From NCBI RefSeq assembly GCF_015265475.1, contig NZ_CP054493.1, positions 682,001 to 746,000 of the forward strand: a stretch of 64,000 bases of DNA, in the 5' to 3' direction. Positions within the stretch are counted from its first letter, which is position 1; the number at the start of each line of letters is the position of its first letter. Shown piece by piece: positions 1 through 64,000 of this stretch. This stretch comes from Candidatus Sulfurimonas marisnigri (GTDB lineage Bacteria > Campylobacterota > Campylobacteria > Campylobacterales > Sulfurimonadaceae). The notes beneath the pieces are model-generated. The model searched no databases, was not told where the DNA came from, and saw nothing but the letters and a program-made list of their open reading frames with translations. A program made the position numbers and the translations under genes.

Positions 1-30
1 AAACCCAATACCTCTAATGTAATCAGATAA

Positions 31-107
31 GACTCCCTTGTCATAAGGGTAGATAATTTAATTAAATCACCACAACTCAATGCGTCATAATAGAGCACAA
101 GGGAGTC
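31..107. repeat. Spaced 11-bp inverted repeat
   Basis: GACTCCCTTGT at 31-41 is matched perfectly in inverse orientation at 97-107, with about 55 bases between the arms. It lies downstream of the minus-strand gene at 176-547. It could be a weak terminator-like structure or the end of an element cut by the window edge. No U-tract is visible, so no function is assigned. Confidence 0.3.
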
Positions 108-175
108 CTTTAGAGTCTTTTTTGTATTGTCATTAATTGTTAACACACAATCCCCTAATATTTTATTATATGCCT

Positions 176-547
176 TTATCGTCGTCCACCACCGCCACCG
201 CCACCACTTCCACTACGGCCACCTTGGTTAATTGAGTTGCCAGGACCAAACTTAGAGGCTTTTTTTGACTTTTTGCCATTCTTTTTATATTCATCACCAT
301 CTTTGTATCGGTACTGATTTTTATTTTTATTTTTAATCTTTTTTCCCAATCCATCACCGCTTTTATCTTTGAGCCTATCCTGAGTTCTGTCTCTCAGCCT
401 ATCTTGCGTACCATCTTTCAACTTATCTTGTGTTCTATCCTGTAGTCTATCTTGCAACATATCTTGCGTCTTGTCCCCATCTGCAGCTATTGCAGAAATA
501 CTCAAAATCAACAGCGTTGATACGCTTACTAAAAGTTTGTTTTTCAT
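176..547 (-). CDS. Secreted, basic, repeat-rich low-complexity protein (123 aa)
   Basis: No known family is recognised. Residues 1-22 form a typical Sec signal peptide (MKNK, hydrophobic core, AIAA cleavage region). Residues about 27-63 consist of five to six imperfect copies of a six- to seven-residue unit of the form TQDRLKD, probably an amphipathic helix. A Lys/Asn-rich stretch follows, and the end is Gly-rich (GSGGGGGGGRR). The mature protein is strongly basic. It is the last gene of a minus-strand run after two cytochrome-porin genes (79-bp gap), and an AAGGAT-type ribosome site precedes the ATG. A periplasmic or surface accessory role for those genes is possible but inferred only from position. 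Confidence 0.6.
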   Translation of the reverse strand: MKNKLLVSVSTLLILSISAIAADGDKTQDMLQDRLQDRTQDKLKDGTQDRLRDRTQDRLKDKSGDGLGKKIKNKNKNQYRYKDGDEYKKNGKKSKKASKFGPGNSINQGGRSGSGGGGGGGRR

Positions 548-626
548 CTTAAATCCTTTTTTTATTATGTATAAGTATAACTCTACTTTGTAAGCAGAGT
601 ATTAGCATATAAACCAAATTAGAGTC

Positions 627-1946
627 TTAAAAAGCAAGAGTAGCAACTAGATAAAAATCGTAATAGTTCTCTATCAATGTTTGCTCATCAGGTTCAATGT
701 AACTATACTCTGCATCAAGAGTAATATTTTGTCTTACAAGATAGTTTAAACCAAAAGAATAGGCATTAAAGTCATAAGCTTTAACAAATTCTCTGGTTAC
801 CGCTGTTTCATCCTTATTGTTATAGTTTAAATAAGCGACTTTTACCCCAAGTGGCAAAATAGGGTTAATTTGAAACTCTACAGATGTTGCCCTGTTGTTT
901 GTTTGTTGTAAATTGGTACTTGTAAGAGAACTTATTGGTGTAACATCAATAATATTTTTCAGTACAACATTTATTGTTGTCATAGTTTGCATATCTAAAA
1001 TAGAGCCAGTAGCCTCAAAATCAAAACCATAACCTTCTTTATAGATATTAATCAACTTCGCTGCACCATCGATAAGTCCGCCATCTAAACTTTGATCACT
1101 GGCTTTAACATCTCCGGCGAGTCCGTATGCACCAAGCATAAAATTCCAATCAGATACAGACATGTTGTATGAGACTCGCCCAAATGGAATTAACGCTCCT
1201 CCAGCATCAATCCCTTCATTATTTTGCGAAGGGATTGTTACACCCAGAGTGGCAAATAAATTGTTATCACCATAGTATAGTTGTAATCCAGTAGCAGGTC
1301 CGTTAGCAATGCCTGTTGCTTGAGCAGCATTTGTAACATAGGCATTTTCAAACTGTTTAAGCGGTGCATTTAAACCTGTATTGAAATTTTCCATTCCAGA
1401 GAAAGTACCATTAATTTGTGTAGAGTATAAAGAAATACCACCAAACCCATTAAAAGTTGGATAAGATAAAATCGCTTTACCACCTAATGCCACATCATTT
1501 TCAGTTGAAGGATCCCCTATTATTGAGATGATACCACCAATATTATCTGCTATGCGTCCTGCAAAATATAGCCCAGAACCTTCTAAAACTTGTAATTCGC
1601 CACGCTCAGTTCCTAAATCATAACTACCGTTTATATCTAGTGAGTTTGTAGTTTTAACATAGCGTGCTTTTAACACAGCAGATACATTTAAAACTGATGG
1701 CATGCCAAGTGTTACTTCAGCGCCTTCTATCAGTGATTGTGTTTCACTATTACTGTTGTAATTAGCATAACCAGAAAGTGAGAAATTACGACCATAGCCG
1801 TTTAGCTTTGGCGTGTTTTGAATATGGCAAACAGTACAACTCTTACCAGTTTGACGAGTAAAACTTGGCAAGGCACTAGCGGATTCGGGAAGCATAAAAA
1901 ATAATATACTTGACAGTAAAAATAAATTTTGCATTAACTTTTTCAT
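627..1946 (-). CDS. Cyc2-like monoheme cytochrome-porin fusion (copy 1)
   Basis: Seen: a signal peptide (residues 1-25), then FTRQTGKSCTVCH with a single CxxCH heme-binding motif near residue 40, then NGYGRNFSLSGYA. The remaining roughly 370 residues alternate short polar/hydrophobic stretches and Gly/Asn-rich turns as in an outer-membrane beta barrel, and the protein ends in Phe (LVATLAF), the usual barrel-assembly signal. This layout (one N-terminal c-heme plus a barrel, about 440 aa) is that of Cyc2-type fused cytochrome-porins, which carry electrons across the outer membrane in iron oxidisers. The gene starts 16 bp after a paralogue that is transcribed first, so the two form an operon; an AGGAGT site precedes the ATG. 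The iron-oxidation role is inference. A generic cytochrome c porin with another donor is the alternative. Confidence 0.7.
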   Translation of the reverse strand: MKKLMQNLFLLSSILFFMLPESASALPSFTRQTGKSCTVCHIQNTPKLNGYGRNFSLSGYANYNSNSETQSLIEGAEVTLGMPSVLNVSAVLKARYVKTTNSLDINGSYDLGTERGELQVLEGSGLYFAGRIADNIGGIISIIGDPSTENDVALGGKAILSYPTFNGFGGISLYSTQINGTFSGMENFNTGLNAPLKQFENAYVTNAAQATGIANGPATGLQLYYGDNNLFATLGVTIPSQNNEGIDAGGALIPFGRVSYNMSVSDWNFMLGAYGLAGDVKASDQSLDGGLIDGAAKLINIYKEGYGFDFEATGSILDMQTMTTINVVLKNIIDVTPISSLTSTNLQQTNNRATSVEFQINPILPLGVKVAYLNYNNKDETAVTREFVKAYDFNAYSFGLNYLVRQNITLDAEYSYIEPDEQTLIENYYDFYLVATLAF

Positions 1947-1962
1947 AAGGTACTCCTATAAT

Positions 1963-3315
1963 TTAAAATGAGATAGTTAACACTGAGAGTAAGTCAGTGT
2001 AATCTTTAATATCAATTCTTGTTGGTTTTACCATGGAATATTCCATAGTAAACGTTACATTTTGACGAAATGAATAATCAAAACCAAAGGTGTAAGCATC
2101 TTTGTCTTTCGCATCAACTTTATCAAGCTCGAATGTATGTGGGCCACTGTCATCCAAGCTTAAAAATGAGACCTTTAAACCAAGTGAACTTGTTGGATAC
2201 AATTCAAATTCAATGGAATACGCTTCCATATCGGCATCAGCTGGTTCGCCATATATAGTTTTCTTGGGGCTGGGGGTAATATAGTTCATTAGGTATGGTT
2301 TATCCAATGTTGTTTTGTTTTTTAAGACAGCATTGATGGTCAATAGGGTGTGCTTTGACATAATATCACCCTCTAGTTGCAAATCAACTCCATAAGCCTC
2401 TTTCTTTAGTTCTATTAGTTCTCTAGTCACATAACCAGAAAGTTCTGTATCAAGAATAGTATTACTAATTTTAGTGGAACCGCTAATACCATAGGCACCT
2501 ATAATAAGCCTCATATCACCAATTGGCTGTTCATAAGCAATACGAGCAAAAGGAATCATTGAAGCACCCAAATCTATTCCATCGGTATTATGCATAGGTA
2601 CATATGTTCCAACTGTTAGAAATAGATTTTCTCCCGCATAAAAAACTTGGATTCCTGTTGCTGCTCCTGTTGCTAAGTCAGCAGCTTGGGCGGCATTTGT
2701 AAGTTTATGATTTTCAAATTGACGAAGAGGCTTATATAGTCCAGTGCTATAAGATTCCATACCTGTAAATGGACCATAATTATTAGTTGAATATACTGAA
2801 AAGCCAGAGTAAGCATCTCCGGTCTCGAATGATGATACTACTTTACCACCAAAAATTGTTTTCCCCTCTTTTTCACGTAGTTCCATGACAGAACCAACAT
2901 TGTCAGCTATTTTTCCTGCAATATTGATAGTTGAAGTTTTAAATATTTCATGCATACCTCGATTACTGTCTATTGGCTCACCATCTGCTGTTTCTGAGAT
3001 ACTACCTTTTCCGTTTATTGCACCAACGCTTTTGTCATATCTTGCTTTTAGCATTAATGACACGTTTAGTACTGTCGATAGCCCAAGATCCTTACCTACA
3101 ATAAGAGACTGAGGACCACTTTGTGTACTCATAGTATATCCAGAGCGGGCAAAATCACGTCCATAGGCATTTAGATTACTTTGGTTGCTTGCATGACACA
3201 TCATACACTCCAATCCTGTCTGCCTTGCAAAACCAGGAACTGCATGCAAATCATCAATAAAAATGATGAAAATTAAGAGATAAGGAATAAAGATAGAAAA
3301 GTGTATTCGCTTCAT
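1963..3315 (-). CDS. Cyc2-like monoheme cytochrome-porin fusion (copy 2)
   Basis: A 450-residue paralogue of the next gene downstream. The start is placed at ATG 3315 (MKRIHF), which has AAGGAT seven bases upstream; the open frame runs 21 codons further but without a better start. It has a signal peptide ending near HAVPG, a single heme motif CMMCH in the context FARQTGLECMMCH, then NAYGRDFARSGYT, followed by a barrel-like region ending in Phe (SVLTISF). The shared segments TNAAQA.. and ..TGL..PL.QFEN show common descent with the neighbour. Predicted location is the outer membrane with the heme domain inside or plugging the barrel, by analogy with Cyc2. First gene of the operon; a divergent small c-type cytochrome starts 166 bp away. 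Confidence 0.7.
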   Translation of the reverse strand: MKRIHFSIFIPYLLIFIIFIDDLHAVPGFARQTGLECMMCHASNQSNLNAYGRDFARSGYTMSTQSGPQSLIVGKDLGLSTVLNVSLMLKARYDKSVGAINGKGSISETADGEPIDSNRGMHEIFKTSTINIAGKIADNVGSVMELREKEGKTIFGGKVVSSFETGDAYSGFSVYSTNNYGPFTGMESYSTGLYKPLRQFENHKLTNAAQAADLATGAATGIQVFYAGENLFLTVGTYVPMHNTDGIDLGASMIPFARIAYEQPIGDMRLIIGAYGISGSTKISNTILDTELSGYVTRELIELKKEAYGVDLQLEGDIMSKHTLLTINAVLKNKTTLDKPYLMNYITPSPKKTIYGEPADADMEAYSIEFELYPTSSLGLKVSFLSLDDSGPHTFELDKVDAKDKDAYTFGFDYSFRQNVTFTMEYSMVKPTRIDIKDYTDLLSVLTISF

Positions 3316-3481
3316 TATTAATCCTTTTGTTATAAAATTTAAAATAATTATACAACACAAAAAAAGATTATAAATCACACAAAAGGGTGATATAACTACA
3401 AATAATAATATTTATAGTTATATAATATTTTAAGCTTAAGTCTTATAAACTTCAATAATCAATAAAAACAAAGGAAAAATG

Positions 3482-3784
3482 ATGAAAAAAATAGTAGGGC
3501 TAATAATAGCTAGTTCTCTTAGTCTCTTGGCTGTAGAAAGTAATGAGGTGTTTAAGAGTTGTGTAATGTGTCATGGAAGTAAAGGTGAAAAAAAAGCTCT
3601 TAATTCTTCTACGCAATTAATAACAATGAGCGAAGAAGTGTTGTTTTCTAAGCTTAAAAATATTGTTGATGGCTCAAGTTCGATGTCTAAAATGTATATA
3701 AAAATGCATAGAACAAAACTAAGAACAGTTTGTGGCGATGAAGATATTGCGACACTTTCAAATTATATTTTTAAACTAAAGTAA
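3482..3784 (+). CDS. Small periplasmic c-type cytochrome
   Basis: A 100-residue protein with a signal peptide (to about LLAVES) and one heme motif, CVMCH, in the context FKSCVMCHGSKGEKKAL, typical of class I cytochromes of the c553 type. Met residues in SSMSKMYIKMHRTKL could provide the distal ligand. There is an in-frame ATG at 3479, but the ATG at 3482 has the better spacing to AAGGA at 3471-3475. It is transcribed divergently from the cytochrome-porin operon, so a shared control region lies at 3316-3478. A likely role is to accept electrons in the periplasm from the outer-membrane cytochromes; this is inferred from position only. Confidence 0.75.
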   Translation: MKKIVGLIIASSLSLLAVESNEVFKSCVMCHGSKGEKKALNSSTQLITMSEEVLFSKLKNIVDGSSSMSKMYIKMHRTKLRTVCGDEDIATLSNYIFKLK

Positions 3785-3911
3785 CCATAACTATTATCTA
3801 CTTAATAGGGGTAATTGTTAAATAAGTGAGGAAAGTATATTCATATATGTAGCGGAAGAAGAAGTTCATAGTAAATGAGCTTCTGCCTCCACAGTAGGCT
3901 ACGAATTAAAA

Positions 3912-6791
3912 TTAATCCGTAGAGTTATAATCTTTACGTTGAGCCCAGATATCACTTCCGTAAAGGTAATCAGGTATGCTAGCGTCAGTATGAGCTGGAT
4001 CTAGCTCTTGTAACCATACGCTAAATAAAGTTTTGCCATTTGGAGCTGCAATATTTTGAACTTCTTTCTCTTCAGCTTCTGTTTTTGCTATTGCTTCATT
4101 AATCGTAAGATTCTCATCAGCATTAGATACTACTTGTTCCCAAGTTTCACCTTTATCTGTTGAGCGAGAAACAAATAAGTCTAGCTCTAAACCAGTGCCT
4201 AAGTCAAAGGTTCCGTAAGTTACAAACATAACATTCGGATTTGATATATCAGAAGCAAGAGGACTTCCTACTAGTTCTTCCGCCGTAGCTATAAAGCGTG
4301 GGTCTAAAGTAGAAGTATTGTTTGTAACGATTTGCGAAACATCAAACGGCTCAAGCCAAGTTACACCATTATCCATTGAACGAATCACATGAAAGTTATT
4401 TGGAAGATGCCCATTTTGAGTCACTCTCCATGATCTTGTGTATTCGTATCCTACATATATTTCTCTTCCACGAAGGAAACCACGAGGTGAAAAAGTGTTC
4501 TCACTAAGATTATCCCATGTGTTGTCATTAATATTGTCTGGAGTCCATGTCGAGTCAACCACTATATCTTCACCTCCATCAGTTACTCCATCAATAACAG
4601 ATGTATGCGCGCTCAAGTTCCAACTAATGTTATCGTCGAATGATGCATAATCATATCCAGTAGCTAGGCGTAGGTACATATCCGATGATTCACCTTGAGT
4701 TTCAACACCTGATTTATAAAGTATACCAAATTTATAAGGGTACTCAGCATCGTTAGCAGGATTCATCGCTTTGTCATAATCAACTTGTCTAATAAGTGTA
4801 AGACGGCGCACATTCTCAAGAACCATACTTCCATCTGCTTCGTTAGGTCTAAGAGGATTTATAATATTACCCGGACTTACAGTAACTGGATTATTGTACT
4901 CGAAACTTTCAAAATATGCCACTTTCCCCTGATCTTCAGGATCTATGATTGGTGCGTCAGGGTCAGAGTTTGGTATACCCGGTAGGCTTTCTGCCATACC
5001 TTTAGTTTCCTCATAACCAAATACTACAGTTGTGCCAAATAGGCCAATAACTGCACGAGATGCCCCTGTGTCTCCATTTAGAAGCTGTAGTGGTACACTA
5101 AGATTGCTGTCTACGGTTGCATATAACTCAAGAATTGGATCATTATAACTACTGTAGCATTTTTGATCATCATTAGAAGTGTTGTCATCTAAAAATCCGT
5201 TATTAGCACACATATCGGCACAGTATGGTGCAGACGTATTTGCATCAACTTTAGTTTTATTACAAACCGCATTATCAGTGATTGGTACCGGCATAGACAA
5301 ACTATATAGTGATTTTGGTTTTATAGATGTGACAGTAGTATTAATATCACCAAAACCAGCATTAGCAATATAGCTGTACCAAATATCTGTTTTGTGATTC
5401 GTACTTGCACCACTCCATCCATCACCAGGACCAGCACCTTTACCAGGACGTAGACCAGTTGGATCTTCTTGCCAAGCTAAAACGAATGCGTTTTCATTAG
5501 CGTCAATAGTCAGCTTATTTGCATCACGGCGACCACTTGTTAGTTGCATTGGGTCATGCCAAGTTATGCTAGAGTTAGTTTCTTCAAAAACACCACGTGT
5601 AGTCCAAACACAATTAAAAGGAACTTCATGCATATTAGTTAAGGCAACATCACCCAATGTTTCTGCCCCCTCGTAGTCAATTGTACCTTGAGGTCCATTT
5701 ACCAAATACAAGTCAGCAGTTACGTTTGTATCAATCTTAAATGGATTTTGTTTAGGGCAATATTTATCTAGCCATGCAACTAAAATATTGTTACCTTCTG
5801 CTTTAACTATAGGTCTATAAGAGTGTCCTTTGAAAGCAACGGCACTTCCAGTTCCATAATAGTCTACATCAATAGAAGAGTCTTGTGCAGTATCAGAAAC
5901 ATTTTTAGCTTTCCATGTTTCTCCACCATCTAATGATATTGAGACAAATGCATCCTTGATATGTTCTGGATCACCAATTTGCGCACTACCAGTTCCCATT
6001 TCAAAATCACCAAGTATCTGATCGGCATAGCTTATAAGAAGCGGATGAGTCTGAACACTTGAATTAATATCACCGCTTGCGGTTTGTGAATCAACTATAG
6101 TAAGAAGTTTGGTAATCCTGTGACCAGAACTTCCTTCCATAGGAGTACGAGAAATATTTTTTCGTACAGTAATGTCACCACTCATAACTTCAGAAAAATG
6201 TTCTGTAGCTTCACCTTCTGTGACAACATCATCATAAGGAGAAGGTGTTGCTGCTACTACAAGATCTAGGGTAGTTTTAAGTTCCCCAGAGCTCATCGTA
6301 GTGAAATCAACTGTTGTAAGAGTTTTTCCATCTGCTACCAGAGTGTTTTCAAGTGCTGTAACAGCTTCTGGAAGAATTTGAATTCCATTTGTTGCATCAC
6401 CGTCCGTGTCAAGAGACTGCAATAGGACAAGAAGATTTTTTACTTCCTGATCATTAACCGATTTAGTTCCACCAAAAAAATCAAGTGGAGATACAGGGTC
6501 TACTGATGCAGCTAAGCTACCAAGTGAAATACTTGTTCCAATCAAAAACTCTACTTGATCGCCAGCAACGAATGAATAATGACCACTCGCATCGGTTTTT
6601 CCTGTTAGAGTACCCTTATAGTTTAACCCTACTACATGAGAGTCAACGAAAGTCCCCTCCAATACGACAGCCGCTGTGTCAGCTACTGTGGCATCTGTTC
6701 CATCACTACCGGAACTACTACAACCAACTAAGGTGCTTATACCCACTATTGCAACGATTGCAGCTAGCGAATTTATGAGTTTTGTTTTCAT
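3912..6791 (-). CDS. Large exported lipoprotein with sialidase/BNR Asp-box-like repeats
   Basis: The 959-residue product has a lipobox LVGCSS at residue ~24, so it should be lipid-anchored after export. A domain at about residues 45-110 (FVDSHVVGLNYKG...) resembles N-terminal modules of exported Campylobacterota lipoproteins. Further on there are Asp-box-like motifs SLDGGETW, SMDNGVTW and STDKGETW, typical of beta-propeller BNR/sialidase folds, and Asp-rich stretches. No catalytic sialidase residues can be assigned, so a binding or structural propeller is more likely than a glycosidase. It resembles proteins labelled choice-of-anchor O in databases (recollection, not checked). It stands alone, convergent with the small cytochrome gene. 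Confidence 0.6.
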   Translation of the reverse strand: MKTKLINSLAAIVAIVGISTLVGCSSSGSDGTDATVADTAAVVLEGTFVDSHVVGLNYKGTLTGKTDASGHYSFVAGDQVEFLIGTSISLGSLAASVDPVSPLDFFGGTKSVNDQEVKNLLVLLQSLDTDGDATNGIQILPEAVTALENTLVADGKTLTTVDFTTMSSGELKTTLDLVVAATPSPYDDVVTEGEATEHFSEVMSGDITVRKNISRTPMEGSSGHRITKLLTIVDSQTASGDINSSVQTHPLLISYADQILGDFEMGTGSAQIGDPEHIKDAFVSISLDGGETWKAKNVSDTAQDSSIDVDYYGTGSAVAFKGHSYRPIVKAEGNNILVAWLDKYCPKQNPFKIDTNVTADLYLVNGPQGTIDYEGAETLGDVALTNMHEVPFNCVWTTRGVFEETNSSITWHDPMQLTSGRRDANKLTIDANENAFVLAWQEDPTGLRPGKGAGPGDGWSGASTNHKTDIWYSYIANAGFGDINTTVTSIKPKSLYSLSMPVPITDNAVCNKTKVDANTSAPYCADMCANNGFLDDNTSNDDQKCYSSYNDPILELYATVDSNLSVPLQLLNGDTGASRAVIGLFGTTVVFGYEETKGMAESLPGIPNSDPDAPIIDPEDQGKVAYFESFEYNNPVTVSPGNIINPLRPNEADGSMVLENVRRLTLIRQVDYDKAMNPANDAEYPYKFGILYKSGVETQGESSDMYLRLATGYDYASFDDNISWNLSAHTSVIDGVTDGGEDIVVDSTWTPDNINDNTWDNLSENTFSPRGFLRGREIYVGYEYTRSWRVTQNGHLPNNFHVIRSMDNGVTWLEPFDVSQIVTNNTSTLDPRFIATAEELVGSPLASDISNPNVMFVTYGTFDLGTGLELDLFVSRSTDKGETWEQVVSNADENLTINEAIAKTEAEEKEVQNIAAPNGKTLFSVWLQELDPAHTDASIPDYLYGSDIWAQRKDYNSTD

Positions 6792-7769
6792 AACCTTATT
6801 CCTCCCAGAATATTTTAATAAATATAAAAAAACTATTTATATTTATTATCAACATCTAATAATATTAAAAATTTAAAATCATTACATCACACTAATGGGT
6901 GAGAAGGTTGTATTTTCTAAATATTATATGAAATTAAGATGGGAAAATTTATAGAGTAAGTAAAGTTATAAATTAGAGTAAAGTTTTAGGATGAACAAAA
7001 ACTCTATTTATAAATTGCTATTTACATTTAGTAATACACAGAAACTATTGCAATACTCTTTTGCTAACTTAATTCTATTATTCGCACATACTTCTGCACC
7101 TATAGCGATTATAGAGATGAAAATAAAAATGGATAGATGGAATGACCACTTATAAACTAGACACATTTTTATTCATCAAATGAAAGATTATAATGATTAA
7201 ATAATCAAATCAACAATCTTTTAAATTATCCCAATTTTTATCGCACAAAAGTCCCACTTTACTACTGGTTGCAGAGTGAAACTTAGTAACTATAATTTTC
7301 TACATGTAGAAAGACATGGACATTAAAAGATTTTACTAAAGTAAGGTGTAGTGAAACGACACTGAATATTGAAAAAGTTGCTTGAATATTGTTCTTTGTG
7401 GTCACAGTAGTATATATACTTTATTTTTCTTCTCATTAATCATCATCTGCACTAGCTTAGAAGTATTTAAATATATCTGCAATTTATCGTAAGTAAATGG
7501 TATACATAAAATAGATAAATTAAGGAACAATGATACTTTATAGATGATTAGTCCTACAGGTGGTTGGATAATTGTAAGTTAATGCCTGATATTATGCTAG
7601 ACAACACTATTAATAATGGTGAGTATCATTTATTCAGAAAAATAAAAAGTTAGTCTTTTAAATAGACATCTAGTATTGAATCTCCACTTTTATCAGTGTT
7701 AAGCATTGTAACCAGCATTTTATACATGTAACGATTTCTAAAGCTCGCATTTTAAATAACTAATTTAGT
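6792..7769. other. 978-bp intergenic region without a convincing gene
   Basis: AT-rich sequence between the start of the lipoprotein gene and the end of the MdaB-like gene. It should carry the promoter of the former. No open frame with a credible start and composition is seen on either strand. It contains one copy of a 41-bp repeat (7325-7365). It may be decayed coding DNA. Confidence 0.5.
7325..7365 (+). repeat. 41-bp direct repeat, copy 1
   Basis: AAAAGATTTTACTAA opens and GAAACGACACTGA closes this copy. It matches 10083-10123 at 37 of 41 positions by eye, and CATGGA occurs shortly upstream of both copies. The two copies bracket the mdaB-like/adh/hxlR-like gene set in the same orientation. 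Confidence 0.6.
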
Positions 7770-8369
7770 CTATTTATTGTCTATAAAATTTTTCTTTAGT
7801 AAAGCATTAAATATTTTCAATTCACTATCCATATCCAAGTCACCTTTAAAAATGTCATGTACAGAATAAGTCTCTAAAGGCTCTGCTCCACAAAACTGAA
7901 AGGTTTTATGCGTAGCAATGTTTGCTTCATCCAAAGATAAACCATCAAAGAAACCATCATTATTAGAAAATTCACTTGTAGGACAATTATATGTAAGACT
8001 TAGCATGTATTTTGTGCCTTGCATCAGTCCACCATTGCCATACTTTTTAGAAGTATCTTCTCTACTTCTTCCATCACTTATATATGTTACAGTATTTACA
8101 CCCGTAGAAAAAACCTCATCAATATATTTTTTAGTTATCCAAGGAACACCCATCCAGTAAACAGGATACTGAAAAAGAATGTAATCAGCCCAAGCAAACT
8201 TTTGTAGCTCTTCTTTCACATCATAATCACTCTCAACTATACTATGTTTTACGCTAAAACCATTCTGCTCAAAAAATTCACTAGCAGAATCAATATACAT
8301 CTTTGTTAAGTTACCCTCTGCAATGTCTTCGTATTTTTGATGTCCATTTATGATAAGTACATTTTTCAT
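7770..8369 (-). CDS. mdaB: MdaB-like NAD(P)H:quinone oxidoreductase
   Basis: A 199-residue flavodoxin-fold protein. Diagnostic segments are the N-terminal VLIINGHQKYE (FMN/FAD phosphate loop region), WADYILFQYPVYWMGVPW, KKYIDEVFSTG and SKKYGNGGLMQGTKYMLS, which align well with the MdaB (modulator of drug activity B) family. These enzymes reduce quinones by two electrons in the cytosol and protect against oxidative stress. The length agrees with the family (about 190-200). It follows the alcohol dehydrogenase gene by 12 bp, so the two are co-transcribed from the promoter shared with the divergent HxlR-type regulator. A role in responding to reactive electrophiles or quinones fits this set but is inferred. 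Confidence 0.85.
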   Translation of the reverse strand: MKNVLIINGHQKYEDIAEGNLTKMYIDSASEFFEQNGFSVKHSIVESDYDVKEELQKFAWADYILFQYPVYWMGVPWITKKYIDEVFSTGVNTVTYISDGRSREDTSKKYGNGGLMQGTKYMLSLTYNCPTSEFSNNDGFFDGLSLDEANIATHKTFQFCGAEPLETYSVHDIFKGDLDMDSELKIFNALLKKNFIDNK

Positions 8370-8381
8370 ATTCTTCTCCTT

Positions 8382-9527
8382 TTATGCTTTTTCTAATATA
8401 TCAATTATAGTTTCCACTGAGTAAGCTTCATCCATACCCCATAGACCTGCTAGGGCATTGGCATTTGTTGCTAATGCTTTTATTCCTTCTCTTGGTATGT
8501 TTATCATTTGAAGAGTTACTGGTGCTCCTATTTTTGCGAACCAAGCTTCTAAAAGCTCTATACCTTTATCTGCATCATTTTCATTAAAAATCTCTTTTGC
8601 AAATCTTGTATATTGTTTGATGTTTTGTTCTTTATGCCACTTCATCCAAGCTGGTATAACGACTGCAAGACCTGCTCCATGAGCTACATTGTAGATAGCT
8701 GAAAGAGCGTGTTCTATCATGTGGTTAGGAAAACTTCCCCCTGCAGTTCCAGCTGGAGTTAGACCATTTAGCGCTTGAATTGCCACCCAAGCAAATTCAG
8801 CTCTTGCGTCATAATCATTAGGATTTTCCAATAAGGCTTCCGTTGTCTCTATAACCGTTTTTATGATTGACTCCACTATGCGAGAGTTAAAGTTTGGATG
8901 ATCCGTAGCCGTAAAATAAACTTCTATGCTGTGAGCGATAATATCAACTGCTGAATATGCTAAATACTCTTGTGAAACCGTCGCCATAAGCTCTGGATTT
9001 ATCACAGATACGACAGGGTTTACTAACACTGAAGCAATTGAGTACTTCTGCTGTGTTTCATCATTCATCACTACAGAATTACCATTCATCTCGCTTGCTG
9101 TTGCTGCTAGAGTCATTACCGTAAAAACTGGAAGTGCCTCGGTGATTTGAACTTTGTTGATGAAAAAGTCCCATACGTCACCTTCGTATTTAGCGCCAAC
9201 CGCTATTGCCTTAGCTGAGTCAGCTACACTTCCGCCACCAACGCCAAGTACCGCTTCTATCTTGTGCTCTTTTGCGATTTTGATACCATCGTTAACGCGA
9301 CTTAGGAGAGGATTACTCACAACGCCATCTATCTCTTCATACTCGATATTGTACTTATTTAGAGAGGAGATGATTTTTTCATACAAACCATTTTTTTTGA
9401 TGCTTCCAGTTCCGGTTACAAGTAAAACTTTTTTAATATTGGACTCTTTTATATATTGACCTATTTTATTCTCTTTTGTTTTACCAAACTCTATTTTCGT
9501 TGGATTGTAGTACATAAAATCATTCAT
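8382..9527 (-). CDS. Iron-containing alcohol dehydrogenase (YqhD/BDH type)
   Basis: A 381-residue group III (iron-dependent) alcohol dehydrogenase. The nucleotide-binding signature GVGGGSVADSAKAIA is at about residues 95-110. Metal ligands are visible in SAVDIIAHSIEVYF (Asp and His) and in NHMIEHALSAIYNVAHGAG (two His). The overall pattern is closer to NADPH-dependent YqhD/butanol dehydrogenases, which detoxify short-chain and reactive aldehydes, than to the bifunctional AdhE. It is first in a two-gene operon with the MdaB-like gene and divergent from an HxlR regulator 126 bp away. Substrate cannot be told from the sequence. Confidence 0.88.
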   Translation of the reverse strand: MNDFMYYNPTKIEFGKTKENKIGQYIKESNIKKVLLVTGTGSIKKNGLYEKIISSLNKYNIEYEEIDGVVSNPLLSRVNDGIKIAKEHKIEAVLGVGGGSVADSAKAIAVGAKYEGDVWDFFINKVQITEALPVFTVMTLAATASEMNGNSVVMNDETQQKYSIASVLVNPVVSVINPELMATVSQEYLAYSAVDIIAHSIEVYFTATDHPNFNSRIVESIIKTVIETTEALLENPNDYDARAEFAWVAIQALNGLTPAGTAGGSFPNHMIEHALSAIYNVAHGAGLAVVIPAWMKWHKEQNIKQYTRFAKEIFNENDADKGIELLEAWFAKIGAPVTLQMINIPREGIKALATNANALAGLWGMDEAYSVETIIDILEKA

Positions 9528-9653
9528 ATTTATTATCCTTTTTAATGTTCAGCAAAAATTATACATCTGTGAACTTAAATATCCCTTACAGTAATTTATG
9601 TGTGTAACGGAATTTTATTTTATTTAGGTTATAATTTCGACAGAAGGATTAGT

Positions 9654-10028
9654 ATGTATGTAATAAACGACAAAGAGTTTAAGTGCTCGGTTGGAGTTAC
9701 TTTAGACATTTTCAATGACAAATGGAAGCTAAGCATCATTTGGCATCTACTAGACAATGATAAAAGATTTAAAGAGTTGAGTGAAGAGATATCTGAAATA
9801 ACTCAAAAAACTTTAACGGTAAAACTAAAAGAGCTAGAGAGTAAAAACATCATTCATAGAGAAGTCTTTCCAGAAGTGCCACTAAAGGTTGTCTACTCAC
9901 TTACTCCCATAGGTCAAAAACTAAGATCCGTTTTAGAGAGTATGTTCAACTGGGGCATAGAGTATGTTAAAGAGCACGGAACAATTACTTCTGAAAACAC
10001 TTGTGAAGTAAACCTTTCTAAGAACTAA
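9654..10028 (+). CDS. HxlR/MarR-like winged-helix regulator
   Basis: A 124-residue protein. The start is placed at ATG 9654, preceded by AGAAGGA; the open frame extends upstream to 9600 without a better start. The single HxlR domain has the family hallmarks: an early Cys (FKCSVGVTLDIFNDKWKLSIIWHL), then KRFKELSEEI, ITQKTLTVKLKELE and a wing ending REVFPEVPLKVVYSLTPIG. HxlR proteins are DNA-binding regulators, and several sense electrophiles or diamide through the N-terminal Cys. It is divergent from the alcohol dehydrogenase/mdaB operon, so it probably controls that operon from the 126-bp gap. Confidence 0.85.
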   Translation: MYVINDKEFKCSVGVTLDIFNDKWKLSIIWHLLDNDKRFKELSEEISEITQKTLTVKLKELESKNIIHREVFPEVPLKVVYSLTPIGQKLRSVLESMFNWGIEYVKEHGTITSENTCEVNLSKN

Positions 10029-10041
10029 TAAAAAATTAGTA
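10024..10041 (+). terminator. Weak hairpin after the HxlR gene
   Basis: ACTAAT and ATTAGT form a 6-bp stem around AAAAA at the stop codon of the regulator, followed by T-rich sequence. A weak intrinsic terminator is plausible. Confidence 0.3.
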
Positions 10042-10082
10042 TTTATATTTGTAGCAATTTTTATAGATTACGTCATGGAGTA

Positions 10083-10123
10083 AAAAGATTTTACTAATGA
10101 AAGGTGTACCGAAACGACACTGA
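10083..10123 (+). repeat. 41-bp direct repeat, copy 2
   Basis: Partner of 7325-7365 (37/41 matches by eye). It lies in the gap between the convergent regulator gene and ispE, ending 2 bp before the ispE stop. Confidence 0.6.
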
Positions 10124-10125
10124 CT

Positions 10126-11022
10126 CTAATATTTAAAAAAAGTAGAACCAGAGAAAAACCAACCCTCAATGGCTTCTTTTCTTAAGTCTGGATAAGCAAG
10201 TAGAGAAGAAGAATAAAGGTCATTAAGGATGATAGGGTCTGAGATGAGGTCTAAAATGCTTTTTGAGTCTAGTTTGTCCCAACCAAAAAATGAAGACAAA
10301 GAAACATTAGCTAATAAATGTTTTTTAAATGTTTTGTAAAGGAGACTCTTGTCACATTCTATGTCCAGTGCATAGAGTTCAAAATGGAGTGGTTCCTCTT
10401 CAAAAGGCTCAACAATTTCTCCAAAACCCGAAACATTTGCAGAGGGATAATTATAGATAAAAAAAGGTAAGTCAGGACTTATAGTACTCGCTATCTTTGC
10501 TAGTTCATCAGTACTTAGTATGAGGTTGCACACCCCCTTAACCAAGCGCATAAAGGCTGCCGCATCAGAAGAACTTCCTCCTAGACCTGATTGAGAAGGA
10601 ATACGTTTAGTCACTACAACCTTATGTTCATAAAAGAAATCTAAAATGTCTGAGTCGGCAGAAAAGTCATTGAGTGCCGCAAATGCTTTGTAAATTGTAT
10701 TTGACTCTAAAGGGATCTCATCACACCCTTCAATTGTAAAGGTTTCACATTTGCAAGGCACAAAGCTTATAGTATCATACAACTTTTCTACACGCATAAC
10801 ACGAGAAAGTAGGGTATGATATCCATCTTTATACCCAGTAATTTTTAGAAATATATTTATTTTTGCGTGAGCTTTGATACTGTAGCCTGAATCACTAGTC
10901 TCTATATAGGGTTTTCCCCTATTTGTATTCTTCGACTTGTTGTTATTTTGTTTATCCGTCGAGGTAGGAAGAGTATCAATATCCCAATATCCACCCTCAT
11001 CTCCACCAGCAAAACCACCCAT
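10126..11022 (-). CDS. ispE: 4-diphosphocytidyl-2-C-methyl-D-erythritol kinase (IspE) with an unusual N-terminal extension
   Basis: GHMP-kinase family enzyme of the MEP isoprenoid pathway; it phosphorylates CDP-methylerythritol with ATP in the cytosol. Family motifs are AHAKINIFLKITG near residue 52, YHTLLS, and the ATP-binding loop SQSGLGGSSSDAAAFM at about residues 145-160. The kinase portion (about 250 aa) is of normal length. Before it stand some 46 extra residues, Gly/Asp- then Asn/Lys-rich (MGGFAGGDEGGYW...), with no alternative ATG close to the usual start. Either the extension is translated, a non-ATG start is used, or an upstream gene has become fused. The gene stands alone, convergent with the regulator gene. 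Confidence 0.88.
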   Translation of the reverse strand: MGGFAGGDEGGYWDIDTLPTSTDKQNNNKSKNTNRGKPYIETSDSGYSIKAHAKINIFLKITGYKDGYHTLLSRVMRVEKLYDTISFVPCKCETFTIEGCDEIPLESNTIYKAFAALNDFSADSDILDFFYEHKVVVTKRIPSQSGLGGSSSDAAAFMRLVKGVCNLILSTDELAKIASTISPDLPFFIYNYPSANVSGFGEIVEPFEEEPLHFELYALDIECDKSLLYKTFKKHLLANVSLSSFFGWDKLDSKSILDLISDPIILNDLYSSSLLAYPDLRKEAIEGWFFSGSTFFKY

Positions 11023-11191
11023 TACTAAAACCTTCTACTAGAAATTATATGAGTATTATACTAAAAGATGGAGGTTAGGGTAAATATATATCCTAACGCA
11101 ATAAAAAGAAAATGCTTAATGAAAAACATGTAAGGCTGAGATAGCTTTCAAAAAAGCTATATATCTTCTAAAATCTAATTTCATTACAATA

Positions 11192-11470
11192 TTAAATTAC
11201 ATAAACTCTTATAGTATCAGTTTCAAGTTGTCCATTCAAAATTCTTGTTATTGATCTCAGAGTTCCTCCAGAACTTTCACATGAACCACAAGCTCCCACA
11301 TACGAAATATAAACATCAGTTAATCCATTCGTTTCTTTAAGATCAATGAAATCTAAATCTCCATTATCTGCTTGTAGAAATTCTCTAATTTTTTCATCTA
11401 TGACTACATCAATAGCATTTATTTTTTGGACAACACTCATACTTTCAAATCCTATTTCACTTTTCTCCAT
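11192..11470 (-). CDS. NifU-like Fe-S scaffold domain protein
   Basis: A 92-residue protein made almost entirely of the NifU C-terminal domain: an N-terminal helix region (VQKINAIDVVIDEKIREFL), GDLDFIDLKE, VYISYVGACGSCESSGGTL with the CxxC pair that binds the cluster, and a final helix-strand. Such stand-alone Nfu proteins assemble or carry [4Fe-4S] clusters to apo-proteins. A GGATATT-type site precedes the ATG. It is monocistronic. The gene is bordered on its upstream side by the decayed IS30-type element. Confidence 0.85.
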   Translation of the reverse strand: MEKSEIGFESMSVVQKINAIDVVIDEKIREFLQADNGDLDFIDLKETNGLTDVYISYVGACGSCESSGGTLRSITRILNGQLETDTIRVYVI

Positions 11471-11707
11471 AATAATATCCTTGTTTTTTTAAATTTAATT
11501 ATCTCTAAATTTTTTATTAACTAATTATACACAATAAATATTCTATACCAACCATAGCAATATTTTACATTATTACTTTAAAACTTAATTCAAATACTGC
11601 AACAAATCTACGACTTACATTATCAAAGTATTGATAAATATGAATTTTGAGTATAAAGAATCAGGCTATATTGTCTCTTAAACAGGGGGTGTTCCAAAGA
11701 TATACTT

Positions 11708-12676
11708 CGCCAATTCAAGTTTAAAGTGCAACACTCTTAAAATTCAATAGGCGGGTAAATATAGAAGGTTAACTGCAAAAAGTGTAAGATTAATTATCCG
11801 ACCAAAGATAAGGAAATCTATGTCTTATAAGCAGTTAACCATGAAAGAACGATACCAGATAGAAGCTCTAATAAAAGAAGGGTTGAGTCAAAGAGCTATT
11901 GCAAATAATATTTGTGTGCATCACTCAACAGTATCAAGAGAGCTAAGAAGAAACTCACTTGATAACAATGAGTACAACGCCGTAAATGCCACAATAAGTG
12001 CAAGACTCAGGTATCAATATAAAACCAAGAATAGAAGACTTACAAAGAAGCATACAAGCTATATAAAAAAATGTATAAGAGAAGGCTGGAGTCCAGAACA
12101 GATAAGTGGACGAATGCTACTTGATAATATTAGACCAGTAAGTCATGAGACTATATACAAATATATTTATCACAATAAACGAAGTGGTGGCAACCTCTAC
12201 AAATATCTCAGGCATAAAAATAAGAAGTACACTAAAAGATTAGCTTCTTACCGTGTTTACTCTAATAAAAAAAGTAGAAGCTAAACAAGCTAGAGTTGTA
12301 ATGGATGCAATAATTCATTTACTCAAACCAGTCCAAGCTCATGCTCTCACTATTACGAGCGATAATGGAAAAGAATTTTCATACCATGAAGAGATAGCCA
12401 AAGCTCTTGATATGGAGTTCTACTTTGCTAATCCATATCAGTCATGGCAAAGAGGTTTGAATGAACACACTAATGGTCTTATTAGAGAATATTTTCCAAA
12501 AAAGACTGAGTTTAAAAATATCACAGATGAGCAAATTGTTGAAGTTCAGAATAGGTTAAATGCTAGACCAAGAAATGTACTAAATTACAAAACTCCAGCA
12601 GAAGTGTTTTTCGATACAATTACGAAATCTTATGCAGCAGTTTAACTAGGTGTTGCACTTACTGTTTGAATTGGCG
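11708..12676 (+). mobile_element. Decayed IS30-family insertion sequence
   Basis: Imperfect terminal inverted repeats are visible: CGCCAATTCAAG...GTGCAACAC at 11708 onward and the inverse GTGTTGCAC...GAATTGGCG ending at 12676. They enclose the remains of an IS30-type transposase. The element may extend some 15 bp further on both sides, where TTCCAAA on the left faces TTTGGAA on the right. It lies just outside the tRNA-Asn island boundary at 12776. Confidence 0.7.
11820..12645 (+). pseudogene. IS30-family transposase, internally deleted
   Basis: The 5' part (11820-12284) encodes the IS30 N-terminal HTH (YKQLTMKERYQIEALIKEGLSQ, then HHSTVSRELRRNS) and the second helical region (GWSPEQISGRM). 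The 3' part, in another frame from about 12253, encodes the end of the catalytic domain with ITSDNGKEF (second Asp) and a late Glu region (WQRGLNEHTNGLIREYFPK). The segment normally between them (about 50 residues including the first catalytic Asp, of the form GDWE.D) is missing, and the frame changes at the joint. So the transposase is inactive through internal deletion. Confidence 0.8.
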
Positions 12677-12775
12677 CAAGAACTTCTTTTTTTGGAAATA
12701 TATAGTGGTTACAAAAGGGCACAATAGCTAAATAAATCAGTTGAAAAGTTCGGTATTAAGGGGTTTGAAAGTGTA

Positions 12776-12792
12776 TGGCTCCGGATACTGGA
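12776..12792 (-). repeat. Distal attachment-site repeat (copy of tRNA-Asn 3' end)
   Basis: TGGCTCCGGATACTGGA is identical to the last 17 nt of the tRNA-Asn gene at 28239-28255 (reverse complement), including the CCA end. GGGTTTGAAA also lies just upstream of both copies, at 12761-12770 and 28225-28234, with one base difference in spacing. This is the classical footprint of integration into a tRNA 3' end. Confidence 0.85.
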
Positions 12793-12982
12793 GACAAAAC
12801 ATCCGCTCCTTCAAAAGTTTATTTAGTATTTAAAAATAAGTAATAATCTCTCACTAGTGGCATTTAACTTAAAAGTGTACTCTATATAGTTATGTAAAAT
12901 AATGTTTTACTTTGTAAAATATACCGCTAAATAGACGGAAATATTGTTTATAAAAATTAATTTGAATTTTGCATGCTATTGG

Positions 12983-14056
12983 TTATTGCCATTTATAAAA
13001 AACTTTTAATCTGTTACCATGAGAATATGGTAAATAGTCATCTCGTTGAAGCCTACCAACAGCAATACCAGGTGCAATGCCAAGACTCTCTGCGAATGTT
13101 TTTATTGGTTGCAATGCTCTTCCATCCCAGTTCTCAAGAAACTTCTGAAATTTTTTTTCTGGGATTAGAAATTCTTTGGCAAATTCATTAGCTTCGTTTT
13201 CTTTCTCATCATTCATCCCATTACCCTCAAGAAACACTTCTTTTTTACCATGTTTAATAATATGACCAGCTTCATGAAAAAAAGTAAACCATAATTGATC
13301 ATTACTTTTATATCGTAAACTTAATTGGATAACTGCCTTATCGCCAATCCATCTTGTACAACCTGATACACCAGTACCCTTAAGTTCGGGTAAAAAAACC
13401 ACCGCTACACCAACTTGAGAACAACTCTCTATGAGACGTGGAATAAACTGTTCAGGTTTTAACAATGTTAAACTTCTAATTTCTTTCAATGTTTTTTGAA
13501 ATTGCTTTTTATTAAATGAATGACACTCAATATTTTGTGCTTCAATTTCTCCTTGTTGTAGCCATGCAGAGATAGAAAATTCATTCACTTTCTTCGATTT
13601 TCGATATGCTACTTGATATTCACCCCAAATGTTTTCCCATTGATCAATAGATGCTATTCGATAAAACTTTAATACTTCTTTTAATTGCTTATACTTATCC
13701 TCGTATAGCCCAATCCAGTTTTTCTCAATCATATCCTGTAAAGGAAAGTTATTCAGCCATTCAACCTGAGCAGAAAGACTCTTCTTCTCCTCAAGTCTTG
13801 CAAGATCTTCTTTGTATAGCAATTCTAAGTTGTTCCAAAAGTGTGCCGGCCGACCCAAAACTTTTTCAAACTTTATAGCTGTTTCTGTACTAATCGAAGC
13901 TTTTGCATTAATTATTGCATTGATTGTTTTTTTTGCAAGACCTGTTCTTTCAGATAATTCTACTTGTGACATGCTATAGTCATCAAGATAGTCATCTAAT
14001 ACATCCCCAGGAGTTACAATGTAATTTGGTTCATATGTACTATTTAAATTACTCAT
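12983..14056 (-). CDS. HigA-like antitoxin: XRE HTH fused to ImmA/IrrE-type metallopeptidase domain
   Basis: A 357-residue protein. Residues ~10-75 are an XRE/HigA helix-turn-helix domain (GDVLDDYLDDYSMSQVELSERTGLAKKTINAIINA, then EKVLGRPAHFWNNLE). The C-terminal half has FHEAGHIIKH, an HExxH zinc-peptidase signature of the ImmA/IrrE (DUF955) family, followed by ENEANEFAKEFLIP. In other systems such proteins neutralise or relieve a toxin or repressor, and the peptidase may cleave a partner protein. The gene overlaps the preceding toxin-like gene by 8 bp, so toxin comes first and antitoxin second, the HigBA order. Expected to repress its own promoter. Confidence 0.82.
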   Translation of the reverse strand: MSNLNSTYEPNYIVTPGDVLDDYLDDYSMSQVELSERTGLAKKTINAIINAKASISTETAIKFEKVLGRPAHFWNNLELLYKEDLARLEEKKSLSAQVEWLNNFPLQDMIEKNWIGLYEDKYKQLKEVLKFYRIASIDQWENIWGEYQVAYRKSKKVNEFSISAWLQQGEIEAQNIECHSFNKKQFQKTLKEIRSLTLLKPEQFIPRLIESCSQVGVAVVFLPELKGTGVSGCTRWIGDKAVIQLSLRYKSNDQLWFTFFHEAGHIIKHGKKEVFLEGNGMNDEKENEANEFAKEFLIPEKKFQKFLENWDGRALQPIKTFAESLGIAPGIAVGRLQRDDYLPYSHGNRLKVFYKWQ

Positions 14057-14399
14057 GTGTGTCCTCGATTCCTATTATTTTTATTTGTTTAACTACTTTC
14101 CAGTCTAAGCCACCTTCTTCCCTAATTGGAATTGGTTCTTGATCTACTTCAAATATCAACCTATATGGATGATCTAAATCAACGGAAAGTTTTTTTCCTG
14201 TTTCTTCTCCTTCTGTTAACTCGTGACACCTTGATGGTCCAGATTTTGGTGGCCAAAAATCGTGTAAACTATCTGCAGCTCTGAATTCAGTCATTCTAAT
14301 TTTAATTTTTTTGGCTCTTTTTTTACCCATTTCTTTTAAAAGTTTGCGTTCATCTTCAAAAATTTTTTGAAGTTTTGTTGAGGAAAATTCTATTACCAT
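14049..14399 (-). CDS. HigB/RelE-like toxin of a type II toxin-antitoxin pair
   Basis: A 116-residue basic protein with the RelE/HigB layout: an N-terminal helix-rich region (FEDERKLLKEMGKKRAKKIKIRM), then CHELTEGEETGKKLSVDLDHPYRLIFE with the family-typical pattern L..D...PYR.IF, and a C-terminal strand (VKQIKIIGIEDTHE). Homologues are ribosome-dependent mRNA interferases. The first gene of the pair lies directly upstream of the XRE/peptidase gene with an 8-bp overlap. It is next to the restriction system inside the island, where it would stabilise the element. Family assignment rests on pattern only. Confidence 0.72.
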   Translation of the reverse strand: MVIEFSSTKLQKIFEDERKLLKEMGKKRAKKIKIRMTEFRAADSLHDFWPPKSGPSRCHELTEGEETGKKLSVDLDHPYRLIFEVDQEPIPIREEGGLDWKVVKQIKIIGIEDTHE

Positions 14400-14489
14400 T
14401 GTAGCATACTTTTTATTTTCATTAACCTAATTGGTTCATTATTTTTAATTTTGATAACTTTTCTACATATAATATTATCATTGGCTTTT

Positions 14490-17400
14490 TTATTTTGATT
14501 CAATTAAAGCCTTTGGATTATTATCTACTTTATCAATTAAGGTAATAACACTAAATATATCTTCTTGCTCTTGTTCGCTTAAGCCTTCTAACTCATTTGA
14601 CAGCGGATGGATATCACTAAACAACACCTCTTTAACATTCTGTATAGAGTCATGAATATCCGCATGTGTTTTACCAAAGAGGACATTTTTTATTTTATTA
14701 ATAAGCTCTATCTGCTTTTGAGTATATTTCCCTGCTGAAATAAAATTATCAAATATCTTATTTGCCACCTCTTTTTTAGAGCTATTTAAAATCTCATAAA
14801 TCATTTGATTAAACTCTTCATTATTTGTAACTTTATCTTCTATGAGTTTATCTATATCAAAAATATGGTGCTTAATCTCATTGATATCATTATCGGTAAT
14901 TAGATCACTCTTTTCCAACTCTTTAATAAGATAAAGACTGTTGATATACTCATCAAGAATTTTTTGTACTTCTGTTTTTACCGTTGACTTATCAATATAG
15001 TCTTCACTTGATAGATTTCGAACATCTGTTATCTCATCAGAAAAGGTTGTTTTTACAGCTTCTGTCGCTTTTCCAAGGGAAAGGTTAGCCAAGTGTTCTA
15101 ATTCGCGTCTAACCGTCTCTAAGTCCTCGATACTACCCTTTAAATTATAGACATCACCGATCACTTTATCAAGAATATCTACCTTCTTTTTCACCTCGTT
15201 AACACTGCCCGCTTTTGACTTGATAATCTTACAGCGTTCTTTTATCTCTTTAACTAACTTGCTGTTATCTTTATCTTTTACAATAGCCTCTTGTGTATTC
15301 AATATAAGCATCTGAAATCGCTGCACTTCAAAGTCGGTACCATCTTCTACATACTCAGCAATTACTTTTAAATTATTATGTACTTCATCAGTAATTAGAG
15401 TTAGATCAGATTTTTGTAGCTCTTCGATTAAATGTCTATGCTTTTTAAGATAGTAAGCACTTGCATCTAAAGCATTCACTTGAGACTGAACAATATTAAA
15501 GAGTTCATCTTTAAATGTAGACTCTTCAACAGTTCGTAGTAGTGTTACTCGTTTTAAAAATAGCCGTTCTTTTAAAGAGGTCGTTTTTTGCGATGATTCG
15601 CCCTTGGCGTTGATATCAAAGTAAGAAAAATTCGCACAAAAATCGAAGATATTAAATTTCTCTTTGTTTCTGCCCTCGCCAAATATATCAGGGCAAAGCC
15701 TCGTACCACGACCAATCATCTGCCAGAACTTTATTTTTGATTTCACTGGTTTAAAAAACACTAGATTAAGTATCTCAGGCACATCGATACCCGTATCAAG
15801 CATATCCACACTGATGGCTATTTGAGGGTTATGATTAGGCTTTTTAAAATTATCGATTAAGCTTTCAACATGTGATATGTCACTATGTATAATTTCTGCT
15901 TCATCAGCACGGCTAGGATAAAGTAGATCAAAGACCTCTTTAATATACTCAGCATGCTTCTTATTCTTAGCAAAGATAATCGTCTTACCTATCTTATTAC
16001 CTTCATCGATCTTATATCCATGTTCATGCAGATATTGCAGAACCTTTTCATTGGTCTGCTTATTGAGTACCCGTTTGTTTATCTCATCAGAAGATATCTC
16101 TTCCTCATCTTCATCAAACTTATCCTCAAATTCCTCTTTCTCATCATCACTTAGATCAGCATACTTTATCCCACGCTTAACAATACCCAGATCAATCTCA
16201 TAAGGATTAAAATCCACTAAGTTATTGTCCTCTATTGCTCTCGCCAAATCATATGCATCTGTTGGGTCTTCAAAACCTGTTTGAAAAAACTCATACGTAT
16301 TCTTGTGTACTTCTTCGGCAGGTGTAGCCGTCAGCCCTAAGATAAACGAGTCAAAATACTCAAAAATCGCCTTGTATTTCTTATATATTGTTCTGTGAGC
16401 TTCATCCACTATTATCAGATCAAAATAAGCCGAGTTATAGACTCCCTTTTGAATGAGGTTGTGCACTGTTTCATAAGTACCAAAATGCATACGGTTATCG
16501 AGATCTTTCTCTTGTACGAGATTTACACAGGTCTCATTGAGATAGGTTGAGAAATTACTCTTCGCCTGTCGCACCAACTCTTTTCTATCTGCTAAAAACA
16601 GCACCTTCCTCACCCAGTCTGCTCGAATAAGTACATCACTAAGACTCGCACTTACACGTGTCTTACCTGTACCTGTAGCCATGACAAGCAATGTTCTCAT
16701 CTGATTGGCTTCAAAAGCTTTTAACACGCTACCAATAACACGTTTTTGATACCCTCTATCGGTAATCTTATCATCAATGACGATATCAGATGGCTTGTTC
16801 TTTTTAAATGCCTCTTTCTTCTGTAAAGCACGTACCAGCTCATCTTTGGGAAAGAAGCTATGGATCTCTCTAAATGGATAGATTCCATTCGTGTACTCTA
16901 TTACACGACCATTGGTTACAAAAGTCAGCACATCCTTACCAAACTGTTTCTCTAAGGCTTGGGTATATAGCTTTGCTTGATGCTTTCCAGCAGTCACACT
17001 TTTCGAGAACTTCTTTGCTTCTATGACTGCTAAAGGTGTCTCATCCTCTGCCCAGATCACATAATCGGCATAACCCGTAGAACCATCTTCTAGTGTAAGT
17101 TTGTACTCCACATCCAAACGATATTTAAAGTTAAAAGCATCATAACCAGCTTCTTCTAATTCCATATCAATAAGTCTGAGACGCGTCTCTTTCTCATTAA
17201 TATCTTTAACTTTTACTACACGTTCTTTTTTACGTTTTTGTTCCTCTTTAGGCTTAGCCTCAAACTGCTCTTTGAGTTTTGCTAATTCTGCTAGGAGTTT
17301 TTCATTGGCCTCTTCAAGTTTTTTCTGTTCTTCGGTCTGTTCAATAACCGTCTCTTTATCTTCCACTTCTTCACGAGTAAACTTTAGAACATCATATTCA

Positions 17401-17795
17401 CCTAGTACATCATAATCACTGTAAACTTCCACTACCCACCGTTGGAATTTATAAAGACACTGATTTGCATAAAGGCTATCTTTTGATGTGATAGGTTTGT
17501 TACTATGTACAACAGCATTACCTAGCTTTCTAATATAGTGCATCTCATCGATATACTCTGAAGGGACAACTTCCAAAAAACTTCGATCTTTGATCAGACC
17601 AAATAGATCTGTATCAACAATTAATTTCTCATCGAGATCCTCATCGATTTTATAGATGAACTTTACAGAGTTCTCCAAGGACTTACGAGCATAGATAGCA
17701 GATACTTCAGGATCATCCATGATATTTGATTCAGACTTGACCGACTCAGGGTGTAAGATGCTAAACTCATGCTGTAAAAAAGAGAAGTTACTCAT
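14490..17795 (-). CDS. hsdR: Type I restriction enzyme, HsdR (restriction/translocase) subunit
   Basis: 1101 residues. Order: an N-terminal helical DUF4145-like domain (~1-120), a coiled-coil-like charged linker (VEDKETVIEQTEEQKKLEEAN), a PD-(D/E)xK nuclease (DYVIWAEDETPLAVIEAKK, ~240-260), and a superfamily 2 motor with Walker A MATGTGKTR (~375), VDEAHRT (~470) and TATPAEE, then a helical C-terminus. It cuts unmethylated DNA after ATP-driven translocation. Third gene of hsdM-hsdS-hsdR, 2 bp after hsdS. All catalytic motifs look intact. The DUF4145-like N-terminus marks an HsdR subgroup widespread in defence islands. Confidence 0.95.
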   Translation of the reverse strand: MSNFSFLQHEFSILHPESVKSESNIMDDPEVSAIYARKSLENSVKFIYKIDEDLDEKLIVDTDLFGLIKDRSFLEVVPSEYIDEMHYIRKLGNAVVHSNKPITSKDSLYANQCLYKFQRWVVEVYSDYDVLGEYDVLKFTREEVEDKETVIEQTEEQKKLEEANEKLLAELAKLKEQFEAKPKEEQKRKKERVVKVKDINEKETRLRLIDMELEEAGYDAFNFKYRLDVEYKLTLEDGSTGYADYVIWAEDETPLAVIEAKKFSKSVTAGKHQAKLYTQALEKQFGKDVLTFVTNGRVIEYTNGIYPFREIHSFFPKDELVRALQKKEAFKKNKPSDIVIDDKITDRGYQKRVIGSVLKAFEANQMRTLLVMATGTGKTRVSASLSDVLIRADWVRKVLFLADRKELVRQAKSNFSTYLNETCVNLVQEKDLDNRMHFGTYETVHNLIQKGVYNSAYFDLIIVDEAHRTIYKKYKAIFEYFDSFILGLTATPAEEVHKNTYEFFQTGFEDPTDAYDLARAIEDNNLVDFNPYEIDLGIVKRGIKYADLSDDEKEEFEDKFDEDEEEISSDEINKRVLNKQTNEKVLQYLHEHGYKIDEGNKIGKTIIFAKNKKHAEYIKEVFDLLYPSRADEAEIIHSDISHVESLIDNFKKPNHNPQIAISVDMLDTGIDVPEILNLVFFKPVKSKIKFWQMIGRGTRLCPDIFGEGRNKEKFNIFDFCANFSYFDINAKGESSQKTTSLKERLFLKRVTLLRTVEESTFKDELFNIVQSQVNALDASAYYLKKHRHLIEELQKSDLTLITDEVHNNLKVIAEYVEDGTDFEVQRFQMLILNTQEAIVKDKDNSKLVKEIKERCKIIKSKAGSVNEVKKKVDILDKVIGDVYNLKGSIEDLETVRRELEHLANLSLGKATEAVKTTFSDEITDVRNLSSEDYIDKSTVKTEVQKILDEYINSLYLIKELEKSDLITDNDINEIKHHIFDIDKLIEDKVTNNEEFNQMIYEILNSSKKEVANKIFDNFISAGKYTQKQIELINKIKNVLFGKTHADIHDSIQNVKEVLFSDIHPLSNELEGLSEQEQEDIFSVITLIDKVDNNPKALIESK

Positions 17796-17797
17796 AA

Positions 17798-18904
17798 TTA
17801 TCCTTCGAAATTTTGCGCTAGTAATGCATCGAAATTTTCTTGGAGTTTGTCTAATTCGACTTTGTAATAAGATTTTTGCACTTCTAATTTTTCTATGATT
17901 GAGGCAAATTTCTTTTGTAAATTCAATGAAGGTATCATAATCTTCATTTTTTTAATTGCTCCAGTATACAGTCCCGCTTGCGCAGATGCATTACTACTTT
18001 TTTCTATTTGCCTACGCATAAATTCTGTTTTGAAAAAATATAATAAGTATTTAGAATTCATCTCAGTTTTTATCGGTTTAATCAAAGCTACACTTCGAGC
18101 CAAACTAAAATCTTTCATATCCGGCACTAATGTACATTTCCCTATTGTAGCACCTACACATACCAGCAATAAGTCATTATATTCTGCATTACAACGCTTA
18201 AATATTTTATTGTGTGACTCCTCAGATATAAATGATAACTCTGTCAAGTCAAGCTCACCAAGTTTAGAAATATTTCGAGCCATTAAATACATTCGCCCCG
18301 TTTCTGTTCTAGCAACAGTGCCATGTTCACCATCAGTAATTTTTTGAGATACATCATCTAATTTCTTAATAACTAAGTTGTTAGGATTCAGAATAGGATC
18401 ACCAAACATATCAATAAAAACCGATTGAGCCAGTTCATCAAGTTTATCCAAAGCCTCTTGACGCAAACCGATAAGCTCTTTTGCCTTATCTAAAGCTTTG
18501 ACTATCTCTTGTTGTTTCTCCATAGAAGGTTTTACAAAAGTTTTCTCTTTTAGTAATTTATAGTGTCTGCTATAACCTAGGTTTTCTATCTTTGTAGATA
18601 ACAGGTGATAATAAGCATATTTAGTATCAATTGAATCATCTACCGGTATTAATACTTTCGTTCCATCTGCACCAATAACGAAATCAAAATCCACATATTT
18701 AATTAGTCTAGTATGATCTCCGAAAATGATGACTGATTCATCATTTTTAAAAACTTTTTCATCATTATTTGAATACCCAGTTATAAATTTCTGACCTTGA
18801 TCCACAACGGGGTATTTACCCTCTTCGAGATAACCTGCTTTGGTTATTTGATATGGTTTGGAGCTAACATTTTTTAGAAATGCGTCAAACGGTAAAAGAC
18901 TCAA
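17798..18904 (-). CDS. hsdS: Type I restriction-modification specificity subunit HsdS
   Basis: 368 residues with the two-fold layout of HsdS. The first target-recognition domain is at about 1-130 and ends in FVKPSMEKQQEIVKALDKA, and is followed by the central conserved helix (AKELIGLRQEALDKLDELAQSVF). The second domain begins near KKLDDVSQKITDGEHGTV and ends in MIPSLNLQKKFASIIEKLE plus a C-terminal helix. It dictates the bipartite sequence methylated by HsdM and recognised by HsdR. It overlaps hsdM by 4 bp (ATGA-type coupling). The first domain is compact compared with the second but shows no break. The recognised sequence cannot be predicted by eye. Confidence 0.92.
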   Translation of the reverse strand: MSLLPFDAFLKNVSSKPYQITKAGYLEEGKYPVVDQGQKFITGYSNNDEKVFKNDESVIIFGDHTRLIKYVDFDFVIGADGTKVLIPVDDSIDTKYAYYHLLSTKIENLGYSRHYKLLKEKTFVKPSMEKQQEIVKALDKAKELIGLRQEALDKLDELAQSVFIDMFGDPILNPNNLVIKKLDDVSQKITDGEHGTVARTETGRMYLMARNISKLGELDLTELSFISEESHNKIFKRCNAEYNDLLLVCVGATIGKCTLVPDMKDFSLARSVALIKPIKTEMNSKYLLYFFKTEFMRRQIEKSSNASAQAGLYTGAIKKMKIMIPSLNLQKKFASIIEKLEVQKSYYKVELDKLQENFDALLAQNFEG

Positions 18905-20355
18905 AGCATAGCCTCTAATTCGTCTAAACCAGCAACTATTTTTTTATTTATGTTCTTAATATCTTTAATGATTTCTTTAGGGCTTGCATACTCGATTTTT
19001 TCATACACTACCTCTTTATAACGATTAAGGGAGAGGTCATACTCATTTGACTCAATTTCCTCTACAGGAACAAAAAAGCTTTGTTCGGTACGTTTACTAT
19101 CTTTCTCTGAATCAAGATTATTGAACCGATTCAAAATATCAGGGATGTTAGATCCATCACAAGGATTACGATTGTCATTTAGTGTAAAGCCGTCATTTTG
19201 CATATCATAGAACCAAACTTTATCATTCTTATGCCCATCCGTTTTAGTAAAGATGATAATCGCAGTACTCACTCCTGCATAAGGTTTAAAAACACCACTA
19301 GGCATAGAGATAATGGCGTCAAGTTGCTGATTCGATACAATTTCTTGGCGGATTTCTTTATGGGCTTTAGTTGCTCCGAAAAGTACTCCATCAGGTACTA
19401 TCACCGCACAACGACCACCAACCTTTAAAGACTTGAGTATCAATGATAAAAAGAGAAGTTCTGTCTTTTTAGTCTTGGCTACATCTAAAATAGGTTTGGC
19501 TACCTCTTCATAGTCAAGAGAGCCCTTAAATGGTGGATTAGCTAAGATGAGATCGTAGTTATTGGCTTCTGCATTATCAAACTTGGCAAAAGCATCGTGG
19601 TTTTTAATATGAGCTGATTCAATAGAGTGAAGCATCATATTCATCGAAGCAATACGAGCCATGGAGATATCAAAGTCGCTTCCATAAAAAAGATTCTCAA
19701 ATTCGCTTACACTTAAATCACTGAGGATTTCTGGACGATGATCTTTTATGTACTCTATAGAGTTAATCAAAAACCCCGCCGTTCCACAAGCTGGATCATA
19801 AATTTTAAAACCTGATGTGATATTCGTATCATGTAACATTAACTCAACCATCATCTTAATAATGTGACGAGGGGTTCTAAACTGTCCATTAGTACCAGCA
19901 GAAGAAAGTTTACTCAAGAGATACTCATAAAGGTCACCTTTAATATCTTTATCCTCTAGATTAAGTGTACTGACCATATCCACAACTTTTTGCAAAAGCT
20001 TAGCTGTAGGAATGAGAAAACTTGCATCTTTCATATAACTGGCAAAGGACGATTGTTCACCAGAAAGATTTTTAATAAATGGAAACATTTCATTTTGGAA
20101 AAGTGTAAACATCTTTTCAGCTGGAAGATTAGAGATGTTTTCCCAACGTAAATGCTTTTTATCTTCTGGGAAAATATCTTTCAGAGTTGAATCTAGTCTC
20201 TTCTTTTTATCAATTTTAGTTTGTGCGGTATCGAGACTTTTAATAAAGATCAGAAAGGTAAACTGTTCAACAACTGTTAGAGGGTTTGAAATCCCTCCTG
20301 TCCAAAATGTTTCCCAGATTTTATCAACTTGACTTTTTAATTCGTTGGTTATCAT
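18901..20355 (-). CDS. hsdM: Type I restriction-modification DNA methyltransferase HsdM
   Basis: 484 residues. An N-terminal helical HsdM domain (1-~130), then the adenine-N6 methyltransferase fold with AdoMet motif I DPACGTAGFLINSIEYI (~185) and the catalytic motif IV NPPF (DLILANPPFKG, ~280). LSSAGTNGQFRTPRHIIKMMVEL is cut short here to note the family-typical GQFRTPRHI segment. With HsdS it methylates the host sites and so protects them from HsdR. First gene of the operon; the promoter lies in 20356-20550, shared with the divergent recombinase gene. Confidence 0.95.
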   Translation of the reverse strand: MITNELKSQVDKIWETFWTGGISNPLTVVEQFTFLIFIKSLDTAQTKIDKKKRLDSTLKDIFPEDKKHLRWENISNLPAEKMFTLFQNEMFPFIKNLSGEQSSFASYMKDASFLIPTAKLLQKVVDMVSTLNLEDKDIKGDLYEYLLSKLSSAGTNGQFRTPRHIIKMMVELMLHDTNITSGFKIYDPACGTAGFLINSIEYIKDHRPEILSDLSVSEFENLFYGSDFDISMARIASMNMMLHSIESAHIKNHDAFAKFDNAEANNYDLILANPPFKGSLDYEEVAKPILDVAKTKKTELLFLSLILKSLKVGGRCAVIVPDGVLFGATKAHKEIRQEIVSNQQLDAIISMPSGVFKPYAGVSTAIIIFTKTDGHKNDKVWFYDMQNDGFTLNDNRNPCDGSNIPDILNRFNNLDSEKDSKRTEQSFFVPVEEIESNEYDLSLNRYKEVVYEKIEYASPKEIIKDIKNINKKIVAGLDELEAML

Positions 20356-20506
20356 TTAATACCTAATTGTAATTATTTATATTATTTTTAGATATCTTAT
20401 CTTTTAACCTATTAAGAAAGCATTAATATTAATAACTTTAGACGAACAGCAATAAGCCTCCTTAAAATACCGATTGTTGGTCGTGCTTGAAGCCACACGG
20501 TAGGTG

Positions 20507-20534
20507 CATTTGATGACAATATAGGTATCAAATG
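20507..20534. promoter_or_regulatory. Inverted repeat before the serine recombinase gene (candidate recombinase site or operator)
   Basis: CATTTGAT and ATCAAATG form perfect 8-bp arms around a 12-bp spacer, ending 16 bp before the recombinase ATG. Serine resolvases commonly bind such sites next to their own gene. CGGTAGGTG upstream (about 20498-20506) recurs inverted after the gene, near 22470. Confidence 0.4.
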
Positions 20535-20652
20535 TCTTAAGGAAGAAAAAATGAGTAAATACTGGAATGTCCCCTATAAACTAGACAATATTTAATTCAG
20601 TAATTTAGATAAAATAATACGAATGTATTATGAGATTTAATAGGATTAAAAA

Positions 20653-20937
20653 ATGGCAAGAGTAGTTTATAGTGAAGAGTTCAGAATAGAAGCGGTGAAG
20701 CAAGTTACAAAAAATGGGTATAGCATTACAGATACTGCTGATAGACTAGGAGTTCATCCTGACTCACTAAGAAACTGGATAAAAAGATTAGAATCTCCCC
20801 AAGCAATACAAAAGCATCAAATATTAGATGAATCTCAAATAGAGATAAAGAAACTCCAAAAAGAGCTCAAAAGAGTTACAGAAGAGAGGGACATACTAAA
20901 AAAGGCCGCGGTGTACTTTGCAAGCCACACAAACTAA
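20653..20937 (+). CDS. IS3-family transposase OrfA (copy 1)
   Basis: 94 residues: an HTH of the IS3 OrfA type (YSEEFRIEAVKQVTKNGYSITDTADRLGVHPDSLRNWIKR, in part) and a leucine-zipper-like helix (IEIKKLQKELKRVTEERDILKKA). The slippery heptamer A AAA AAG at 20898-20904 is in the right phase for a -1 shift into the orfB frame, which is open from there to the orfB stop. So the active transposase is expected to be an OrfAB fusion, with OrfA alone acting as regulator. Confidence 0.93.
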   Translation: MARVVYSEEFRIEAVKQVTKNGYSITDTADRLGVHPDSLRNWIKRLESPQAIQKHQILDESQIEIKKLQKELKRVTEERDILKKAAVYFASHTN

Positions 20938-20996
20938 AATATGCTTTTATAAAAGTATATAGTGAAGTTTATTCAGTTCATAGACTTTGCAAAGTT

Positions 20997-21809
20997 ATGC
21001 AAGTACACCGTAGCGGATATTATCAGTGGCTAAATCAGCCGATCTCAGATAGAGAACTTGAAAATAAAGAATTGCTAATACAGATTAAAGATGCATTCAA
21101 AGCATCAAATGGTGTTTATGGTCACAGGAATATTCATAAAGACCTCAAAGAGTTAGGTATTCATGTAAATAAAAAGCGAGTAGCTAGACTCATGAGTGAA
21201 GCTAAACTGTATGGGGTAGGCACTTATAAACGTAAGCCATATAGTAAGGCTGGTCCAGCTCACAAAGCTTATCCAAACCATCTTCATCAGTGTTTCATTT
21301 CAGGGAAGCCAAATGACACATGGGTGAGTGATATAACTTACATTAGAACTAAAGAAGGATGGATATTTTTAGCCACTGTTATTGATTTATATAGTAGAAA
21401 AATTATTGGCTGGGCAACTGGCCATCGCCAAACTACACCGTTAATTGTTGAAGCATTAAAAATGGCCACAACAAGACTAAGTAAGGATGACAAGGTCATA
21501 CTTCACTCAGATCAAGGGAGTCAATATGCTTCTTACGACTATAAAAAGTTTGCAACTTCACATAATATTACTCTGAGTATGAGTCGAAGAGGAAACTGTT
21601 ATGACAATGCAGTTGCCGAGAGCTTTTTTAAGACTCTAAAAAAGGAGCTTGTTAGAAAACAGATATTTTTAACGAGAGAAATTGCAGCTTCTAAAATATT
21701 TGAATATATAGAAATGTTCTACAACTCAAAAAGAAGACATAGTTATTTAGATTATATTTCACCGAATGAGTTTGAAAAAAGGTATAATCAAAAGTCTTTA
21801 AAAAGTTAG
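20997..21809 (+). CDS. IS3-family transposase OrfB, DDE catalytic part (copy 1)
   Basis: 270 residues from the first ATG; the frame is open back to the orfA slippery site (KYAFIKVYSEVYSVHRLCKV precedes). It has an HTH_21 region (IKDAFKASNGVYGHRNIHKDL), then the rve integrase core with the catalytic triad in WVSDITYIRT (Asp), ILHSDQGSQYAS (Asp) and NCYDNAVAESFFKTLKKEL (Glu). It catalyses cut-and-circularise transposition as OrfAB. Identical in sequence to the copy at 43876-44688. Confidence 0.93.
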   Translation: MQVHRSGYYQWLNQPISDRELENKELLIQIKDAFKASNGVYGHRNIHKDLKELGIHVNKKRVARLMSEAKLYGVGTYKRKPYSKAGPAHKAYPNHLHQCFISGKPNDTWVSDITYIRTKEGWIFLATVIDLYSRKIIGWATGHRQTTPLIVEALKMATTRLSKDDKVILHSDQGSQYASYDYKKFATSHNITLSMSRRGNCYDNAVAESFFKTLKKELVRKQIFLTREIAASKIFEYIEMFYNSKRRHSYLDYISPNEFEKRYNQKSLKS

Positions 21810-22645
21810 GTTTTTACTAGTTTAGTAATTGTCTAGTTTATAGGGGACATTCCATACCTCGCATATATCAGAGTCTCCACCGATAAACAAACTCTCGACA
21901 ATCAAAAGCATAAAATCCTAGAGTATGCATATAACAATGATATAAAAGTTGAAAAGTTTATTGAGATTGAAGTCAGCAGTAGAAAAGAGCAAAAGGTAAG
22001 ATTAATTGAAGAGTTGTTTGAACAACTTGAAGAGGGGGACACGCTTATAGTTACAGAGCTTTCTCGTTTGGGCAGAAATATGCTTGAGATTTTAAATTTG
22101 ATTGAGCGGTTTAACGAAGCCAATATAAAAGTTGTATTTGTCAATCAGCCGGAACTATCTACAGCAGACAATGCATTATCGAAGCTTCTGTATTCTATAT
22201 ATGGATACTTCGCGGAGACGGAACGAGAAATTATTTCGGAGCGGACTAAAGCAGGTATTGCAGTAGCTAGAGCCAGTGGTAAATTGATAGGGCGGCAGAA
22301 AGGCCAACTTGTAAAAAGCCAGTACGATACTCATAGAGATAAGATTGAAGAGCTGTATGCACTAGGCCTTGGCGTTCAAAAGATTGTTAATCATATTGGT
22401 ATAGGAACGCAACCTTCTTTACGTAAATATATTAAGAGTAGAAAAATAAAAGGGACATAAGTTTCACACCTACCGCTTGATGGAAGGAACAGCCTTATTT
22501 CTATACATGTAAAAAAGTATCTTTTTGGATAATTTTTTTAAAAAGATATATTTTAAACTTGAGCTTTTAATGAAATTTACTAGTATGCAAAATTATACAT
22601 TTAGATACAATAGCTGAAATTATTTCAATAATAAGAGTTATACAC

Positions 22646-24757
22646 ATGAATAATGTTAAAAGTCCACCTATTGTAAAACCACCGTTGACTCTCAATAAAT
22701 TTAAATTCACTGTACATACTGAACAGAATGAGTTTCAGGAGAAGCTTTTTAACTTTATAGAGAAACAGAATATGGTAGAAGATAAAGATAAGACAAATAC
22801 AAAAGTGAAGTTCTATCGATATAAGCTAAATAAAAATGATGTGATAAAAATATCGTCAGTGTATCAGAATGATGATTACATTGCAGACTTGAAAGACAAA
22901 GGTAGTTTGTTCTTTAGTTTGAAAATTAGTAATAAATATGATTATACCTTTTCGTTCGAAAATATAGCACAACTAACTAATTTTAATTTTCCAAAAGGTT
23001 TAGTAGGGGAAAAATTGAATATAGCATATGCTTATGATGAAATTTATTCAAGTGAATCATTGATATTTGAAAGAACTAATATATTAAAGAAATGTCTGAA
23101 ATTTATAGGTGATCAGAATTTAAAACCTAACACTAAAATAAAGACGATAGGGTTTTCTGTCACATTTGATGAGGAATCAGAAAGTCCAAGAATAATTAAA
23201 TATACTAATGTTTTTGGTTATGGACAGGTTGTTTATAATGATGCAGACAGTCTTGCGTTTGATACAAAAACATTACTTAGATTATCTAGTAAGTTCAATA
23301 CAACAGATAACAAGTTGCAAGAGTACCCAAGAATTAATATTGTAAAGAAGCATAATTATGATGAGGGATATGAAAAGGTTGATTATATAGTACCCCAAAA
23401 TATACCTATAAACTACGACAATATAAAGTTGATAAAATTTAATACAGATAAAGATAAGTTAATAAATGGAAAGAAAAAAGGAGTGTACACTTATTGGAAT
23501 TATAGTAAATCTAAAGATATTTATACATCAAAAATAAACTATTATAAGGCAGATATTAAATATCCACAAGAAATTATAAGTGGTTTTGAAAAATTAACAT
23601 CAAAGGAAATTATTCTAGAACTTCATAAAGTAATGGTTCGAAGGTTTAAAGCTTGTAATGAAGTTATTGTTCAAAAAGGGTCTTATGATAGGTATTATGT
23701 AAAATTAAATATAGATTGTACGTGCAAAATTGATAAGCCAATAAAAATTACAGAAAAAAATCACCTTGTGTTTAAGCTTGATATTGATAGTAAATCTGAC
23801 TATTTTAAAATTTCACATACTAGTGAAAATTCAATGTTACAACAATTATATAGAAGTAAGAAAGTGTTAACTGAGAATAAAGAAAGGGCATTAACCAAAG
23901 AAGATATTGAAATATATAAGGTAGAGCATGTTGAGTGTCTTAGTTATGAAAAAGAGATAGAAAAGTATGAGAATGAAATTCTAAAAATTATTACAAGATT
24001 TGAAGATAAGAAAAAAGATCTAAAGAAACCTATTAGAATAGTGGGAAATAATATGGAAGGTCAAATGAGTACAATTGGAATTAGTCATATTGAATATTTA
24101 TTGAAAATATTTATAGACTTTCCTAAAAAAGGGTGGAGTGAGTTTTTTTCAGAATTTGAAAAAGATATAAATAGCTCTCTTCCTATATTGGAACTAGAGT
24201 TAGAAGAAAAAATAGGAATCTTAAGAAAAGATATAAAAATGTATTTTATTGACCTTTTGGATATTGCAAAGAAGAGTATTCCTAAGATGGACGAGAATAC
24301 AAAAAAATTATACATAGCTAAAAACAATATGCTTCCAAGTGACATTAAAAAGGATATGGATTTCTTAGTGAAGAAGGTTGACATTAAATATGCTAAGGAT
24401 CACTTTTTTAATTTTAAAACAAAAGAACAGCTTGTCTTTAGTTTTGAAGTTAATAGGTGGGATACAAAGCATAAACGCACTTTAGAGAAGTATGATGACA
24501 AGAAAAAGCATTATTTTACATTGGATGACGATATACAGGATATTGCTAAACATGTTATAAATTTTACATCAAAGTACAAACTACTAGAAATTAAGGATAA
24601 AGCTATTTTGGAGCAGGTACTAGATACAACAACAGAAAATTTTAAAACAAAAAAGAAATTTATAGAAAATGTCATTGAAGATTCTAACACTCAGGAGCTT
24701 ATGAAATTAAATGAAACAACATTAACAACATTCTTAGCAAAAAGTTTAGAGCTGTAG
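22646..24757 (+). CDS. Unrecognised 703-residue island protein
   Basis: No family is recognised. The protein is Lys/Ile/Asn-rich, without signal peptide or membrane segments, so cytosolic. The N-terminal ~380 residues look beta-rich (KFTVHTEQNEF, LFFSLKISNKYDYTFSFEN, KTIGFSVTFDEESES). A charged helical middle (YEKEIEKYENEILKIITRFEDKKKDL) and a helical C-terminus with two apparently related F-N-FK/VF segments (YAKDHFFNFKTKEQLVFSFEVNRWD) follow. CTCK at about residue 372 holds two close Cys. It is a single-gene unit on the plus strand, between the broken recombinase and the 282-aa gene. Location beside the RM and TA cargo suggests defence or element maintenance; no function can be claimed. Confidence 0.8.
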   Translation: MNNVKSPPIVKPPLTLNKFKFTVHTEQNEFQEKLFNFIEKQNMVEDKDKTNTKVKFYRYKLNKNDVIKISSVYQNDDYIADLKDKGSLFFSLKISNKYDYTFSFENIAQLTNFNFPKGLVGEKLNIAYAYDEIYSSESLIFERTNILKKCLKFIGDQNLKPNTKIKTIGFSVTFDEESESPRIIKYTNVFGYGQVVYNDADSLAFDTKTLLRLSSKFNTTDNKLQEYPRINIVKKHNYDEGYEKVDYIVPQNIPINYDNIKLIKFNTDKDKLINGKKKGVYTYWNYSKSKDIYTSKINYYKADIKYPQEIISGFEKLTSKEIILELHKVMVRRFKACNEVIVQKGSYDRYYVKLNIDCTCKIDKPIKITEKNHLVFKLDIDSKSDYFKISHTSENSMLQQLYRSKKVLTENKERALTKEDIEIYKVEHVECLSYEKEIEKYENEILKIITRFEDKKKDLKKPIRIVGNNMEGQMSTIGISHIEYLLKIFIDFPKKGWSEFFSEFEKDINSSLPILELELEEKIGILRKDIKMYFIDLLDIAKKSIPKMDENTKKLYIAKNNMLPSDIKKDMDFLVKKVDIKYAKDHFFNFKTKEQLVFSFEVNRWDTKHKRTLEKYDDKKKHYFTLDDDIQDIAKHVINFTSKYKLLEIKDKAILEQVLDTTTENFKTKKKFIENVIEDSNTQELMKLNETTLTTFLAKSLEL

Positions 24758-25315
24758 TAGAAAGTTTATTATTCCATCGAGATTAACCGTGCTTTCCATC
24801 AAACTTGCCACAAGAGGGTTGGGCCCTCTATCATATATTCTTCAATGAGTGAACCCGCTAAAGTTTACGCATATTTCAAGTGTCTTATAGAAGTTTTTGT
24901 TAGTCCACTTGATCTTAATCCTTGCAAGATTGCTTCTTTTATCATAACTATTTGTTAAGTGACTCTTTGTAAAGAGTTAGGATAGAAATCAATGGATTAA
25001 ATAAGCTTATGGGAATTAAATATACAAACTACATAAAATAAGAATGTTGTTTTGTCATCTATTACCGGTATAGATGATGAAGTGATTGGACTATTCTATT
25101 AGTATGTAAAATTTATTTTTATATGTCAAATATACTCATATCATTAAATAAATCAACACAATGTATTGCTCATTCTGATTGTCAAGTAGTTATCCTTAAA
25201 GATAATTAATAAATAATATAGAAATTACTCAATAGTTAATCATGCTCAATTATCACTTAAAATAGTATCTTGAGAATATTCTGGTTAACAATAAAATAAC
25301 TCGTAAGGAGAAAAA
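24758..25315. other. 558-bp island intergenic region
   Basis: No coding frame is convincing. It contains a hairpin at 24813-24829 (AGAGGG, TTGGG loop, CCCTCT) that may end transcription of the 703-aa gene. It also contains the promoter region of the 282-aa gene. TAGGATAGAAATCA at about 24979 recurs before the AlpA-like gene (about 26437). Confidence 0.5.
24813..24829 (+). terminator. GC-rich hairpin after the 703-aa gene
   Basis: A perfect 6-bp stem AGAGGG/CCCTCT with a 5-base loop, 56 bp after the stop codon. No clear U-run follows, so termination is only possible. Confidence 0.35.
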
Positions 25316-26164
25316 ATGAACAATAGAAATAGTATTGGTGATGTTGTGAGGTATATATCTAAACAACCAAAGTTAGATCAAAGACTTGGGGTTAAGAAGA
25401 TTTGTCAATTAATTGAGCAAAAACCTGTCACTAAGGAAAATATGCAACAGGTTAAAGTTGCACTTGAAGAAGAAGGTGCTCAAGCATATAAATCAGGAGA
25501 ATATCCTGTGCTATCAAATTTAAAGGATTATAAGTTTTTACTGTATGTGGACTTTTCTAATAATTTTAGTGATTATAGTATGTCAAAAAAATCTGAATCT
25601 GACTTTATGTTTCAAGAAGAATGTGAACAATACCAAAAAGCATATACGGAATACAGTCTGGTTAACAAACGTGTGCTTTTAAAAAAAAGACTTGATGACC
25701 TTGGAGTAAATGTAAATGTTGATAACAATATGTTTTATGAAGATATTACCGGTGAACAACTGTTTGATCTAGATGATGTCATTATTAATATTCCCGAAGT
25801 AAATGAATTATTAGCAGATGGTTCTTACATTATCAATGCGGGAGGCATCATTAGAATTTATGTATTAACTAGATGTGCGATGCAGGTAGCATTAAATAAT
25901 TTAAAACGCATGCCTTATCCTATTGATCCAGTGTTTTATAAAACATTTTCTGGTGGCACATGGGAAGATGGTATACAGCCACCAGACTTTCCACCATGTG
26001 AAGATATCCCATTGGATTGTGTATTCGAAGAGATAGAGGGCGTCAAGACTTTAGTTGTGGGGAGTTCAGAGTCGTTTGATATTTTATTAGGTAAAGGCCT
26101 TATAGACAAATACAATAGCTTAGAAGATTACAAAATCTTTAAATATTATTTTTCGAGCCTATAG
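25316..26164 (+). CDS. Unrecognised 282-residue island protein
   Basis: No family is recognised. Preceded by AAGGAG seven bases before the ATG, so translation is likely strong. The soluble, acidic protein begins with a helical region (VVRYISKQPKLDQRLGVKKICQLIE), has a charged middle, then IPEVNELLADGSYIINAGGIIRIYVLT. A Pro/Cys-rich stretch follows (GGTWEDGIQPPDFPPCEDIP and LDCVFEEIEG). No signal peptide or membrane segment. It is followed by a long inverted repeat (26181-26254) and then by the AlpA-like gene. Carried on the island and so probably accessory; a role cannot be assigned. Confidence 0.78.
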   Translation: MNNRNSIGDVVRYISKQPKLDQRLGVKKICQLIEQKPVTKENMQQVKVALEEEGAQAYKSGEYPVLSNLKDYKFLLYVDFSNNFSDYSMSKKSESDFMFQEECEQYQKAYTEYSLVNKRVLLKKRLDDLGVNVNVDNNMFYEDITGEQLFDLDDVIINIPEVNELLADGSYIINAGGIIRIYVLTRCAMQVALNNLKRMPYPIDPVFYKTFSGGTWEDGIQPPDFPPCEDIPLDCVFEEIEGVKTLVVGSSESFDILLGKGLIDKYNSLEDYKIFKYYFSSL

Positions 26165-26180
26165 ATTGTTTATTTACTTT

Positions 26181-26254
26181 CTGAGATTGCTGTTTCAGCT
26201 GTCTTGCAGAAAGTATATTATTAATTTGAAAGACAGCTGAAACAGCAAAATCAG
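26181..26254. repeat. Long inverted repeat (25-nt arms, 24-nt loop)
   Basis: The arm at 26181-26205 (CTGAGATTGCTGTTTCAGCT...) pairs with 26230-26254, with 23 of 25 positions complementary, including an uninterrupted 19-bp run. It lies 17 bp after the 282-aa stop codon. It could be a strong terminator, an RNA processing signal or a small transposable palindrome; the lack of a U-run makes a plain terminator less certain. Confidence 0.75.
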
Positions 26255-26342
26255 ATTAGATTATACTTTGTAGTATTTGTATATAACATAGTAAAAATAA
26301 AATAATTACTAGTATGTATAATTTAAATAATTAATAAGAATA

Positions 26343-26360
26343 GTATCTTACTTGAGATAC
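26343..26360. promoter_or_regulatory. Candidate operator before the AlpA-like gene
   Basis: GTATCT and AGATAC are perfect 6-bp arms spaced by TACTTG. A half-site in similar context (AATAGTATCTTGAGA, about 25265) precedes the 282-aa gene. A dimeric regulator, such as the AlpA-like protein, could bind both. Confidence 0.3.
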
Positions 26361-26517
26361 ATATGCAACTTCTAGAAAATACTTATCCCTTATTCCGTAG
26401 CTTAAATTTATTATCCTTATGGATAAAAAATAAATAGGATAGAAATCACATATTAAGTACATAGTTTTACTATTTACAAAATTCAGTTCACTATTACGAA
26501 CTTAACAGGAGGCTACT

Positions 26518-26766
26518 ATGCCAGATAACGATGAATCAATAAATACTTTGTGTAAAAAATTATTTCAATTTTATAATAAAGTAGCATTAACAAAACAGGA
26601 ACTAGCTCAAGTTTTAGGTGTTTCAATATCCTATATAGATAAAAGTTTAGCAAGGGGATACGGTGTACCAAACTATAAGAAGCTTGGGACTGCTTCTAAT
26701 AGTAAAGTTATTTTTAATATCAATGACATAGCCCACTACCTTTCCGATACCACGAAGATGGTGTAG
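26518..26766 (+). CDS. AlpA/excisionase-like HTH protein
   Basis: 82 residues with a MerR/AlpA-type winged HTH: ALTKQELAQVLGVSISYIDKSLARGYGVPNYKKLG, in part, ending with VIFNINDIAHYL. Proteins of this kind regulate integrase expression or act as directionality factors in integrative elements. AGGAGG precedes the ATG. It lies 94 bp upstream of the integrase gene in the same direction, with a possible small ORF between, consistent with an alpA-int operon that controls excision of the island. Confidence 0.75.
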   Translation: MPDNDESINTLCKKLFQFYNKVALTKQELAQVLGVSISYIDKSLARGYGVPNYKKLGTASNSKVIFNINDIAHYLSDTTKMV

Positions 26767-26769
26767 CGG

Positions 26770-26874
26770 ATGGTACAACGAAAGCAAAACATATTACAGT
26801 ATCAGTTCTTCTACAAGCTAACCGAAATAGAATTAGAACACATCGAAAAAGGAGGTTCTAATGGCTATGGTTAA
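26770..26874 (+). CDS. Possible 34-residue leader ORF overlapping the integrase start
   Basis: ATG at 26770, three bases after the AlpA-like stop codon, opens MVQRKQNILQYQFFYKLTEI and runs to TAA at 26872-26874. It overlaps the integrase start by 14 bp and covers the integrase ribosome site GGAGG. This arrangement could couple integrase translation to upstream genes. No ribosome site of its own is evident, so it may not be translated as a separate protein. Confidence 0.3.
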   Translation: MVQRKQNILQYQFFYKLTEIELEHIEKGGSNGYG

Positions 26875-27973
26875 GTCCAAGCGTTACACCGCAGTTTATA
26901 TTAATGAATTGCAAAATGGTGATAAGAGCTATTATGTTGGCTATAACGATGCATCTGGAAAATGGGTGCGTACTAAAATTGGCAATAAATCACATGGTAT
27001 TACTGAGGTATATGCTAACAATAAACGAATAGAGTATATCAACATTGCTAGGTTAGGTGAAGATCCAGTCTCTCATCGTAAACAAAAACAGAAGTTACTC
27101 TTTGACATAGTTGCAGAGTCATATTTTAAGGCTCTTGAAGAAGCAGGTAAAAAAGACCTTTATAATCCTAAAAATAGATATCGCTTGCATCTTCAAAAAG
27201 TCATTGGTACTAAGAGTATTACGGCTATTACAAAGAATGATCTTCTTTCTATCAAAGAGAAGATGCTTAAAACACATTCTAAAGCAAGCGTGAGACATAT
27301 CATTACCTTAGCCTCAACAATTATCAATCACGCTATTACAAGCGATTCTATAAGGTTTAATAGTACTAACGTGGCAGTAGGTTTAGCATCTAATTTAAAA
27401 ACAAATCATCGCAACAGATATCTGAACGAAGAAGAAGTTAAACAACTATTATTAGCTGTTGCAGATGATAAGGAAGTAAACCTATTTGTACGGCTATCAC
27501 TCTCTACAGGTGGACGTTTAAATACGGTAATGAATATCCAAAAGAAGCACCTTCAAGGTAGAAATGTAGTACTAGAAGATTTTAAGTCAAATAAACAGCA
27601 TCATGGCTATATCTCTAATCAACTCTTTAAAGGTATGGAAATTTTTTCTCACTTAGGTGCCAACGATTTTTTAATAGGCGAAAAAGCTGAACTGTATTCT
27701 CAACGTAAAATTCAAAGACGCTTGAAAAAAGTACTTGACGAACTCTTTAATAAAGGTCTTGATGTGAAGGATACAACTAACCGGCTTGTCGTGCATTCAC
27801 TCCGTCACACCTTCATATCATTACTAATCATATCAGGTGCACCGATTGCATCTGTATCCCGTTTAGTGGGACACAACTCGATTGATATCACCATGCGTTA
27901 CTCTCATTTAAATCCAAACACCGGAGAGGACTTTGTTAACGCTATTTTTTCTTCAGAAAAATCTAGCGAGTGA
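26861..27973 (+). CDS. int: Tyrosine recombinase (island integrase)
   Basis: 370 residues. An N-terminal Arm/SAM-like DNA-binding part (SHRKQKQKLLFDIVAESYF; ITKNDLLSIKEKM), then the catalytic domain. Active-site residues are Arg in LSLSTGGRLNTVM, the HSLRH box (His and Arg), LVGHNSIDITMRYSHL with the second His and the nucleophile Tyr. It integrates the element into the tRNA-Asn gene 266 bp downstream, where the 17-bp repeat is found. AAAGGAGG precedes the ATG. All catalytic residues are intact, so excision may still be possible. Confidence 0.93.
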   Translation: MAMVKSKRYTAVYINELQNGDKSYYVGYNDASGKWVRTKIGNKSHGITEVYANNKRIEYINIARLGEDPVSHRKQKQKLLFDIVAESYFKALEEAGKKDLYNPKNRYRLHLQKVIGTKSITAITKNDLLSIKEKMLKTHSKASVRHIITLASTIINHAITSDSIRFNSTNVAVGLASNLKTNHRNRYLNEEEVKQLLLAVADDKEVNLFVRLSLSTGGRLNTVMNIQKKHLQGRNVVLEDFKSNKQHHGYISNQLFKGMEIFSHLGANDFLIGEKAELYSQRKIQRRLKKVLDELFNKGLDVKDTTNRLVVHSLRHTFISLLIISGAPIASVSRLVGHNSIDITMRYSHLNPNTGEDFVNAIFSSEKSSE

Positions 27974-28238
27974 TAATCCAAGTGTCTTAAGCAAATACGC
28001 TTCTGTTACAGTAAGTTGCCTCATCCGTGATTATCGCGGCATATAGGCTCAATAGGATAACGGATTAAAGAAAACGATATTATATATTTACACTATCGTA
28101 AGTAAAAATAAAAGTTTAACTTGAACGCCAAATAGCCGGTAAAAGAGTATTGTTTAATTAATCTGAAGTACGTTAAAAAGTCATTTAATCAATTTATAAT
28201 AAGGATAATCGTGTTTAGTTTGGAGGGTTTGAAAAAAG

Positions 28239-28255
28239 TGGCTCCGGATACTGGA
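28239..28255 (-). repeat. Proximal attachment-site repeat (inside tRNA-Asn)
   Basis: The 17-bp sequence identical to 12776-12792, forming the 3' end of the tRNA gene. It keeps the tRNA intact after integration. Confidence 0.85.
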
Positions 28256-28313
28256 TTCGAACCAGTGACCAAGTGATTAACAGTCACCTACTCTACCGCT
28301 GAGCTAATCCGGA
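28239..28313 (-). tRNA. tRNA-Asn (GUU anticodon)
   Basis: Read on the minus strand, the 75 nt start TCCGGAT and end ATCCGGAGCCA, so the acceptor stem pairs perfectly and CCA is encoded. The D-arm (TAGCTCAGCGGTAGAG), the anticodon loop CTGTTAATC (GTT, Asn) and the T-arm GGTTCGAATCC are all present. The 3' end serves as integration site of the island. Confidence 0.97.
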
Positions 28314-28371
28314 ATGTTCTAAGAGGTCGAAATTATACTTTATGGTGCTTAAAAAGTCAAGTCTTTTTAAG

Positions 28372-29304
28372 CTACTTTTTGAGTTTTCTTTTTTCGTTTA
28401 CATGTAGAATTAAAAACTCTAAATTTCCAACTATTTTTTTTATTATTTTTGACTCATTAATTAGTACATATAGTCTGTTTTTGCTATCTTCATCAAACAA
28501 TAAATTTACATCTTCCATGGTTAATGGTCTTTTGTCCAGTGTGTTTAGTATCTCTTCTTTTGTATAGCTGGAGTTATTTGGTTCGGCATGAACTCTTGAA
28601 GCTATATGAATAGGTAAAGTGCTGTCAAACTCTAACGATGCCTCATGCAACTCTTTATAGCTGATACCGCTTACTGGGTATGCAGGAGGTCTATCTATGG
28701 TCCCAAGGTCTATTCTATCAACATCAAGTTGCAACAAAACCTCGTTTAGCTTTTTTATTTCACTTTTGGTGTCATTTAGTCCATATACAAAAAGTATCTC
28801 TATGAAAAGTTTGCCTTTGTAAGCTTTACTGAACTTTATTACTTTTTCTACAATATTTTCTACATGTATACTCACATGTGGTCTATCTATTTTTTTAAAT
28901 ACATCTTCGCTTATTGCATCAAGTGAGAGTTTTACTTGATCAAGTTTTAAAAGTGAGTTAAATACTTTTTCATCCACAAGAGTAGCGCTGTTTGTAAGTA
29001 TAAGAGTCTCTGTTTTATTTTTGATTTTGTCTATCTCATCTATAAGTTCACTCAGTTGCGGGTAGAGGGTAGGTTCACCATTTGCTGTTAGTGTTATAAC
29101 ATCTATTTTGTCATCTAAATGCTCTTTAAGCTCATTTATAATTGTTGGGATATCTACTGTATTTGATTGTATATCAACTGTTGCACTGGGAGAGAGTTCA
29201 CAGTAAAGGCAGTCAAAATTACACTGTTTAAGGGCAGGGGAGAGGTCTATACCCAAAGAAGAACCAAATCTTCTTGAGTTTATAGGACCGAAAATTGTTT
29301 TCAC
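28372..29304 (-). CDS. Radical SAM protein, COG0731-like
   Basis: 310 residues. The N-terminus GPINSRRFGSSLGIDLSP is followed by CNFDCLYC, a Cx3Cx2C motif that binds the [4Fe-4S] cluster used to cleave S-adenosylmethionine. LTANGEPTLYPQL and LSLDAISEDVFKKIDRPH are further radical SAM core motifs. A C-terminal helical part (KEEILNTLDKRPLTMEDVNLLF) resembles an HTH. The layout matches the COG0731 family of cytosolic radical SAM proteins of unclear function. It directly follows hemE: its ATG shares the base at 29304 with the hemE stop, so it is translationally coupled. Confidence 0.85.
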   Translation of the reverse strand: MKTIFGPINSRRFGSSLGIDLSPALKQCNFDCLYCELSPSATVDIQSNTVDIPTIINELKEHLDDKIDVITLTANGEPTLYPQLSELIDEIDKIKNKTETLILTNSATLVDEKVFNSLLKLDQVKLSLDAISEDVFKKIDRPHVSIHVENIVEKVIKFSKAYKGKLFIEILFVYGLNDTKSEIKKLNEVLLQLDVDRIDLGTIDRPPAYPVSGISYKELHEASLEFDSTLPIHIASRVHAEPNNSSYTKEEILNTLDKRPLTMEDVNLLFDEDSKNRLYVLINESKIIKKIVGNLEFLILHVNEKRKLKK

Positions 29305-30344
29305 TATTTTTTACTAACTCTTTGACACTCTTTTACAAAGTGTATAGCATTTTCAACTGGTACATCAGGAAGGATTCCATGACCAAGGTTGAATATATGA
29401 CGTTTAGTGCCCATAGTTTCTTGAATAACTTCTACACAATGAGTTGTAGCTTCTTTAGAGTAAAGGCGACATGGCTCCATATTTCCTTGAAGAACATATT
29501 TATCACCAAGTTTCTCTTTAGCAAGTGACATTGGAGTTGACCAATCTACTCCAAATACATCAAAATTTCCATATACTTTATCTAAAAATGCAGGGATACC
29601 TTTAGGGAACATGATTACTGGAATATGTGGGTATTTCTCTTTTAAGTACTCAGCAATCTCTACCATGTAACTCCAAGAAAACTCATCATACTTACCCGGC
29701 TCAATAGCAGCTGCCCATGAGTCAAAGATTTGTACAACATCAATACCGGCTTGAATTTGTTTTTCCATATATAGTTTAACAACTTCAGTAACTTTTCTAA
29801 GTATTTTGTGTAAAAGTTCAGGGTTTGAGTACATCATTTTTTTACAAATGTTGTAAGTTTTTGTACCTTGCCCCTCTATCATGTAAGTAGCAAGTGTCCA
29901 AGGAGCACCCGTAAAACCGATAAGTGCTTTTTCATCACCTCTGGCATCGAGTTGCTCTCTTAGCAGTTCAATAGTTTCATACACGTAAGTAAGTTTAGAA
30001 GCTGCCTCTTCACCGCCTAGAAGTCTGTCTAAGTCTTCTTGAGTTGAAAGAGGGTCGTTAAACTTTGGACCTTCACCTTTGATAAACTCCAAATCCATGC
30101 CCATCTCATCAGGTATAACAAGGATATCACTAAATAAAATAGCTGCATCAACACCAACAATATCAAGCGGCTGAATAGTAACCTCTGCTGCTCTTTTAGG
30201 GTCATGACAAAGGTTTAAAAAGTTTCCTGCCTCAGCACGAACTTTCATATATTCCGGAAGGTAACGACCCGCTTGTCTCATCATCCAAACCGGTGTGTAT
30301 GGAGTCTCTTTCCCAAAGCATGCGTCTACAAATATTTTACTCAT
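29304..30344 (-). CDS. hemE: Uroporphyrinogen decarboxylase
   Basis: 346 residues, the usual length. Removes four carboxyl groups from uroporphyrinogen III to give coproporphyrinogen III in heme synthesis. Signatures: [15 protein letters not shown] near the N-terminus (substrate-binding Arg residues), [16 protein letters not shown] (~145) and [15 protein letters not shown] near the end. Cofactor-free cytosolic enzyme. Lies in a minus-strand run asd - yqhA-like - hemE - radical SAM gene. Heme demand in this organism is evident from the c-type cytochromes and truncated hemoglobin in the window. Confidence 0.97.
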
Positions 30345-30365
30345 TTCTTTCCTTTTACTTATAAT

Positions 30366-30884
30366 TTAATGACTTTTTCCGACTTTTCCCAAGAAGAAAA
30401 GTCCAACTGCAACGGCAGTGATTGATAGCGCGAAGTATAACATATCTAAGGCACCATCATAGTGAGTATGACCTACCTTTTGAAAAAAACCAACAACAAG
30501 TACCATTACAATAACTTTTGAAATTTTATCTTTTAGCTGATCAAGGGAGTGTATTGATAATATTTTGTTTTCTCCTCCTGCTTCATCTCTCGCCGCGTCT
30601 ATGTCAGAAATAAACAGCTCATAAAGACCAAAAGAAAAAAGAAGCATAACAACACCGATTAGGTATAAGTCAACTGCGCCGATAATTCCTCCGACAACAT
30701 CCTCATGAAAGTTCTCTGGATGAGCGTGGTTCAAGTAGCTGGTTACAACAAACTTCGCAGTGTCATAGATATCAAAACTTGCAACAATAAACAGAATAAC
30801 AGCCCCCATAAGTCCAAAAATTACAGCAAGAATAATTATAAATCTGGAGCTCCATAAGCTACTTTCAAATAATTTTTCTATCAT
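30366..30884 (-). CDS. YqhA/UPF0114-family membrane protein
   Basis: The start is placed at ATG 30884 (MIEKLFESSLWSSRFIIILA), which has AGGAG upstream; an earlier ATG at 30914 would overlap asd. 172 residues with four hydrophobic segments: IILAVIFGLMGAVILFIVA, DLYLIGVVMLLFSFGLYELF, VIVMVLVVGFFQKV and LYFALSITAVAVGLFFLG. The pattern of W.SRF and GLYELFIS is that of the UPF0114 (YqhA) family of inner-membrane proteins of unknown function. It lies between asd and hemE in one operon. Confidence 0.8.
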   Translation of the reverse strand: MIEKLFESSLWSSRFIIILAVIFGLMGAVILFIVASFDIYDTAKFVVTSYLNHAHPENFHEDVVGGIIGAVDLYLIGVVMLLFSFGLYELFISDIDAARDEAGGENKILSIHSLDQLKDKISKVIVMVLVVGFFQKVGHTHYDGALDMLYFALSITAVAVGLFFLGKVGKSH

Positions 30885-30886
30885 AA

Positions 30887-31918
30887 CTATTTCTCCTCTT
30901 GCATCTCTGCCCATTTTTGAGCAATTCTTACAGCATTTGTAGCTGCTCCAACTCTAAGATTGTCAGCAACAACAAAAAGGTGAATCATTTTTTTAGAGAA
31001 GTTATCATTTCTTATGCGGCCAACAAAAGTTTCATTCATATCCACACAAGTTGAAGGCATAGGGTAGAGCGCTTCTTCTGGTTTGTCCAAAATAACGATG
31101 TTTGGAGTCATGCTTAAAATCTCTCTAACTTTATCTGCTTGAACATCAGAGCTAAAAGTAAGAGTAAGTGCTTCTGCATGACCACGTAGAGTTGGAACAC
31201 GAACACATGTAGCACTAAGAGGAATCTCTTTATGCATGATTTTAGTAGTTTCATTAACCATCTTCATCTCTTCTTTTGTGTATCCATTTTCCATGAAAAC
31301 ATCAATCTGAGGGATTACATTTAGAGCAATTTGTTGGTTAAAAACTTTATGCTCAGAGTCACTTAATTTAAAAGCAAAAAAGTCTTGCATTTGTGTAACT
31401 AACTCTCCCATAGCCTCTTTACCAGCTCCTGAAGTTGCTTGATACGTGCTAACATCAACTCTTACTAAGTCATAAGCTTCATCAAGAGGTTTAAGTACTT
31501 GAACCATCTGAATAGTTGAACAGTTTGGGTTTGCTATGATTCCGCTATCTTCCCATTTGGCAATATCCTCAGGGTTTACTTCAGGAACAACAAGTGGAAT
31601 GTTTTTATCCATTCTAAAGTGAGATGTATTGTCTATAACTACAGCTCCAGCTTTAACTGCATATGGAGCAAACTTTTCACTTATATTTCCACCAGCACTA
31701 AAAAGTGCAATTTCAATCTCTTCTTCTTCAAATATTGTTTCGGTAAGTTCTTGTATAGCAATCTCTCTTCCATTAAACTCTACAGCTTTGCCTATACTTC
31801 TAGCACTTGCAAGTGGAACCAGTTTGTTTAAAGGGAAATCAATCTCTTGTAAGATTGTTAATATCTCTTCACCAACTGCTCCATTGGCTCCAACTACTGC
31901 TACATTATATTTTTTCAT
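30887..31918 (-). CDS. asd: Aspartate-semialdehyde dehydrogenase
   Basis: 343 residues. Reduces aspartyl phosphate to aspartate semialdehyde with NADPH, feeding lysine, diaminopimelate, threonine and methionine synthesis. NADP loop VVGANGAVGEEIL at the N-terminus. The catalytic Cys is in IIANPNCSTIQMV (~132). CVRVPTLRGHAEALTL (~240) carries the substrate-binding Arg and catalytic His. Starts 9 bp after the stop of the upstream response-regulator gene, with a GGAG site. Essential housekeeping enzyme. Confidence 0.97.
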   Translation of the reverse strand: MKKYNVAVVGANGAVGEEILTILQEIDFPLNKLVPLASARSIGKAVEFNGREIAIQELTETIFEEEEIEIALFSAGGNISEKFAPYAVKAGAVVIDNTSHFRMDKNIPLVVPEVNPEDIAKWEDSGIIANPNCSTIQMVQVLKPLDEAYDLVRVDVSTYQATSGAGKEAMGELVTQMQDFFAFKLSDSEHKVFNQQIALNVIPQIDVFMENGYTKEEMKMVNETTKIMHKEIPLSATCVRVPTLRGHAEALTLTFSSDVQADKVREILSMTPNIVILDKPEEALYPMPSTCVDMNETFVGRIRNDNFSKKMIHLFVVADNLRVGAATNAVRIAQKWAEMQEEK

Positions 31919-31927
31919 ACTTTTCTC

Positions 31928-33220
31928 CTATAATTCATAAGTTTTTATTTTTTTTACTAAAATCGTTATGCTCATTCCAAGGATTTCGGATGCTTTTTCT
32001 ATATCACCATCCTCTGAACTAAGTACTTCTTGAATTAGCTCTTTCTCCATACTTGAAATGTCTTTACTATTTGTTAGCCCACGAGGCTCCAAAAAAAGCT
32101 CTTCAGGGGTAATCTCATCTGTATCACTCAAGATAACGGCTCTCTCAACAACAGAAATAAGCTCTCTTATGTTTCCTGGCCAGTTATAAGATAAAAGTTG
32201 TTTCTCAGCCTCATTTGAAAAACTTTTAAGATTGAAATCGTACTTTTGACAGTTTTGCTCTAGCACTTTGTAAGCAATCTCTAAAATCTCTTCCACTCTA
32301 TTTTTTAATGGTGGAATGTTTAGAGGAATTGTATTTAAACGGTAGTATAAATCTTCTCTAAATTTCCCATCTTTAATCTTATTGTTTAAGTTTGCATTTG
32401 TTGCTGAAATCACTCTTATATCTATTTTAATACTCTTAGATGAGCCGAGTCTTCTTACCTCTTTTTCTTGAAGGGCACGAAGTAGTTTAGCTTGGACAGA
32501 ATAAGGCATTTCACCAATCTCATCTAAAAATAGTGTTCCGCCTTGAGCAATCTCAAATAGTCCTGCTTTTGCTTCACTAGCATCGGTAAAAGCACCTTTT
32601 TCAAATCCAAAAAGTTCACTCTCAATAAGGTTTTCAGGTATGGCAGCCATATTTATTGCAACAAAAGGTTTTTTTGCTCTTGGAGAATTTTCATGGATGT
32701 AAGAGGCAAATACTTCCTTGCCCACACCACTTTGACCTAAAAGTAAAATACTTGCATCAGTTTTACACGCTTTATCGGCAATGTTTAAAACAGACTTTAG
32801 TGCTTTTGATGTTCCTAAAAAACCGTTTGAAGTGTTTTTACTATTAGAAATAGGGAGCTTTTTTTTGGCTTTTTGAACTTTGTCTTCCCTCCTGATAGCA
32901 GTGATTAAAGTATCTACATCAAATGGCTTAAGTAAAAAATCTTTTACTCCAAGATGAATAGACTCTATTGCCCTTTGAAGAGTTGCATTTCCTGTCATCA
33001 TAATAACTTCAAATTTCCCATTTAAAGTTTTAATAAACTCTATCCCATCCATCCCTGGCATATTTATATCGGTTATTACTAAATCAAAACTCTCATTAAG
33101 GTTTTTTAAGGCATCTTTTGCATTTTTGAATGTTTTAATTTCAAACTCTTTATAGTCGCCCATAGCGATTTCAAGAGATTTTCTCATATTAATATCATCT
33201 TCAACGATTGCAATTTTCAA
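31928..33220 (-). CDS. Sigma-54-dependent response regulator (FlgR/NtrC type) with a GAFTDA loop
   Basis: 430 residues in three domains. Receiver (1-~115) with phospho-acceptor Asp in DLVITDINMPGMDG and Lys in FLLKPFD. AAA+ activator (~130-370) with Walker A LLGQSGVGKEVFA, Walker B TLFLDEIGEMP and the arginine-finger region KFREDLYYRL. A short Fis-type C-terminus (ASEILGMSITILVKKIKTYEL). The sigma-54 contact loop reads GAFTDA instead of the consensus GAFTGA. In this phylum the single well-known regulator of this layout is FlgR, which controls flagellar sigma-54 genes, so FlgR is the likely identity but is not proved. No cognate kinase gene is adjacent. Confidence 0.85.
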   Translation of the reverse strand: MKIAIVEDDINMRKSLEIAMGDYKEFEIKTFKNAKDALKNLNESFDLVITDINMPGMDGIEFIKTLNGKFEVIMMTGNATLQRAIESIHLGVKDFLLKPFDVDTLITAIRREDKVQKAKKKLPISNSKNTSNGFLGTSKALKSVLNIADKACKTDASILLLGQSGVGKEVFASYIHENSPRAKKPFVAINMAAIPENLIESELFGFEKGAFTDASEAKAGLFEIAQGGTLFLDEIGEMPYSVQAKLLRALQEKEVRRLGSSKSIKIDIRVISATNANLNNKIKDGKFREDLYYRLNTIPLNIPPLKNRVEEILEIAYKVLEQNCQKYDFNLKSFSNEAEKQLLSYNWPGNIRELISVVERAVILSDTDEITPEELFLEPRGLTNSKDISSMEKELIQEVLSSEDGDIEKASEILGMSITILVKKIKTYEL

Positions 33221-33253
33221 TAATAATCCTATGTTTTTGGGTGATTTAAACCC

Positions 33254-33664
33254 TTATTTTAATGGTGAAATTTTAGCAAAATTATCATTAAAATCGACTT
33301 TGAAGCAAGTTGTTTTAAGCGTGAGTATTGTTGTTGATCTGTTTTGTAGGTTTATAGTCTCCTCTTGATGTTCTACATGTAGGCCAAGTTTATGTATGTA
33401 CTCCAGAAAAAGTTCTGAGTTTTTAGAGACTAGTTTTTTTAAATTTTCATTATTAGTGTTTTCTAAAATAAGATATTTATATGGTTTTCCATCGCATTTT
33501 GTCATAGCTTGGGATATATTTAGTGTTTCATTGTATAGGAGAGTGTCTTTTACGACATATCGGTAAGATATAAGGTATTCACCTGCATTTAGTGCAAGTG
33601 AATTAAAAAATATTATTGAGCAAAGTCTGAGTGCGAGATTACGATTTCCATCTCTACTTCGCAT
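33254..33664 (-). CDS. Unrecognised small exported protein next to the LPP20-like gene
   Basis: 136 residues. A hydrophobic stretch LRLCSIIFFNSLALNAG near residues 13-28 looks like a signal peptide with a basic N-terminus (MRSRDGNR). The mature part (YRYVVKDTLLYNETLNISQAMTKC) has two Cys that could pair. No family recognised. It overlaps the preceding LPP20-like gene by 52 bp in another frame, so it is likely translationally coupled, or else the true start lies further inside. Same operon direction as the response-regulator gene that follows. Confidence 0.55.
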   Translation of the reverse strand: MRSRDGNRNLALRLCSIIFFNSLALNAGEYLISYRYVVKDTLLYNETLNISQAMTKCDGKPYKYLILENTNNENLKKLVSKNSELFLEYIHKLGLHVEHQEETINLQNRSTTILTLKTTCFKVDFNDNFAKISPLK

Positions 33665-34155
33665 AGTCCCTCTTTAAAAGTTGTCTCAACAACATTGGCA
33701 TTTCTAATCATTGCATTAACAGAAGTACGAATAACTGATCTTTTAACCATCATATTTTTGATTAAGTCTTGACCATCAATACGAACACCTTTTACTTTTT
33801 CAGCTATAGCTCTATAAGCATCTGCAATAGCTGCTCTTTTTGCTAAAGCATATGCTTGAGCAGGAGAAACTGTATTCATTGGAGCAACACCTTGACCGGT
33901 AACGCTTATGTGAATAGTTTGGTTTTTATTTAAAACAGCTTCTCTTTCCTCAGCCTCAGCCGCATATAAAGCTTCTTGCTCTCTCTCAAGGTTTACTTTA
34001 GCAAGGTCAGCTTTTGCACGCGCTGTTTCTTTTTTTGCTTTAGCCAGCTCTGCATTTGTTTGCTCCATAACTGAAGTGTCAACTGATTGAATTTTATCAG
34101 CTCCAAATAGTGAAGAAACACTTAACAGTAGTGCAAGTAATATAGAAAATTTCAT
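33613..34155 (-). CDS. LPP20-family exported protein
   Basis: 180 residues. Signal peptide (MKFSILLALLLSVSSLFGAD) without a clear lipobox Cys, then a heptad-rich Ala/Lys/Glu coiled coil (ELAKAKKETARAKADLAKV). The LPP20 domain follows from about residue 75: ISVTGQGVAPMNTVSPAQAYALAKRAAIADAYR and VRIDGQDLIKN, quoted in part. The family is named after an outer-membrane lipoprotein of Helicobacter pylori. Presumably periplasmic or outer-membrane associated. It follows gyrA by 44 bp on the same strand. Confidence 0.82.
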   Translation of the reverse strand: MKFSILLALLLSVSSLFGADKIQSVDTSVMEQTNAELAKAKKETARAKADLAKVNLEREQEALYAAEAEEREAVLNKNQTIHISVTGQGVAPMNTVSPAQAYALAKRAAIADAYRAIAEKVKGVRIDGQDLIKNMMVKRSVIRTSVNAMIRNANVVETTFKEGLCEVEMEIVISHSDFAQ

Positions 34156-34199
34156 GGTTTGTCCCTTAGCATGATTTAATATAGGAGCTTAAGCAACTA

Positions 34200-36686
34200 C
34201 TATACCAACTCAGTCGGATCAATAAAAAGAGCATCATCCTCATCTTCATCTTGATCTGGTTGTTTTGGACAACGAGAAACACTTGCTACATCATCACCTT
34301 TTACTATATACACACCAGAAGTATTTCTACTTGATTTAGATATAGTTTGCATATCTACTCTAATCATTTTTCCAGCGTTAGTAAGAGCCATCATATCCAT
34401 GCCTTCATCTACCATTAGACAACCTACAATATTTTTACCAGTTTTAGCAGTCATCTTCATAGCTATTACACCTGAACCACCACGGTTAGTTAAGCGGTAT
34501 TCACCAGCATCTGTACGTTTACCGATACCTTTTTCAGCAACTATTAAAATCTCTTGCTCATCATTAGCAATGATATTTGCATCAACTACTACATCTTCAT
34601 TGTGTTTAAACTTGATCCCTCTAACACCTCTAGTGCTACGACCTTGTTCACGAGTTTTTTCAATGTCAAATTTAATACATTGAGCAAGTTTAGTAACTAT
34701 AAATAAGTACTTAATACTTTGATCTGCTATTTTTGCTGTAATTAAAGCATCATCATCATCAAGAACAATAGCTCTTACTCCATTGCTTCTAATATTTGAG
34801 AATTCACTTAAGTTAGTTCTTTTTACAATACCTTTTTGTGTAAAGAATACTAGTCCTTTCTCTTCACTAAAGTCAGTTGTTGGGATGATAGAACGAATTT
34901 TTTCATCAGCCATAAGGTTAAGAAGGTTTACAACAGCCTTACCTTTAGCAATCCTGCTTCCTTCAGGGATTTTGTAAACTTTCAGCCAGTGTAGTTGACC
35001 ACGATCTGTTACAAATAGAAGTGTGTCGTGTGTGTTACATGTAAAGAATCTCTCAATAAAGTCGTCTTCATAAGTGGTTACAGCAGTCTTGCCTTTTCCA
35101 CCACGTTTTTGTTTTTCATAAGAAGCTAGAGGGACTCTTTTAATGTAGCCCCTATGAGTAATAGTTACTACCATCGGCTCATTAGGGATTAAATCTTCTA
35201 TATCTATGTCATCATAGTCATCTTCAACTTCTGTACGTCTAACATCAGTATATGTAAGAAGAAGTTCATCAAACTCATCATTAATAATTCCATGTAAAAT
35301 TTCTTCACTTTTTAGTATTGACTCTAGGTACTCAATAAGTGCAATAAGCTCACGTAGTTCATTTTCGATTTTTTCGCGCTCTAAACCTGTAAGTTTTCCA
35401 AGGCGCATATCTACAATACTTTGTGCTTGAATTTGAGAAAAATCAAACTCTGAAACTAGGTTGTCTCGTGCTTCTTCTATGTTTGTACTTGCCTTGATTA
35501 CTTTTATGATTTTATCAATAATATCAAGTGCTTTTTTAAGACCTTCTAAAATATGTGCTCTTGCCTTTGCTTTTTCAAGGTCAAAAATTGTACGGCGAAT
35601 AATAATAGTTTTACGGTGATTTATAAAGTGCTTTAATATAGTTATTATTCCAAAGATTCTTGGCTCTTGATTTAATATAGATAGCATGATAATACCGAAT
35701 GTAGTTTGCATGCTAGTTTGTTTGAAAAGATTGTTTAGAACTATTTCGCTGATAGCATCTCTTTTTAGCTCAATAACAACTCTCATACCGTCACGGTCAG
35801 ATTCATCACGAATCTCTGATACGCCATCAATCATTTTGTCTTTAACAAGGTTTGCTATATTCTCTATAAGACGTGCTTTATTTACTTGGTAAGGTAGCTC
35901 ATCGATAATAATAATATCTCTGTTACCTTTTTTTTCTATATGGGTTTTTGCACGAACTTTTATACGACCACGACCTGTCTCATAAGCATCCATAATCCCT
36001 TTTTTACCAAAAATGATACCGCCAGTTGGAAAGTCAGGTGCTTTTATATGTTGCATTATTTCAGATAGCTCTATGTCTGGATTTTTAAGAAGTGCTTTTA
36101 ATCCATTCATAATTTCAGTAGGATTGTGAGGAGGAATATTTGTCGCCATACCAACTGCTATACCAGATGAACCATTAATAAGGAGGTTTGGAGCGCGAGT
36201 AGGCATTACATCTGGTTCTTTAGTAGTCCCATCGTAGTTCTCTATCATATTAACTGTGTTTTTATCAAGGTCTTTTAGAAGTTCACCAGCATACTTAGTC
36301 ATACGAGCTTCTGTATATCTCATTGCCGCTGCAGAATCACCATCAACAGAACCGAAGTTTCCTTGACCATCAACAAGTTGCATTCTCATTGAGAAATCCT
36401 GAGCCATACGAACAAGAGCATCATAAACAGCAGTATCACCGTGCGGATGGTACTGACCAATAACATCACCAACTATACGAGCTGATTTTTTAAACTTTGC
36501 ACCGTGTGAAAGGTTTAATTTATCCATCGCATAAAGAATTCTTCTGTGAACAGGTTTTAATCCGTCACGAACATCAGGGAGTGCCCGACCTACAATTACG
36601 CTCATAGAGTAATCAAGGTAGCTGTTTTGAAGTGTCTCTTCAATATTTATAGTTTGTATCTCATCGTTGTTTAGCAAATCGCCCAT
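34200..36686 (-). CDS. gyrA: DNA gyrase subunit A
   Basis: About 828 residues from ATG 36686 ([11 protein letters not shown]); a GTG two codons earlier is also in frame. Cleaves and rejoins DNA in the gyrase A2B2 complex that introduces negative supercoils. The N-terminal domain has [22 protein letters not shown], the quinolone-region [20 protein letters not shown] and the active-site Tyr in [13 protein letters not shown]-terminal beta-pinwheel holds the GyrA box region QKRGGKGK. At the quinolone-resistance positions the sequence is [10 protein letters not shown]: Thr stands where E. coli has Ser83, and Asp87 is retained. Confidence 0.98.
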
Positions 36687-37005
36687 ATACACACCTGTTC
36701 TTTCAAAAATAAAATTCTTTTATAATATCTTAATATCCCTTAAGATATTGATAAAATTAATAAAAGTTTTTAAGAAAATTTGTATGTGTGAAATTGTGAA
36801 GCCAAATTTATTGAAATTTTATAGTATAGTAATGTTTTAAAATTATATTCGTTAAATACAATGTATATATGTTAAAATTAAAAGTGGATTTTATTTTACA
36901 ATTTATAAAATCAAATAGCATGTGCTTAAATATTAATCACAATTTTGATTAATTACTCATACTTAACTTGTATACTTTTGGAAGTTAAACAATAAAGGAT
37001 AATAA
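36687..37005. promoter_or_regulatory. Divergent control region between gyrA and amt
   Basis: A very AT-rich 319-bp gap with no coding frame. It must carry the gyrA promoter and the amt promoter. TATACT at about 36970 and AAAGGAT before the amt ATG are a plausible -10 box and ribosome site. No sigma-54 consensus (TGGCAC..TTGC) is apparent. Confidence 0.4.
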
Positions 37006-38262
37006 ATGAAGAGACTTTTTCTGGCTTTGTTGGCATTGCCAACATTTGTATTTGCAGAGGATACGTTAAGCAGCGGTGACACTGCTTGGATGATAGTTGC
37101 TACGGCTTTAGTTATGTTGATGACACCTGCGGGATTAGCACTGTTTTATGGTGGTCTTACTCGTAGTAAAAATGTTATTAACACTGTCAGTATGAGTTTA
37201 GGTGCTTTCGCAGTTGGTAGTTTGGTGTGGGTATTAGTTGGTTACTCAATCGCATTTGGTGATGGTGACTTAATTGGTTCTGGAAAGGTTATGTTATCTG
37301 GAATTACTTCAGACACATTAAGTGGTACTATTCCTGAGCTTCTTTTTGTTGCATTTCAAGGAACTTTTGCAGCAATTGCTGTTGCAATTGCTAGTGGTTC
37401 AATGATAGAGAGAGTTAAGTTCTCTACATTTATGGTATTTGTTGCATTATGGATTGTAGCTGTTTATGCTCCTATTACACACTGGGCGTGGAGTGGTAAT
37501 TCGACTACATTGAACTTTGGTGAGATGGACTTTGCTGGTGGTACTGTTGTTCACTTAAATGCTGGTGTTGCTGGTTTTGTAGTTGCAATGATTTTAGGTA
37601 GAAGAAAAGATTACGGTAAAGTTGCTATCAAGCCATTTTCACCTATATTAGTAGCTCTTGGTGCTGCATTACTATGGTTTGGTTGGTTTGGTTTTAATGC
37701 TGGATCTGAGCTAGCTGCTGATGGCGTTGCTGCATCTGCTTTCTTAGTTACAAATATTGCTGCTTCTCTTGGTGTTATTGGTTGGATAGCTGTTGAGTGG
37801 TTAGTTTACAAAAAAGCTACTTTAGTTGGTGGTGCTTCTGGTGCTGTTGCTGGTCTTGTTGCTATTACTCCCGCTGCTGGTTCTGCTGGTGTTGAGGGTG
37901 CAATTATTATAGGTTTAGTTGGTGGTGCTTTAGGTTTTTATGGTGTTTCTAAACTTAAAAACATGTTCAAAGTTGATGATTCTTTAGATGCATTTTGGAT
38001 CCACGGTTTAGTTGGTATTTGGGGTTCAATTGCTACGGCAATATTTATTGCTGACTATGCGATGGCTAAAGATTATGACATGATGTCTCAACTGGTAAGT
38101 CAATTTCAAGCAATTGGATTAACTATAGTTTATAGTGGTGTTGTTACAGCAATAGTTTACTTTATTGCGTCTGCTTTAACTGGCGGTGGTAGAGTTGATG
38201 AGGAGACTGAAGCAAAAGGTCTTGATGAAACAGTTCACGGCGAAAAGGCTATTAACCTATAA
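37006..38262 (+). CDS. amt: Ammonium transporter Amt (first copy)
   Basis: 418 residues with a signal peptide-like start (MKRLFLALLALPTFVFAED) and eleven predicted membrane helices. Family motifs: PAGLALFYGGLTRSKNVIN, FQGTFAAIAVAIASG, GGTVVHLNAGVAGFV (first pore His) and DAFWIHGLVGIWGSI (second pore His). Conducts ammonium into the cell as a trimer. It is followed by glnK and then a second amt gene; PII blocks the channel when nitrogen is plentiful. A terminator with a poly-C tract separates it from glnK, so glnK is partly independently transcribed. Confidence 0.96.
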   Translation: MKRLFLALLALPTFVFAEDTLSSGDTAWMIVATALVMLMTPAGLALFYGGLTRSKNVINTVSMSLGAFAVGSLVWVLVGYSIAFGDGDLIGSGKVMLSGITSDTLSGTIPELLFVAFQGTFAAIAVAIASGSMIERVKFSTFMVFVALWIVAVYAPITHWAWSGNSTTLNFGEMDFAGGTVVHLNAGVAGFVVAMILGRRKDYGKVAIKPFSPILVALGAALLWFGWFGFNAGSELAADGVAASAFLVTNIAASLGVIGWIAVEWLVYKKATLVGGASGAVAGLVAITPAAGSAGVEGAIIIGLVGGALGFYGVSKLKNMFKVDDSLDAFWIHGLVGIWGSIATAIFIADYAMAKDYDMMSQLVSQFQAIGLTIVYSGVVTAIVYFIASALTGGGRVDEETEAKGLDETVHGEKAINL

Positions 38263-38274
38263 TTAAAATACTTA

Positions 38275-38310
38275 GGGGAGAGGAGTTAATTCCCCCCCCC
38301 CCTTTTTTTT
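38275..38310 (+). terminator. Terminator-like hairpin with an 11-C homopolymer and 8-T run
   Basis: GGGG(AGAGG...) at 38275 can pair with part of a run of eleven Cs at 38292-38302, directly followed by eight Ts. It is placed 13 bp after the amt stop codon. The C run allows alternative stem registers. Confidence 0.65.
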
Positions 38311-38329
38311 GTGTGTAGAGATACCATAA

Positions 38330-38725
<396 letters not shown>

Positions 38726-38732
38726 TTATAAC

Positions 38733-38756
38733 GCCAAAGGAAGTAATTTCTTTGGC
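38733..38756 (+). terminator. Hairpin after glnK
   Basis: GCCAAAG and CTTTGGC form a perfect stem 8 bp after the glnK stop codon. A second hairpin, GAATGC/GCATTC, follows at about 38792-38813. There is no U-run, so the role as terminator is uncertain. Confidence 0.4.
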
Positions 38757-38942
38757 AACGCTTACTCCGCTTAGGCAACTCGTCGTTGAGAATGCCATTG
38801 GTCAGCATTCCTAAAAGATGACTCCTATTTAAGTAGAATATTTACTTGAATTCTTCAAACTGATTAAAAATTAATCAACTCAAAAAAGAACTACATAGTA
38901 TTTAAGCTATAATATTTCCTTTAATTTTAAAAGGATATTTAC

Positions 38943-40118
38943 ATGTTAGAAGCTGATTTTAAATATATAATTGATACTTTCTTCACACTATTCACAATGG
39001 TCTTAATAATATTCATGGTTCCTGGTTTTGCCATGCTAGAAGCTGGACTTGTACGTACAAAAAATGTATCTGCTGTTCTTACAATAAATGTAATGATTTA
39101 CGCAGTTGCATCTTTGGCCTTTTTGCTCGTAGGTTATGAGCTAGCTTTTGGTGGCTGGGAGAGTGATACTCAGAGTATATGGGCAGTTTTTATGTTTCAA
39201 ATGGCATTTGTTGGTAAAACAGTAAATATTATGAGTGGTGGTGTTAGTGAGCGCGTTCGTATTATTCCTCTTGCTATATTTACAGTTGTTATGGGTGCAG
39301 TTATATACCCATTAGTTGTAAATGTAACTTGGGGTGCAGATATTCTAGCAGGTACAATGCTAGATATTGATATGTATGATTTAGCAGGTTCAACTGTGAT
39401 TCACTCAACAGGTGGTTGGGCTCTTCTTGCTGCAATTATGATAATGGGTCCAAGAAAGGGTCGCTACGTAGATGGAAAAATTAGAGTTATACCAGCTTCA
39501 AATATACCACTTGTTGTTTTGGGAGCACTTCTTCTTTGGATAGGTTGGTTTGGTTTCAACGGTGGAAGTGTTGGTTCTATTTCCTCTGTTGAGAATGCAA
39601 ACAGCGTTGCTAAAACAATTATGAATACTAATACAGCTGGTCTAGCTGGTGCTATCATTGCTGGATTTATTATGTATTTCAGATATAAACTGCTTGATAT
39701 TACTATGATTTTAAATGGTGCGTTGGGTGGTTTAGTTGCCGTTACTGCTGGACCTGATTTGTATGACATGTACACACCTATTTTAATTGGTCTAATCGGT
39801 GGTGCTTTAGTTGTTTTTGCAGTTCCTCTCTTTGATAAACTAAAATTAGACGATCCTGTTGGAGCACTTTCAGTTCACCTTGTAAATGGTGTCTGGGGAA
39901 CTTTGGCAGTTGGAATATTTGTAGATAGCGTCTCTTTTATGGCACAATTGAAGGGTGTTTTAATCGTAGCAGTTTTTGCATTTAGTGTTTCATTTGTAGT
40001 CTTATATAGTATAAATAAAATATCAAGATTCAGAGCAGAAGATGATGCTCAAGTTGAAGGCATGGATGTAAATGAGTGTGGTGTAGAAGCTTATCCAGAA
40101 TTCAAACGTGCTATATAG
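38943..40118 (+). CDS. amt: Ammonium transporter Amt (second, divergent copy)
   Basis: 391 residues, no cleaved signal peptide. Amt motifs: VPGFAMLEAGLVRTKNVSAVL, MSGGVSERVRI, GSTVIHSTGGWALLAA with the first pore His, GWFGFNGGS, and LSVHLVNGVWGTLAVG with the second pore His. It differs strongly from the first copy, so it is an old paralogue rather than a recent duplicate. It may have a different affinity or a sensory role. It has its own start region (AAAGGAT ribosome site) 217 bp after glnK. Confidence 0.94.
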   Translation: MLEADFKYIIDTFFTLFTMVLIIFMVPGFAMLEAGLVRTKNVSAVLTINVMIYAVASLAFLLVGYELAFGGWESDTQSIWAVFMFQMAFVGKTVNIMSGGVSERVRIIPLAIFTVVMGAVIYPLVVNVTWGADILAGTMLDIDMYDLAGSTVIHSTGGWALLAAIMIMGPRKGRYVDGKIRVIPASNIPLVVLGALLLWIGWFGFNGGSVGSISSVENANSVAKTIMNTNTAGLAGAIIAGFIMYFRYKLLDITMILNGALGGLVAVTAGPDLYDMYTPILIGLIGGALVVFAVPLFDKLKLDDPVGALSVHLVNGVWGTLAVGIFVDSVSFMAQLKGVLIVAVFAFSVSFVVLYSINKISRFRAEDDAQVEGMDVNECGVEAYPEFKRAI

Positions 40119-40174
40119 ACTTCATACTCTTCTTTTAACAAAATAGTAACAATCTTTTTGTTACTATTACCATC

Positions 40175-40903
40175 ATGATTAACTACAGCCGCCCATTACT
40201 AATATCACTTGTCTTTCATTCTATATTGATTTTAATGCTGCTGTTTACTTGGAGATATTACTCTGGTAATAAAAAAGCAGAGTGTGAAACTATAGTTTGT
40301 GTTCAACTAAGTAACCTACAGGCTAAAGAGATTACCAAAGAGAAGATAAATGTTGAAAATCCAAAGCCTCAAGAAGAACAAAAGACTGCAACTAAACAAG
40401 ATAAAATCACTCCCAAAGAAATACATGTAGCTCCAGTTATAGTGCCAATAAAAGAAGATATTTTTGAACCAAAGACGCAAGATAGTGAAAAAATACAAGA
40501 GACTGAGACAATCAAAGCAGAAATAATAGCCGAAGAAGGTGTTTTAGAAGAAAAAACTGCTGTAAAAATTGCTGAAAAAAAGTTACATGTAGAACCAAAT
40601 ATAAACAAAGAAGAAGTTGCAAAAGAGTATTTGAAAATCAATACGCAGAAAATAACGCAACTTTTACAAGAGAACCTATACTATCCAAGAAATGCTAGAA
40701 AAAGAAATATTACCGGTGAGGTTTTTATAAGATTTACACTAGGTATTGATTCTGAAGTTTATGATGTTGAGATTGTAAACTCAAAAAATAATATATTAAG
40801 TCGTGCAGCAGTTAAAACAATAGAAGATTTGTCCGGGAAATTTCCAAAACCTAATAAAGAAATTATTTTAAATGTACCAATAAATTATAATTTGAGTGAA
40901 TAA
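40175..40903 (+). CDS. TonB-family energy-transducing protein
   Basis: 242 residues. One N-terminal membrane anchor (LLISLVFHSILILMLLFTW) with a His in the TonB style, then a long Lys/Glu/Pro linker that spans the periplasm. The C-terminal TonB domain has LLQENLYYPRNARKRNITGEV and the usual strand IRFTLGIDSEVYDVEIVNS. It transmits proton-motive force to outer-membrane receptors. No exbB/exbD or receptor genes are adjacent. It starts 56 bp after the second amt gene on the same strand. Confidence 0.85.
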   Translation: MINYSRPLLISLVFHSILILMLLFTWRYYSGNKKAECETIVCVQLSNLQAKEITKEKINVENPKPQEEQKTATKQDKITPKEIHVAPVIVPIKEDIFEPKTQDSEKIQETETIKAEIIAEEGVLEEKTAVKIAEKKLHVEPNINKEEVAKEYLKINTQKITQLLQENLYYPRNARKRNITGEVFIRFTLGIDSEVYDVEIVNSKNNILSRAAVKTIEDLSGKFPKPNKEIILNVPINYNLSE

Positions 40904-41099
40904 ATTTTTTTATATTTACTATATAAGTCGGATTTTATAATAAGATATAAAAAGATTTTATCGTTTGTTGAGAGTAAAAATCAAGCATATTTATCCAAAT
41001 AATACTAACAAATTGAGGTTCGATGATTAAGATAATAACGAATGGTATAAGTAAGTTTTCTTTCGATAAGATGCCAGTATAATTTTGTAAAGGAAAATA

Positions 41100-41441
41100 A
41101 TGGAAAAAATAAATACCTTATTAGAGAAATATAATAATTTTAAAGATGCTCAGATTCGCTCAATTCAACCACTTTCGGATACTTCAAAAGTTCTTACAAT
41201 TGTAGTGCAAGATGATGATGGTGAAGATCTTAATACTGTTAAGATAGAGTTTATCAATATCAGTAATTCAAGAATATTGGAAAACAGTGTACTGCCTTAT
41301 ATGGATATGGGTTTTGGAATTAGTCTTATTAAAGAACATGGTTTATATGGTTTTGCACTAGGAAGTGGTACAGCTATGCTACATGTTCATAATGCACCAT
41401 TATATATTGTTTCTTCAGATATTAAAATTGAAGAAAAATAA
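41100..41441 (+). CDS. Unrecognised 113-residue protein
   Basis: No family recognised. It is a soluble, acidic small protein with a beta-rich middle (KVLTIVVQDDDGEDLNTVKIEFINIS) and a Gly-rich segment (MDMGFGISLIKEHGLYGFALGSG). AAAGGAAA precedes the ATG. It is a lone gene between the TonB-like gene and the MOSC gene. The compact shape suggests a single-domain protein, but function is unknown. Confidence 0.65.
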   Translation: MEKINTLLEKYNNFKDAQIRSIQPLSDTSKVLTIVVQDDDGEDLNTVKIEFINISNSRILENSVLPYMDMGFGISLIKEHGLYGFALGSGTAMLHVHNAPLYIVSSDIKIEEK

Positions 41442-41687
41442 AAATCAAGTAAGCATAATTACAACTAAAAAGACTTAGTTTGTATTATATAATGTGTTGA
41501 CAGACTATAAACCTAAAAAGATCTAACTAAGAGTTGAGAAGATAAGTAACTTGATGATAGACGGTTTGGGATTCGAAATTATTTATTTATTATTATTTTA
41601 TTTTTCTAATTAAAAAAAGTAATAAGGCTAGAGATAAACTATGCTACTATTATCAAAAATTTGTATTATTATAATAAAGGACAACAG

Positions 41688-42137
41688 ATGAAAAGTGGAA
41701 AAGTATTATCATTATATATGACCATGCCTGACATGATGCGTTCTGGTCACCGCATGAAGTGTGATGACTTTGACTGTGATTCTAATGGTATCGTAGGTAG
41801 TAGAGACTATGAAAATGGAACAGAGCCAGTATTGGTTTTAGTTTCAAAAAAGAGTTATGATATCATAGAAGAGGCGGAACTTGTTCTTGAAAAAGGTGTA
41901 TTGATGGAAAACATTTATGTAGACATTGACCTTTATCATCTAAACAAAGGATCGATAATCGAGATCGGGGAAACTCTCTTTGAAGTGACTGGACCATGCG
42001 AGGATTACCGTTACCTATATGCATTTGCACCTGAGCTTCCTGAACTAATTCATGGAAAACGTGGTCTTTTTGTATCTCCTGTAGACTATGGAGGAATCAA
42101 AATTGGAAATGAAGTAAAGGTAATAAAAGAGATTTAA
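41688..42137 (+). CDS. MOSC-domain protein
   Basis: 149 residues from ATG 41688, which has AAGGAC upstream; the open frame extends nine codons further without a ribosome site. The MOSC fold is seen in NGIVGSRDYENGTEPVLVLV, ENIYVDIDLYHLNKGSIIEIGETLFEVTGPCEDYRYL (quoted in parts) and KRGLFVSPVDYGGIKIGNEV. MOSC domains bind sulfur or molybdenum cofactors. Only one Cys is present at the usual GPC position; the second position is Asp-Tyr. It is shorter than YiiM-type proteins, fitting a minimal MOSC. No operon partners are clear. Confidence 0.72.
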   Translation: MKSGKVLSLYMTMPDMMRSGHRMKCDDFDCDSNGIVGSRDYENGTEPVLVLVSKKSYDIIEEAELVLEKGVLMENIYVDIDLYHLNKGSIIEIGETLFEVTGPCEDYRYLYAFAPELPELIHGKRGLFVSPVDYGGIKIGNEVKVIKEI

Positions 42138-42305
42138 GATGAATCTTCTTCTTTGTTTTAGAAGGAAAGAATGTTATCTAGAGTTGAAAGAATTTGAATT
42201 TAGGTTCAATTATAGATGAGAAGATCTATATAAATTACTGTTAAAGATCTTTAGAAAAAATTCTCTTAACTAGGGCATGTCCCCTTTAAAAAAGGAGTAC
42301 GAAAC

Positions 42306-42773
42306 ATGAAAAAAATAGGTATTGGAATAGACTACAGTAACATCTGTAAAGACTTTAATACAGTATATTTAGATAGAGACAATACAGATCCCCAAACCTC
42401 CAAATGTATGAAAGAGGTGCTCGCTTGGACTAAGGAGTTTGTATCTGAACTTATAGAAAGTTTCGGATATGAAATATATAGTTTAAACTCTTCTACTTCA
42501 GTAAAGATAGACAATATTGCTTCTAAAAGATTTCTTTTTTACTCTCTAGAGAAAGAGATATTATTACAAAACTATATTATACAAAAAGAATATGCACAAT
42601 ATGATAATTTAGCTGAATGGGAGATAGACAACAACGATAGTGTAGTTATCCAAAATGATGAGGATGGCGGAGGAATCTACCTCTTTCTTAATGAAAACTC
42701 TAGTGTACATAAATGGATAACTAATAAACTGCAAAACTTTTCTTTAGATGAAGTACCCTTTTCTGCAAAATAA
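42306..42773 (+). CDS. Unrecognised 155-residue protein
   Basis: No family recognised. AAAGGAG precedes the ATG by six bases, so it is well expressed in principle. Features: an N-terminal strand (KKIGIGIDYSNI), a helical region (MKEVLAWTKEFVSELIESFGYEIY) and an acidic C-terminal half (DNNDSVVIQNDEDGGGIYLFL). No membrane segment or signal peptide. It is convergent with the truncated-hemoglobin gene. Possibly a lineage-specific gene. Confidence 0.65.
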   Translation: MKKIGIGIDYSNICKDFNTVYLDRDNTDPQTSKCMKEVLAWTKEFVSELIESFGYEIYSLNSSTSVKIDNIASKRFLFYSLEKEILLQNYIIQKEYAQYDNLAEWEIDNNDSVVIQNDEDGGGIYLFLNENSSVHKWITNKLQNFSLDEVPFSAK

Positions 42774-42794
42774 AAAATATTTTGTTTAGTCGTC

Positions 42795-43184
42795 TTAATC
42801 TTCACCATTTATATCAAGGTTATCCATAAATTGTTTTGCTAATATTTCAGCTTTTTTATAAAACTTCTCAGCAATCTCTGGAACAAATAACTTATGTACA
42901 ACCTCATTAAATAGTTTTAACCAACGCTCAAAAGTTTCAGGATAAAGCTCTCCTATAAAAGCATGTGAAGGAAAAGGGTCACCCATATAGCCTCTCTCTC
43001 CGGTCATCATCATAAGCCAAAAGTTATCTAGAGTATTAAAATGCTCATGCCACTTGCCATTTTTTAAATCATCACCTAAGGCTTTGATGAAGTAAGGACC
43101 TAGAACATCATCTTTAAGAATGATTGCATAAAACTCACGCACCATTTTTTTTATCGTACCTCTATCTACAGTATTATAAGGCAT
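42795..43184 (-). CDS. Group III truncated hemoglobin
   Basis: 129 residues, starting at ATG 43184 (MPYNTVDRG) which has AAGGAG upstream; an upstream start at 43232 lacks a ribosome site. Family marks are REFYAIILKDDVLGPYF, WHEHFNTLDNFWLMMMTGERGY and PFPSHAFIGELYPETFERWLKLF, including the proximal-side His in the F-helix region (PSHAF). Such globins handle nitric oxide or oxygen in Campylobacterota (compare Ctb of Campylobacter). Single gene; suits a microaerobic life style. Confidence 0.88.
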   Translation of the reverse strand: MPYNTVDRGTIKKMVREFYAIILKDDVLGPYFIKALGDDLKNGKWHEHFNTLDNFWLMMMTGERGYMGDPFPSHAFIGELYPETFERWLKLFNEVVHKLFVPEIAEKFYKKAEILAKQFMDNLDINGED

Positions 43185-43531
43185 AGCATCTCCTTGTATG
43201 AATGATGAGAGTATAGCTAAACTATAATACAACGGTATTGATTAATATCAAGTCCACTTGAATATTTAGATTATCATGCCACTAAAAGTCAAGGCACAAT
43301 TTATGTAGTTTAAATTCCACCTAATTAAGCTACTTTTTCTAAAGAAACTTCGTTGTAAAACTTACATGATATAAGCATTCATCAGCTTTTGATAATTAAG
43401 AACGGAATTAAATTTATTGAAATTGTAAAATTTAACATACTTGGAATGTCCCCTATAAACTAGACAATATTTAATTCAGTAATTTAGATAAAATAATACG
43501 AATGTATTATGAGATTTAATAGGATTAAAAA

Positions 43532-43816
43532 ATGGCAAGAGTAGTTTATAGTGAAGAGTTCAGAATAGAAGCGGTGAAGCAAGTTACAAAAAATGGGTAT
43601 AGCATTACAGATACTGCTGATAGACTAGGAGTTCATCCTGACTCACTAAGAAACTGGATAAAAAGATTAGAATCTCCCCAAGCAATACAAAAGCATCAAA
43701 TATTAGATGAATCTCAAATAGAGATAAAGAAACTCCAAAAAGAGCTCAAAAGAGTTACAGAAGAGAGGGACATACTAAAAAAGGCCGCGGTGTACTTTGC
43801 AAGCCACACAAACTAA
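43532..43816 (+). CDS. IS3-family transposase OrfA (copy 2)
   Basis: Same 94-residue protein as at 20653-20937: an HTH plus leucine-zipper-like helix. The slippery heptamer A AAA AAG is at 43777-43783 for -1 frameshifting into orfB. Confidence 0.93.
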   Translation: MARVVYSEEFRIEAVKQVTKNGYSITDTADRLGVHPDSLRNWIKRLESPQAIQKHQILDESQIEIKKLQKELKRVTEERDILKKAAVYFASHTN

Positions 43817-43875
43817 AATATGCTTTTATAAAAGTATATAGTGAAGTTTATTCAGTTCATAGACTTTGCAAAGTT

Positions 43876-44688
43876 ATGCAAGTACACCGTAGCGGATATT
43901 ATCAGTGGCTAAATCAGCCGATCTCAGATAGAGAACTTGAAAATAAAGAATTGCTAATACAGATTAAAGATGCATTCAAAGCATCAAATGGTGTTTATGG
44001 TCACAGGAATATTCATAAAGACCTCAAAGAGTTAGGTATTCATGTAAATAAAAAGCGAGTAGCTAGACTCATGAGTGAAGCTAAACTGTATGGGGTAGGC
44101 ACTTATAAACGTAAGCCATATAGTAAGGCTGGTCCAGCTCACAAAGCTTATCCAAACCATCTTCATCAGTGTTTCATTTCAGGGAAGCCAAATGACACAT
44201 GGGTGAGTGATATAACTTACATTAGAACTAAAGAAGGATGGATATTTTTAGCCACTGTTATTGATTTATATAGTAGAAAAATTATTGGCTGGGCAACTGG
44301 CCATCGCCAAACTACACCGTTAATTGTTGAAGCATTAAAAATGGCCACAACAAGACTAAGTAAGGATGACAAGGTCATACTTCACTCAGATCAAGGGAGT
44401 CAATATGCTTCTTACGACTATAAAAAGTTTGCAACTTCACATAATATTACTCTGAGTATGAGTCGAAGAGGAAACTGTTATGACAATGCAGTTGCCGAGA
44501 GCTTTTTTAAGACTCTAAAAAAGGAGCTTGTTAGAAAACAGATATTTTTAACGAGAGAAATTGCAGCTTCTAAAATATTTGAATATATAGAAATGTTCTA
44601 CAACTCAAAAAGAAGACATAGTTATTTAGATTATATTTCACCGAATGAGTTTGAAAAAAGGTATAATCAAAAGTCTTTAAAAAGTTAG
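43876..44688 (+). CDS. IS3-family transposase OrfB (copy 2)
   Basis: Same 270-residue DDE transposase part as at 20997-21809 with the catalytic residues in WVSDITYIRT, ILHSDQGSQYAS and NCYDNAVAESFF. Both copies look functional. Confidence 0.93.
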   Translation: MQVHRSGYYQWLNQPISDRELENKELLIQIKDAFKASNGVYGHRNIHKDLKELGIHVNKKRVARLMSEAKLYGVGTYKRKPYSKAGPAHKAYPNHLHQCFISGKPNDTWVSDITYIRTKEGWIFLATVIDLYSRKIIGWATGHRQTTPLIVEALKMATTRLSKDDKVILHSDQGSQYASYDYKKFATSHNITLSMSRRGNCYDNAVAESFFKTLKKELVRKQIFLTREIAASKIFEYIEMFYNSKRRHSYLDYISPNEFEKRYNQKSLKS

Positions 44689-44733
44689 GTTTTTACTAGT
44701 TTAGTAATTGTCTAGTTTATAGGGGACATTCCA

Positions 44734-45402
44734 ACTTGCTAATAACTTCTATATACTAATTGCTGGTTGCAAACTATAACTGCTCAATTAGATGTTTAAT
44801 ATACGTTGTATTGAAAGATTTTATGCTCATAAATTTAAATTGATGTTGTACGTTTCTTTCTAGGTTATATAGCTTATATAACATATGTATTCACATAATT
44901 TAATCTTTGTTAATACTTATCTTAAAATTACACTCTTATTGCCACATATGAATAAGTCAATAGAGTAAAATGATGTATATTTGTATATCTAATCAATAAT
45001 ATTAGTGATTTTTATATTTTTCAGACTATAGATTGGTGTTTTGAGTGTAACTATTCTACTCATATCAATAAATTCAAATTGATCTAATTGTGTAACTATT
45101 CTACTCATTCTATATGATTTCATATTATTATTATCGTAATAATTAGCATGCTTAGAGTCTATAAGAGACTTCTTGTTTGACAAATAAAAGCTCTTTTATA
45201 TGCCCTTTGTTAAGTGCTTTAGCTAGCTTCTTCTTCTCTTCTTTTAGATCTTTAATTTCTTCTTTGAAATCTTTAATCTCATCTTTGTAGGTTTTGTTCG
45301 CTTATATTTAAGATCTAATATTAGATATAAAACTTAAAAACATTGTAAGAAGATTTAATGTAACTTTATGGAAACTTTTTCAGTAAATACAAGGAGTTAA
45401 AC
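44734..45402. other. 669-bp region upstream of the oxidoreductase operon, with a gene remnant
   Basis: No intact gene. On the minus strand, from about 45302 to about 45150, a frame without start codon encodes a Lys/Glu coiled-coil fragment (YKDEIKDFKEEIKDLKEEKK) ending in a stop, which looks like the tail of a degraded gene. The last ~100 bp should carry the promoter of the five-gene operon. AAGGAG precedes its first ATG. Confidence 0.4.
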
Positions 45403-46116
45403 ATGATAAAAAAAGTAAAAGAAGGTCCGGCAGGTTATATGCCACAGTCAGCACCATCCATGGGAGTCGAACTTGCACCAAAAGGTCAAGCTTTACTTTA
45501 TGGGAATGTTGTCACTGAAGAAGAGGCAATGAGAGATGCTGCAATAGCATTACTCACAAAGGATAACCCAACAATCTTCCCTGGTCCTCAAGTTCTATGG
45601 GACTGGAAAGATGATGTTGCAGAGAAAGCTGCAGCTCTATTAGAACTTGCGTCAGAGATTCCAAACTGTAAAATTATTCCAATGCCAGATTACAGACCAA
45701 AATATCCAAAAATCGATGTTAAGGCTGAAATCAATCCAAATCACCCGAATCTAACAATCTTAGATAACAAAATCAAAGCTTGTGTTTTTGTAGGTGTACA
45801 CTGTCACTACGCAAATCTTACACTTAGAATGATCCGTGCTGGTACAGATTGTTATACGGTTGCATTATGTGCCTATATGGGACATGAAGAAGCGATGGCA
45901 TCAATCAGAGATTTACATGCAGATGATATTAGAAAATTCAAAGATATTGTCATTGAAGAGAGAAATAAACTAGGCATTGAGTGGACTACTACTCTACCAC
46001 CTGAAAATCCATCTTTACCAAAAGAGGATTATAGTACATTGTCACCGGCAGACTATGGCGAGTATAGAAGTCTCATCATGTCTAAAAAAGGTGAACATGT
46101 TACTGCAGTTGAATAA
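45403..46116 (+). CDS. Five-subunit 2-oxoacid:ferredoxin oxidoreductase, epsilon subunit (CODH-beta-like), set 1
   Basis: 237 residues. The family is often labelled carbon monoxide dehydrogenase beta subunit-like, and it is the extra epsilon subunit of the five-subunit pyruvate and 2-oxoglutarate:ferredoxin oxidoreductases known from Hydrogenobacter. Key stretches are NPTIFPGPQVLWDWKDD, MPDYRPKYPKIDVKAEINPN, VFVGVHCHYANLTLRMIRAG and ALCAYMGHEEAM. First gene of an operon epsilon-alpha-beta-gamma-ferredoxin; 12 bp to the next gene. A paralogue begins at 63470. Whether the complex acts on pyruvate or 2-oxoglutarate cannot be decided here. Confidence 0.87.
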   Translation: MIKKVKEGPAGYMPQSAPSMGVELAPKGQALLYGNVVTEEEAMRDAAIALLTKDNPTIFPGPQVLWDWKDDVAEKAAALLELASEIPNCKIIPMPDYRPKYPKIDVKAEINPNHPNLTILDNKIKACVFVGVHCHYANLTLRMIRAGTDCYTVALCAYMGHEEAMASIRDLHADDIRKFKDIVIEERNKLGIEWTTTLPPENPSLPKEDYSTLSPADYGEYRSLIMSKKGEHVTAVE

Positions 46117-46128
46117 AGGAGAAAATAG

Positions 46129-47313
46129 ATGAGCGCAATTGAAAGACCACAATTAAATAAGAAACTAGTAGATATTAATTATATGTTAAAAGAGGCTCCA
46201 AGAGAAAAGCACTTTATTACAGGTGCTCAAGCGATGGCGGAAGCTGTTAAAAGAGCAAACGTAGATATGGCTATTGCATATCCTATTACGCCACAATCAG
46301 AGGTTATGCACCTTGTTGGTGATATTTATCACCAAGGTCATATTAAAGAGTATTACAGAGCTGAAGAAGAGCTTGGTACGATGTCAGCTATCGCTGGTGC
46401 TTCAAGAGCAGGTGTTCGTTTGTTTACAGCAACATCAGGACCCGGACTTCTTAGAGGTTTAGAAGCAATTGTATCTTGGTCTGGACATAGAGTTCCAGCA
46501 GTATTAGGTATTTTAACTCGTGTTGTAAATGCACCATTATCAATACAGCCAGATAATATCGAAATGGCATACATGATGCACTGTGGTGCTGTTATGTTAC
46601 ATGCTGAGAATCAGCAAGATGTGTTTGATATGACATTGGCAGCATTTGCAATTGCAGAAAAAGTTGATGTTTATATTCCTGTAGCAGTTGCAACAGAAGG
46701 TTTCTTCGTAACACACGCAAAAGGTTACGTTGATATGACTCCTGAGGATATGGCACTAACTGCATTTGATCCAGTTGCTGCACCAGTTCCAGCTATGGAC
46801 AATGAAACGCCACCAGCTAGAATCCAAAGAGATGCTCCTGTTCAAAAGTCAAACTTTATGAGTTACTTAATTCATGCAGTATGGCAGCAAGAGATCTGGG
46901 ATTCAAATAAGCGTGCAATGAAATATATCTATGAGTATCTTGGTGGACCAATAGAAGTTCTTAACCCTGATGCTGATGTATTTGTTGTTGCTTCTGGTTG
47001 TGCTGCTGCACAAGGTAGAGAAGCTCATAGAGCTTCGCAAGAATTGGGTTTAAATGTTGGTTTGATCAAAGTAAAAGCAATTAGACCATTTCCAATTGAT
47101 GAAATCAAAGAAGCAACTAAGAATGCTAAGACACTAATTGTTCCTGAACATAACATTATTGGTTGGTTGTCTCAAGAAGTTAAAGCAGCTATACCTAATG
47201 GTGGTATTGTTGTAGGTGGTCCAAGAGTATTCGGTGGTATGACGCTTCCGGTTGAATTGATTATGAAAGAAATTTATACCGCTCTTGGTTTAGAATACGA
47301 TCTGAAATTATAA
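46129..47313 (+). CDS. 2-oxoacid:ferredoxin oxidoreductase alpha subunit, set 1
   Basis: 394 residues. Pyrimidine-binding (PP-like) domain of the thiamine-diphosphate enzyme: ITGAQAMAEAVKRANVDMAIAYPITPQSEV, in part, near residues 25-55, then YRAEEELGTMSAIAGASRAG, TATSGPGLLRGLEA and the C-terminal transketolase-like domain (VASGCAAAQGREA, VKAIRPFPIDEIKEA). With the other four subunits it carries out reversible CO2-linked reductive carboxylation of acetyl-CoA or succinyl-CoA, a step of the reductive TCA cycle. Separate from the beta subunit, as in POR/OGOR of this class. Confidence 0.93.
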   Translation: MSAIERPQLNKKLVDINYMLKEAPREKHFITGAQAMAEAVKRANVDMAIAYPITPQSEVMHLVGDIYHQGHIKEYYRAEEELGTMSAIAGASRAGVRLFTATSGPGLLRGLEAIVSWSGHRVPAVLGILTRVVNAPLSIQPDNIEMAYMMHCGAVMLHAENQQDVFDMTLAAFAIAEKVDVYIPVAVATEGFFVTHAKGYVDMTPEDMALTAFDPVAAPVPAMDNETPPARIQRDAPVQKSNFMSYLIHAVWQQEIWDSNKRAMKYIYEYLGGPIEVLNPDADVFVVASGCAAAQGREAHRASQELGLNVGLIKVKAIRPFPIDEIKEATKNAKTLIVPEHNIIGWLSQEVKAAIPNGGIVVGGPRVFGGMTLPVELIMKEIYTALGLEYDLKL

Positions 47314-47325
47314 AAAAGGGATAAT

Positions 47326-48234
47326 ATGAGTTTAAAATATGTAACTCCGGCAGAACGGTTTAAAAGATATCTACCAAAAGATTATGTAGAGTTAGTTGAC
47401 TATGGTCCATTTGGAAAGAGCCAGGATGAAGCTGGCCCTGGTAATATGGGACAGTTCAAAGAATTGATGGAAGAACATCCAATGTGTTCTGGTTGTTGGA
47501 TGGCGTATTACATCAGACTGATTTTTGCTTCACTACCATGTCCTGAAGAGACTGTTACACTTGGTACAGCTGGATGTGGTCGTTTGGCTATCTCACAAGC
47601 TGCTGTTCCATTTATTTATGGTAACTATGGCGACCAAAATGCTATGGCTTCTGGGTTATCACGTGCATTCAGATTACGCTTTCCTGATAAGCATAAGGAC
47701 GTTATTACAATAGCAGGTGATGGTGGTACAATGGACATCGGTTTTAGTATGACTATGCACTCTTGGATCCGTGGTGAAAAATTCACAACAATCATGCTTG
47801 ATAATGAAGTTTATGGTAATACTGGTGGTCAAGAGAGTGGTATGTCTCCTAAGGGTGCTGTATTGAAAATGGCTCCGGAAGGTAAAAAGTTTGAAAAGAT
47901 GCCTGCTACAGCATTGGCAAAAGCTGCTGGTTGTGTGTATATTGTAAAGATGTCACCAACAAATATCAAAAAAGCAGCAAAAGTCATTAGAAGAGCAATC
48001 TTTGTTGCTAGAGAAGTGGGTCCTACATTCATTCACGCATACACTTCATGTAATATCGAATATTCTATTCCTACGGAGGAAGTATTTGCAGATGCAAGAG
48101 CGCAAGAGAAAGATCGCTTCCAATTTGAAGAGTATATGACAGATGAAGCAAAAGCCGTGATAGAGCGAGTAGAAGCTGAAGAGAAAGCAACGTTAAGAGC
48201 GAAAAAAGGTAAAATTGCAGAGGAGGTAAGTTAA
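47326..48234 (+). CDS. 2-oxoacid:ferredoxin oxidoreductase beta subunit (TPP and Fe-S), set 1
   Basis: 302 residues. Contains MCSGCWMAYYIRL (CxxC) and LGTAGCGRL for a [4Fe-4S] cluster, and the thiamine-diphosphate motif IAGDGGTMDIG...LDNEVYGNTGGQ with its Mg-binding Asp/Asn. Catalytic core subunit together with alpha. The later region has RRAIFVAREVGPTFIHAYTSC. It starts 12 bp after the alpha gene. The C-terminus is a charged Lys/Glu/Ala-rich helix. Confidence 0.94.
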   Translation: MSLKYVTPAERFKRYLPKDYVELVDYGPFGKSQDEAGPGNMGQFKELMEEHPMCSGCWMAYYIRLIFASLPCPEETVTLGTAGCGRLAISQAAVPFIYGNYGDQNAMASGLSRAFRLRFPDKHKDVITIAGDGGTMDIGFSMTMHSWIRGEKFTTIMLDNEVYGNTGGQESGMSPKGAVLKMAPEGKKFEKMPATALAKAAGCVYIVKMSPTNIKKAAKVIRRAIFVAREVGPTFIHAYTSCNIEYSIPTEEVFADARAQEKDRFQFEEYMTDEAKAVIERVEAEEKATLRAKKGKIAEEVS

Positions 48235-48235
48235 T

Positions 48236-48943
48236 ATGGAAGCTAGAAAAAGATATAATATACGCATCTCTGGGCTAGGTGGGCAGGGTGTTGTTACCAC
48301 TGCGCACATTCTTGGTTCGACTATGGACAATGCAGGAAAATATGCATCGTTGGTACCGTTCTTTGGTTCTGAAAAAAGAATGGCACCTGTTGAAGCTTAT
48401 GTAAGAGCTTCATCAGAACCAATTTATGAAGTGGGTGAAGTTGTTTACCCTGACATCATTATGATTTATCACTCTCAAGTTGTTACACATGGTAAATCAT
48501 ACACAATGCCATTTTATACAGGTCTTAAACCAAACAGTCTAATAATTATTAATTCTGACTTTGATGTTCTTGAAGAAGAAGATAAGAAAGTACTTAGAGA
48601 TCTAAATGCAAAAGTTGTTCAATTTGATGCTACGGACTTAGCAGTAAAAGTAGCTGGTACTGAACTTGCAACAAATATGGCTATGATGGGTATGCTTCTT
48701 GGTCTTACAGAACTTGTAACTGAAGAAAATATTGAAGCAGCTGTAAAAGAGAGATTCTTGGGAAGCTCATTTGTTGCTTCTGGTGGTACAGCTGCTCTAG
48801 ACTCTGCTATCGAGAAAAAATTTAAGAAAAAAGAAGAATTGCTTGAAAAAAATATGGACGTTATCAAGAAAACTTTTGAGATGGCAAATTCTGTAGATCT
48901 AACTGGTAGTGATTTAGTTATCCAACTAGCACCGAATCTATAA
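48236..48943 (+). CDS. 2-oxoacid:ferredoxin oxidoreductase gamma subunit, set 1
   Basis: 235 residues with the gamma-domain signature IRISGLGGQGVVTTAHILG at the N-terminus, FFGSEKRMAPVEAYVRAS, and later FLGSSFVASGGTAALDSAIEK. The gamma domain interacts with CoA-substrate binding in oxidoreductases of this class. It follows the beta gene by a single base, so translation is coupled. The C-terminal ~50 residues form a helical extension. Confidence 0.92.
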   Translation: MEARKRYNIRISGLGGQGVVTTAHILGSTMDNAGKYASLVPFFGSEKRMAPVEAYVRASSEPIYEVGEVVYPDIIMIYHSQVVTHGKSYTMPFYTGLKPNSLIIINSDFDVLEEEDKKVLRDLNAKVVQFDATDLAVKVAGTELATNMAMMGMLLGLTELVTEENIEAAVKERFLGSSFVASGGTAALDSAIEKKFKKKEELLEKNMDVIKKTFEMANSVDLTGSDLVIQLAPNL

Positions 48944-48958
48944 AAAAGAAGGAATAAT

Positions 48959-49186
48959 ATGTATTATGTAGCAAAAGTTAATTCAGACATGTGTGCTGAG
49001 CATAAATGTAACATGTGTACACTATATTGTCCAGAAGCTAATACGCTGATGTTCAATAAAGATGGGAATACATCTTGGGTAGATGAAGATAGATGTAAAG
49101 GCTGTGCACTTTGTGTGTATGTGTGTACTGACATGCTTAGTCGAGATTGTATTTCGATGGAAATGGTTCACGGTAAAGAAGAATAA
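48959..49186 (+). CDS. 2Fe4S-type (8Fe) ferredoxin-like delta subunit, set 1
   Basis: 75 residues with two Cys clusters: CAEHKCNMCTLYCP and CKGCALCVYVC, each able to hold a [4Fe-4S] cluster. Passes electrons between the catalytic subunits and external ferredoxin. Last gene of the operon, 15 bp after gamma, and followed by a terminator hairpin. The protein is identical to that at 63184-63411; the genes differ at 5 of 228 bases, all silent. Confidence 0.93.
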   Translation: MYYVAKVNSDMCAEHKCNMCTLYCPEANTLMFNKDGNTSWVDEDRCKGCALCVYVCTDMLSRDCISMEMVHGKEE

Positions 49187-49200
49187 GCTTTAAACACATT

Positions 49201-49226
49201 AGTCACCCTCTTGGGTGACTTTCATA
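49201..49226 (+). terminator. Intrinsic terminator of the oxidoreductase operon
   Basis: AGTCACCC and GGGTGACT form a perfect 8-bp stem with loop TCTT, starting 15 bp after the ferredoxin stop codon and followed by TTCAT. Confidence 0.7.
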
Positions 49227-49408
49227 GATGATATCTCTTATCATCTAGCAATATAATTAATAAAAATCCTCATATGACAAATTTCATATCTAGTGACACT
49301 TCCTTTTATAACATAGAAGCATTCTTTAACTAATTGAAGTTAATTTTTTTAAAAAGTTAATTTTAGACAATAATGCTAAAATTAGTAATTAAAACCAAAA
49401 GGATTATA

Positions 49409-50665
49409 GTGAAAGTTACAGTAAATAAAATAGATGATATTAACTTTATTATGAGTGGTACAATTAACAATAGTGTGATTGAAGGCAAGGTTGCCAAATT
49501 TAAAGAGCAAGATGCTAAAGAACCAAAGAATGATGAGTCTGCTGATGAAAATATTGAGCAAGCTGCAGCAGGGGAAGTATTTAAAGAATTCATTGATGCT
49601 GGAATAAAAGAAGCAAATATTGATGTGGAAAGTATTTTAGGTCAGCCTGGACTTAAAAAGTATGAGCAAAAAGATAGTAGTGTATATTTTGAAGTTGAGC
49701 TAGCTATTTCTCCAGAGATTAATGTAGATATTGACTATGCAGACATAGTACCTAATTATACAAAGCCAACTGCAGCACCTGAAGTTGTAGAAGCTAAGCT
49801 TGTAGAATTTGCTCAACAACAAGCGCCATTTACAAAGATAGAAATAGCAAGACCCATTGAAAATGGTGATGTTGCTGTAATTGATTTTACAGGTTTTGTA
49901 GATAATAAGACTTTTGAAGGGGGCAGTGCTGAGAAATTCAACCTCAAAGTAGGTTCTAACTCATTTATCCCTGGGTTTGAAGAACAACTTATTGGTATGG
50001 AATATAACCAAGAAAAAGATGTTATTGTAAGTTTTCCTGATGACTATTCAGCCGAAGATTTAGCGGGCAAAGAAGCTAGATTTATTGTTAAACTTCACGA
50101 AATTCAAGAACAAAAACCTGAAAGATTAGATGATGCTTTTGCACAAAAAATATTTGCTGACAAAACGGCCACTCTTGATAAACTTAGAAATCAAGTATCA
50201 GAACAAGCAACAGCTGAAGAATTATCAAAACTTTATATGAGTGAACTTAAGCCTAAAGTGGTAGAAGGCTTACTTGCTAAGTTTGATTTCACATTGCCTA
50301 ATAACATAGTAGAGCAAGAGATAGATGCAAAGGTTCGTGAAAAAACAAGATCATTTAGCGAAGAGCAACATAAGTCTTATATGGAAGATAAAGGTAAATT
50401 TAAAGAGCTAAGAGAATCTGTACGCGAGGAAGCAAGAAAAAGTATTAAAATGACACTTATTGTTGAAGCCTTAGCTAAAAAAGAGGGTATTGAAGTACAT
50501 GAACAAGAAGTCATTGCAGCACTCGGATACCAAGCTACGATGACAGGTCAAGATCCACAAAAGTTATTGCAATACTACCAAGATAACAACTTAATGATAT
50601 CAGCAAAAATGGGACTAACAGAAGACAAGCTTTTTGGTGTAATACTTGGATTTCATAAAGCATAA
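49409..50665 (+). CDS. tig: Trigger-factor-like peptidyl-prolyl isomerase/chaperone lacking the ribosome-docking motif
   Basis: 418 residues from GTG 49409 (VKVTVNKIDD), preceded by AAAAGGA; the frame is open to 49373 but without a ribosome site. Order: an N-terminal domain (1-~110), an FKBP-type isomerase domain (GDVAVIDFTGFVDNKTFEGG, SFIPGFEEQLIGM, ~145-225) and a helical C-terminal chaperone domain. The canonical ribosome-contact loop GFRxGKxP is absent: its position holds an acidic segment (KEPKNDESADENIEQ). So it is either a divergent main trigger factor of this lineage or a ribosome-independent paralogue. Downstream of the oxidoreductase operon, with its own start region. Confidence 0.82.
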   Translation: MKVTVNKIDDINFIMSGTINNSVIEGKVAKFKEQDAKEPKNDESADENIEQAAAGEVFKEFIDAGIKEANIDVESILGQPGLKKYEQKDSSVYFEVELAISPEINVDIDYADIVPNYTKPTAAPEVVEAKLVEFAQQQAPFTKIEIARPIENGDVAVIDFTGFVDNKTFEGGSAEKFNLKVGSNSFIPGFEEQLIGMEYNQEKDVIVSFPDDYSAEDLAGKEARFIVKLHEIQEQKPERLDDAFAQKIFADKTATLDKLRNQVSEQATAEELSKLYMSELKPKVVEGLLAKFDFTLPNNIVEQEIDAKVREKTRSFSEEQHKSYMEDKGKFKELRESVREEARKSIKMTLIVEALAKKEGIEVHEQEVIAALGYQATMTGQDPQKLLQYYQDNNLMISAKMGLTEDKLFGVILGFHKA

Positions 50666-50668
50666 ATA

Positions 50669-51337
50669 ATGCTTGATAAGATGGATGAAAGTTGGATAGA
50701 AAAGATTTGGAAATGGGCAGATAAAAATAATATTTCTGATTTAGAGTGGATAGAACACGATTCTTATTTAGAGGGTGGTTATTTCAGAGGATTACCAAGA
50801 AGCAAAGATAAGTTACTGAACTTAACGGAGCTAAATCTTCTTGGTTCTCAACTCTCTGAACTACCAGTAGAGATAGGAAACCTTGTTAATTTAAATAAGC
50901 TTTATCTCTTGGGAAATCAACTCTCTGAACTACCAGTAGAGATAGGTAATCTGATAAATTTAAAAGAGATTTATATTGCAGGAAATCAGTTAAGAGAATT
51001 ACCAAAGCAAATAGGATCTCTAATAAACTTAAAACTTCTTCTTCTTCAAGAAAATCAAATAACAACAATACCAAAAGAGATTGGAGACCTTCTAAATTTA
51101 ACGATTTTAGAACTTGGAGGAAACCAGCTTACCTCTCTTCCAAAAGAAATAGGAAAACTTAGAAATTTAACTAAATTAACTCTTTGGAAGAATAAGCTTA
51201 CAAAGCTACCAAAAGAGGTAGAAAATCTTTTAAACTTAATAGAACTCGATTGTGTTTACAATAAGCTAGAATTAACAAAAGAACATGTTCAATGGCTAGA
51301 AAATTTAATGACTAAGAACTGTATAGTTAGTATATAA
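50669..51337 (+). CDS. Leucine-rich-repeat protein
   Basis: 222 residues with about six 23-residue repeats of the consensus LxNLxxLxLxxNQLxxLPxEIGxL, from residue ~50 to ~195, of the Leptospira/plant intracellular type. No signal peptide or membrane anchor, so a cytosolic binding scaffold is likely. It starts 3 bp after the trigger-factor-like gene, suggesting co-transcription. The last repeats are complete; the IS3-type element begins 24 bp after the stop codon. Partner unknown. Confidence 0.88.
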   Translation: MLDKMDESWIEKIWKWADKNNISDLEWIEHDSYLEGGYFRGLPRSKDKLLNLTELNLLGSQLSELPVEIGNLVNLNKLYLLGNQLSELPVEIGNLINLKEIYIAGNQLRELPKQIGSLINLKLLLLQENQITTIPKEIGDLLNLTILELGGNQLTSLPKEIGKLRNLTKLTLWKNKLTKLPKEVENLLNLIELDCVYNKLELTKEHVQWLENLMTKNCIVSI

Positions 51338-51360
51338 ATGGAAATTAGCTCTTAATAAGT

Positions 51361-52693
51361 ATAATGGCCTGAATATTTAAGACAGAAATTCAGCGAAGTT
51401 AATTTCTAAAATAGTTAAAATATTATGAAATTAATGGAGAGAAATATGAGTCGAAAAAAAGGTCAAACTTATAGTGCAGAACAAAAGACTACAATAGTGC
51501 TAGAGTTACTCAAAGAAGAAGAGACTATAGCGCAGATAGCAACTAAGTATAAAATCACTGCTCAGTCCATATCAAAGTGGAAGAAGCAATTTTTAGAAAA
51601 TGCTTCACTAGCTTTTGAACCAGCTAAAGCGGTACAAGAGTTTAAAAATGAAATCAAGACTAAAGATGAAGAGATAGAAGAGCTTCAAAAACAACTGGGT
51701 AAATCTGTTGTTGAAAAGGAATGGCTCGCAAAAAAGCTAGAGAGCTCGGTCTCATATAAAGAGAGAAAAACTCTCATAGAGAACGGGCTTGAACTTACTA
51801 AAACAATCCAATGTAAATTACTGGGTATTAGTCGTGCTACTCACTACTATAAACCAGTGTCCATGAGCAAAGTAAATCTAAAAATAATGCATACCATAGA
51901 CGAGATAGCCACAGACAACTCCGAGTACGGCTACAGATTTATTCATCAACAACTGCTTGAAGATGGCTATAGTATTGGCAAAGACAGAGTCTTAAAATAT
52001 ATGCAGTTTATGGGGATACAAGCGATATATCCAACAAAAAAGAAGTTGACAAGTATCAAAAACCAAGAACATAAAATCTACGAGTATCTGCTCAAAGAGT
52101 ACTGGACAAAAAACGGAAGAACTAAGCAGATATATGTTCCAGCACCAAACGAAGTTTGGAGCGGTGATATTACTTACATCAGAACTAATGGTGGGTTTAT
52201 GTATCTTGCTGCAGTTATAGACTGGCACACTAAAGCAATACTATCCTATAAGATATCAAATTCTATGGATGCAACGCTTGCAACTGATGTACTCAAAGAA
52301 GCACTTGCAAAATATCCTAAACCAAAGATATTTAACTCAGACCAAGGTAGCAAGTACACAAGTTATGAGCATACTCAAACTTTAAAACAACATGACATTC
52401 AAATCTCAATGAATGGAAGAGGAAGATCAATCGACAATATAGTCATTGAACGTTTCTTCAGAACTCTCAAACATGGAAATATCTATATCAGCGATTATCA
52501 ATCAATTAAGGAGCTAAAAGAAGGTGTCAAAAACTACATTCATAAATATAATTTCAAAAGATTTCATTCAGCTATTGCTTATCAAAAACCAATGAATCTG
52601 TATCTTGAATTTATAAAAAATGTAGGGTAAGGTGACAGTTAGAGGTGGAAATTAATTAAGCTGAAAAGTTGTCTTGATTTTTCAGGCCATTAT
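51361..52693 (+). mobile_element. IS3-family insertion sequence of a second type
   Basis: Terminal inverted repeats begin ATAATGGCCTGAA (51361-51373) and end TTCAGGCCATTAT (52681-52693), with further imperfect pairing inside. They enclose one transposase gene. No target duplication is clear. It abuts a right-end fragment of the 1292-bp IS, implying insertion into or beside it. Confidence 0.82.
51446..52630 (+). CDS. IS3/IS150-type transposase, single-frame OrfAB
   Basis: 394 residues from ATG 51446 (MSRKKGQTYS), preceded by GGAGAG. N-terminal HTH (AEQKTTIVLELLKEEETIAQIATKYKI), then a coiled coil (EIKTKDEEIEELQKQLGKSV), HTH_21 and the DDE core: WSGDITYIRTNGG (Asp), IFNSDQGSKYTS (Asp) and GRGRSIDNIVIERFFRTLKH (Glu). 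The two parts usually separated by a -1 frameshift are here in one frame. It looks intact and potentially active. Confidence 0.9.
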   Translation: MSRKKGQTYSAEQKTTIVLELLKEEETIAQIATKYKITAQSISKWKKQFLENASLAFEPAKAVQEFKNEIKTKDEEIEELQKQLGKSVVEKEWLAKKLESSVSYKERKTLIENGLELTKTIQCKLLGISRATHYYKPVSMSKVNLKIMHTIDEIATDNSEYGYRFIHQQLLEDGYSIGKDRVLKYMQFMGIQAIYPTKKKLTSIKNQEHKIYEYLLKEYWTKNGRTKQIYVPAPNEVWSGDITYIRTNGGFMYLAAVIDWHTKAILSYKISNSMDATLATDVLKEALAKYPKPKIFNSDQGSKYTSYEHTQTLKQHDIQISMNGRGRSIDNIVIERFFRTLKHGNIYISDYQSIKELKEGVKNYIHKYNFKRFHSAIAYQKPMNLYLEFIKNVG

Positions 52694-52695
52694 AA

Positions 52696-52747
52696 AGGTT
52701 ATGTTTTTACTGGGTTAGTAATTGTCTAGTTTATAGGGGACATTCCA
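52696..52747 (+). mobile_element. Right-end remnant of the 1292-bp IS
   Basis: About 50 bp match the right end of the 1292-bp IS copies (GTTTTTACT.G.TTAGTAATTG then the full inverted repeat ending GGGGACATTCCA). The rest of that copy is gone, replaced on the left by the second IS type. A third, older insertion of the same element. Confidence 0.8.
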
Positions 52748-53122
52748 GTATGGGGTTAAGAGGACTTAACGAGGTGTAAAGTACAGTCAGTACTTCTGTA
52801 TTTTGATTATAGCGTTGATCGCTTTGGGAAATCATTTTTTTGAAAAAAGACTTTAACAAAATTAATTTATTTCTTTAAGCTTTGGATTGTAAAAACTACT
52901 TTTTAACAGTATTTATACTATTTATCTTAACTCTGCAGTTGAAAATAAGCGATTACAACTTGGGCTTATATCAATTGTTTGACCAATGTAGCTAGAACTA
53001 CGACTCTATCACTGATCTCTTTTCCTTCTAGTAGTTTCTTTGATTAGTTATTTAAGATTGAACTCTTTGTTAACCTGTCTGTCCTTTTAAATCTGAAATT
53101 CTACCGGACTGACACAAAATTT
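52748..53122. other. 375-bp intergenic region
   Basis: No gene or clear structure is seen. It lies between the IS remnant and the end of the minus-strand repeat-protein gene. Confidence 0.4.
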
Positions 53123-53596
53123 TTAAGACGCTCTATTCGGATTTTTTGCAACAGCTGCTCGAACATCTTCATTATCATCTTTACTCAATTTTACCAAAGT
53201 CTCAACGGGTGTGCTTGGATTTACTGAAACAGATGCTCGAATATTTTCGTCTTCATCTTCACTTAATTTATTTAATATATTAACTGGAGTATTTGGATTT
53301 CCAGCAACCCAATATGCCATCAATCTATCTTTACTTAGCTCAACCAAAGTCTCAACGGGTGTGCTTAGATGTTCTGCAACAAATTCTCGAACATACTCAC
53401 TCTCATCTTTACTCATTTTATCTAATGTTTCAGATGATGTATTTATATGTGCAGCAACTCTCACACGAACAAATTGACTCTCATCTTCACTTAACTTATC
53501 TAAAGTCTCAGCAGATGTATTTGGATTTTGCGTAAGCATTCTTCGAATATTCTCGTCATCACTTCTAGCTAACTTTAACTCTTCTATATTTGTCAT
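53123..53596 (-). CDS. LRV/HEAT-like repeat protein
   Basis: 157 residues made of about six tandem 24-residue units with the consensus NPNTPxETLxKLSxDExExVRxxVA. The pattern matches the leucine-rich repeat variant (LRV) family, alpha/3-10 solenoids. No N-terminal Fe-S Cys cluster, which some LRV proteins have, is present. No signal peptide. It may be a binding scaffold. Repeat units are similar enough in DNA to allow unequal recombination. AAGGTAAT-type site precedes the ATG. Confidence 0.82.
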   Translation of the reverse strand: MTNIEELKLARSDDENIRRMLTQNPNTSAETLDKLSEDESQFVRVRVAAHINTSSETLDKMSKDESEYVREFVAEHLSTPVETLVELSKDRLMAYWVAGNPNTPVNILNKLSEDEDENIRASVSVNPSTPVETLVKLSKDDNEDVRAAVAKNPNRAS

Positions 53597-53982
53597 ATTA
53601 TTACCTTTATAGTTTTTAATTTATTTTACCTATTAATCAATTATTTAATTTTAGCTTTTAATATCTTATTGAAGCATTAGGACCAATAATAACTGAAAAT
53701 ATTTAAAAAGATGTAAGTAGAGAATTAAGCTAAAAGATTCACTAAAAAGTAATATATATTAAGTCTCTCTGAACCATGTTAAAAAGGTAATAAATAAATA
53801 TAAAGAAAAGGTTACTATTCACTTATTTTTTTACAATTAATCCTCTGCTTATTCTGATTTAACTTCTCTAGATAAAAGGGAAGGCTTAGATATATTAATA
53901 TTATATTAATTTAGTTATTTAGTTATTAAGATACGATAAGATAATGATAAAATATATAAAAATTATTATGAGGTATGATAAT
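53597..53982. other. 386-bp intergenic region between divergent genes
   Basis: Holds the promoters of the minus-strand repeat protein and of the plus-strand 198-aa protein. Very AT-rich; no coding frame or strong structure seen. Confidence 0.4.
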
Positions 53983-54579
53983 ATGGCTGACAAGAAAATG
54001 ACGCGTTACTTAGAAATACAAATGGATGAACTTAAAGCTGCTATTGGAGTGGATGCGGAGGAGCAGGATTCTGCTCCAAATAATAATAAAGCTAAAAATA
54101 ATAAAGCTAAAAATGCTGACGTTGCAAAACTATATGAAGATGCCGCAGAATATGAAGAAGAGTTGCAATGTTTTGAAGAAGAGTTAGAAATAATAAATGC
54201 AAGTGAACTCAAAGACATGGCTGGAGCATTAACCCAAAAGCTTCCAGATGAAGAGAGAAATTATGCAAAAGAGTTAAAAGCTATCTTAATAGCAGGTTGG
54301 ACACACCTTGTAGAAGTTGAAAAAATACATCCAATTGAGCAATTAGAGCTTATTAAAGAAACAGAATTTTGTGATGTTATAGAGAAACTAAATACTGAGT
54401 ATCCTGATTTTGACGGTGACTTTGAAAAAAGTGTGAGAGGGATTTTGGTGAAAAGATGGGAAACTCTTATCGCCATTAAAAAAGAGCATATAGAAGAGGA
54501 GATGGAAGAGATATATATTGCAGGTCTCAAACCAAGTTTTGTGAAAAGAATATATAAACAATTCCATGGAATATCTTAA
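53983..54579 (+). CDS. Unrecognised acidic 198-residue protein
   Basis: Start placed at ATG 53983 (MADKKMTRYLE), with GAGG upstream; the frame begins 13 codons earlier. No family recognised. A helical protein with an Asn/Lys-rich stretch (NNNKAKNNKAKN), acidic coiled-coil-like middle (YEDAAEYEEELQCFEEELE) and helical remainder. No signal peptide or membrane segment. It stands alone before the two 100-aa paralogues, which are on the other strand. Confidence 0.65.
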   Translation: MADKKMTRYLEIQMDELKAAIGVDAEEQDSAPNNNKAKNNKAKNADVAKLYEDAAEYEEELQCFEEELEIINASELKDMAGALTQKLPDEERNYAKELKAILIAGWTHLVEVEKIHPIEQLELIKETEFCDVIEKLNTEYPDFDGDFEKSVRGILVKRWETLIAIKKEHIEEEMEEIYIAGLKPSFVKRIYKQFHGIS

Positions 54580-54879
54580 TTAGTTATATTATTTATTTTA
54601 TGATTATTTAATAAAGATGCTAAATGTCACTACAAAAAAAGCTGGGTTATAAGAATAACCAAGAATAAAGGTTTTAAGCTACCTTATTGGTTTAGCATGC
54701 TTCACCTGATTATTAAAATTTGATTAAGGCGTTCTCCGAATAACTACTTAAGTACCATAGTTGTTTGAGTGGTTTATTTCTGAATGTATAGAAAAACTCC
54801 CCACTCATTAGCATAAATAGTCTGCATTGAAGTTCTAAACTATAGTGCTATAGTTATCCATAACGCTATACTAATGTAT
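54580..54879. other. 300-bp intergenic region
   Basis: Lies between convergent genes. No open frame of interest and no strong hairpin is seen. Confidence 0.4.
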
Positions 54880-55185
54880 TTATTGTGCACCATACTGACG
54901 TGAATCAATTTCCTCCATAAATCGCTCCAAAGAAAAGGTAAATAAATTTGCCAAATCTTGAGGAGTCTTCTCAAGGTAGCTTCGTGTCAAAGGCATATGC
55001 TGTATATGAGGATCTAGACCATTCACTGCATATGTAAACTGGATATACGGATCCCCATTACCAGAACCATCTGCAGTCATCAAAACTCCAGGTATACAAT
55101 ATTGAATTGTAACATCTGGGTTTACCGCAATATTATCAATGAGTCCTATAAGTGTTTGTAATTTCTCTTTTTGTTCTACTAACAT
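54880..55185 (-). CDS. Unrecognised 101-residue protein, paralogue of the next gene
   Basis: No family recognised. Shares with the upstream protein the layout: E.KEKL..LIGLIDN (helix), VTIQYCIPGVLMTADGS (Y-C-x-PG-x-x-MT), DPYI.FTY, then LTRSYL and a C-terminal helix (LANLFTFSLERFMEEIDS). The single Cys in YC.PG is conserved between the two. A very strong ribosome site (AAAGGAGGAGCG) precedes the ATG. Soluble, acidic. The pair may act as a heterodimer; 79 bp separate the genes. Confidence 0.75.
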   Translation of the reverse strand: MLVEQKEKLQTLIGLIDNIAVNPDVTIQYCIPGVLMTADGSGNGDPYIQFTYAVNGLDPHIQHMPLTRSYLEKTPQDLANLFTFSLERFMEEIDSRQYGAQ

Positions 55186-55264
55186 GACGCTCCTCCTTTA
55201 AGGGCACTCATCTCTCCACCTAGTAATATAAAATGGATAAATGAATTTTTTAGGGGATATAAAA

Positions 55265-55567
55265 TTATCCCATTTCTACAGAGTCTATCTCCATTTTGAA
55301 TTGTTCAATAGAGAATGTAATCAAATTAGCAATTACATCAGCCTCATCTTTTAGATATCCCCTTGTTAAGTGGATTTTACGTGTTGGCTTAGTGTACTCA
55401 CTCACAACATACTCCACCAAAATATAAGGGTCTTCTGAAGTATTACAAGATTGTGAAGTCATAGCTATTCCAGGCATGCAATACTCAATATTAATCTCAC
55501 AATCAACCATTACATTACTAACAAGTTCAACAATTTTTTCCAGTTTTTCTTTGAGTTCTATGTCCAT
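55265..55567 (-). CDS. Unrecognised 100-residue protein, paralogue of the adjacent gene
   Basis: Start placed at ATG 55567 (MDIELKEKLEKI) with AGGAG upstream; the frame extends 21 codons further without a ribosome site. Shares IEYCMPGIAMTSQS, EDPYILVEYV, LTRGYL and IANLITFSIEQFKMEIDS with its neighbour, so tandem duplication is clear. No known family. Soluble. It is the first gene of the pair on the minus strand and lies 557 bp beyond the end of the dab operon. Confidence 0.75.
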   Translation of the reverse strand: MDIELKEKLEKIVELVSNVMVDCEINIEYCMPGIAMTSQSCNTSEDPYILVEYVVSEYTKPTRKIHLTRGYLKDEADVIANLITFSIEQFKMEIDSVEMG

Positions 55568-56124
55568 AATAATTCTCCTATCCCGAAGTGGTATGAGCAT
55601 ATCGTTCAGAATGATACACTTTGAATACATTGGATTTCAAGGTAAAGATACATCTCAATTGCCAATTTACATATAATAACAAAAAAAATTAAATTAATAA
55701 TATAAAACTAAAATCAATGAAAATAATTAAGGATAAAAAAAGTTTAATAAATCATTTATATTTCACTGAGTGTTAATATTGACTTAATTAAAAAAGGGTG
55801 CATAAAACATTAACTTAAACTCGTTATATTGGTAATAAACAAAGCATTATTTATTAATACCAGAAAACATTAAGTGTTAAAAATACTAGTAATACACTTA
55901 AAGGTGGAGTGTTTTCTAATATGAAATGTATATGACTAGTTTACATTGTGGAATTAGTAGAAGTTTTAAATTGCTTTAGTGGATTATTACTTGTTTAATT
56001 ATAAGAACCTACAAAAAATTATTTTGTAGGTTTTTAAGCACCGTTAGGTGCATTTAGTTAAAGGATATATTTTTAATATGCCTTTATTTAGAATATAATT
56101 ATTTATGGTGTATTGTCAGCAATT
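55568..56124. other. 557-bp intergenic region with a terminator-like hairpin
   Basis: No gene is seen. It contains the promoter region of the two 100-aa paralogues and the hairpin at 56006-56035. Confidence 0.4.
56006..56035. terminator. Strong hairpin downstream of the dab operon
   Basis: AACCTACAAAA and TTTTGTAGGTT form a perfect 11-bp stem with a 5-base loop, followed on the plus strand by TTT. It is 90 bp after the last dab-operon gene (minus strand), for which it probably ends transcription; the U-run on that side is weaker. Confidence 0.55.
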
Positions 56125-56439
56125 TTATCCAGCACAAGATCCACCTCCACTCGGTGGGGTTTCGCCATCATCAAAGCCAATTGTAACTGGATTTCTACGC
56201 ATAAGTTCTCTGATATCATCATCATCATCATCAACAGGTCTTAGACTGCTATGTATTATTATTTTATTATCGTAATCTACAGCTTCAAAAAAGTGTTTCA
56301 TACAGAACTCTTGATTCATTCGGCATTCCATAACCCTTGCTTTATTAATCATATCTTCTCTTGACTCAAATGTCATATTGTTTTCAAATCCACTCTTTTT
56401 AAAGCAGCTACACTCATTTTCAATTTCTATTGTATACAT
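56125..56439 (-). CDS. Small Cys-containing acidic protein at the end of the dab operon
   Basis: 104 residues, no family assigned. YTIEIENECSCFKKSGFENNMTF at the start has a CxC pair, ECRMNQEFCMKHFF holds two more Cys, and SCAG ends the protein after an Asp-rich stretch (PVDDDDDD) and DDGETPPSGGG. The five Cys and one His could bind a metal or cluster. It starts 21 bp after the dabA stop codon with an AAAGGAT site, so it is the last gene of the dab operon. A role in maturing or regulating the carbon transporter is inferred from position only. Confidence 0.7.
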   Translation of the reverse strand: MYTIEIENECSCFKKSGFENNMTFESREDMINKARVMECRMNQEFCMKHFFEAVDYDNKIIIHSSLRPVDDDDDDIRELMRRNPVTIGFDDGETPPSGGGSCAG

Positions 56440-56460
56440 TTTTATATCCTTTAATATTTA

Positions 56461-59334
56461 CTATTCTATCTCTTTTATTACAATGAATTCACCATATTCG
56501 TACGAGTAGACCTTTTTAGCCTCTGTATCTATAATAATAGGTCTAATCCATTCATTGATAATAAAAGGTTTTGCGATTGAATTCTCAACCGCTTTTAAAA
56601 CTTTTTCAAGGGGTGCTTCCATAAATGTCAGAAGTCTGACTGGTTCATGGTATGCCTTTCCTTCCAAATAAACTGATTGTATCGGAAGGCCTATTTTTAA
56701 ATCACTATAATTACCATTCATTACTCCTATTTTTGAAACTGTGTTGTGATACACTTTTGAACCAGCTCCATAGACATGATTGTCAACTGTGGAGAAATAA
56801 TGTTCTAAATTAATCCACTCACCTACTATTAATGGTCCATCGAAAATGCGCGTAAGGATTTCAGCATCATCATTATCTACTTTCCAATCATATGAGTGCA
56901 TAAAAAACCTATTATTTAAAGCTAGATGTTTGGTAGAACTTCTAGGACCCGCAAAAACTCCCATATTTTTAGCCAATCCCCACTCTGGTCTTGGTTCAGA
57001 CCAGTCCATAGATTTAATCATCATATCTTTTTCATTATGTGTGCATGGAAGAGATTGTGACCTTTCTTCTATTGATAGTGTAGACGCCTTGTTAAAATCA
57101 TCTTTGATTTTTGAAAATTGTTGCATCTCTTCATGACTCAAGATATCGGTATCGAAAAATTCGATTTTATCTGTTGTTGTAATGTGAAGACCAGGGATAA
57201 ACTTTGTATTTTCTGGGATATGAATCCCTTTTTCTTTCATTTTTTCTCTGACATCATGTGTATTTGCTATCATACATAGCGCTCTTGTATTTGGTAGACT
57301 TATATTTCCTCCACATGCGCCACAATCAAGGGCTGACTCAAATGGATTATTGTCTGATATACTGCCGTGACCGATAATCGTCACAAACTTAGGAAATACA
57401 TCAACTTGACCAACCATTGTTAGATATTTGTATAAATATGTAACTTTTTCTTCAAGGGTAAACCCTACCATTAAAAGCTTCTGCTTTTGGTATTCGTAAT
57501 CTTCAGGAGTGATCTGATATTCTGCTTTAAGTTTTTCAATCATCTTATTTGGTATATCAATACTTAGATAGTCATTTAAAATAAGATGTCTCCATATTTC
57601 ATTAGTCTCTTCTTTTGAAAACTCTTTCCCCAAGCTGCTATTTAAGTATTTAGAAATTATTTTAGTATGAAGTTTGTTGATATAAATCTCAATTCTTTCA
57701 GTTGAAAGTTTATCCATCGTATATGTGGTTTTTGGTTTTTTAGGCTTAATTTTTGAAAATAGTCTATTTGTTTTTTGTGGCAAAAATGTTTTACCAAAAA
57801 GAGTGATACCAAATATCCAACCAATTGCTTCAACCATTATAAACGGGGTATACGGGTTGTTTTTTAGATCACTTAAAATTTTCTTCGTAGTTTTATTGAC
57901 CCCTTTTTTTGACTTATATTCTTCTGATGACTCTTTAGGTATTTCAAAAACAACATTTCCAGGTTTAATAATGGCTGGTGCCAAAAACTGCTCATGTGCT
58001 TTGTCAAACTCTACAAAAGCTATAGGAATTCCAAGAAAACCCCCTGCACCATATGTTTTGTAAGCCCCTGTACTTTCTATATATCTACGTATAGTTTCAG
58101 AACGAACGTCCAAACAAAAAGTTGCTGAAGCTATTGGTTCTTCTTCATCTTCATTCTTAAGTTCAGTAAACTTTTCAACGTAATTATTTATGTAACTGTC
58201 TTCTAGTGATTTAAGCCAAATATACCCTTCTTCTTCTCTTAGTTTTTTTAAGATGGTAGCTAATTCTTTCAAAGGAAGATTGCTTTGTAATACCTCATTT
58301 GAGTGTTGAATTTGTAATGCGTCTAAATTCAACTCATTAGCGATATGTCCAGATAGAATTTTACTAGTTTTTTCATTGGCTTCTAAAGCATCCAAGGCTG
58401 GTCCAAAGAGCATGTTTTTATGCATAAGAAGTTGCAATATAACATCACTAATATTATTATTAGAATATTCTTCAAAAAGTTTAAAGTTACTAATCTTGCT
58501 TTTTTTTACAGATTCTAACTCATGATATAGCCTTACAGCAATATAATCTATTAATGTGCTTGGATACTGTTGCTGTGAAATATAATCTGGATCTTCTGAA
58601 CGGTATTTAATAAATCCGGCCCAACCATGAAGTTTGAGAAGGTGTGTCAAAAAGTAAGATTCAATGTCTTGGACATGGAGTTGTTTTAAGGACTCCTTTA
58701 CAAAGCTTTCAGCATCCCTTTCATAGGCAAAGTTTTCATAAAGTTTGAATGTTTCAAACATACCAAGTTCTCTATTTGGCATGCTGAGTGTCGTTTGATC
58801 TTCATCTAAAAAACGAGAAACAAACTCGATGATATTTTTTTCTATGTGTTCTTTGTCATCACCGCCAAAAAGTGCATCATTGATTTCATACAGTGTCATA
58901 TGTTTGATTAATTGATCTAACCATGCTTTTTCATCATAGAGGATTGAATTTTCTTGCAAGTGCAAATATAGCTCATCATCAATTTTCTCTTTTTTATGTA
59001 AAAATTTAATTCTAAGATGGTTCCATTGAGGACTAACTTCCATAAGAAGTTGCTTTGCAAGTTCTAAGTCTATCTCTAAATTATTTTTATTAAGAAGATC
59101 TTTTATGTTGGCCTCAATTGTAGAAATGTCGATTTTGCCTTGCCAATATAAATCCATGAAATATGATGAATCCATATAAACCTTGCCTCCAAATATATTT
59201 TGAGCCTTCTTCAATGCATCTTTAAAATGTAAATCTTCAAAACCTTTGAGAGGATTATGATGGATAAATGAGCCAATAGGCCAATAGTTTGGGACTATAT
59301 CCTTTACGGAATTTAGCTTTTCTATAATACTCAT
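56461..59334 (-). CDS. dabA: DabA, inorganic-carbon accumulation subunit (DUF2309/UPF0753)
   Basis: 957 residues. Cytosolic subunit of the DAB system, carbonic-anhydrase-like, which together with DabB converts CO2 to bicarbonate with energy from the ion gradient. Zinc-site residues known from this family are visible: Cys and Asp in TFCLDVRSETIRR (~406-408), His in IIGHGSISDNNPFES (~655) and Cys in LDCGACGGN (~669). NYWPIGSFIHHNPLKGFEDL at the N-terminus is also family-typical. It overlaps the preceding membrane-protein gene by 4 bp. Length lies within the usual range (800-1100). Confidence 0.95.
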   Translation of the reverse strand: MSIIEKLNSVKDIVPNYWPIGSFIHHNPLKGFEDLHFKDALKKAQNIFGGKVYMDSSYFMDLYWQGKIDISTIEANIKDLLNKNNLEIDLELAKQLLMEVSPQWNHLRIKFLHKKEKIDDELYLHLQENSILYDEKAWLDQLIKHMTLYEINDALFGGDDKEHIEKNIIEFVSRFLDEDQTTLSMPNRELGMFETFKLYENFAYERDAESFVKESLKQLHVQDIESYFLTHLLKLHGWAGFIKYRSEDPDYISQQQYPSTLIDYIAVRLYHELESVKKSKISNFKLFEEYSNNNISDVILQLLMHKNMLFGPALDALEANEKTSKILSGHIANELNLDALQIQHSNEVLQSNLPLKELATILKKLREEEGYIWLKSLEDSYINNYVEKFTELKNEDEEEPIASATFCLDVRSETIRRYIESTGAYKTYGAGGFLGIPIAFVEFDKAHEQFLAPAIIKPGNVVFEIPKESSEEYKSKKGVNKTTKKILSDLKNNPYTPFIMVEAIGWIFGITLFGKTFLPQKTNRLFSKIKPKKPKTTYTMDKLSTERIEIYINKLHTKIISKYLNSSLGKEFSKEETNEIWRHLILNDYLSIDIPNKMIEKLKAEYQITPEDYEYQKQKLLMVGFTLEEKVTYLYKYLTMVGQVDVFPKFVTIIGHGSISDNNPFESALDCGACGGNISLPNTRALCMIANTHDVREKMKEKGIHIPENTKFIPGLHITTTDKIEFFDTDILSHEEMQQFSKIKDDFNKASTLSIEERSQSLPCTHNEKDMMIKSMDWSEPRPEWGLAKNMGVFAGPRSSTKHLALNNRFFMHSYDWKVDNDDAEILTRIFDGPLIVGEWINLEHYFSTVDNHVYGAGSKVYHNTVSKIGVMNGNYSDLKIGLPIQSVYLEGKAYHEPVRLLTFMEAPLEKVLKAVENSIAKPFIINEWIRPIIIDTEAKKVYSYEYGEFIVIKEIE

Positions 59335-60062
59335 AATAGTGTCTCCTTAAATCCTAATATGCTAAGAATCAGAAGTGAGATGACAATAAGAAAATGGATT
59401 ATTTTTTCTTTTGAAGTCATATGAACATAGTGGATGTTTGAATTTGGTCTGCCAAATAGAGTTTTTCTCATAACTCTCATAGCAATAAAAAAGTTACCAA
59501 AAAAGAGTGTCGTTACTACGATGTACCAAAGTAGATTCGGTTCACTATTGAAGATATAGCTTAGGAAAAAGATTGAATTTGGAAATGGTGGATAAAGAGC
59601 AAGGGCAATCAAATAAAGAGTCAGATAAGTGCCCACACATGGCGTTACAAGTGTGATTCCAGTAATATGACGATAATTGGCACTTCCATAGTTTTTTTCA
59701 TAAAATTTTGCAATCAAATAGAGACCTATTAATGACACTAGAAGTGATAAACTGTACATTGCACCCTCATCCTTGAAAAGGATAAAAAATGGTGCATTTA
59801 CAAATATAAAGTAGTAACCCAATTTATAAAAATTTGTTGTTTTCGCTGCTTTGTAGATGGAGAATATTGCACTAATAAGCGAGACCACAACAAGTGAAAT
59901 TGCATGTTCATGCGGTACAAATAGTGAAAAAATGATAGCACATAGAAGTAAAATACCACTTAATAAAAAGATGTGCTTACTACTAAGTTTTGCAACTCTT
60001 TCCAAAATAATGTAGTAGGGTACCCCTGCAGCCAATATCAATAATAGGATATCAGATATCAT
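59331..60062 (-). CDS. Extra membrane protein between dabB and dabA
   Basis: 243 residues with about seven hydrophobic segments, e.g. HIFLLSGILLLCAIIFSLF, LYSLSLLVSLIGLYLIAKF, TGITLVTPCVGTYLTLYLIA and IIHFLIVISLLILSILGF. Inner-membrane protein; no family recognised. It is coupled to both neighbours by 4-bp overlaps (dabB stop, dabA start), so it is surely made together with them. The classical DAB system has only dabA and dabB; this may be a third subunit that helps DabB span the membrane, or a detached part of a NuoL-like chain. Confidence 0.72.
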   Translation of the reverse strand: MISDILLLILAAGVPYYIILERVAKLSSKHIFLLSGILLLCAIIFSLFVPHEHAISLVVVSLISAIFSIYKAAKTTNFYKLGYYFIFVNAPFFILFKDEGAMYSLSLLVSLIGLYLIAKFYEKNYGSANYRHITGITLVTPCVGTYLTLYLIALALYPPFPNSIFFLSYIFNSEPNLLWYIVVTTLFFGNFFIAMRVMRKTLFGRPNSNIHYVHMTSKEKIIHFLIVISLLILSILGFKETLL

Positions 60063-61669
60063 GCTTTATCCTTTTTGAAAATGTTGAATAGACTAAAGAA
60101 ATATCCCTCTTTTGCTACAAATCTATAAAACATCCATTTCATTTTATTTATTTCATTTTTATTTGTTGGAATATCGATGAAATGTTGATTATATATAAAT
60201 ATCCACCCAATAACCATAATAATAGCCAGAATGATAAGTGATGTCACAAGTGTCATGTTGAATGTTGCTGCTTGGTAAAAGAGTTGAGCATCATCTTTAT
60301 ATAAAAAGTGTTCTAGTGACAATCCGACAAATTCATACGTGAACAAGATAATAATAAATGAGCTAATAAGTGCAAAGACTACTTTTATAGTTTCAGATTT
60401 AGATACTTTAAAAAATGACAAGAAGAGTTGTGTACCAGTAAGCCAACCAAATGCCAAAATAACAATTGAAGCATTGAACTCAAAAAATTCTTCACTTAAA
60501 ACCATTTTAATCCCAATAAAAATAATAATTGGGAGGATGGTAAAAAATGCCAAGTAATTGAAAATTTTAGTACCTTTGCTTTTAAGTTTTTCTTCCCAAA
60601 AAAGCTCATAAGAAAGACGTTTAGGAAGGTTTGATTCGTGCCTAGCCAACCGTATAAGAGCACCTGATTCTAAAAAGAGTGTAGCTTTAAATATGCCATG
60701 TACAATCAGGTGATAGATAGCTAGGGAAAATGCACCAAGACCAATTTCCATAATCATGTATCCCATTTGTCCTGCAGTTGAGTATCCGAGTGAACGTTTT
60801 ATATCAGAGACTGTAAGCATAATGACAGATGCAAAAATTGCAGTGACAAGGCCAACTATAAATGCAATATTAAGTACAGCTGGTGCCAACAGCAGCAGAT
60901 AAGCCAACTTATTAAGTAAAATCCCTCCAACATTTACAACTCCAGCATGCATCACAGCTGATACAGGGGTGGGGGCTTCAGACGTGTAAGGCAACCAAAT
61001 ATGAAACGGCATAATGGCAGATTTCATCATAGCAGCTATCAAGAAAAGTAGTCCAATTACAAAAATCATTGGATTGTCAACAGTGTTTTTGGACATTGCC
61101 AACCATTTTTCACTCAGTATGGCCAGGTCAAAACTTTCAAATATTTGATAGGTCAGAATTATGGCAAATAAAAATACTAAATCAGCACCTTTATGAATAA
61201 TCATAATCCATTTAGCTTGTTTTACAGCTGTGTTTGAAGCTACATTAAATGATACAAGAAGGTATAGGCTAATACTCAAAAGTTGCCAAGCAAGTGCTAG
61301 TACAATAAGATTATTACTCATTACAAGTAAATAGATTGCTGAAAAGATAAAGTTTAAAAGAATAAAAAATCTTCTATAACCCTCTTCATCCCACATATAT
61401 TTAGTCGCATATTTACGAATTACTAAACCTAAAATTGCAACATATGGAACTAAAATAGCTGAGAGTTCGTTATAAATAAGCAATCCATCAAATCCAACAA
61501 CTGGTGCATCATTACTTATTACGTAATATGTTCCATACAATCCAAGTATCGCAATCATACTTGAGAGTATGATGCTGACTTTTGGAATAAGCTCTTTTTT
61601 TCTGACAAAATATAGAATAAATGCTATAAAAATTGGTATGCTTGGAATGAGCAATATGATTTTTTCCAC
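60059..61669 (-). CDS. dabB: DabB, membrane subunit of the DAB inorganic-carbon pump (NuoL/ND5-like)
   Basis: 536 residues with about 14 membrane helices and the proton-channel family core: HKGADLVFLFAIILTY, MKSAIMPFHIWLPYTSEAPTPVSAVMHAGVVNVGG, in part, and LGYSTAGQMGYMIMEIGLG with conserved Lys and His residues. It belongs to the family of NADH dehydrogenase subunit 5/MrpA antiporters. Without other nuo or mrp genes but beside dabA it is identified as DabB, supplying ion-gradient energy to DabA. First gene of the operon. Start preceded by AGGAG. Confidence 0.92.
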   Translation of the reverse strand: MEKIILLIPSIPIFIAFILYFVRKKELIPKVSIILSSMIAILGLYGTYYVISNDAPVVGFDGLLIYNELSAILVPYVAILGLVIRKYATKYMWDEEGYRRFFILLNFIFSAIYLLVMSNNLIVLALAWQLLSISLYLLVSFNVASNTAVKQAKWIMIIHKGADLVFLFAIILTYQIFESFDLAILSEKWLAMSKNTVDNPMIFVIGLLFLIAAMMKSAIMPFHIWLPYTSEAPTPVSAVMHAGVVNVGGILLNKLAYLLLLAPAVLNIAFIVGLVTAIFASVIMLTVSDIKRSLGYSTAGQMGYMIMEIGLGAFSLAIYHLIVHGIFKATLFLESGALIRLARHESNLPKRLSYELFWEEKLKSKGTKIFNYLAFFTILPIIIFIGIKMVLSEEFFEFNASIVILAFGWLTGTQLFLSFFKVSKSETIKVVFALISSFIIILFTYEFVGLSLEHFLYKDDAQLFYQAATFNMTLVTSLIILAIIMVIGWIFIYNQHFIDIPTNKNEINKMKWMFYRFVAKEGYFFSLFNIFKKDKA

Positions 61670-61960
61670 TAAAAACTCCTGTAGTCCACTAAAAATTCCT
61701 ATCTAACAAGTGTATAATTCGCTATTAATTATAGCCAGTACACTGACTAAATAGTGAATTTAACACATATACTTACTACTACATCTTTCTTCGCCTGTAG
61801 TGTAACAGGTATTAACCGTCTTTCAAAGAGAGATGTTTAGATGTACACTTATTTTTGCAATTTATAGGTAAATTGTAATTATAATTGCAAAAAAACAGTA
61901 TTGTACTTGATACCCCTACTCTGAATAGAAGAAGTTTTATACAAACTCACTCTAGTCTGA
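61670..61960. promoter_or_regulatory. Control region before dabB
   Basis: 291 bp between the PII-like gene stop and dabB start, same strand. No open frame. Likely contains the dab promoter. No clear known operator is recognised. Confidence 0.35.
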
Positions 61961-62347
61961 TTAACTTGAGGGTGTGTCTATGGAACTGAAAACTTCAACT
62001 TTCTCACTATGTAAGACTTCTTTCTTTGTAGTGAATGACAAGGCATCTAAGTCTTTTTCTCCAGTTCGTATACGTTCTACTTCAAGTACTGGGGTAACCC
62101 ACATTTTACCTGTACCATGTTCGATATCCTGTGCATTAGCACGAATAGCTTCCATAGCCTTCTCTTTATGAATAGTGTCTGCTACTACAATCACAATTAA
62201 TACTTTTTCAATTAGCTTATTTTCTTTATTGAAGCATCCTTTACCAACAACATTAGTAATAGTAATACCATGAATCTTTTCATCGTGAAGACCTTGTACT
62301 ACATCATCGATTACTGATGGATTTAAAACGGCATTTATCTGAAACAT
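61961..62347 (-). CDS. PII-like signalling protein with a shortened T-loop, upstream of dab
   Basis: 128 residues with the PII fold: IDDVVQGLHDEKIHGITITNVVGKG, then a much shortened T-loop (CFNKENKLIEKV) without the Tyr that is uridylylated in GlnB/GlnK. The B-loop (QDIEHGTGKMWVTPV) and the C-loop IRTGEKDLDAL are kept, so nucleotide binding is likely. The C-terminus has about 20 extra residues. Related PII proteins next to bicarbonate or DAB transporters sense adenine nucleotides or bicarbonate. Same strand as dab, 291 bp upstream. Regulation of the DAB pump is inferred. Confidence 0.85.
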   Translation of the reverse strand: MFQINAVLNPSVIDDVVQGLHDEKIHGITITNVVGKGCFNKENKLIEKVLIVIVVADTIHKEKAMEAIRANAQDIEHGTGKMWVTPVLEVERIRTGEKDLDALSFTTKKEVLHSEKVEVFSSIDTPSS

Positions 62348-63183
62348 TTGGAATCCTTTATGTTTAAAATTATTAACGACTACAAAATAGTTTTGTTATG
62401 GAAATTTTTATCATTAATACTGTTAAGTTAACTTAAATATACGAGGTATGATTTACTGATTAAGTTAAAATTTAGGTTATGGAAACACTCCTAATAATTG
62501 GAAAACTAATTTTTGTAACAATCCTCAAATACAGGGTAGGTCGAATATGCAATACCTTTTAGATAGAAGAAATGATTGATATGAAAGATATGTTCTCTTG
62601 ATAATAGTTATAATATATCATTAAAATTACATAAAGGATTGTTACTTTTTGTAACTATAGTTTCATCTGGTTACAGATGATAAATAAATAATATTAGAAT
62701 AAAGTCATTGCCAATTATAAATAACTTTGATACTTTAAAATGCTTGACTGTCTTGTTTCCTCGTTATTTTGTGATTGCTGATTTGGTCATAAAAGAGTAA
62801 AAAAAGCTTTCTACTGCGGTATTACATCGTAATAACTCTTATTTAAATGCTTTGGATAATCATGTACCATAGTTTATATTAGATAAATCGTTAATTTTCA
62901 TTTCTTCACTTTCTTTTAGCCATTAAATTTATTTATAAATTATTTTTAATATATTAAGTTAAAGAAAAGTCAAAGGTTTTTCAAGTAAAGTCCATATTGA
63001 AAAACATAAATGTAGCTGATAAAAAATTTGTTATGCTAATAAAAAATGTGTTATGAATACTATAAATAACTTTTCTTAAGATTATTTTGCATATAGTGTT
63101 TTTAATGCTACATTGCTAATTATTAGTTATGATAATTTTATCATGACTAATATCTATGTTTAAGTCATCATATGGAGTAAAAA
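62348..63183. other. 836-bp intergenic region between divergent units
   Basis: Highly AT-rich. Holds the promoters of the PII-like gene (minus) and of the second oxidoreductase operon (plus). No credible gene or strong hairpin is seen; it might contain remains of an older gene. Confidence 0.4.
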
Positions 63184-63411
63184 ATGTATTATGTAGCAAA
63201 AGTTAATTCAGACATGTGTGCTGAGCATAAATGTAATATGTGTACACTATATTGTCCAGAAGCGAATACGCTGATGTTCAATAAAGATGGGAATACATCT
63301 TGGGTAGATGAAGATAGATGTAAAGGCTGTGCACTTTGTGTGTACGTGTGTACTGACATGCTTAGTCGAGATTGTATTTCGATGGAAATGGTTCATGGTA
63401 AAGAAGAGTAA
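63184..63411 (+). CDS. 8Fe ferredoxin-like delta subunit, set 2
   Basis: 75 residues, identical in protein to 48959-49186, with the Cys groups CAEHKCNMCTLYCP and CKGCALCVYVC. The two genes differ at 5 silent positions, while flanking sequence is unrelated. Here it is the first gene, followed 58 bp later by the epsilon-subunit gene, i.e. gene order differs from set 1. GGAG precedes the ATG. Confidence 0.93.
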   Translation: MYYVAKVNSDMCAEHKCNMCTLYCPEANTLMFNKDGNTSWVDEDRCKGCALCVYVCTDMLSRDCISMEMVHGKEE

Positions 63412-63469
63412 GTCTATAAATTATATTTAATTAAAACTTATACTATAAAAAAAATTCATAGGAGAACTT

Positions 63470-64000
63470 ATGGCAAATCAAGGCCCAGCGTATTATTCAC
63501 CGTATCCAACGGCTGTATATGAAGGTGTAATTACACCACCAGAAGGAAAAGCACTTTTATTAACCGAGGTGGTTGATGAAGAAATTGCAATGAGAGAAAT
63601 TGCAAAAGTTATGTTGACAAGTGAAAATGCAACTATTTTCCCTGGTCCACAAGTATTATATGGTTTCAATGAAGAAGCTAAGAAAAAAGCTAAACTTATC
63701 AAAGAGATGGCAGAAGTTCTTAATTCTAAAATGATTCCAATGTACGATTATAGACCAAAGTATCCAAAGATTGATGCTGAAGTTGAGATTAATCCAAATC
63801 ATCCAAACTTAACAATTTGGCATAACAATATTAAAGCAGCAATCTTTATTGGTGTTCATTGTCATTATGCAAATGTTGCTTTAAAGATTGTAAGAGCAGA
63901 AACAGACTGTTATACAATCGCGATTTGTGGTTTGTCAGGGCATGAAGATGCAATGGCTACATTAAGAGACCAGCATTCTTCAGAGCTTGAGAAATTCATC
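63470..64000 (+). CDS. Epsilon subunit of a second five-subunit oxidoreductase (partial)
   Basis: Starts at ATG 63470 (MANQGPAYYSPYPTAVYEG) with AGGAGA upstream and continues past the window edge; 177 codons are visible. Matches the set 1 epsilon subunit in NATIFPGPQVLYGF, YDYRPKYPKIDAEVEINPN, FIGVHCHYANVALKIVRAE and SGHEDAMATLRDQHSSE, with clear divergence elsewhere. Alpha, beta and gamma genes are expected to follow outside the window. With set 1, the pair would be pyruvate- and 2-oxoglutarate-specific enzymes of the reductive TCA cycle. Confidence 0.87.
   Translation, partial: MANQGPAYYSPYPTAVYEGVITPPEGKALLLTEVVDEEIAMREIAKVMLTSENATIFPGPQVLYGFNEEAKKKAKLIKEMAEVLNSKMIPMYDYRPKYPKIDAEVEINPNHPNLTIWHNNIKAAIFIGVHCHYANVALKIVRAETDCYTIAICGLSGHEDAMATLRDQHSSELEKFI

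Follow-up and report, generated by a model that had tools for sequence, protein, structure and literature searches.

Pumps of the DAB type are described as proton-driven carbonic anhydrases that take up inorganic carbon. In Candidatus Sulfurimonas marisnigri, the genes dabB and dabA enclose a third gene for a 243-aa membrane protein (c243), and a gene for a 104-aa Cys/His protein follows dabA. This arrangement raises the question of what the two additional proteins contribute to the pump, and whether the operon is a variant of a kind not described before. We analyzed the locus within a 64,000-nt stretch of contig NZ_CP054493.1 (positions 682,001 to 746,000; the window).

The ORF coordinates confirmed the predicted gene set and order, dabB, c243, dabA and the 104-aa protein gene, all on the minus strand (Table 1), together with a 4-bp overlap on each flank of c243 (60059-60062 with dabB and 59331-59334 with dabA) and a 21-bp spacer between dabA and the 104-aa protein gene. 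A gap of 291 bp separates dabB from an upstream P-II-family gene, which is absent from the original prediction and whose product probably regulates the pump; P-II relatives are also found upstream of dabB at loci L005, L007 and L012. Residue numbers of c243, DabA, DabB and the 104-aa protein count the start Met throughout.

Table 1 The dab operon and neighboring features, in window coordinates
Feature	Coordinates	Strand	Description
dabB	60059..61669	minus	GTG start, 536 aa; NuoL/Mrp-like membrane subunit of the DAC/DAB CO2 pump; PF00361 E 1.8e-41
c243	59331..60062	minus	243 aa; interstitial membrane protein; predicted C-terminal-half antiporter fold; homologue of DAB1-like interstitial protein by sequence
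dabA	56461..59334	minus	957 aa; beta-carbonic-anhydrase-like catalytic subunit; PF10070 E 1.8e-207
104-aa Cys/His protein gene	56125..56439	minus	CxC...CxxH core; acidic stretch
P-II-family gene	61961..62347	minus	PF00543 E 8.5e-15; likely pump regulator
75-aa Cys-rich ferredoxin-like ORF	63184..63411	plus	probable first gene of divergent 2-oxoacid oxidoreductase operon; by-eye likeness
CO_dh-beta-like subunit of divergent 2-oxoacid:ferredoxin oxidoreductase	63470..64000, continues beyond window (L112)	plus	PF02552 E 1.8e-47
Second oxidoreductase operon	45403..48943	plus	CO_dh-beta-like gene 45403-46116 (55% identity match); alpha-, beta- and gamma-like genes by eye
Small acidic protein	55265..55630	minus	family tied to c243-type dab genomes
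Paralogue of the small acidic protein	54880..55185	minus	40% identity

The match of DabA to PF10070 scored 691.7 bits against a cut-off of 25, and C407, D409, R411, E502, H656 and C671 were common to all 21 aligned DabA rows. These residue types correspond to the Cys/His/Cys Zn ligands, the Asp-Arg dyad and the finger Glu of DabA (PMC13144422). The proton-path residues of DabB (K216, H223, H241, K291, H320, H324 and K328) are also kept. Judged by the DabA family, the DabB family and the active-site residues, the locus is a DAC/DAB inorganic-carbon pump. At the TM5 position, DabB carried Q/H in nine of the ten three-gene rows shown, the Nitrobacter row having Phe, vs none of nine two-gene rows, a pattern confounded by ancestry. 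In the DabA tree, the c243-type, DAB1-like and two-gene groups were separate; the support for the DAB1-like group was only 0.547, and the tree does not establish a clade of three-gene pumps.

In line with the original prediction of a third subunit, c243 behaved as a fixed component of the system in a PF10070-based survey of dab operons: far from being missing in most related loci, the interstitial gene stood directly upstream of dabA in 32/32 Campylobacterota DabA rows with that side visible. The survey yielded 36 rows, four of which (L065, L066, L068 and L105) were left out as their upstream side is cut off; L065/L071 and L066/L070 look like split ends of one gene each, so that the 36 rows represent about 34 genes, and L056 and L103, whose interstitial genes are interrupted in the assemblies, were counted as present. 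Beyond the interstitial gene, dabB was visible in 30 of the 32 rows, and the contigs of L106 and L111 end within the interstitial gene. The order dabB-c243-dabA also recurred in 21/21 loci retrieved with c243 as the query (a biased set); thus the arrangement is not due to chance. A first search of the phylum had detected c243 in 2/347 genomes and DabA in 4/347, as if c243 were rare in dab loci, a notion we rejected because both of the apparent exceptions turned out to have an interstitial protein, though a distant one. Among plasmids, 123 records matched DabA. Eleven were inspected, and the Nitrobacter record has three genes; nine of the ten others have dabB directly before dabA with no space for an intervening gene, and in the Sphingobium record dabB lies beyond the record start. 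A tblastn search of the plasmids with a DAB1-like interstitial protein returned one record at E 0.09.

At E<=1, neither c243 nor the 104-aa protein matched a Pfam family, NCBIfam likewise gave none, and a PDB sequence search with c243 found a single chance-level match (E 1.7). The AF2 model of c243 (pLDDT 88, pTM 0.87) had about eight membrane helices, several of them broken, instead of the seven originally counted. Foldseek with this model gave 28 PDB matches at E<=0.001, which comprised subunits of complex I, NDH-1, formate hydrogenlyase and Mrp. The best structural match was bovine ND4 residues 198-459 (Z 21.7, rmsd 3.1 over 237 residues). As modeled, c243 folds like NuoM/NuoL-type antiporter-like subunits from about TM7 to TM14, their C-terminal half. 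In a profile alignment, the His-His-Lys proton-path positions of c243 are occupied by Tyr, Leu and Leu, and the TM12 Lys/Asp falls in a gap.

Profile comparisons indicated where c243 belongs. A profile of 17 c243 sequences matched a profile built from three DAB1-like interstitial proteins (those of L028, L029 and Nitrobacter) with an hhalign probability of 95.3, E 2e-8 and a score of 60.7, vs at most 26.7 in 40 block shuffles and 13.1 and 14.9 for unrelated membrane proteins, a control with only two usable ORFs. By sequence, c243 and the interstitial proteins of DAB1-like operons are homologues. The pooled interstitial profile in turn matched Nuo subunits of the same genome (probability 79.8, E 1.4e-5, score 47.6; at most 25.8 in 100 shuffles), with the signal in the C half (E 1.1e-5) vs the N half (E 0.098). 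This signal depends on the DAB1-like members, because with the c243-type sequences alone the profile comparison to Nuo subunits was not significant (E 0.094). No match to PF00361 was found at E<=1 for c243, for set A1 (n=20) or for nine interstitial proteins, seven of them DAB1-like; the Halothiobacillus interstitial protein has been assigned to PF00361 (PMC7714395). c243 is not a copy of the C-terminal half of DabB itself, as it gave no profile match to DabB. The polar residues invariant across 20 c243-type sequences include K80, N89, E122 and N124, of which K80 and E122 are not invariant among DAB1-like relatives.

From these data, the operon probably encodes a three-subunit, DAB1-like inorganic-carbon pump that feeds the reductive TCA cycle (rTCA), with c243 as a non-conducting third subunit docked on DabB. 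By homology to DAB2, proton flow via DabB would drive the hydration of CO2 by DabA at a buried Zn site. c243 itself would conduct no protons, because the His/His/Lys and TM12 Lys positions are absent. By analogy to complex I, in which neighboring antiporter subunits meet C-terminal half to N-terminal half, c243 could dock on DabB and cover the face around the TM5 position, which is Glu in NuoL, Ile151 in DabB2 (PMC13144422) and, in contrast, Gln129 in DabB here; from there, it may scaffold or tune the coupling. The pump would then supply DIC to an rTCA cycle of the five-subunit oxidoreductase type.

There is some chance, though a small one, that c243 does not belong to the working pump and instead helps to assemble or stabilize DabB/DabA during insertion. 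In favor of this, c243 lacks the proton-path residues, and the overlaps between the genes would suit co-translational assembly. A pump of two genes, DAB2, functions without such a protein (PMC13144422), an observation that also counts against the three-subunit reading. Co-transcription is compatible with either role, but the predicted half-antiporter fold, which in complex I packs beside such subunits, would fit a lasting subunit better. The same fold is that of the TM9-13 bundle, and DabB2 is reported to have no counterpart of NuoL TM9-13 (PMC13144422). Together with the invariant polar residues, these features could mean that c243 conducts ions as a half-channel and gives the pump a second path for protons (or sodium). 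We regard this as quite improbable, however, given the Tyr, Leu and Leu at the canonical positions, the TM12 gap and the variation of K80 and E122 in DAB1-like relatives. Mere operon hitch-hiking of an unrelated membrane protein would agree with the lack of an HMM family and the low identity between types, but is scarcely credible for a gene that keeps the same place across two phyla, overlaps dabA and is homologous between types.

The 104-aa protein had been called Cys-rich and offered as a dedicated metal/maturation factor. Cysteines are indeed present, but five per 104 aa is not extreme; C10, C12, C46 and H49 were invariant in 25 aligned relatives. Its gene was found in 22/22 Campylobacterota c243-type rows with the downstream side visible. 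None of the three Aquificota loci in view that carry this pump has it (0/3), nor do the DAB1-like loci. Co-occurrence was counted in 135 genomes of one genus, 20 with a c243-type dab (one, G432, classed as such from the DabA end and a long 104-aa-type protein only) and 115 others. A long form of the protein (E<1e-40, a cut-off of our choosing) occurred in 19/20 c243-type dab genomes vs 0/115 others. Relatives at large were present in 81 of the 135 genomes, 59 of which have no DabA, which rules out a dab-specific family; from its sequence, the protein is a dab-linked branch of a wider family. The predicted model was of low confidence (pLDDT 69.5), Foldseek gave no fold match (best E 0.34), and a PDB sequence search gave none. 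A role dedicated to delivering Zn to DabA or to maturing it, to which the invariant CxC...CxxH core and the restricted long form would lend themselves, is not established because the family also occurs in genomes without dab. We think it doubtful, as surroundings were varied in the ten loci inspected and the protein is missing from the Aquificota and DAB1-like loci. A CobW-type GTPase (PF02492) tied to dab loci is a better candidate metal chaperone: at E<=1e-60, it was present in 19/20 c243-type dab genomes vs 0/115 others (weaker relatives uncounted), although the enzyme it serves might be a different member of the cassette.

The divergent neighbor of the pump operon also followed this distribution. 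Its CO_dh-like subunit (E<=1e-20), which belongs to a five-gene 2-oxoacid oxidoreductase and is followed by POR_N, TPP and POR subunits, occurred in 20/20 c243-type dab genomes vs 0/115 others. The 75-aa ORF in front resembles, by eye, ORFs of 83-93 aa that precede the CO_dh-like gene in L002, L003, L007 and L008. The family of the small acidic protein at 55265-55630 was present in 14/20 vs 1/115. The counts for the long form, the CobW-type GTPase and the CO_dh-like subunit depend on the cut-offs, all of our choosing, and co-occurrence within one genus may reflect a single transferred cassette. An OOR/POR with five subunits occurs in Aquificales and Sulfurimonas pluma, and its O2 tolerance and its transfer from Aquificales have been discussed (PMC10066037). 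No DIC pump features in that paper, whose main text makes no mention of inorganic carbon, bicarbonate or carbonic anhydrase. The CO_dh-like extra subunit is likewise found in the neighboring operons here, probably of the same enzyme type, and its pairing with the pump in the genus suggests that the pump belongs to an oxygen-tolerant form of rTCA. A bolder reading, which we put forward tentatively, is that c243, a NuoM C-terminal half without proton wires, docks in trans on DabB through a complex-I-like interface and so makes a three-subunit machine of the two-subunit CO2 pump, and that the c243-type pump, the CobW GTPase, the Cys/His protein and the five-subunit oxygen-tolerant OOR/POR form one transferable cassette, with this pump subtype as the dedicated carbon pump of aerobic rTCA in Campylobacterota and Aquificota.

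How does this locus compare with known systems? The original prediction took the known system to be dabA plus dabB and the operon to be an undescribed variant. Neither view holds: DAB1 of Halothiobacillus neapolitanus (hneap_0907 for DabA1, hneap_0908, and hneap_0909 for DabB1), likewise composed of dabA, dabB and the gene of a small membrane protein, has already been called a three-subunit DAC (PMC13144422), and co-expression of its interstitial gene with dabAB1 gave a functional set in E. coli (PMC7714395). c243 as an undescribed kind of subunit is ruled out by this published pump. In the DAB1-like operons (Nitrobacter, L028 and L029), DabA has 1013-1044 aa, the interstitial protein is a distant one and P-II follows dabA, whereas the locus here has a DabA of 957 aa, P-II upstream, the Cys/His protein after dabA and 2-oxoacid oxidoreductase neighbors. 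As P-II directly follows dabA in 7/7 DAB1-like rows (L102-L108), unlike here, its position was treated as a subtype difference and not as a defining feature of the DAB1-like three-gene DAC. Plasmid 1 of Nitrobacter hamburgensis (NC_007959.1) carries dabB, a 253-aa hypothetical protein gene, dabA and P-II as the tail gene, twice in tandem, beside form I rubisco and carboxysome genes; its 253-aa protein contributed to the three-member profile that matched c243.

The only solved relative found in the PDB search is the two-subunit DAB2 (DabA2/DabB2; 9rd0 and two further entries), which shares the DabA active-site residues, the finger Glu and the DabB proton-path residues with this locus but has two genes, no interstitial subunit and a shorter DabA (870-residue chain). 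MpsAB of Staphylococcus is homologous to DabB/DabA and is described as a pair, proposed to be a Na+/HCO3- symporter (PMC13144422). Among antiporter-like subunits, full-length c243 aligns with ND4 198-459 or NuoM 226-488; unlike NuoM, NuoL, ND4 and the Mrp subunits, it lacks an N-terminal half, a PF00361 match and the canonical proton-path residues. If the third subunit is half a complex I channel in shape, it would show how the coupling machinery was extended and offers a direct target for mutagenesis. DIC transporters in rTCA organisms have been raised in general terms in a review of the DIC toolkit (PMC10880623), and the pairing of dab with a CO_dh-like oxidoreductase would give a specific, testable case. 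We rate the locus as a distinct subtype of the known three-gene pump, new in the predicted half-antiporter fold of c243 and in its pairing, within the genus, with the CO_dh-like oxidoreductase and the CobW-type GTPase; the c243-type pump travels with the carbon-fixation enzyme set of another pathway than the earlier three-gene operons.

The four-gene dab operon lies on the minus strand as originally predicted. The gene for c243, the 243-aa membrane protein encoded between dabB and dabA, overlaps each of its neighbours by 4 bp, and 21 bp separate dabA from the gene for a 104-aa Cys/His protein. The operon has a P-II gene upstream, before dabB, and the genome is a single contig of 2.49 Mb. Family searches assigned DabA to PF10070 (E 1.8e-207) and DabB to PF00361 (E 1.8e-41), and placed neither c243 nor the Cys/His protein in a Pfam or NCBIfam family (E≤1). 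The sole PDB match of DabA at E≤0.001 was DabA2 of the two-gene DAB2 pump (three entries that share one sequence; E 1.3e-79), whose Zn ligands and Asp-Arg dyad are kept (C407, D409, R411, H656, C671), as is the finger Glu (E502); these residues are common to all 21 DabA rows displayed. The proton-transfer Lys and His positions are retained in DabB, the roles of the residues in both proteins being those given in PMC13144422. Judged from sequence, the functional residues of DabA and DabB appear intact.

Campylobacterota and Aquificota yielded 21 loci in a search with c243, each in the order dabB-c243-dabA, and the near relatives of c243 came mostly from Sulfurimonas and Sulfuricurvum. Because a set found with c243 itself is biased, we searched with DabA and found it in 4 of the 347 genomes surveyed for the phylum, 22 of the 135 for the genus and 13 of the 398 for the order; these searches overlap, and pooled they gave 36 distinct rows, or about 34 genes, as two genes are split over contigs. 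Absence of the gene from most related dab loci, the original refuting condition, was not what this survey showed: an interstitial gene stands immediately 5' of dabA in 32/32 rows with the upstream side visible (broken in the assembly at L056 and L103), and dabB is visible past it in 30 of those 32. The Campylobacterota operons are of two kinds. In the c243 kind, DabA has about 957 aa. The other kind resembles Halothiobacillus neapolitanus DAB1: its DabA has about 1011-1044 aa (longer in L107, where the start was probably called too far upstream), its interstitial protein has 245-251 aa, and P-II comes after dabA. One genome (G532) carries both. On a Nitrobacter plasmid the DAB1-like kind adjoins rubisco and carboxysome genes, and nine plasmid loci whose DabA is short (792-869 aa) consist of just two genes.

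The interstitial proteins of the two kinds are related. A profile of 17 c243-kind sequences matched one of three DAB1-like proteins over almost all of its length (hhalign probability 95.3, E 2e-8, score 60.7, against at most 26.7 in 40 block-shuffled controls). The template-free AlphaFold2 model of c243, built from 20 sequences (pLDDT 88, pTM 0.87), matched 28 PDB chains by Foldseek at E≤0.001, namely membrane subunits of complex I, photosynthetic NDH-1, Mrp and formate hydrogenlyase; a second aligner superposed it on bovine ND4 198-459 (Z 21.7, above its caution level for helical bundles; rmsd 3.1, 237 residues). The pooled interstitial profile also matched this genome's Nuo subunits by sequence (probability 79.8, E 1.4e-5, score 47.6, against at most 25.8 in 100 shuffles), and the match lay in the C-terminal half of these subunits (E 1.1e-5; N-terminal half, 0.098); the c243-kind sequences alone fell short of this signal (E 0.094). 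Together, the profile and fold matches identify the modelled c243 fold as that of half an antiporter-like subunit, spanning about TM7 to TM14. Opposite the NuoL-type His-His-Lys the profile alignment has Tyr, Leu and Leu, and it has a gap at the TM12 Lys and Asp; on these missing residues we keep c243 out of PF00361, and proton conduction by it seems doubtful.

Neighbouring antiporter-like subunits of complex I pack with the C-terminal half of one against the N-terminal half of the next, and in three-gene pumps a partner protein might likewise cover the TM5 face of DabB. A TM5 position near the inter-subunit interface is Ile in DabB2 and Glu in NuoL, according to PMC13144422. This position is Gln (129) in 7/7 c243-kind rows displayed, His in two DAB1-like rows, Phe in Nitrobacter, and Gln or His in none of nine two-gene rows. 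The pattern agrees with a partner on that face, whose contact with DabB would be putative, but the clades compared differ for many reasons, and the DabA tree did not establish a single three-gene clade.

Features in and around the dab region (window coordinates unless a locus or genome is named)
Feature	Position	Remark
Ferredoxin-like ORF	63184-63411	75 aa; probable first gene of divergent operon
CO_dh-like subunit gene	starts 63470	next in divergent operon
CobW-type GTPase	L112:5445-6413 = G000:C1:748944-749912	PF02492; just beyond the window
Second CO_dh-like oxidoreductase operon	45403-48943	
IS3-type transposase genes	43876-44688, 51425-52630	apparent, by eye
Paired small acidic proteins	54880-55185, 55265-55630	unnamed family; IEYC..P... 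and DPYI..YV
Degenerate short-repeat proteins	53123-53596; L028:11365-12717	seemingly, by eye; near both dab subtypes
Two Amt-like ammonium transporter genes	37006-40118	by eye
SulP-type permease beside dab	L002:2727-4034; L003:2605-3906	PF00916; L002 copy alone scanned

After the CO_dh-like gene, POR_N, TPP and POR subunits complete the five genes of the divergent operon, and the CobW-type GTPase comes next; the dab region lies between this operon (63184-64000) and the second one. By eye, genes like these adjoin many of the c243-type loci of both phyla. Within the genus, the CO_dh-like subunit (E≤1e-20) occurs in 20/20 c243-type dab genomes versus 0/115 others (113 without DabA and two with the DAB1-like kind only), the GTPase (E≤1e-60) and the long Cys/His protein each in 19/20 versus 0/115, and the small acidic family in 14/20 versus 1/115. 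G373, the sole c243-type genome without the GTPase and the long Cys/His protein, is 73% complete. Fisher values overstate the evidence in this co-occurrence because the genomes are related, and one transferred cassette would also produce it. One IS3-type gene precedes the oxidoreductase operon at 45403 and the other lies between that operon and dab, a placement that fits a history of mobility. The GTPase is a candidate metal chaperone of the dab/oxidoreductase cassette. The SulP-type permease is a possible second transporter of inorganic carbon (DIC), and the dab-linked P-II gene shares the window with the Amt-like genes. Aquificota loci L017 and L021 also have, by eye, relatives of the small acidic proteins close to dab or oxidoreductase genes.

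The Cys/His protein follows dabA in 22/22 Campylobacterota c243-type rows with the downstream side visible, and is missing from 3/3 Aquificota loci with that side in view. Its core C10, C12, C46 and H49 is invariant across 25 aligned relatives, which include a second copy after the first in many loci. Among the 135 genomes of the genus, 81 contain relatives, 59 of them lacking DabA, and the surroundings varied in the ten loci inspected. The model was poor (pLDDT 69.5) and matched no known fold. Metal binding is plausible, and a dedicated role is putative. Family matches, L093-L101 among them, are small proteins of the CxC...CxxH pattern, several of which carry a CCGGGCGSH-like tail; by eye, those of L096 and L100 adjoin apparent arsR/arsC/arsB-like genes, and that of L093 lies near an arsB-like one.

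DAB1 is described as three-subunit (PMC13144422), and its interstitial gene, labelled mrpA family, was expressed together with dabAB1 (PMC7714395). The third dab gene is therefore known in kind, and the original prediction of an undescribed variant is not supported. PMC10066037 ties a five-subunit OOR/POR of Aquificales type in Sulfurimonas pluma to oxygen tolerance, and PMC10880623 treats DIC transporters in Campylobacterota and Aquificota using the reductive TCA cycle; our literature search, with most subscription papers outside its reach, found no paper that links dab with the five-subunit enzymes. Relative to the cited papers, as far as seen, what is new is the predicted fold of the interstitial protein as one half only of an antiporter subunit, its presence at every sampled dab locus of Campylobacterota that is in view, a second subtype of three-gene dab, and the pairing of the c243 subtype with five-gene oxidoreductases.
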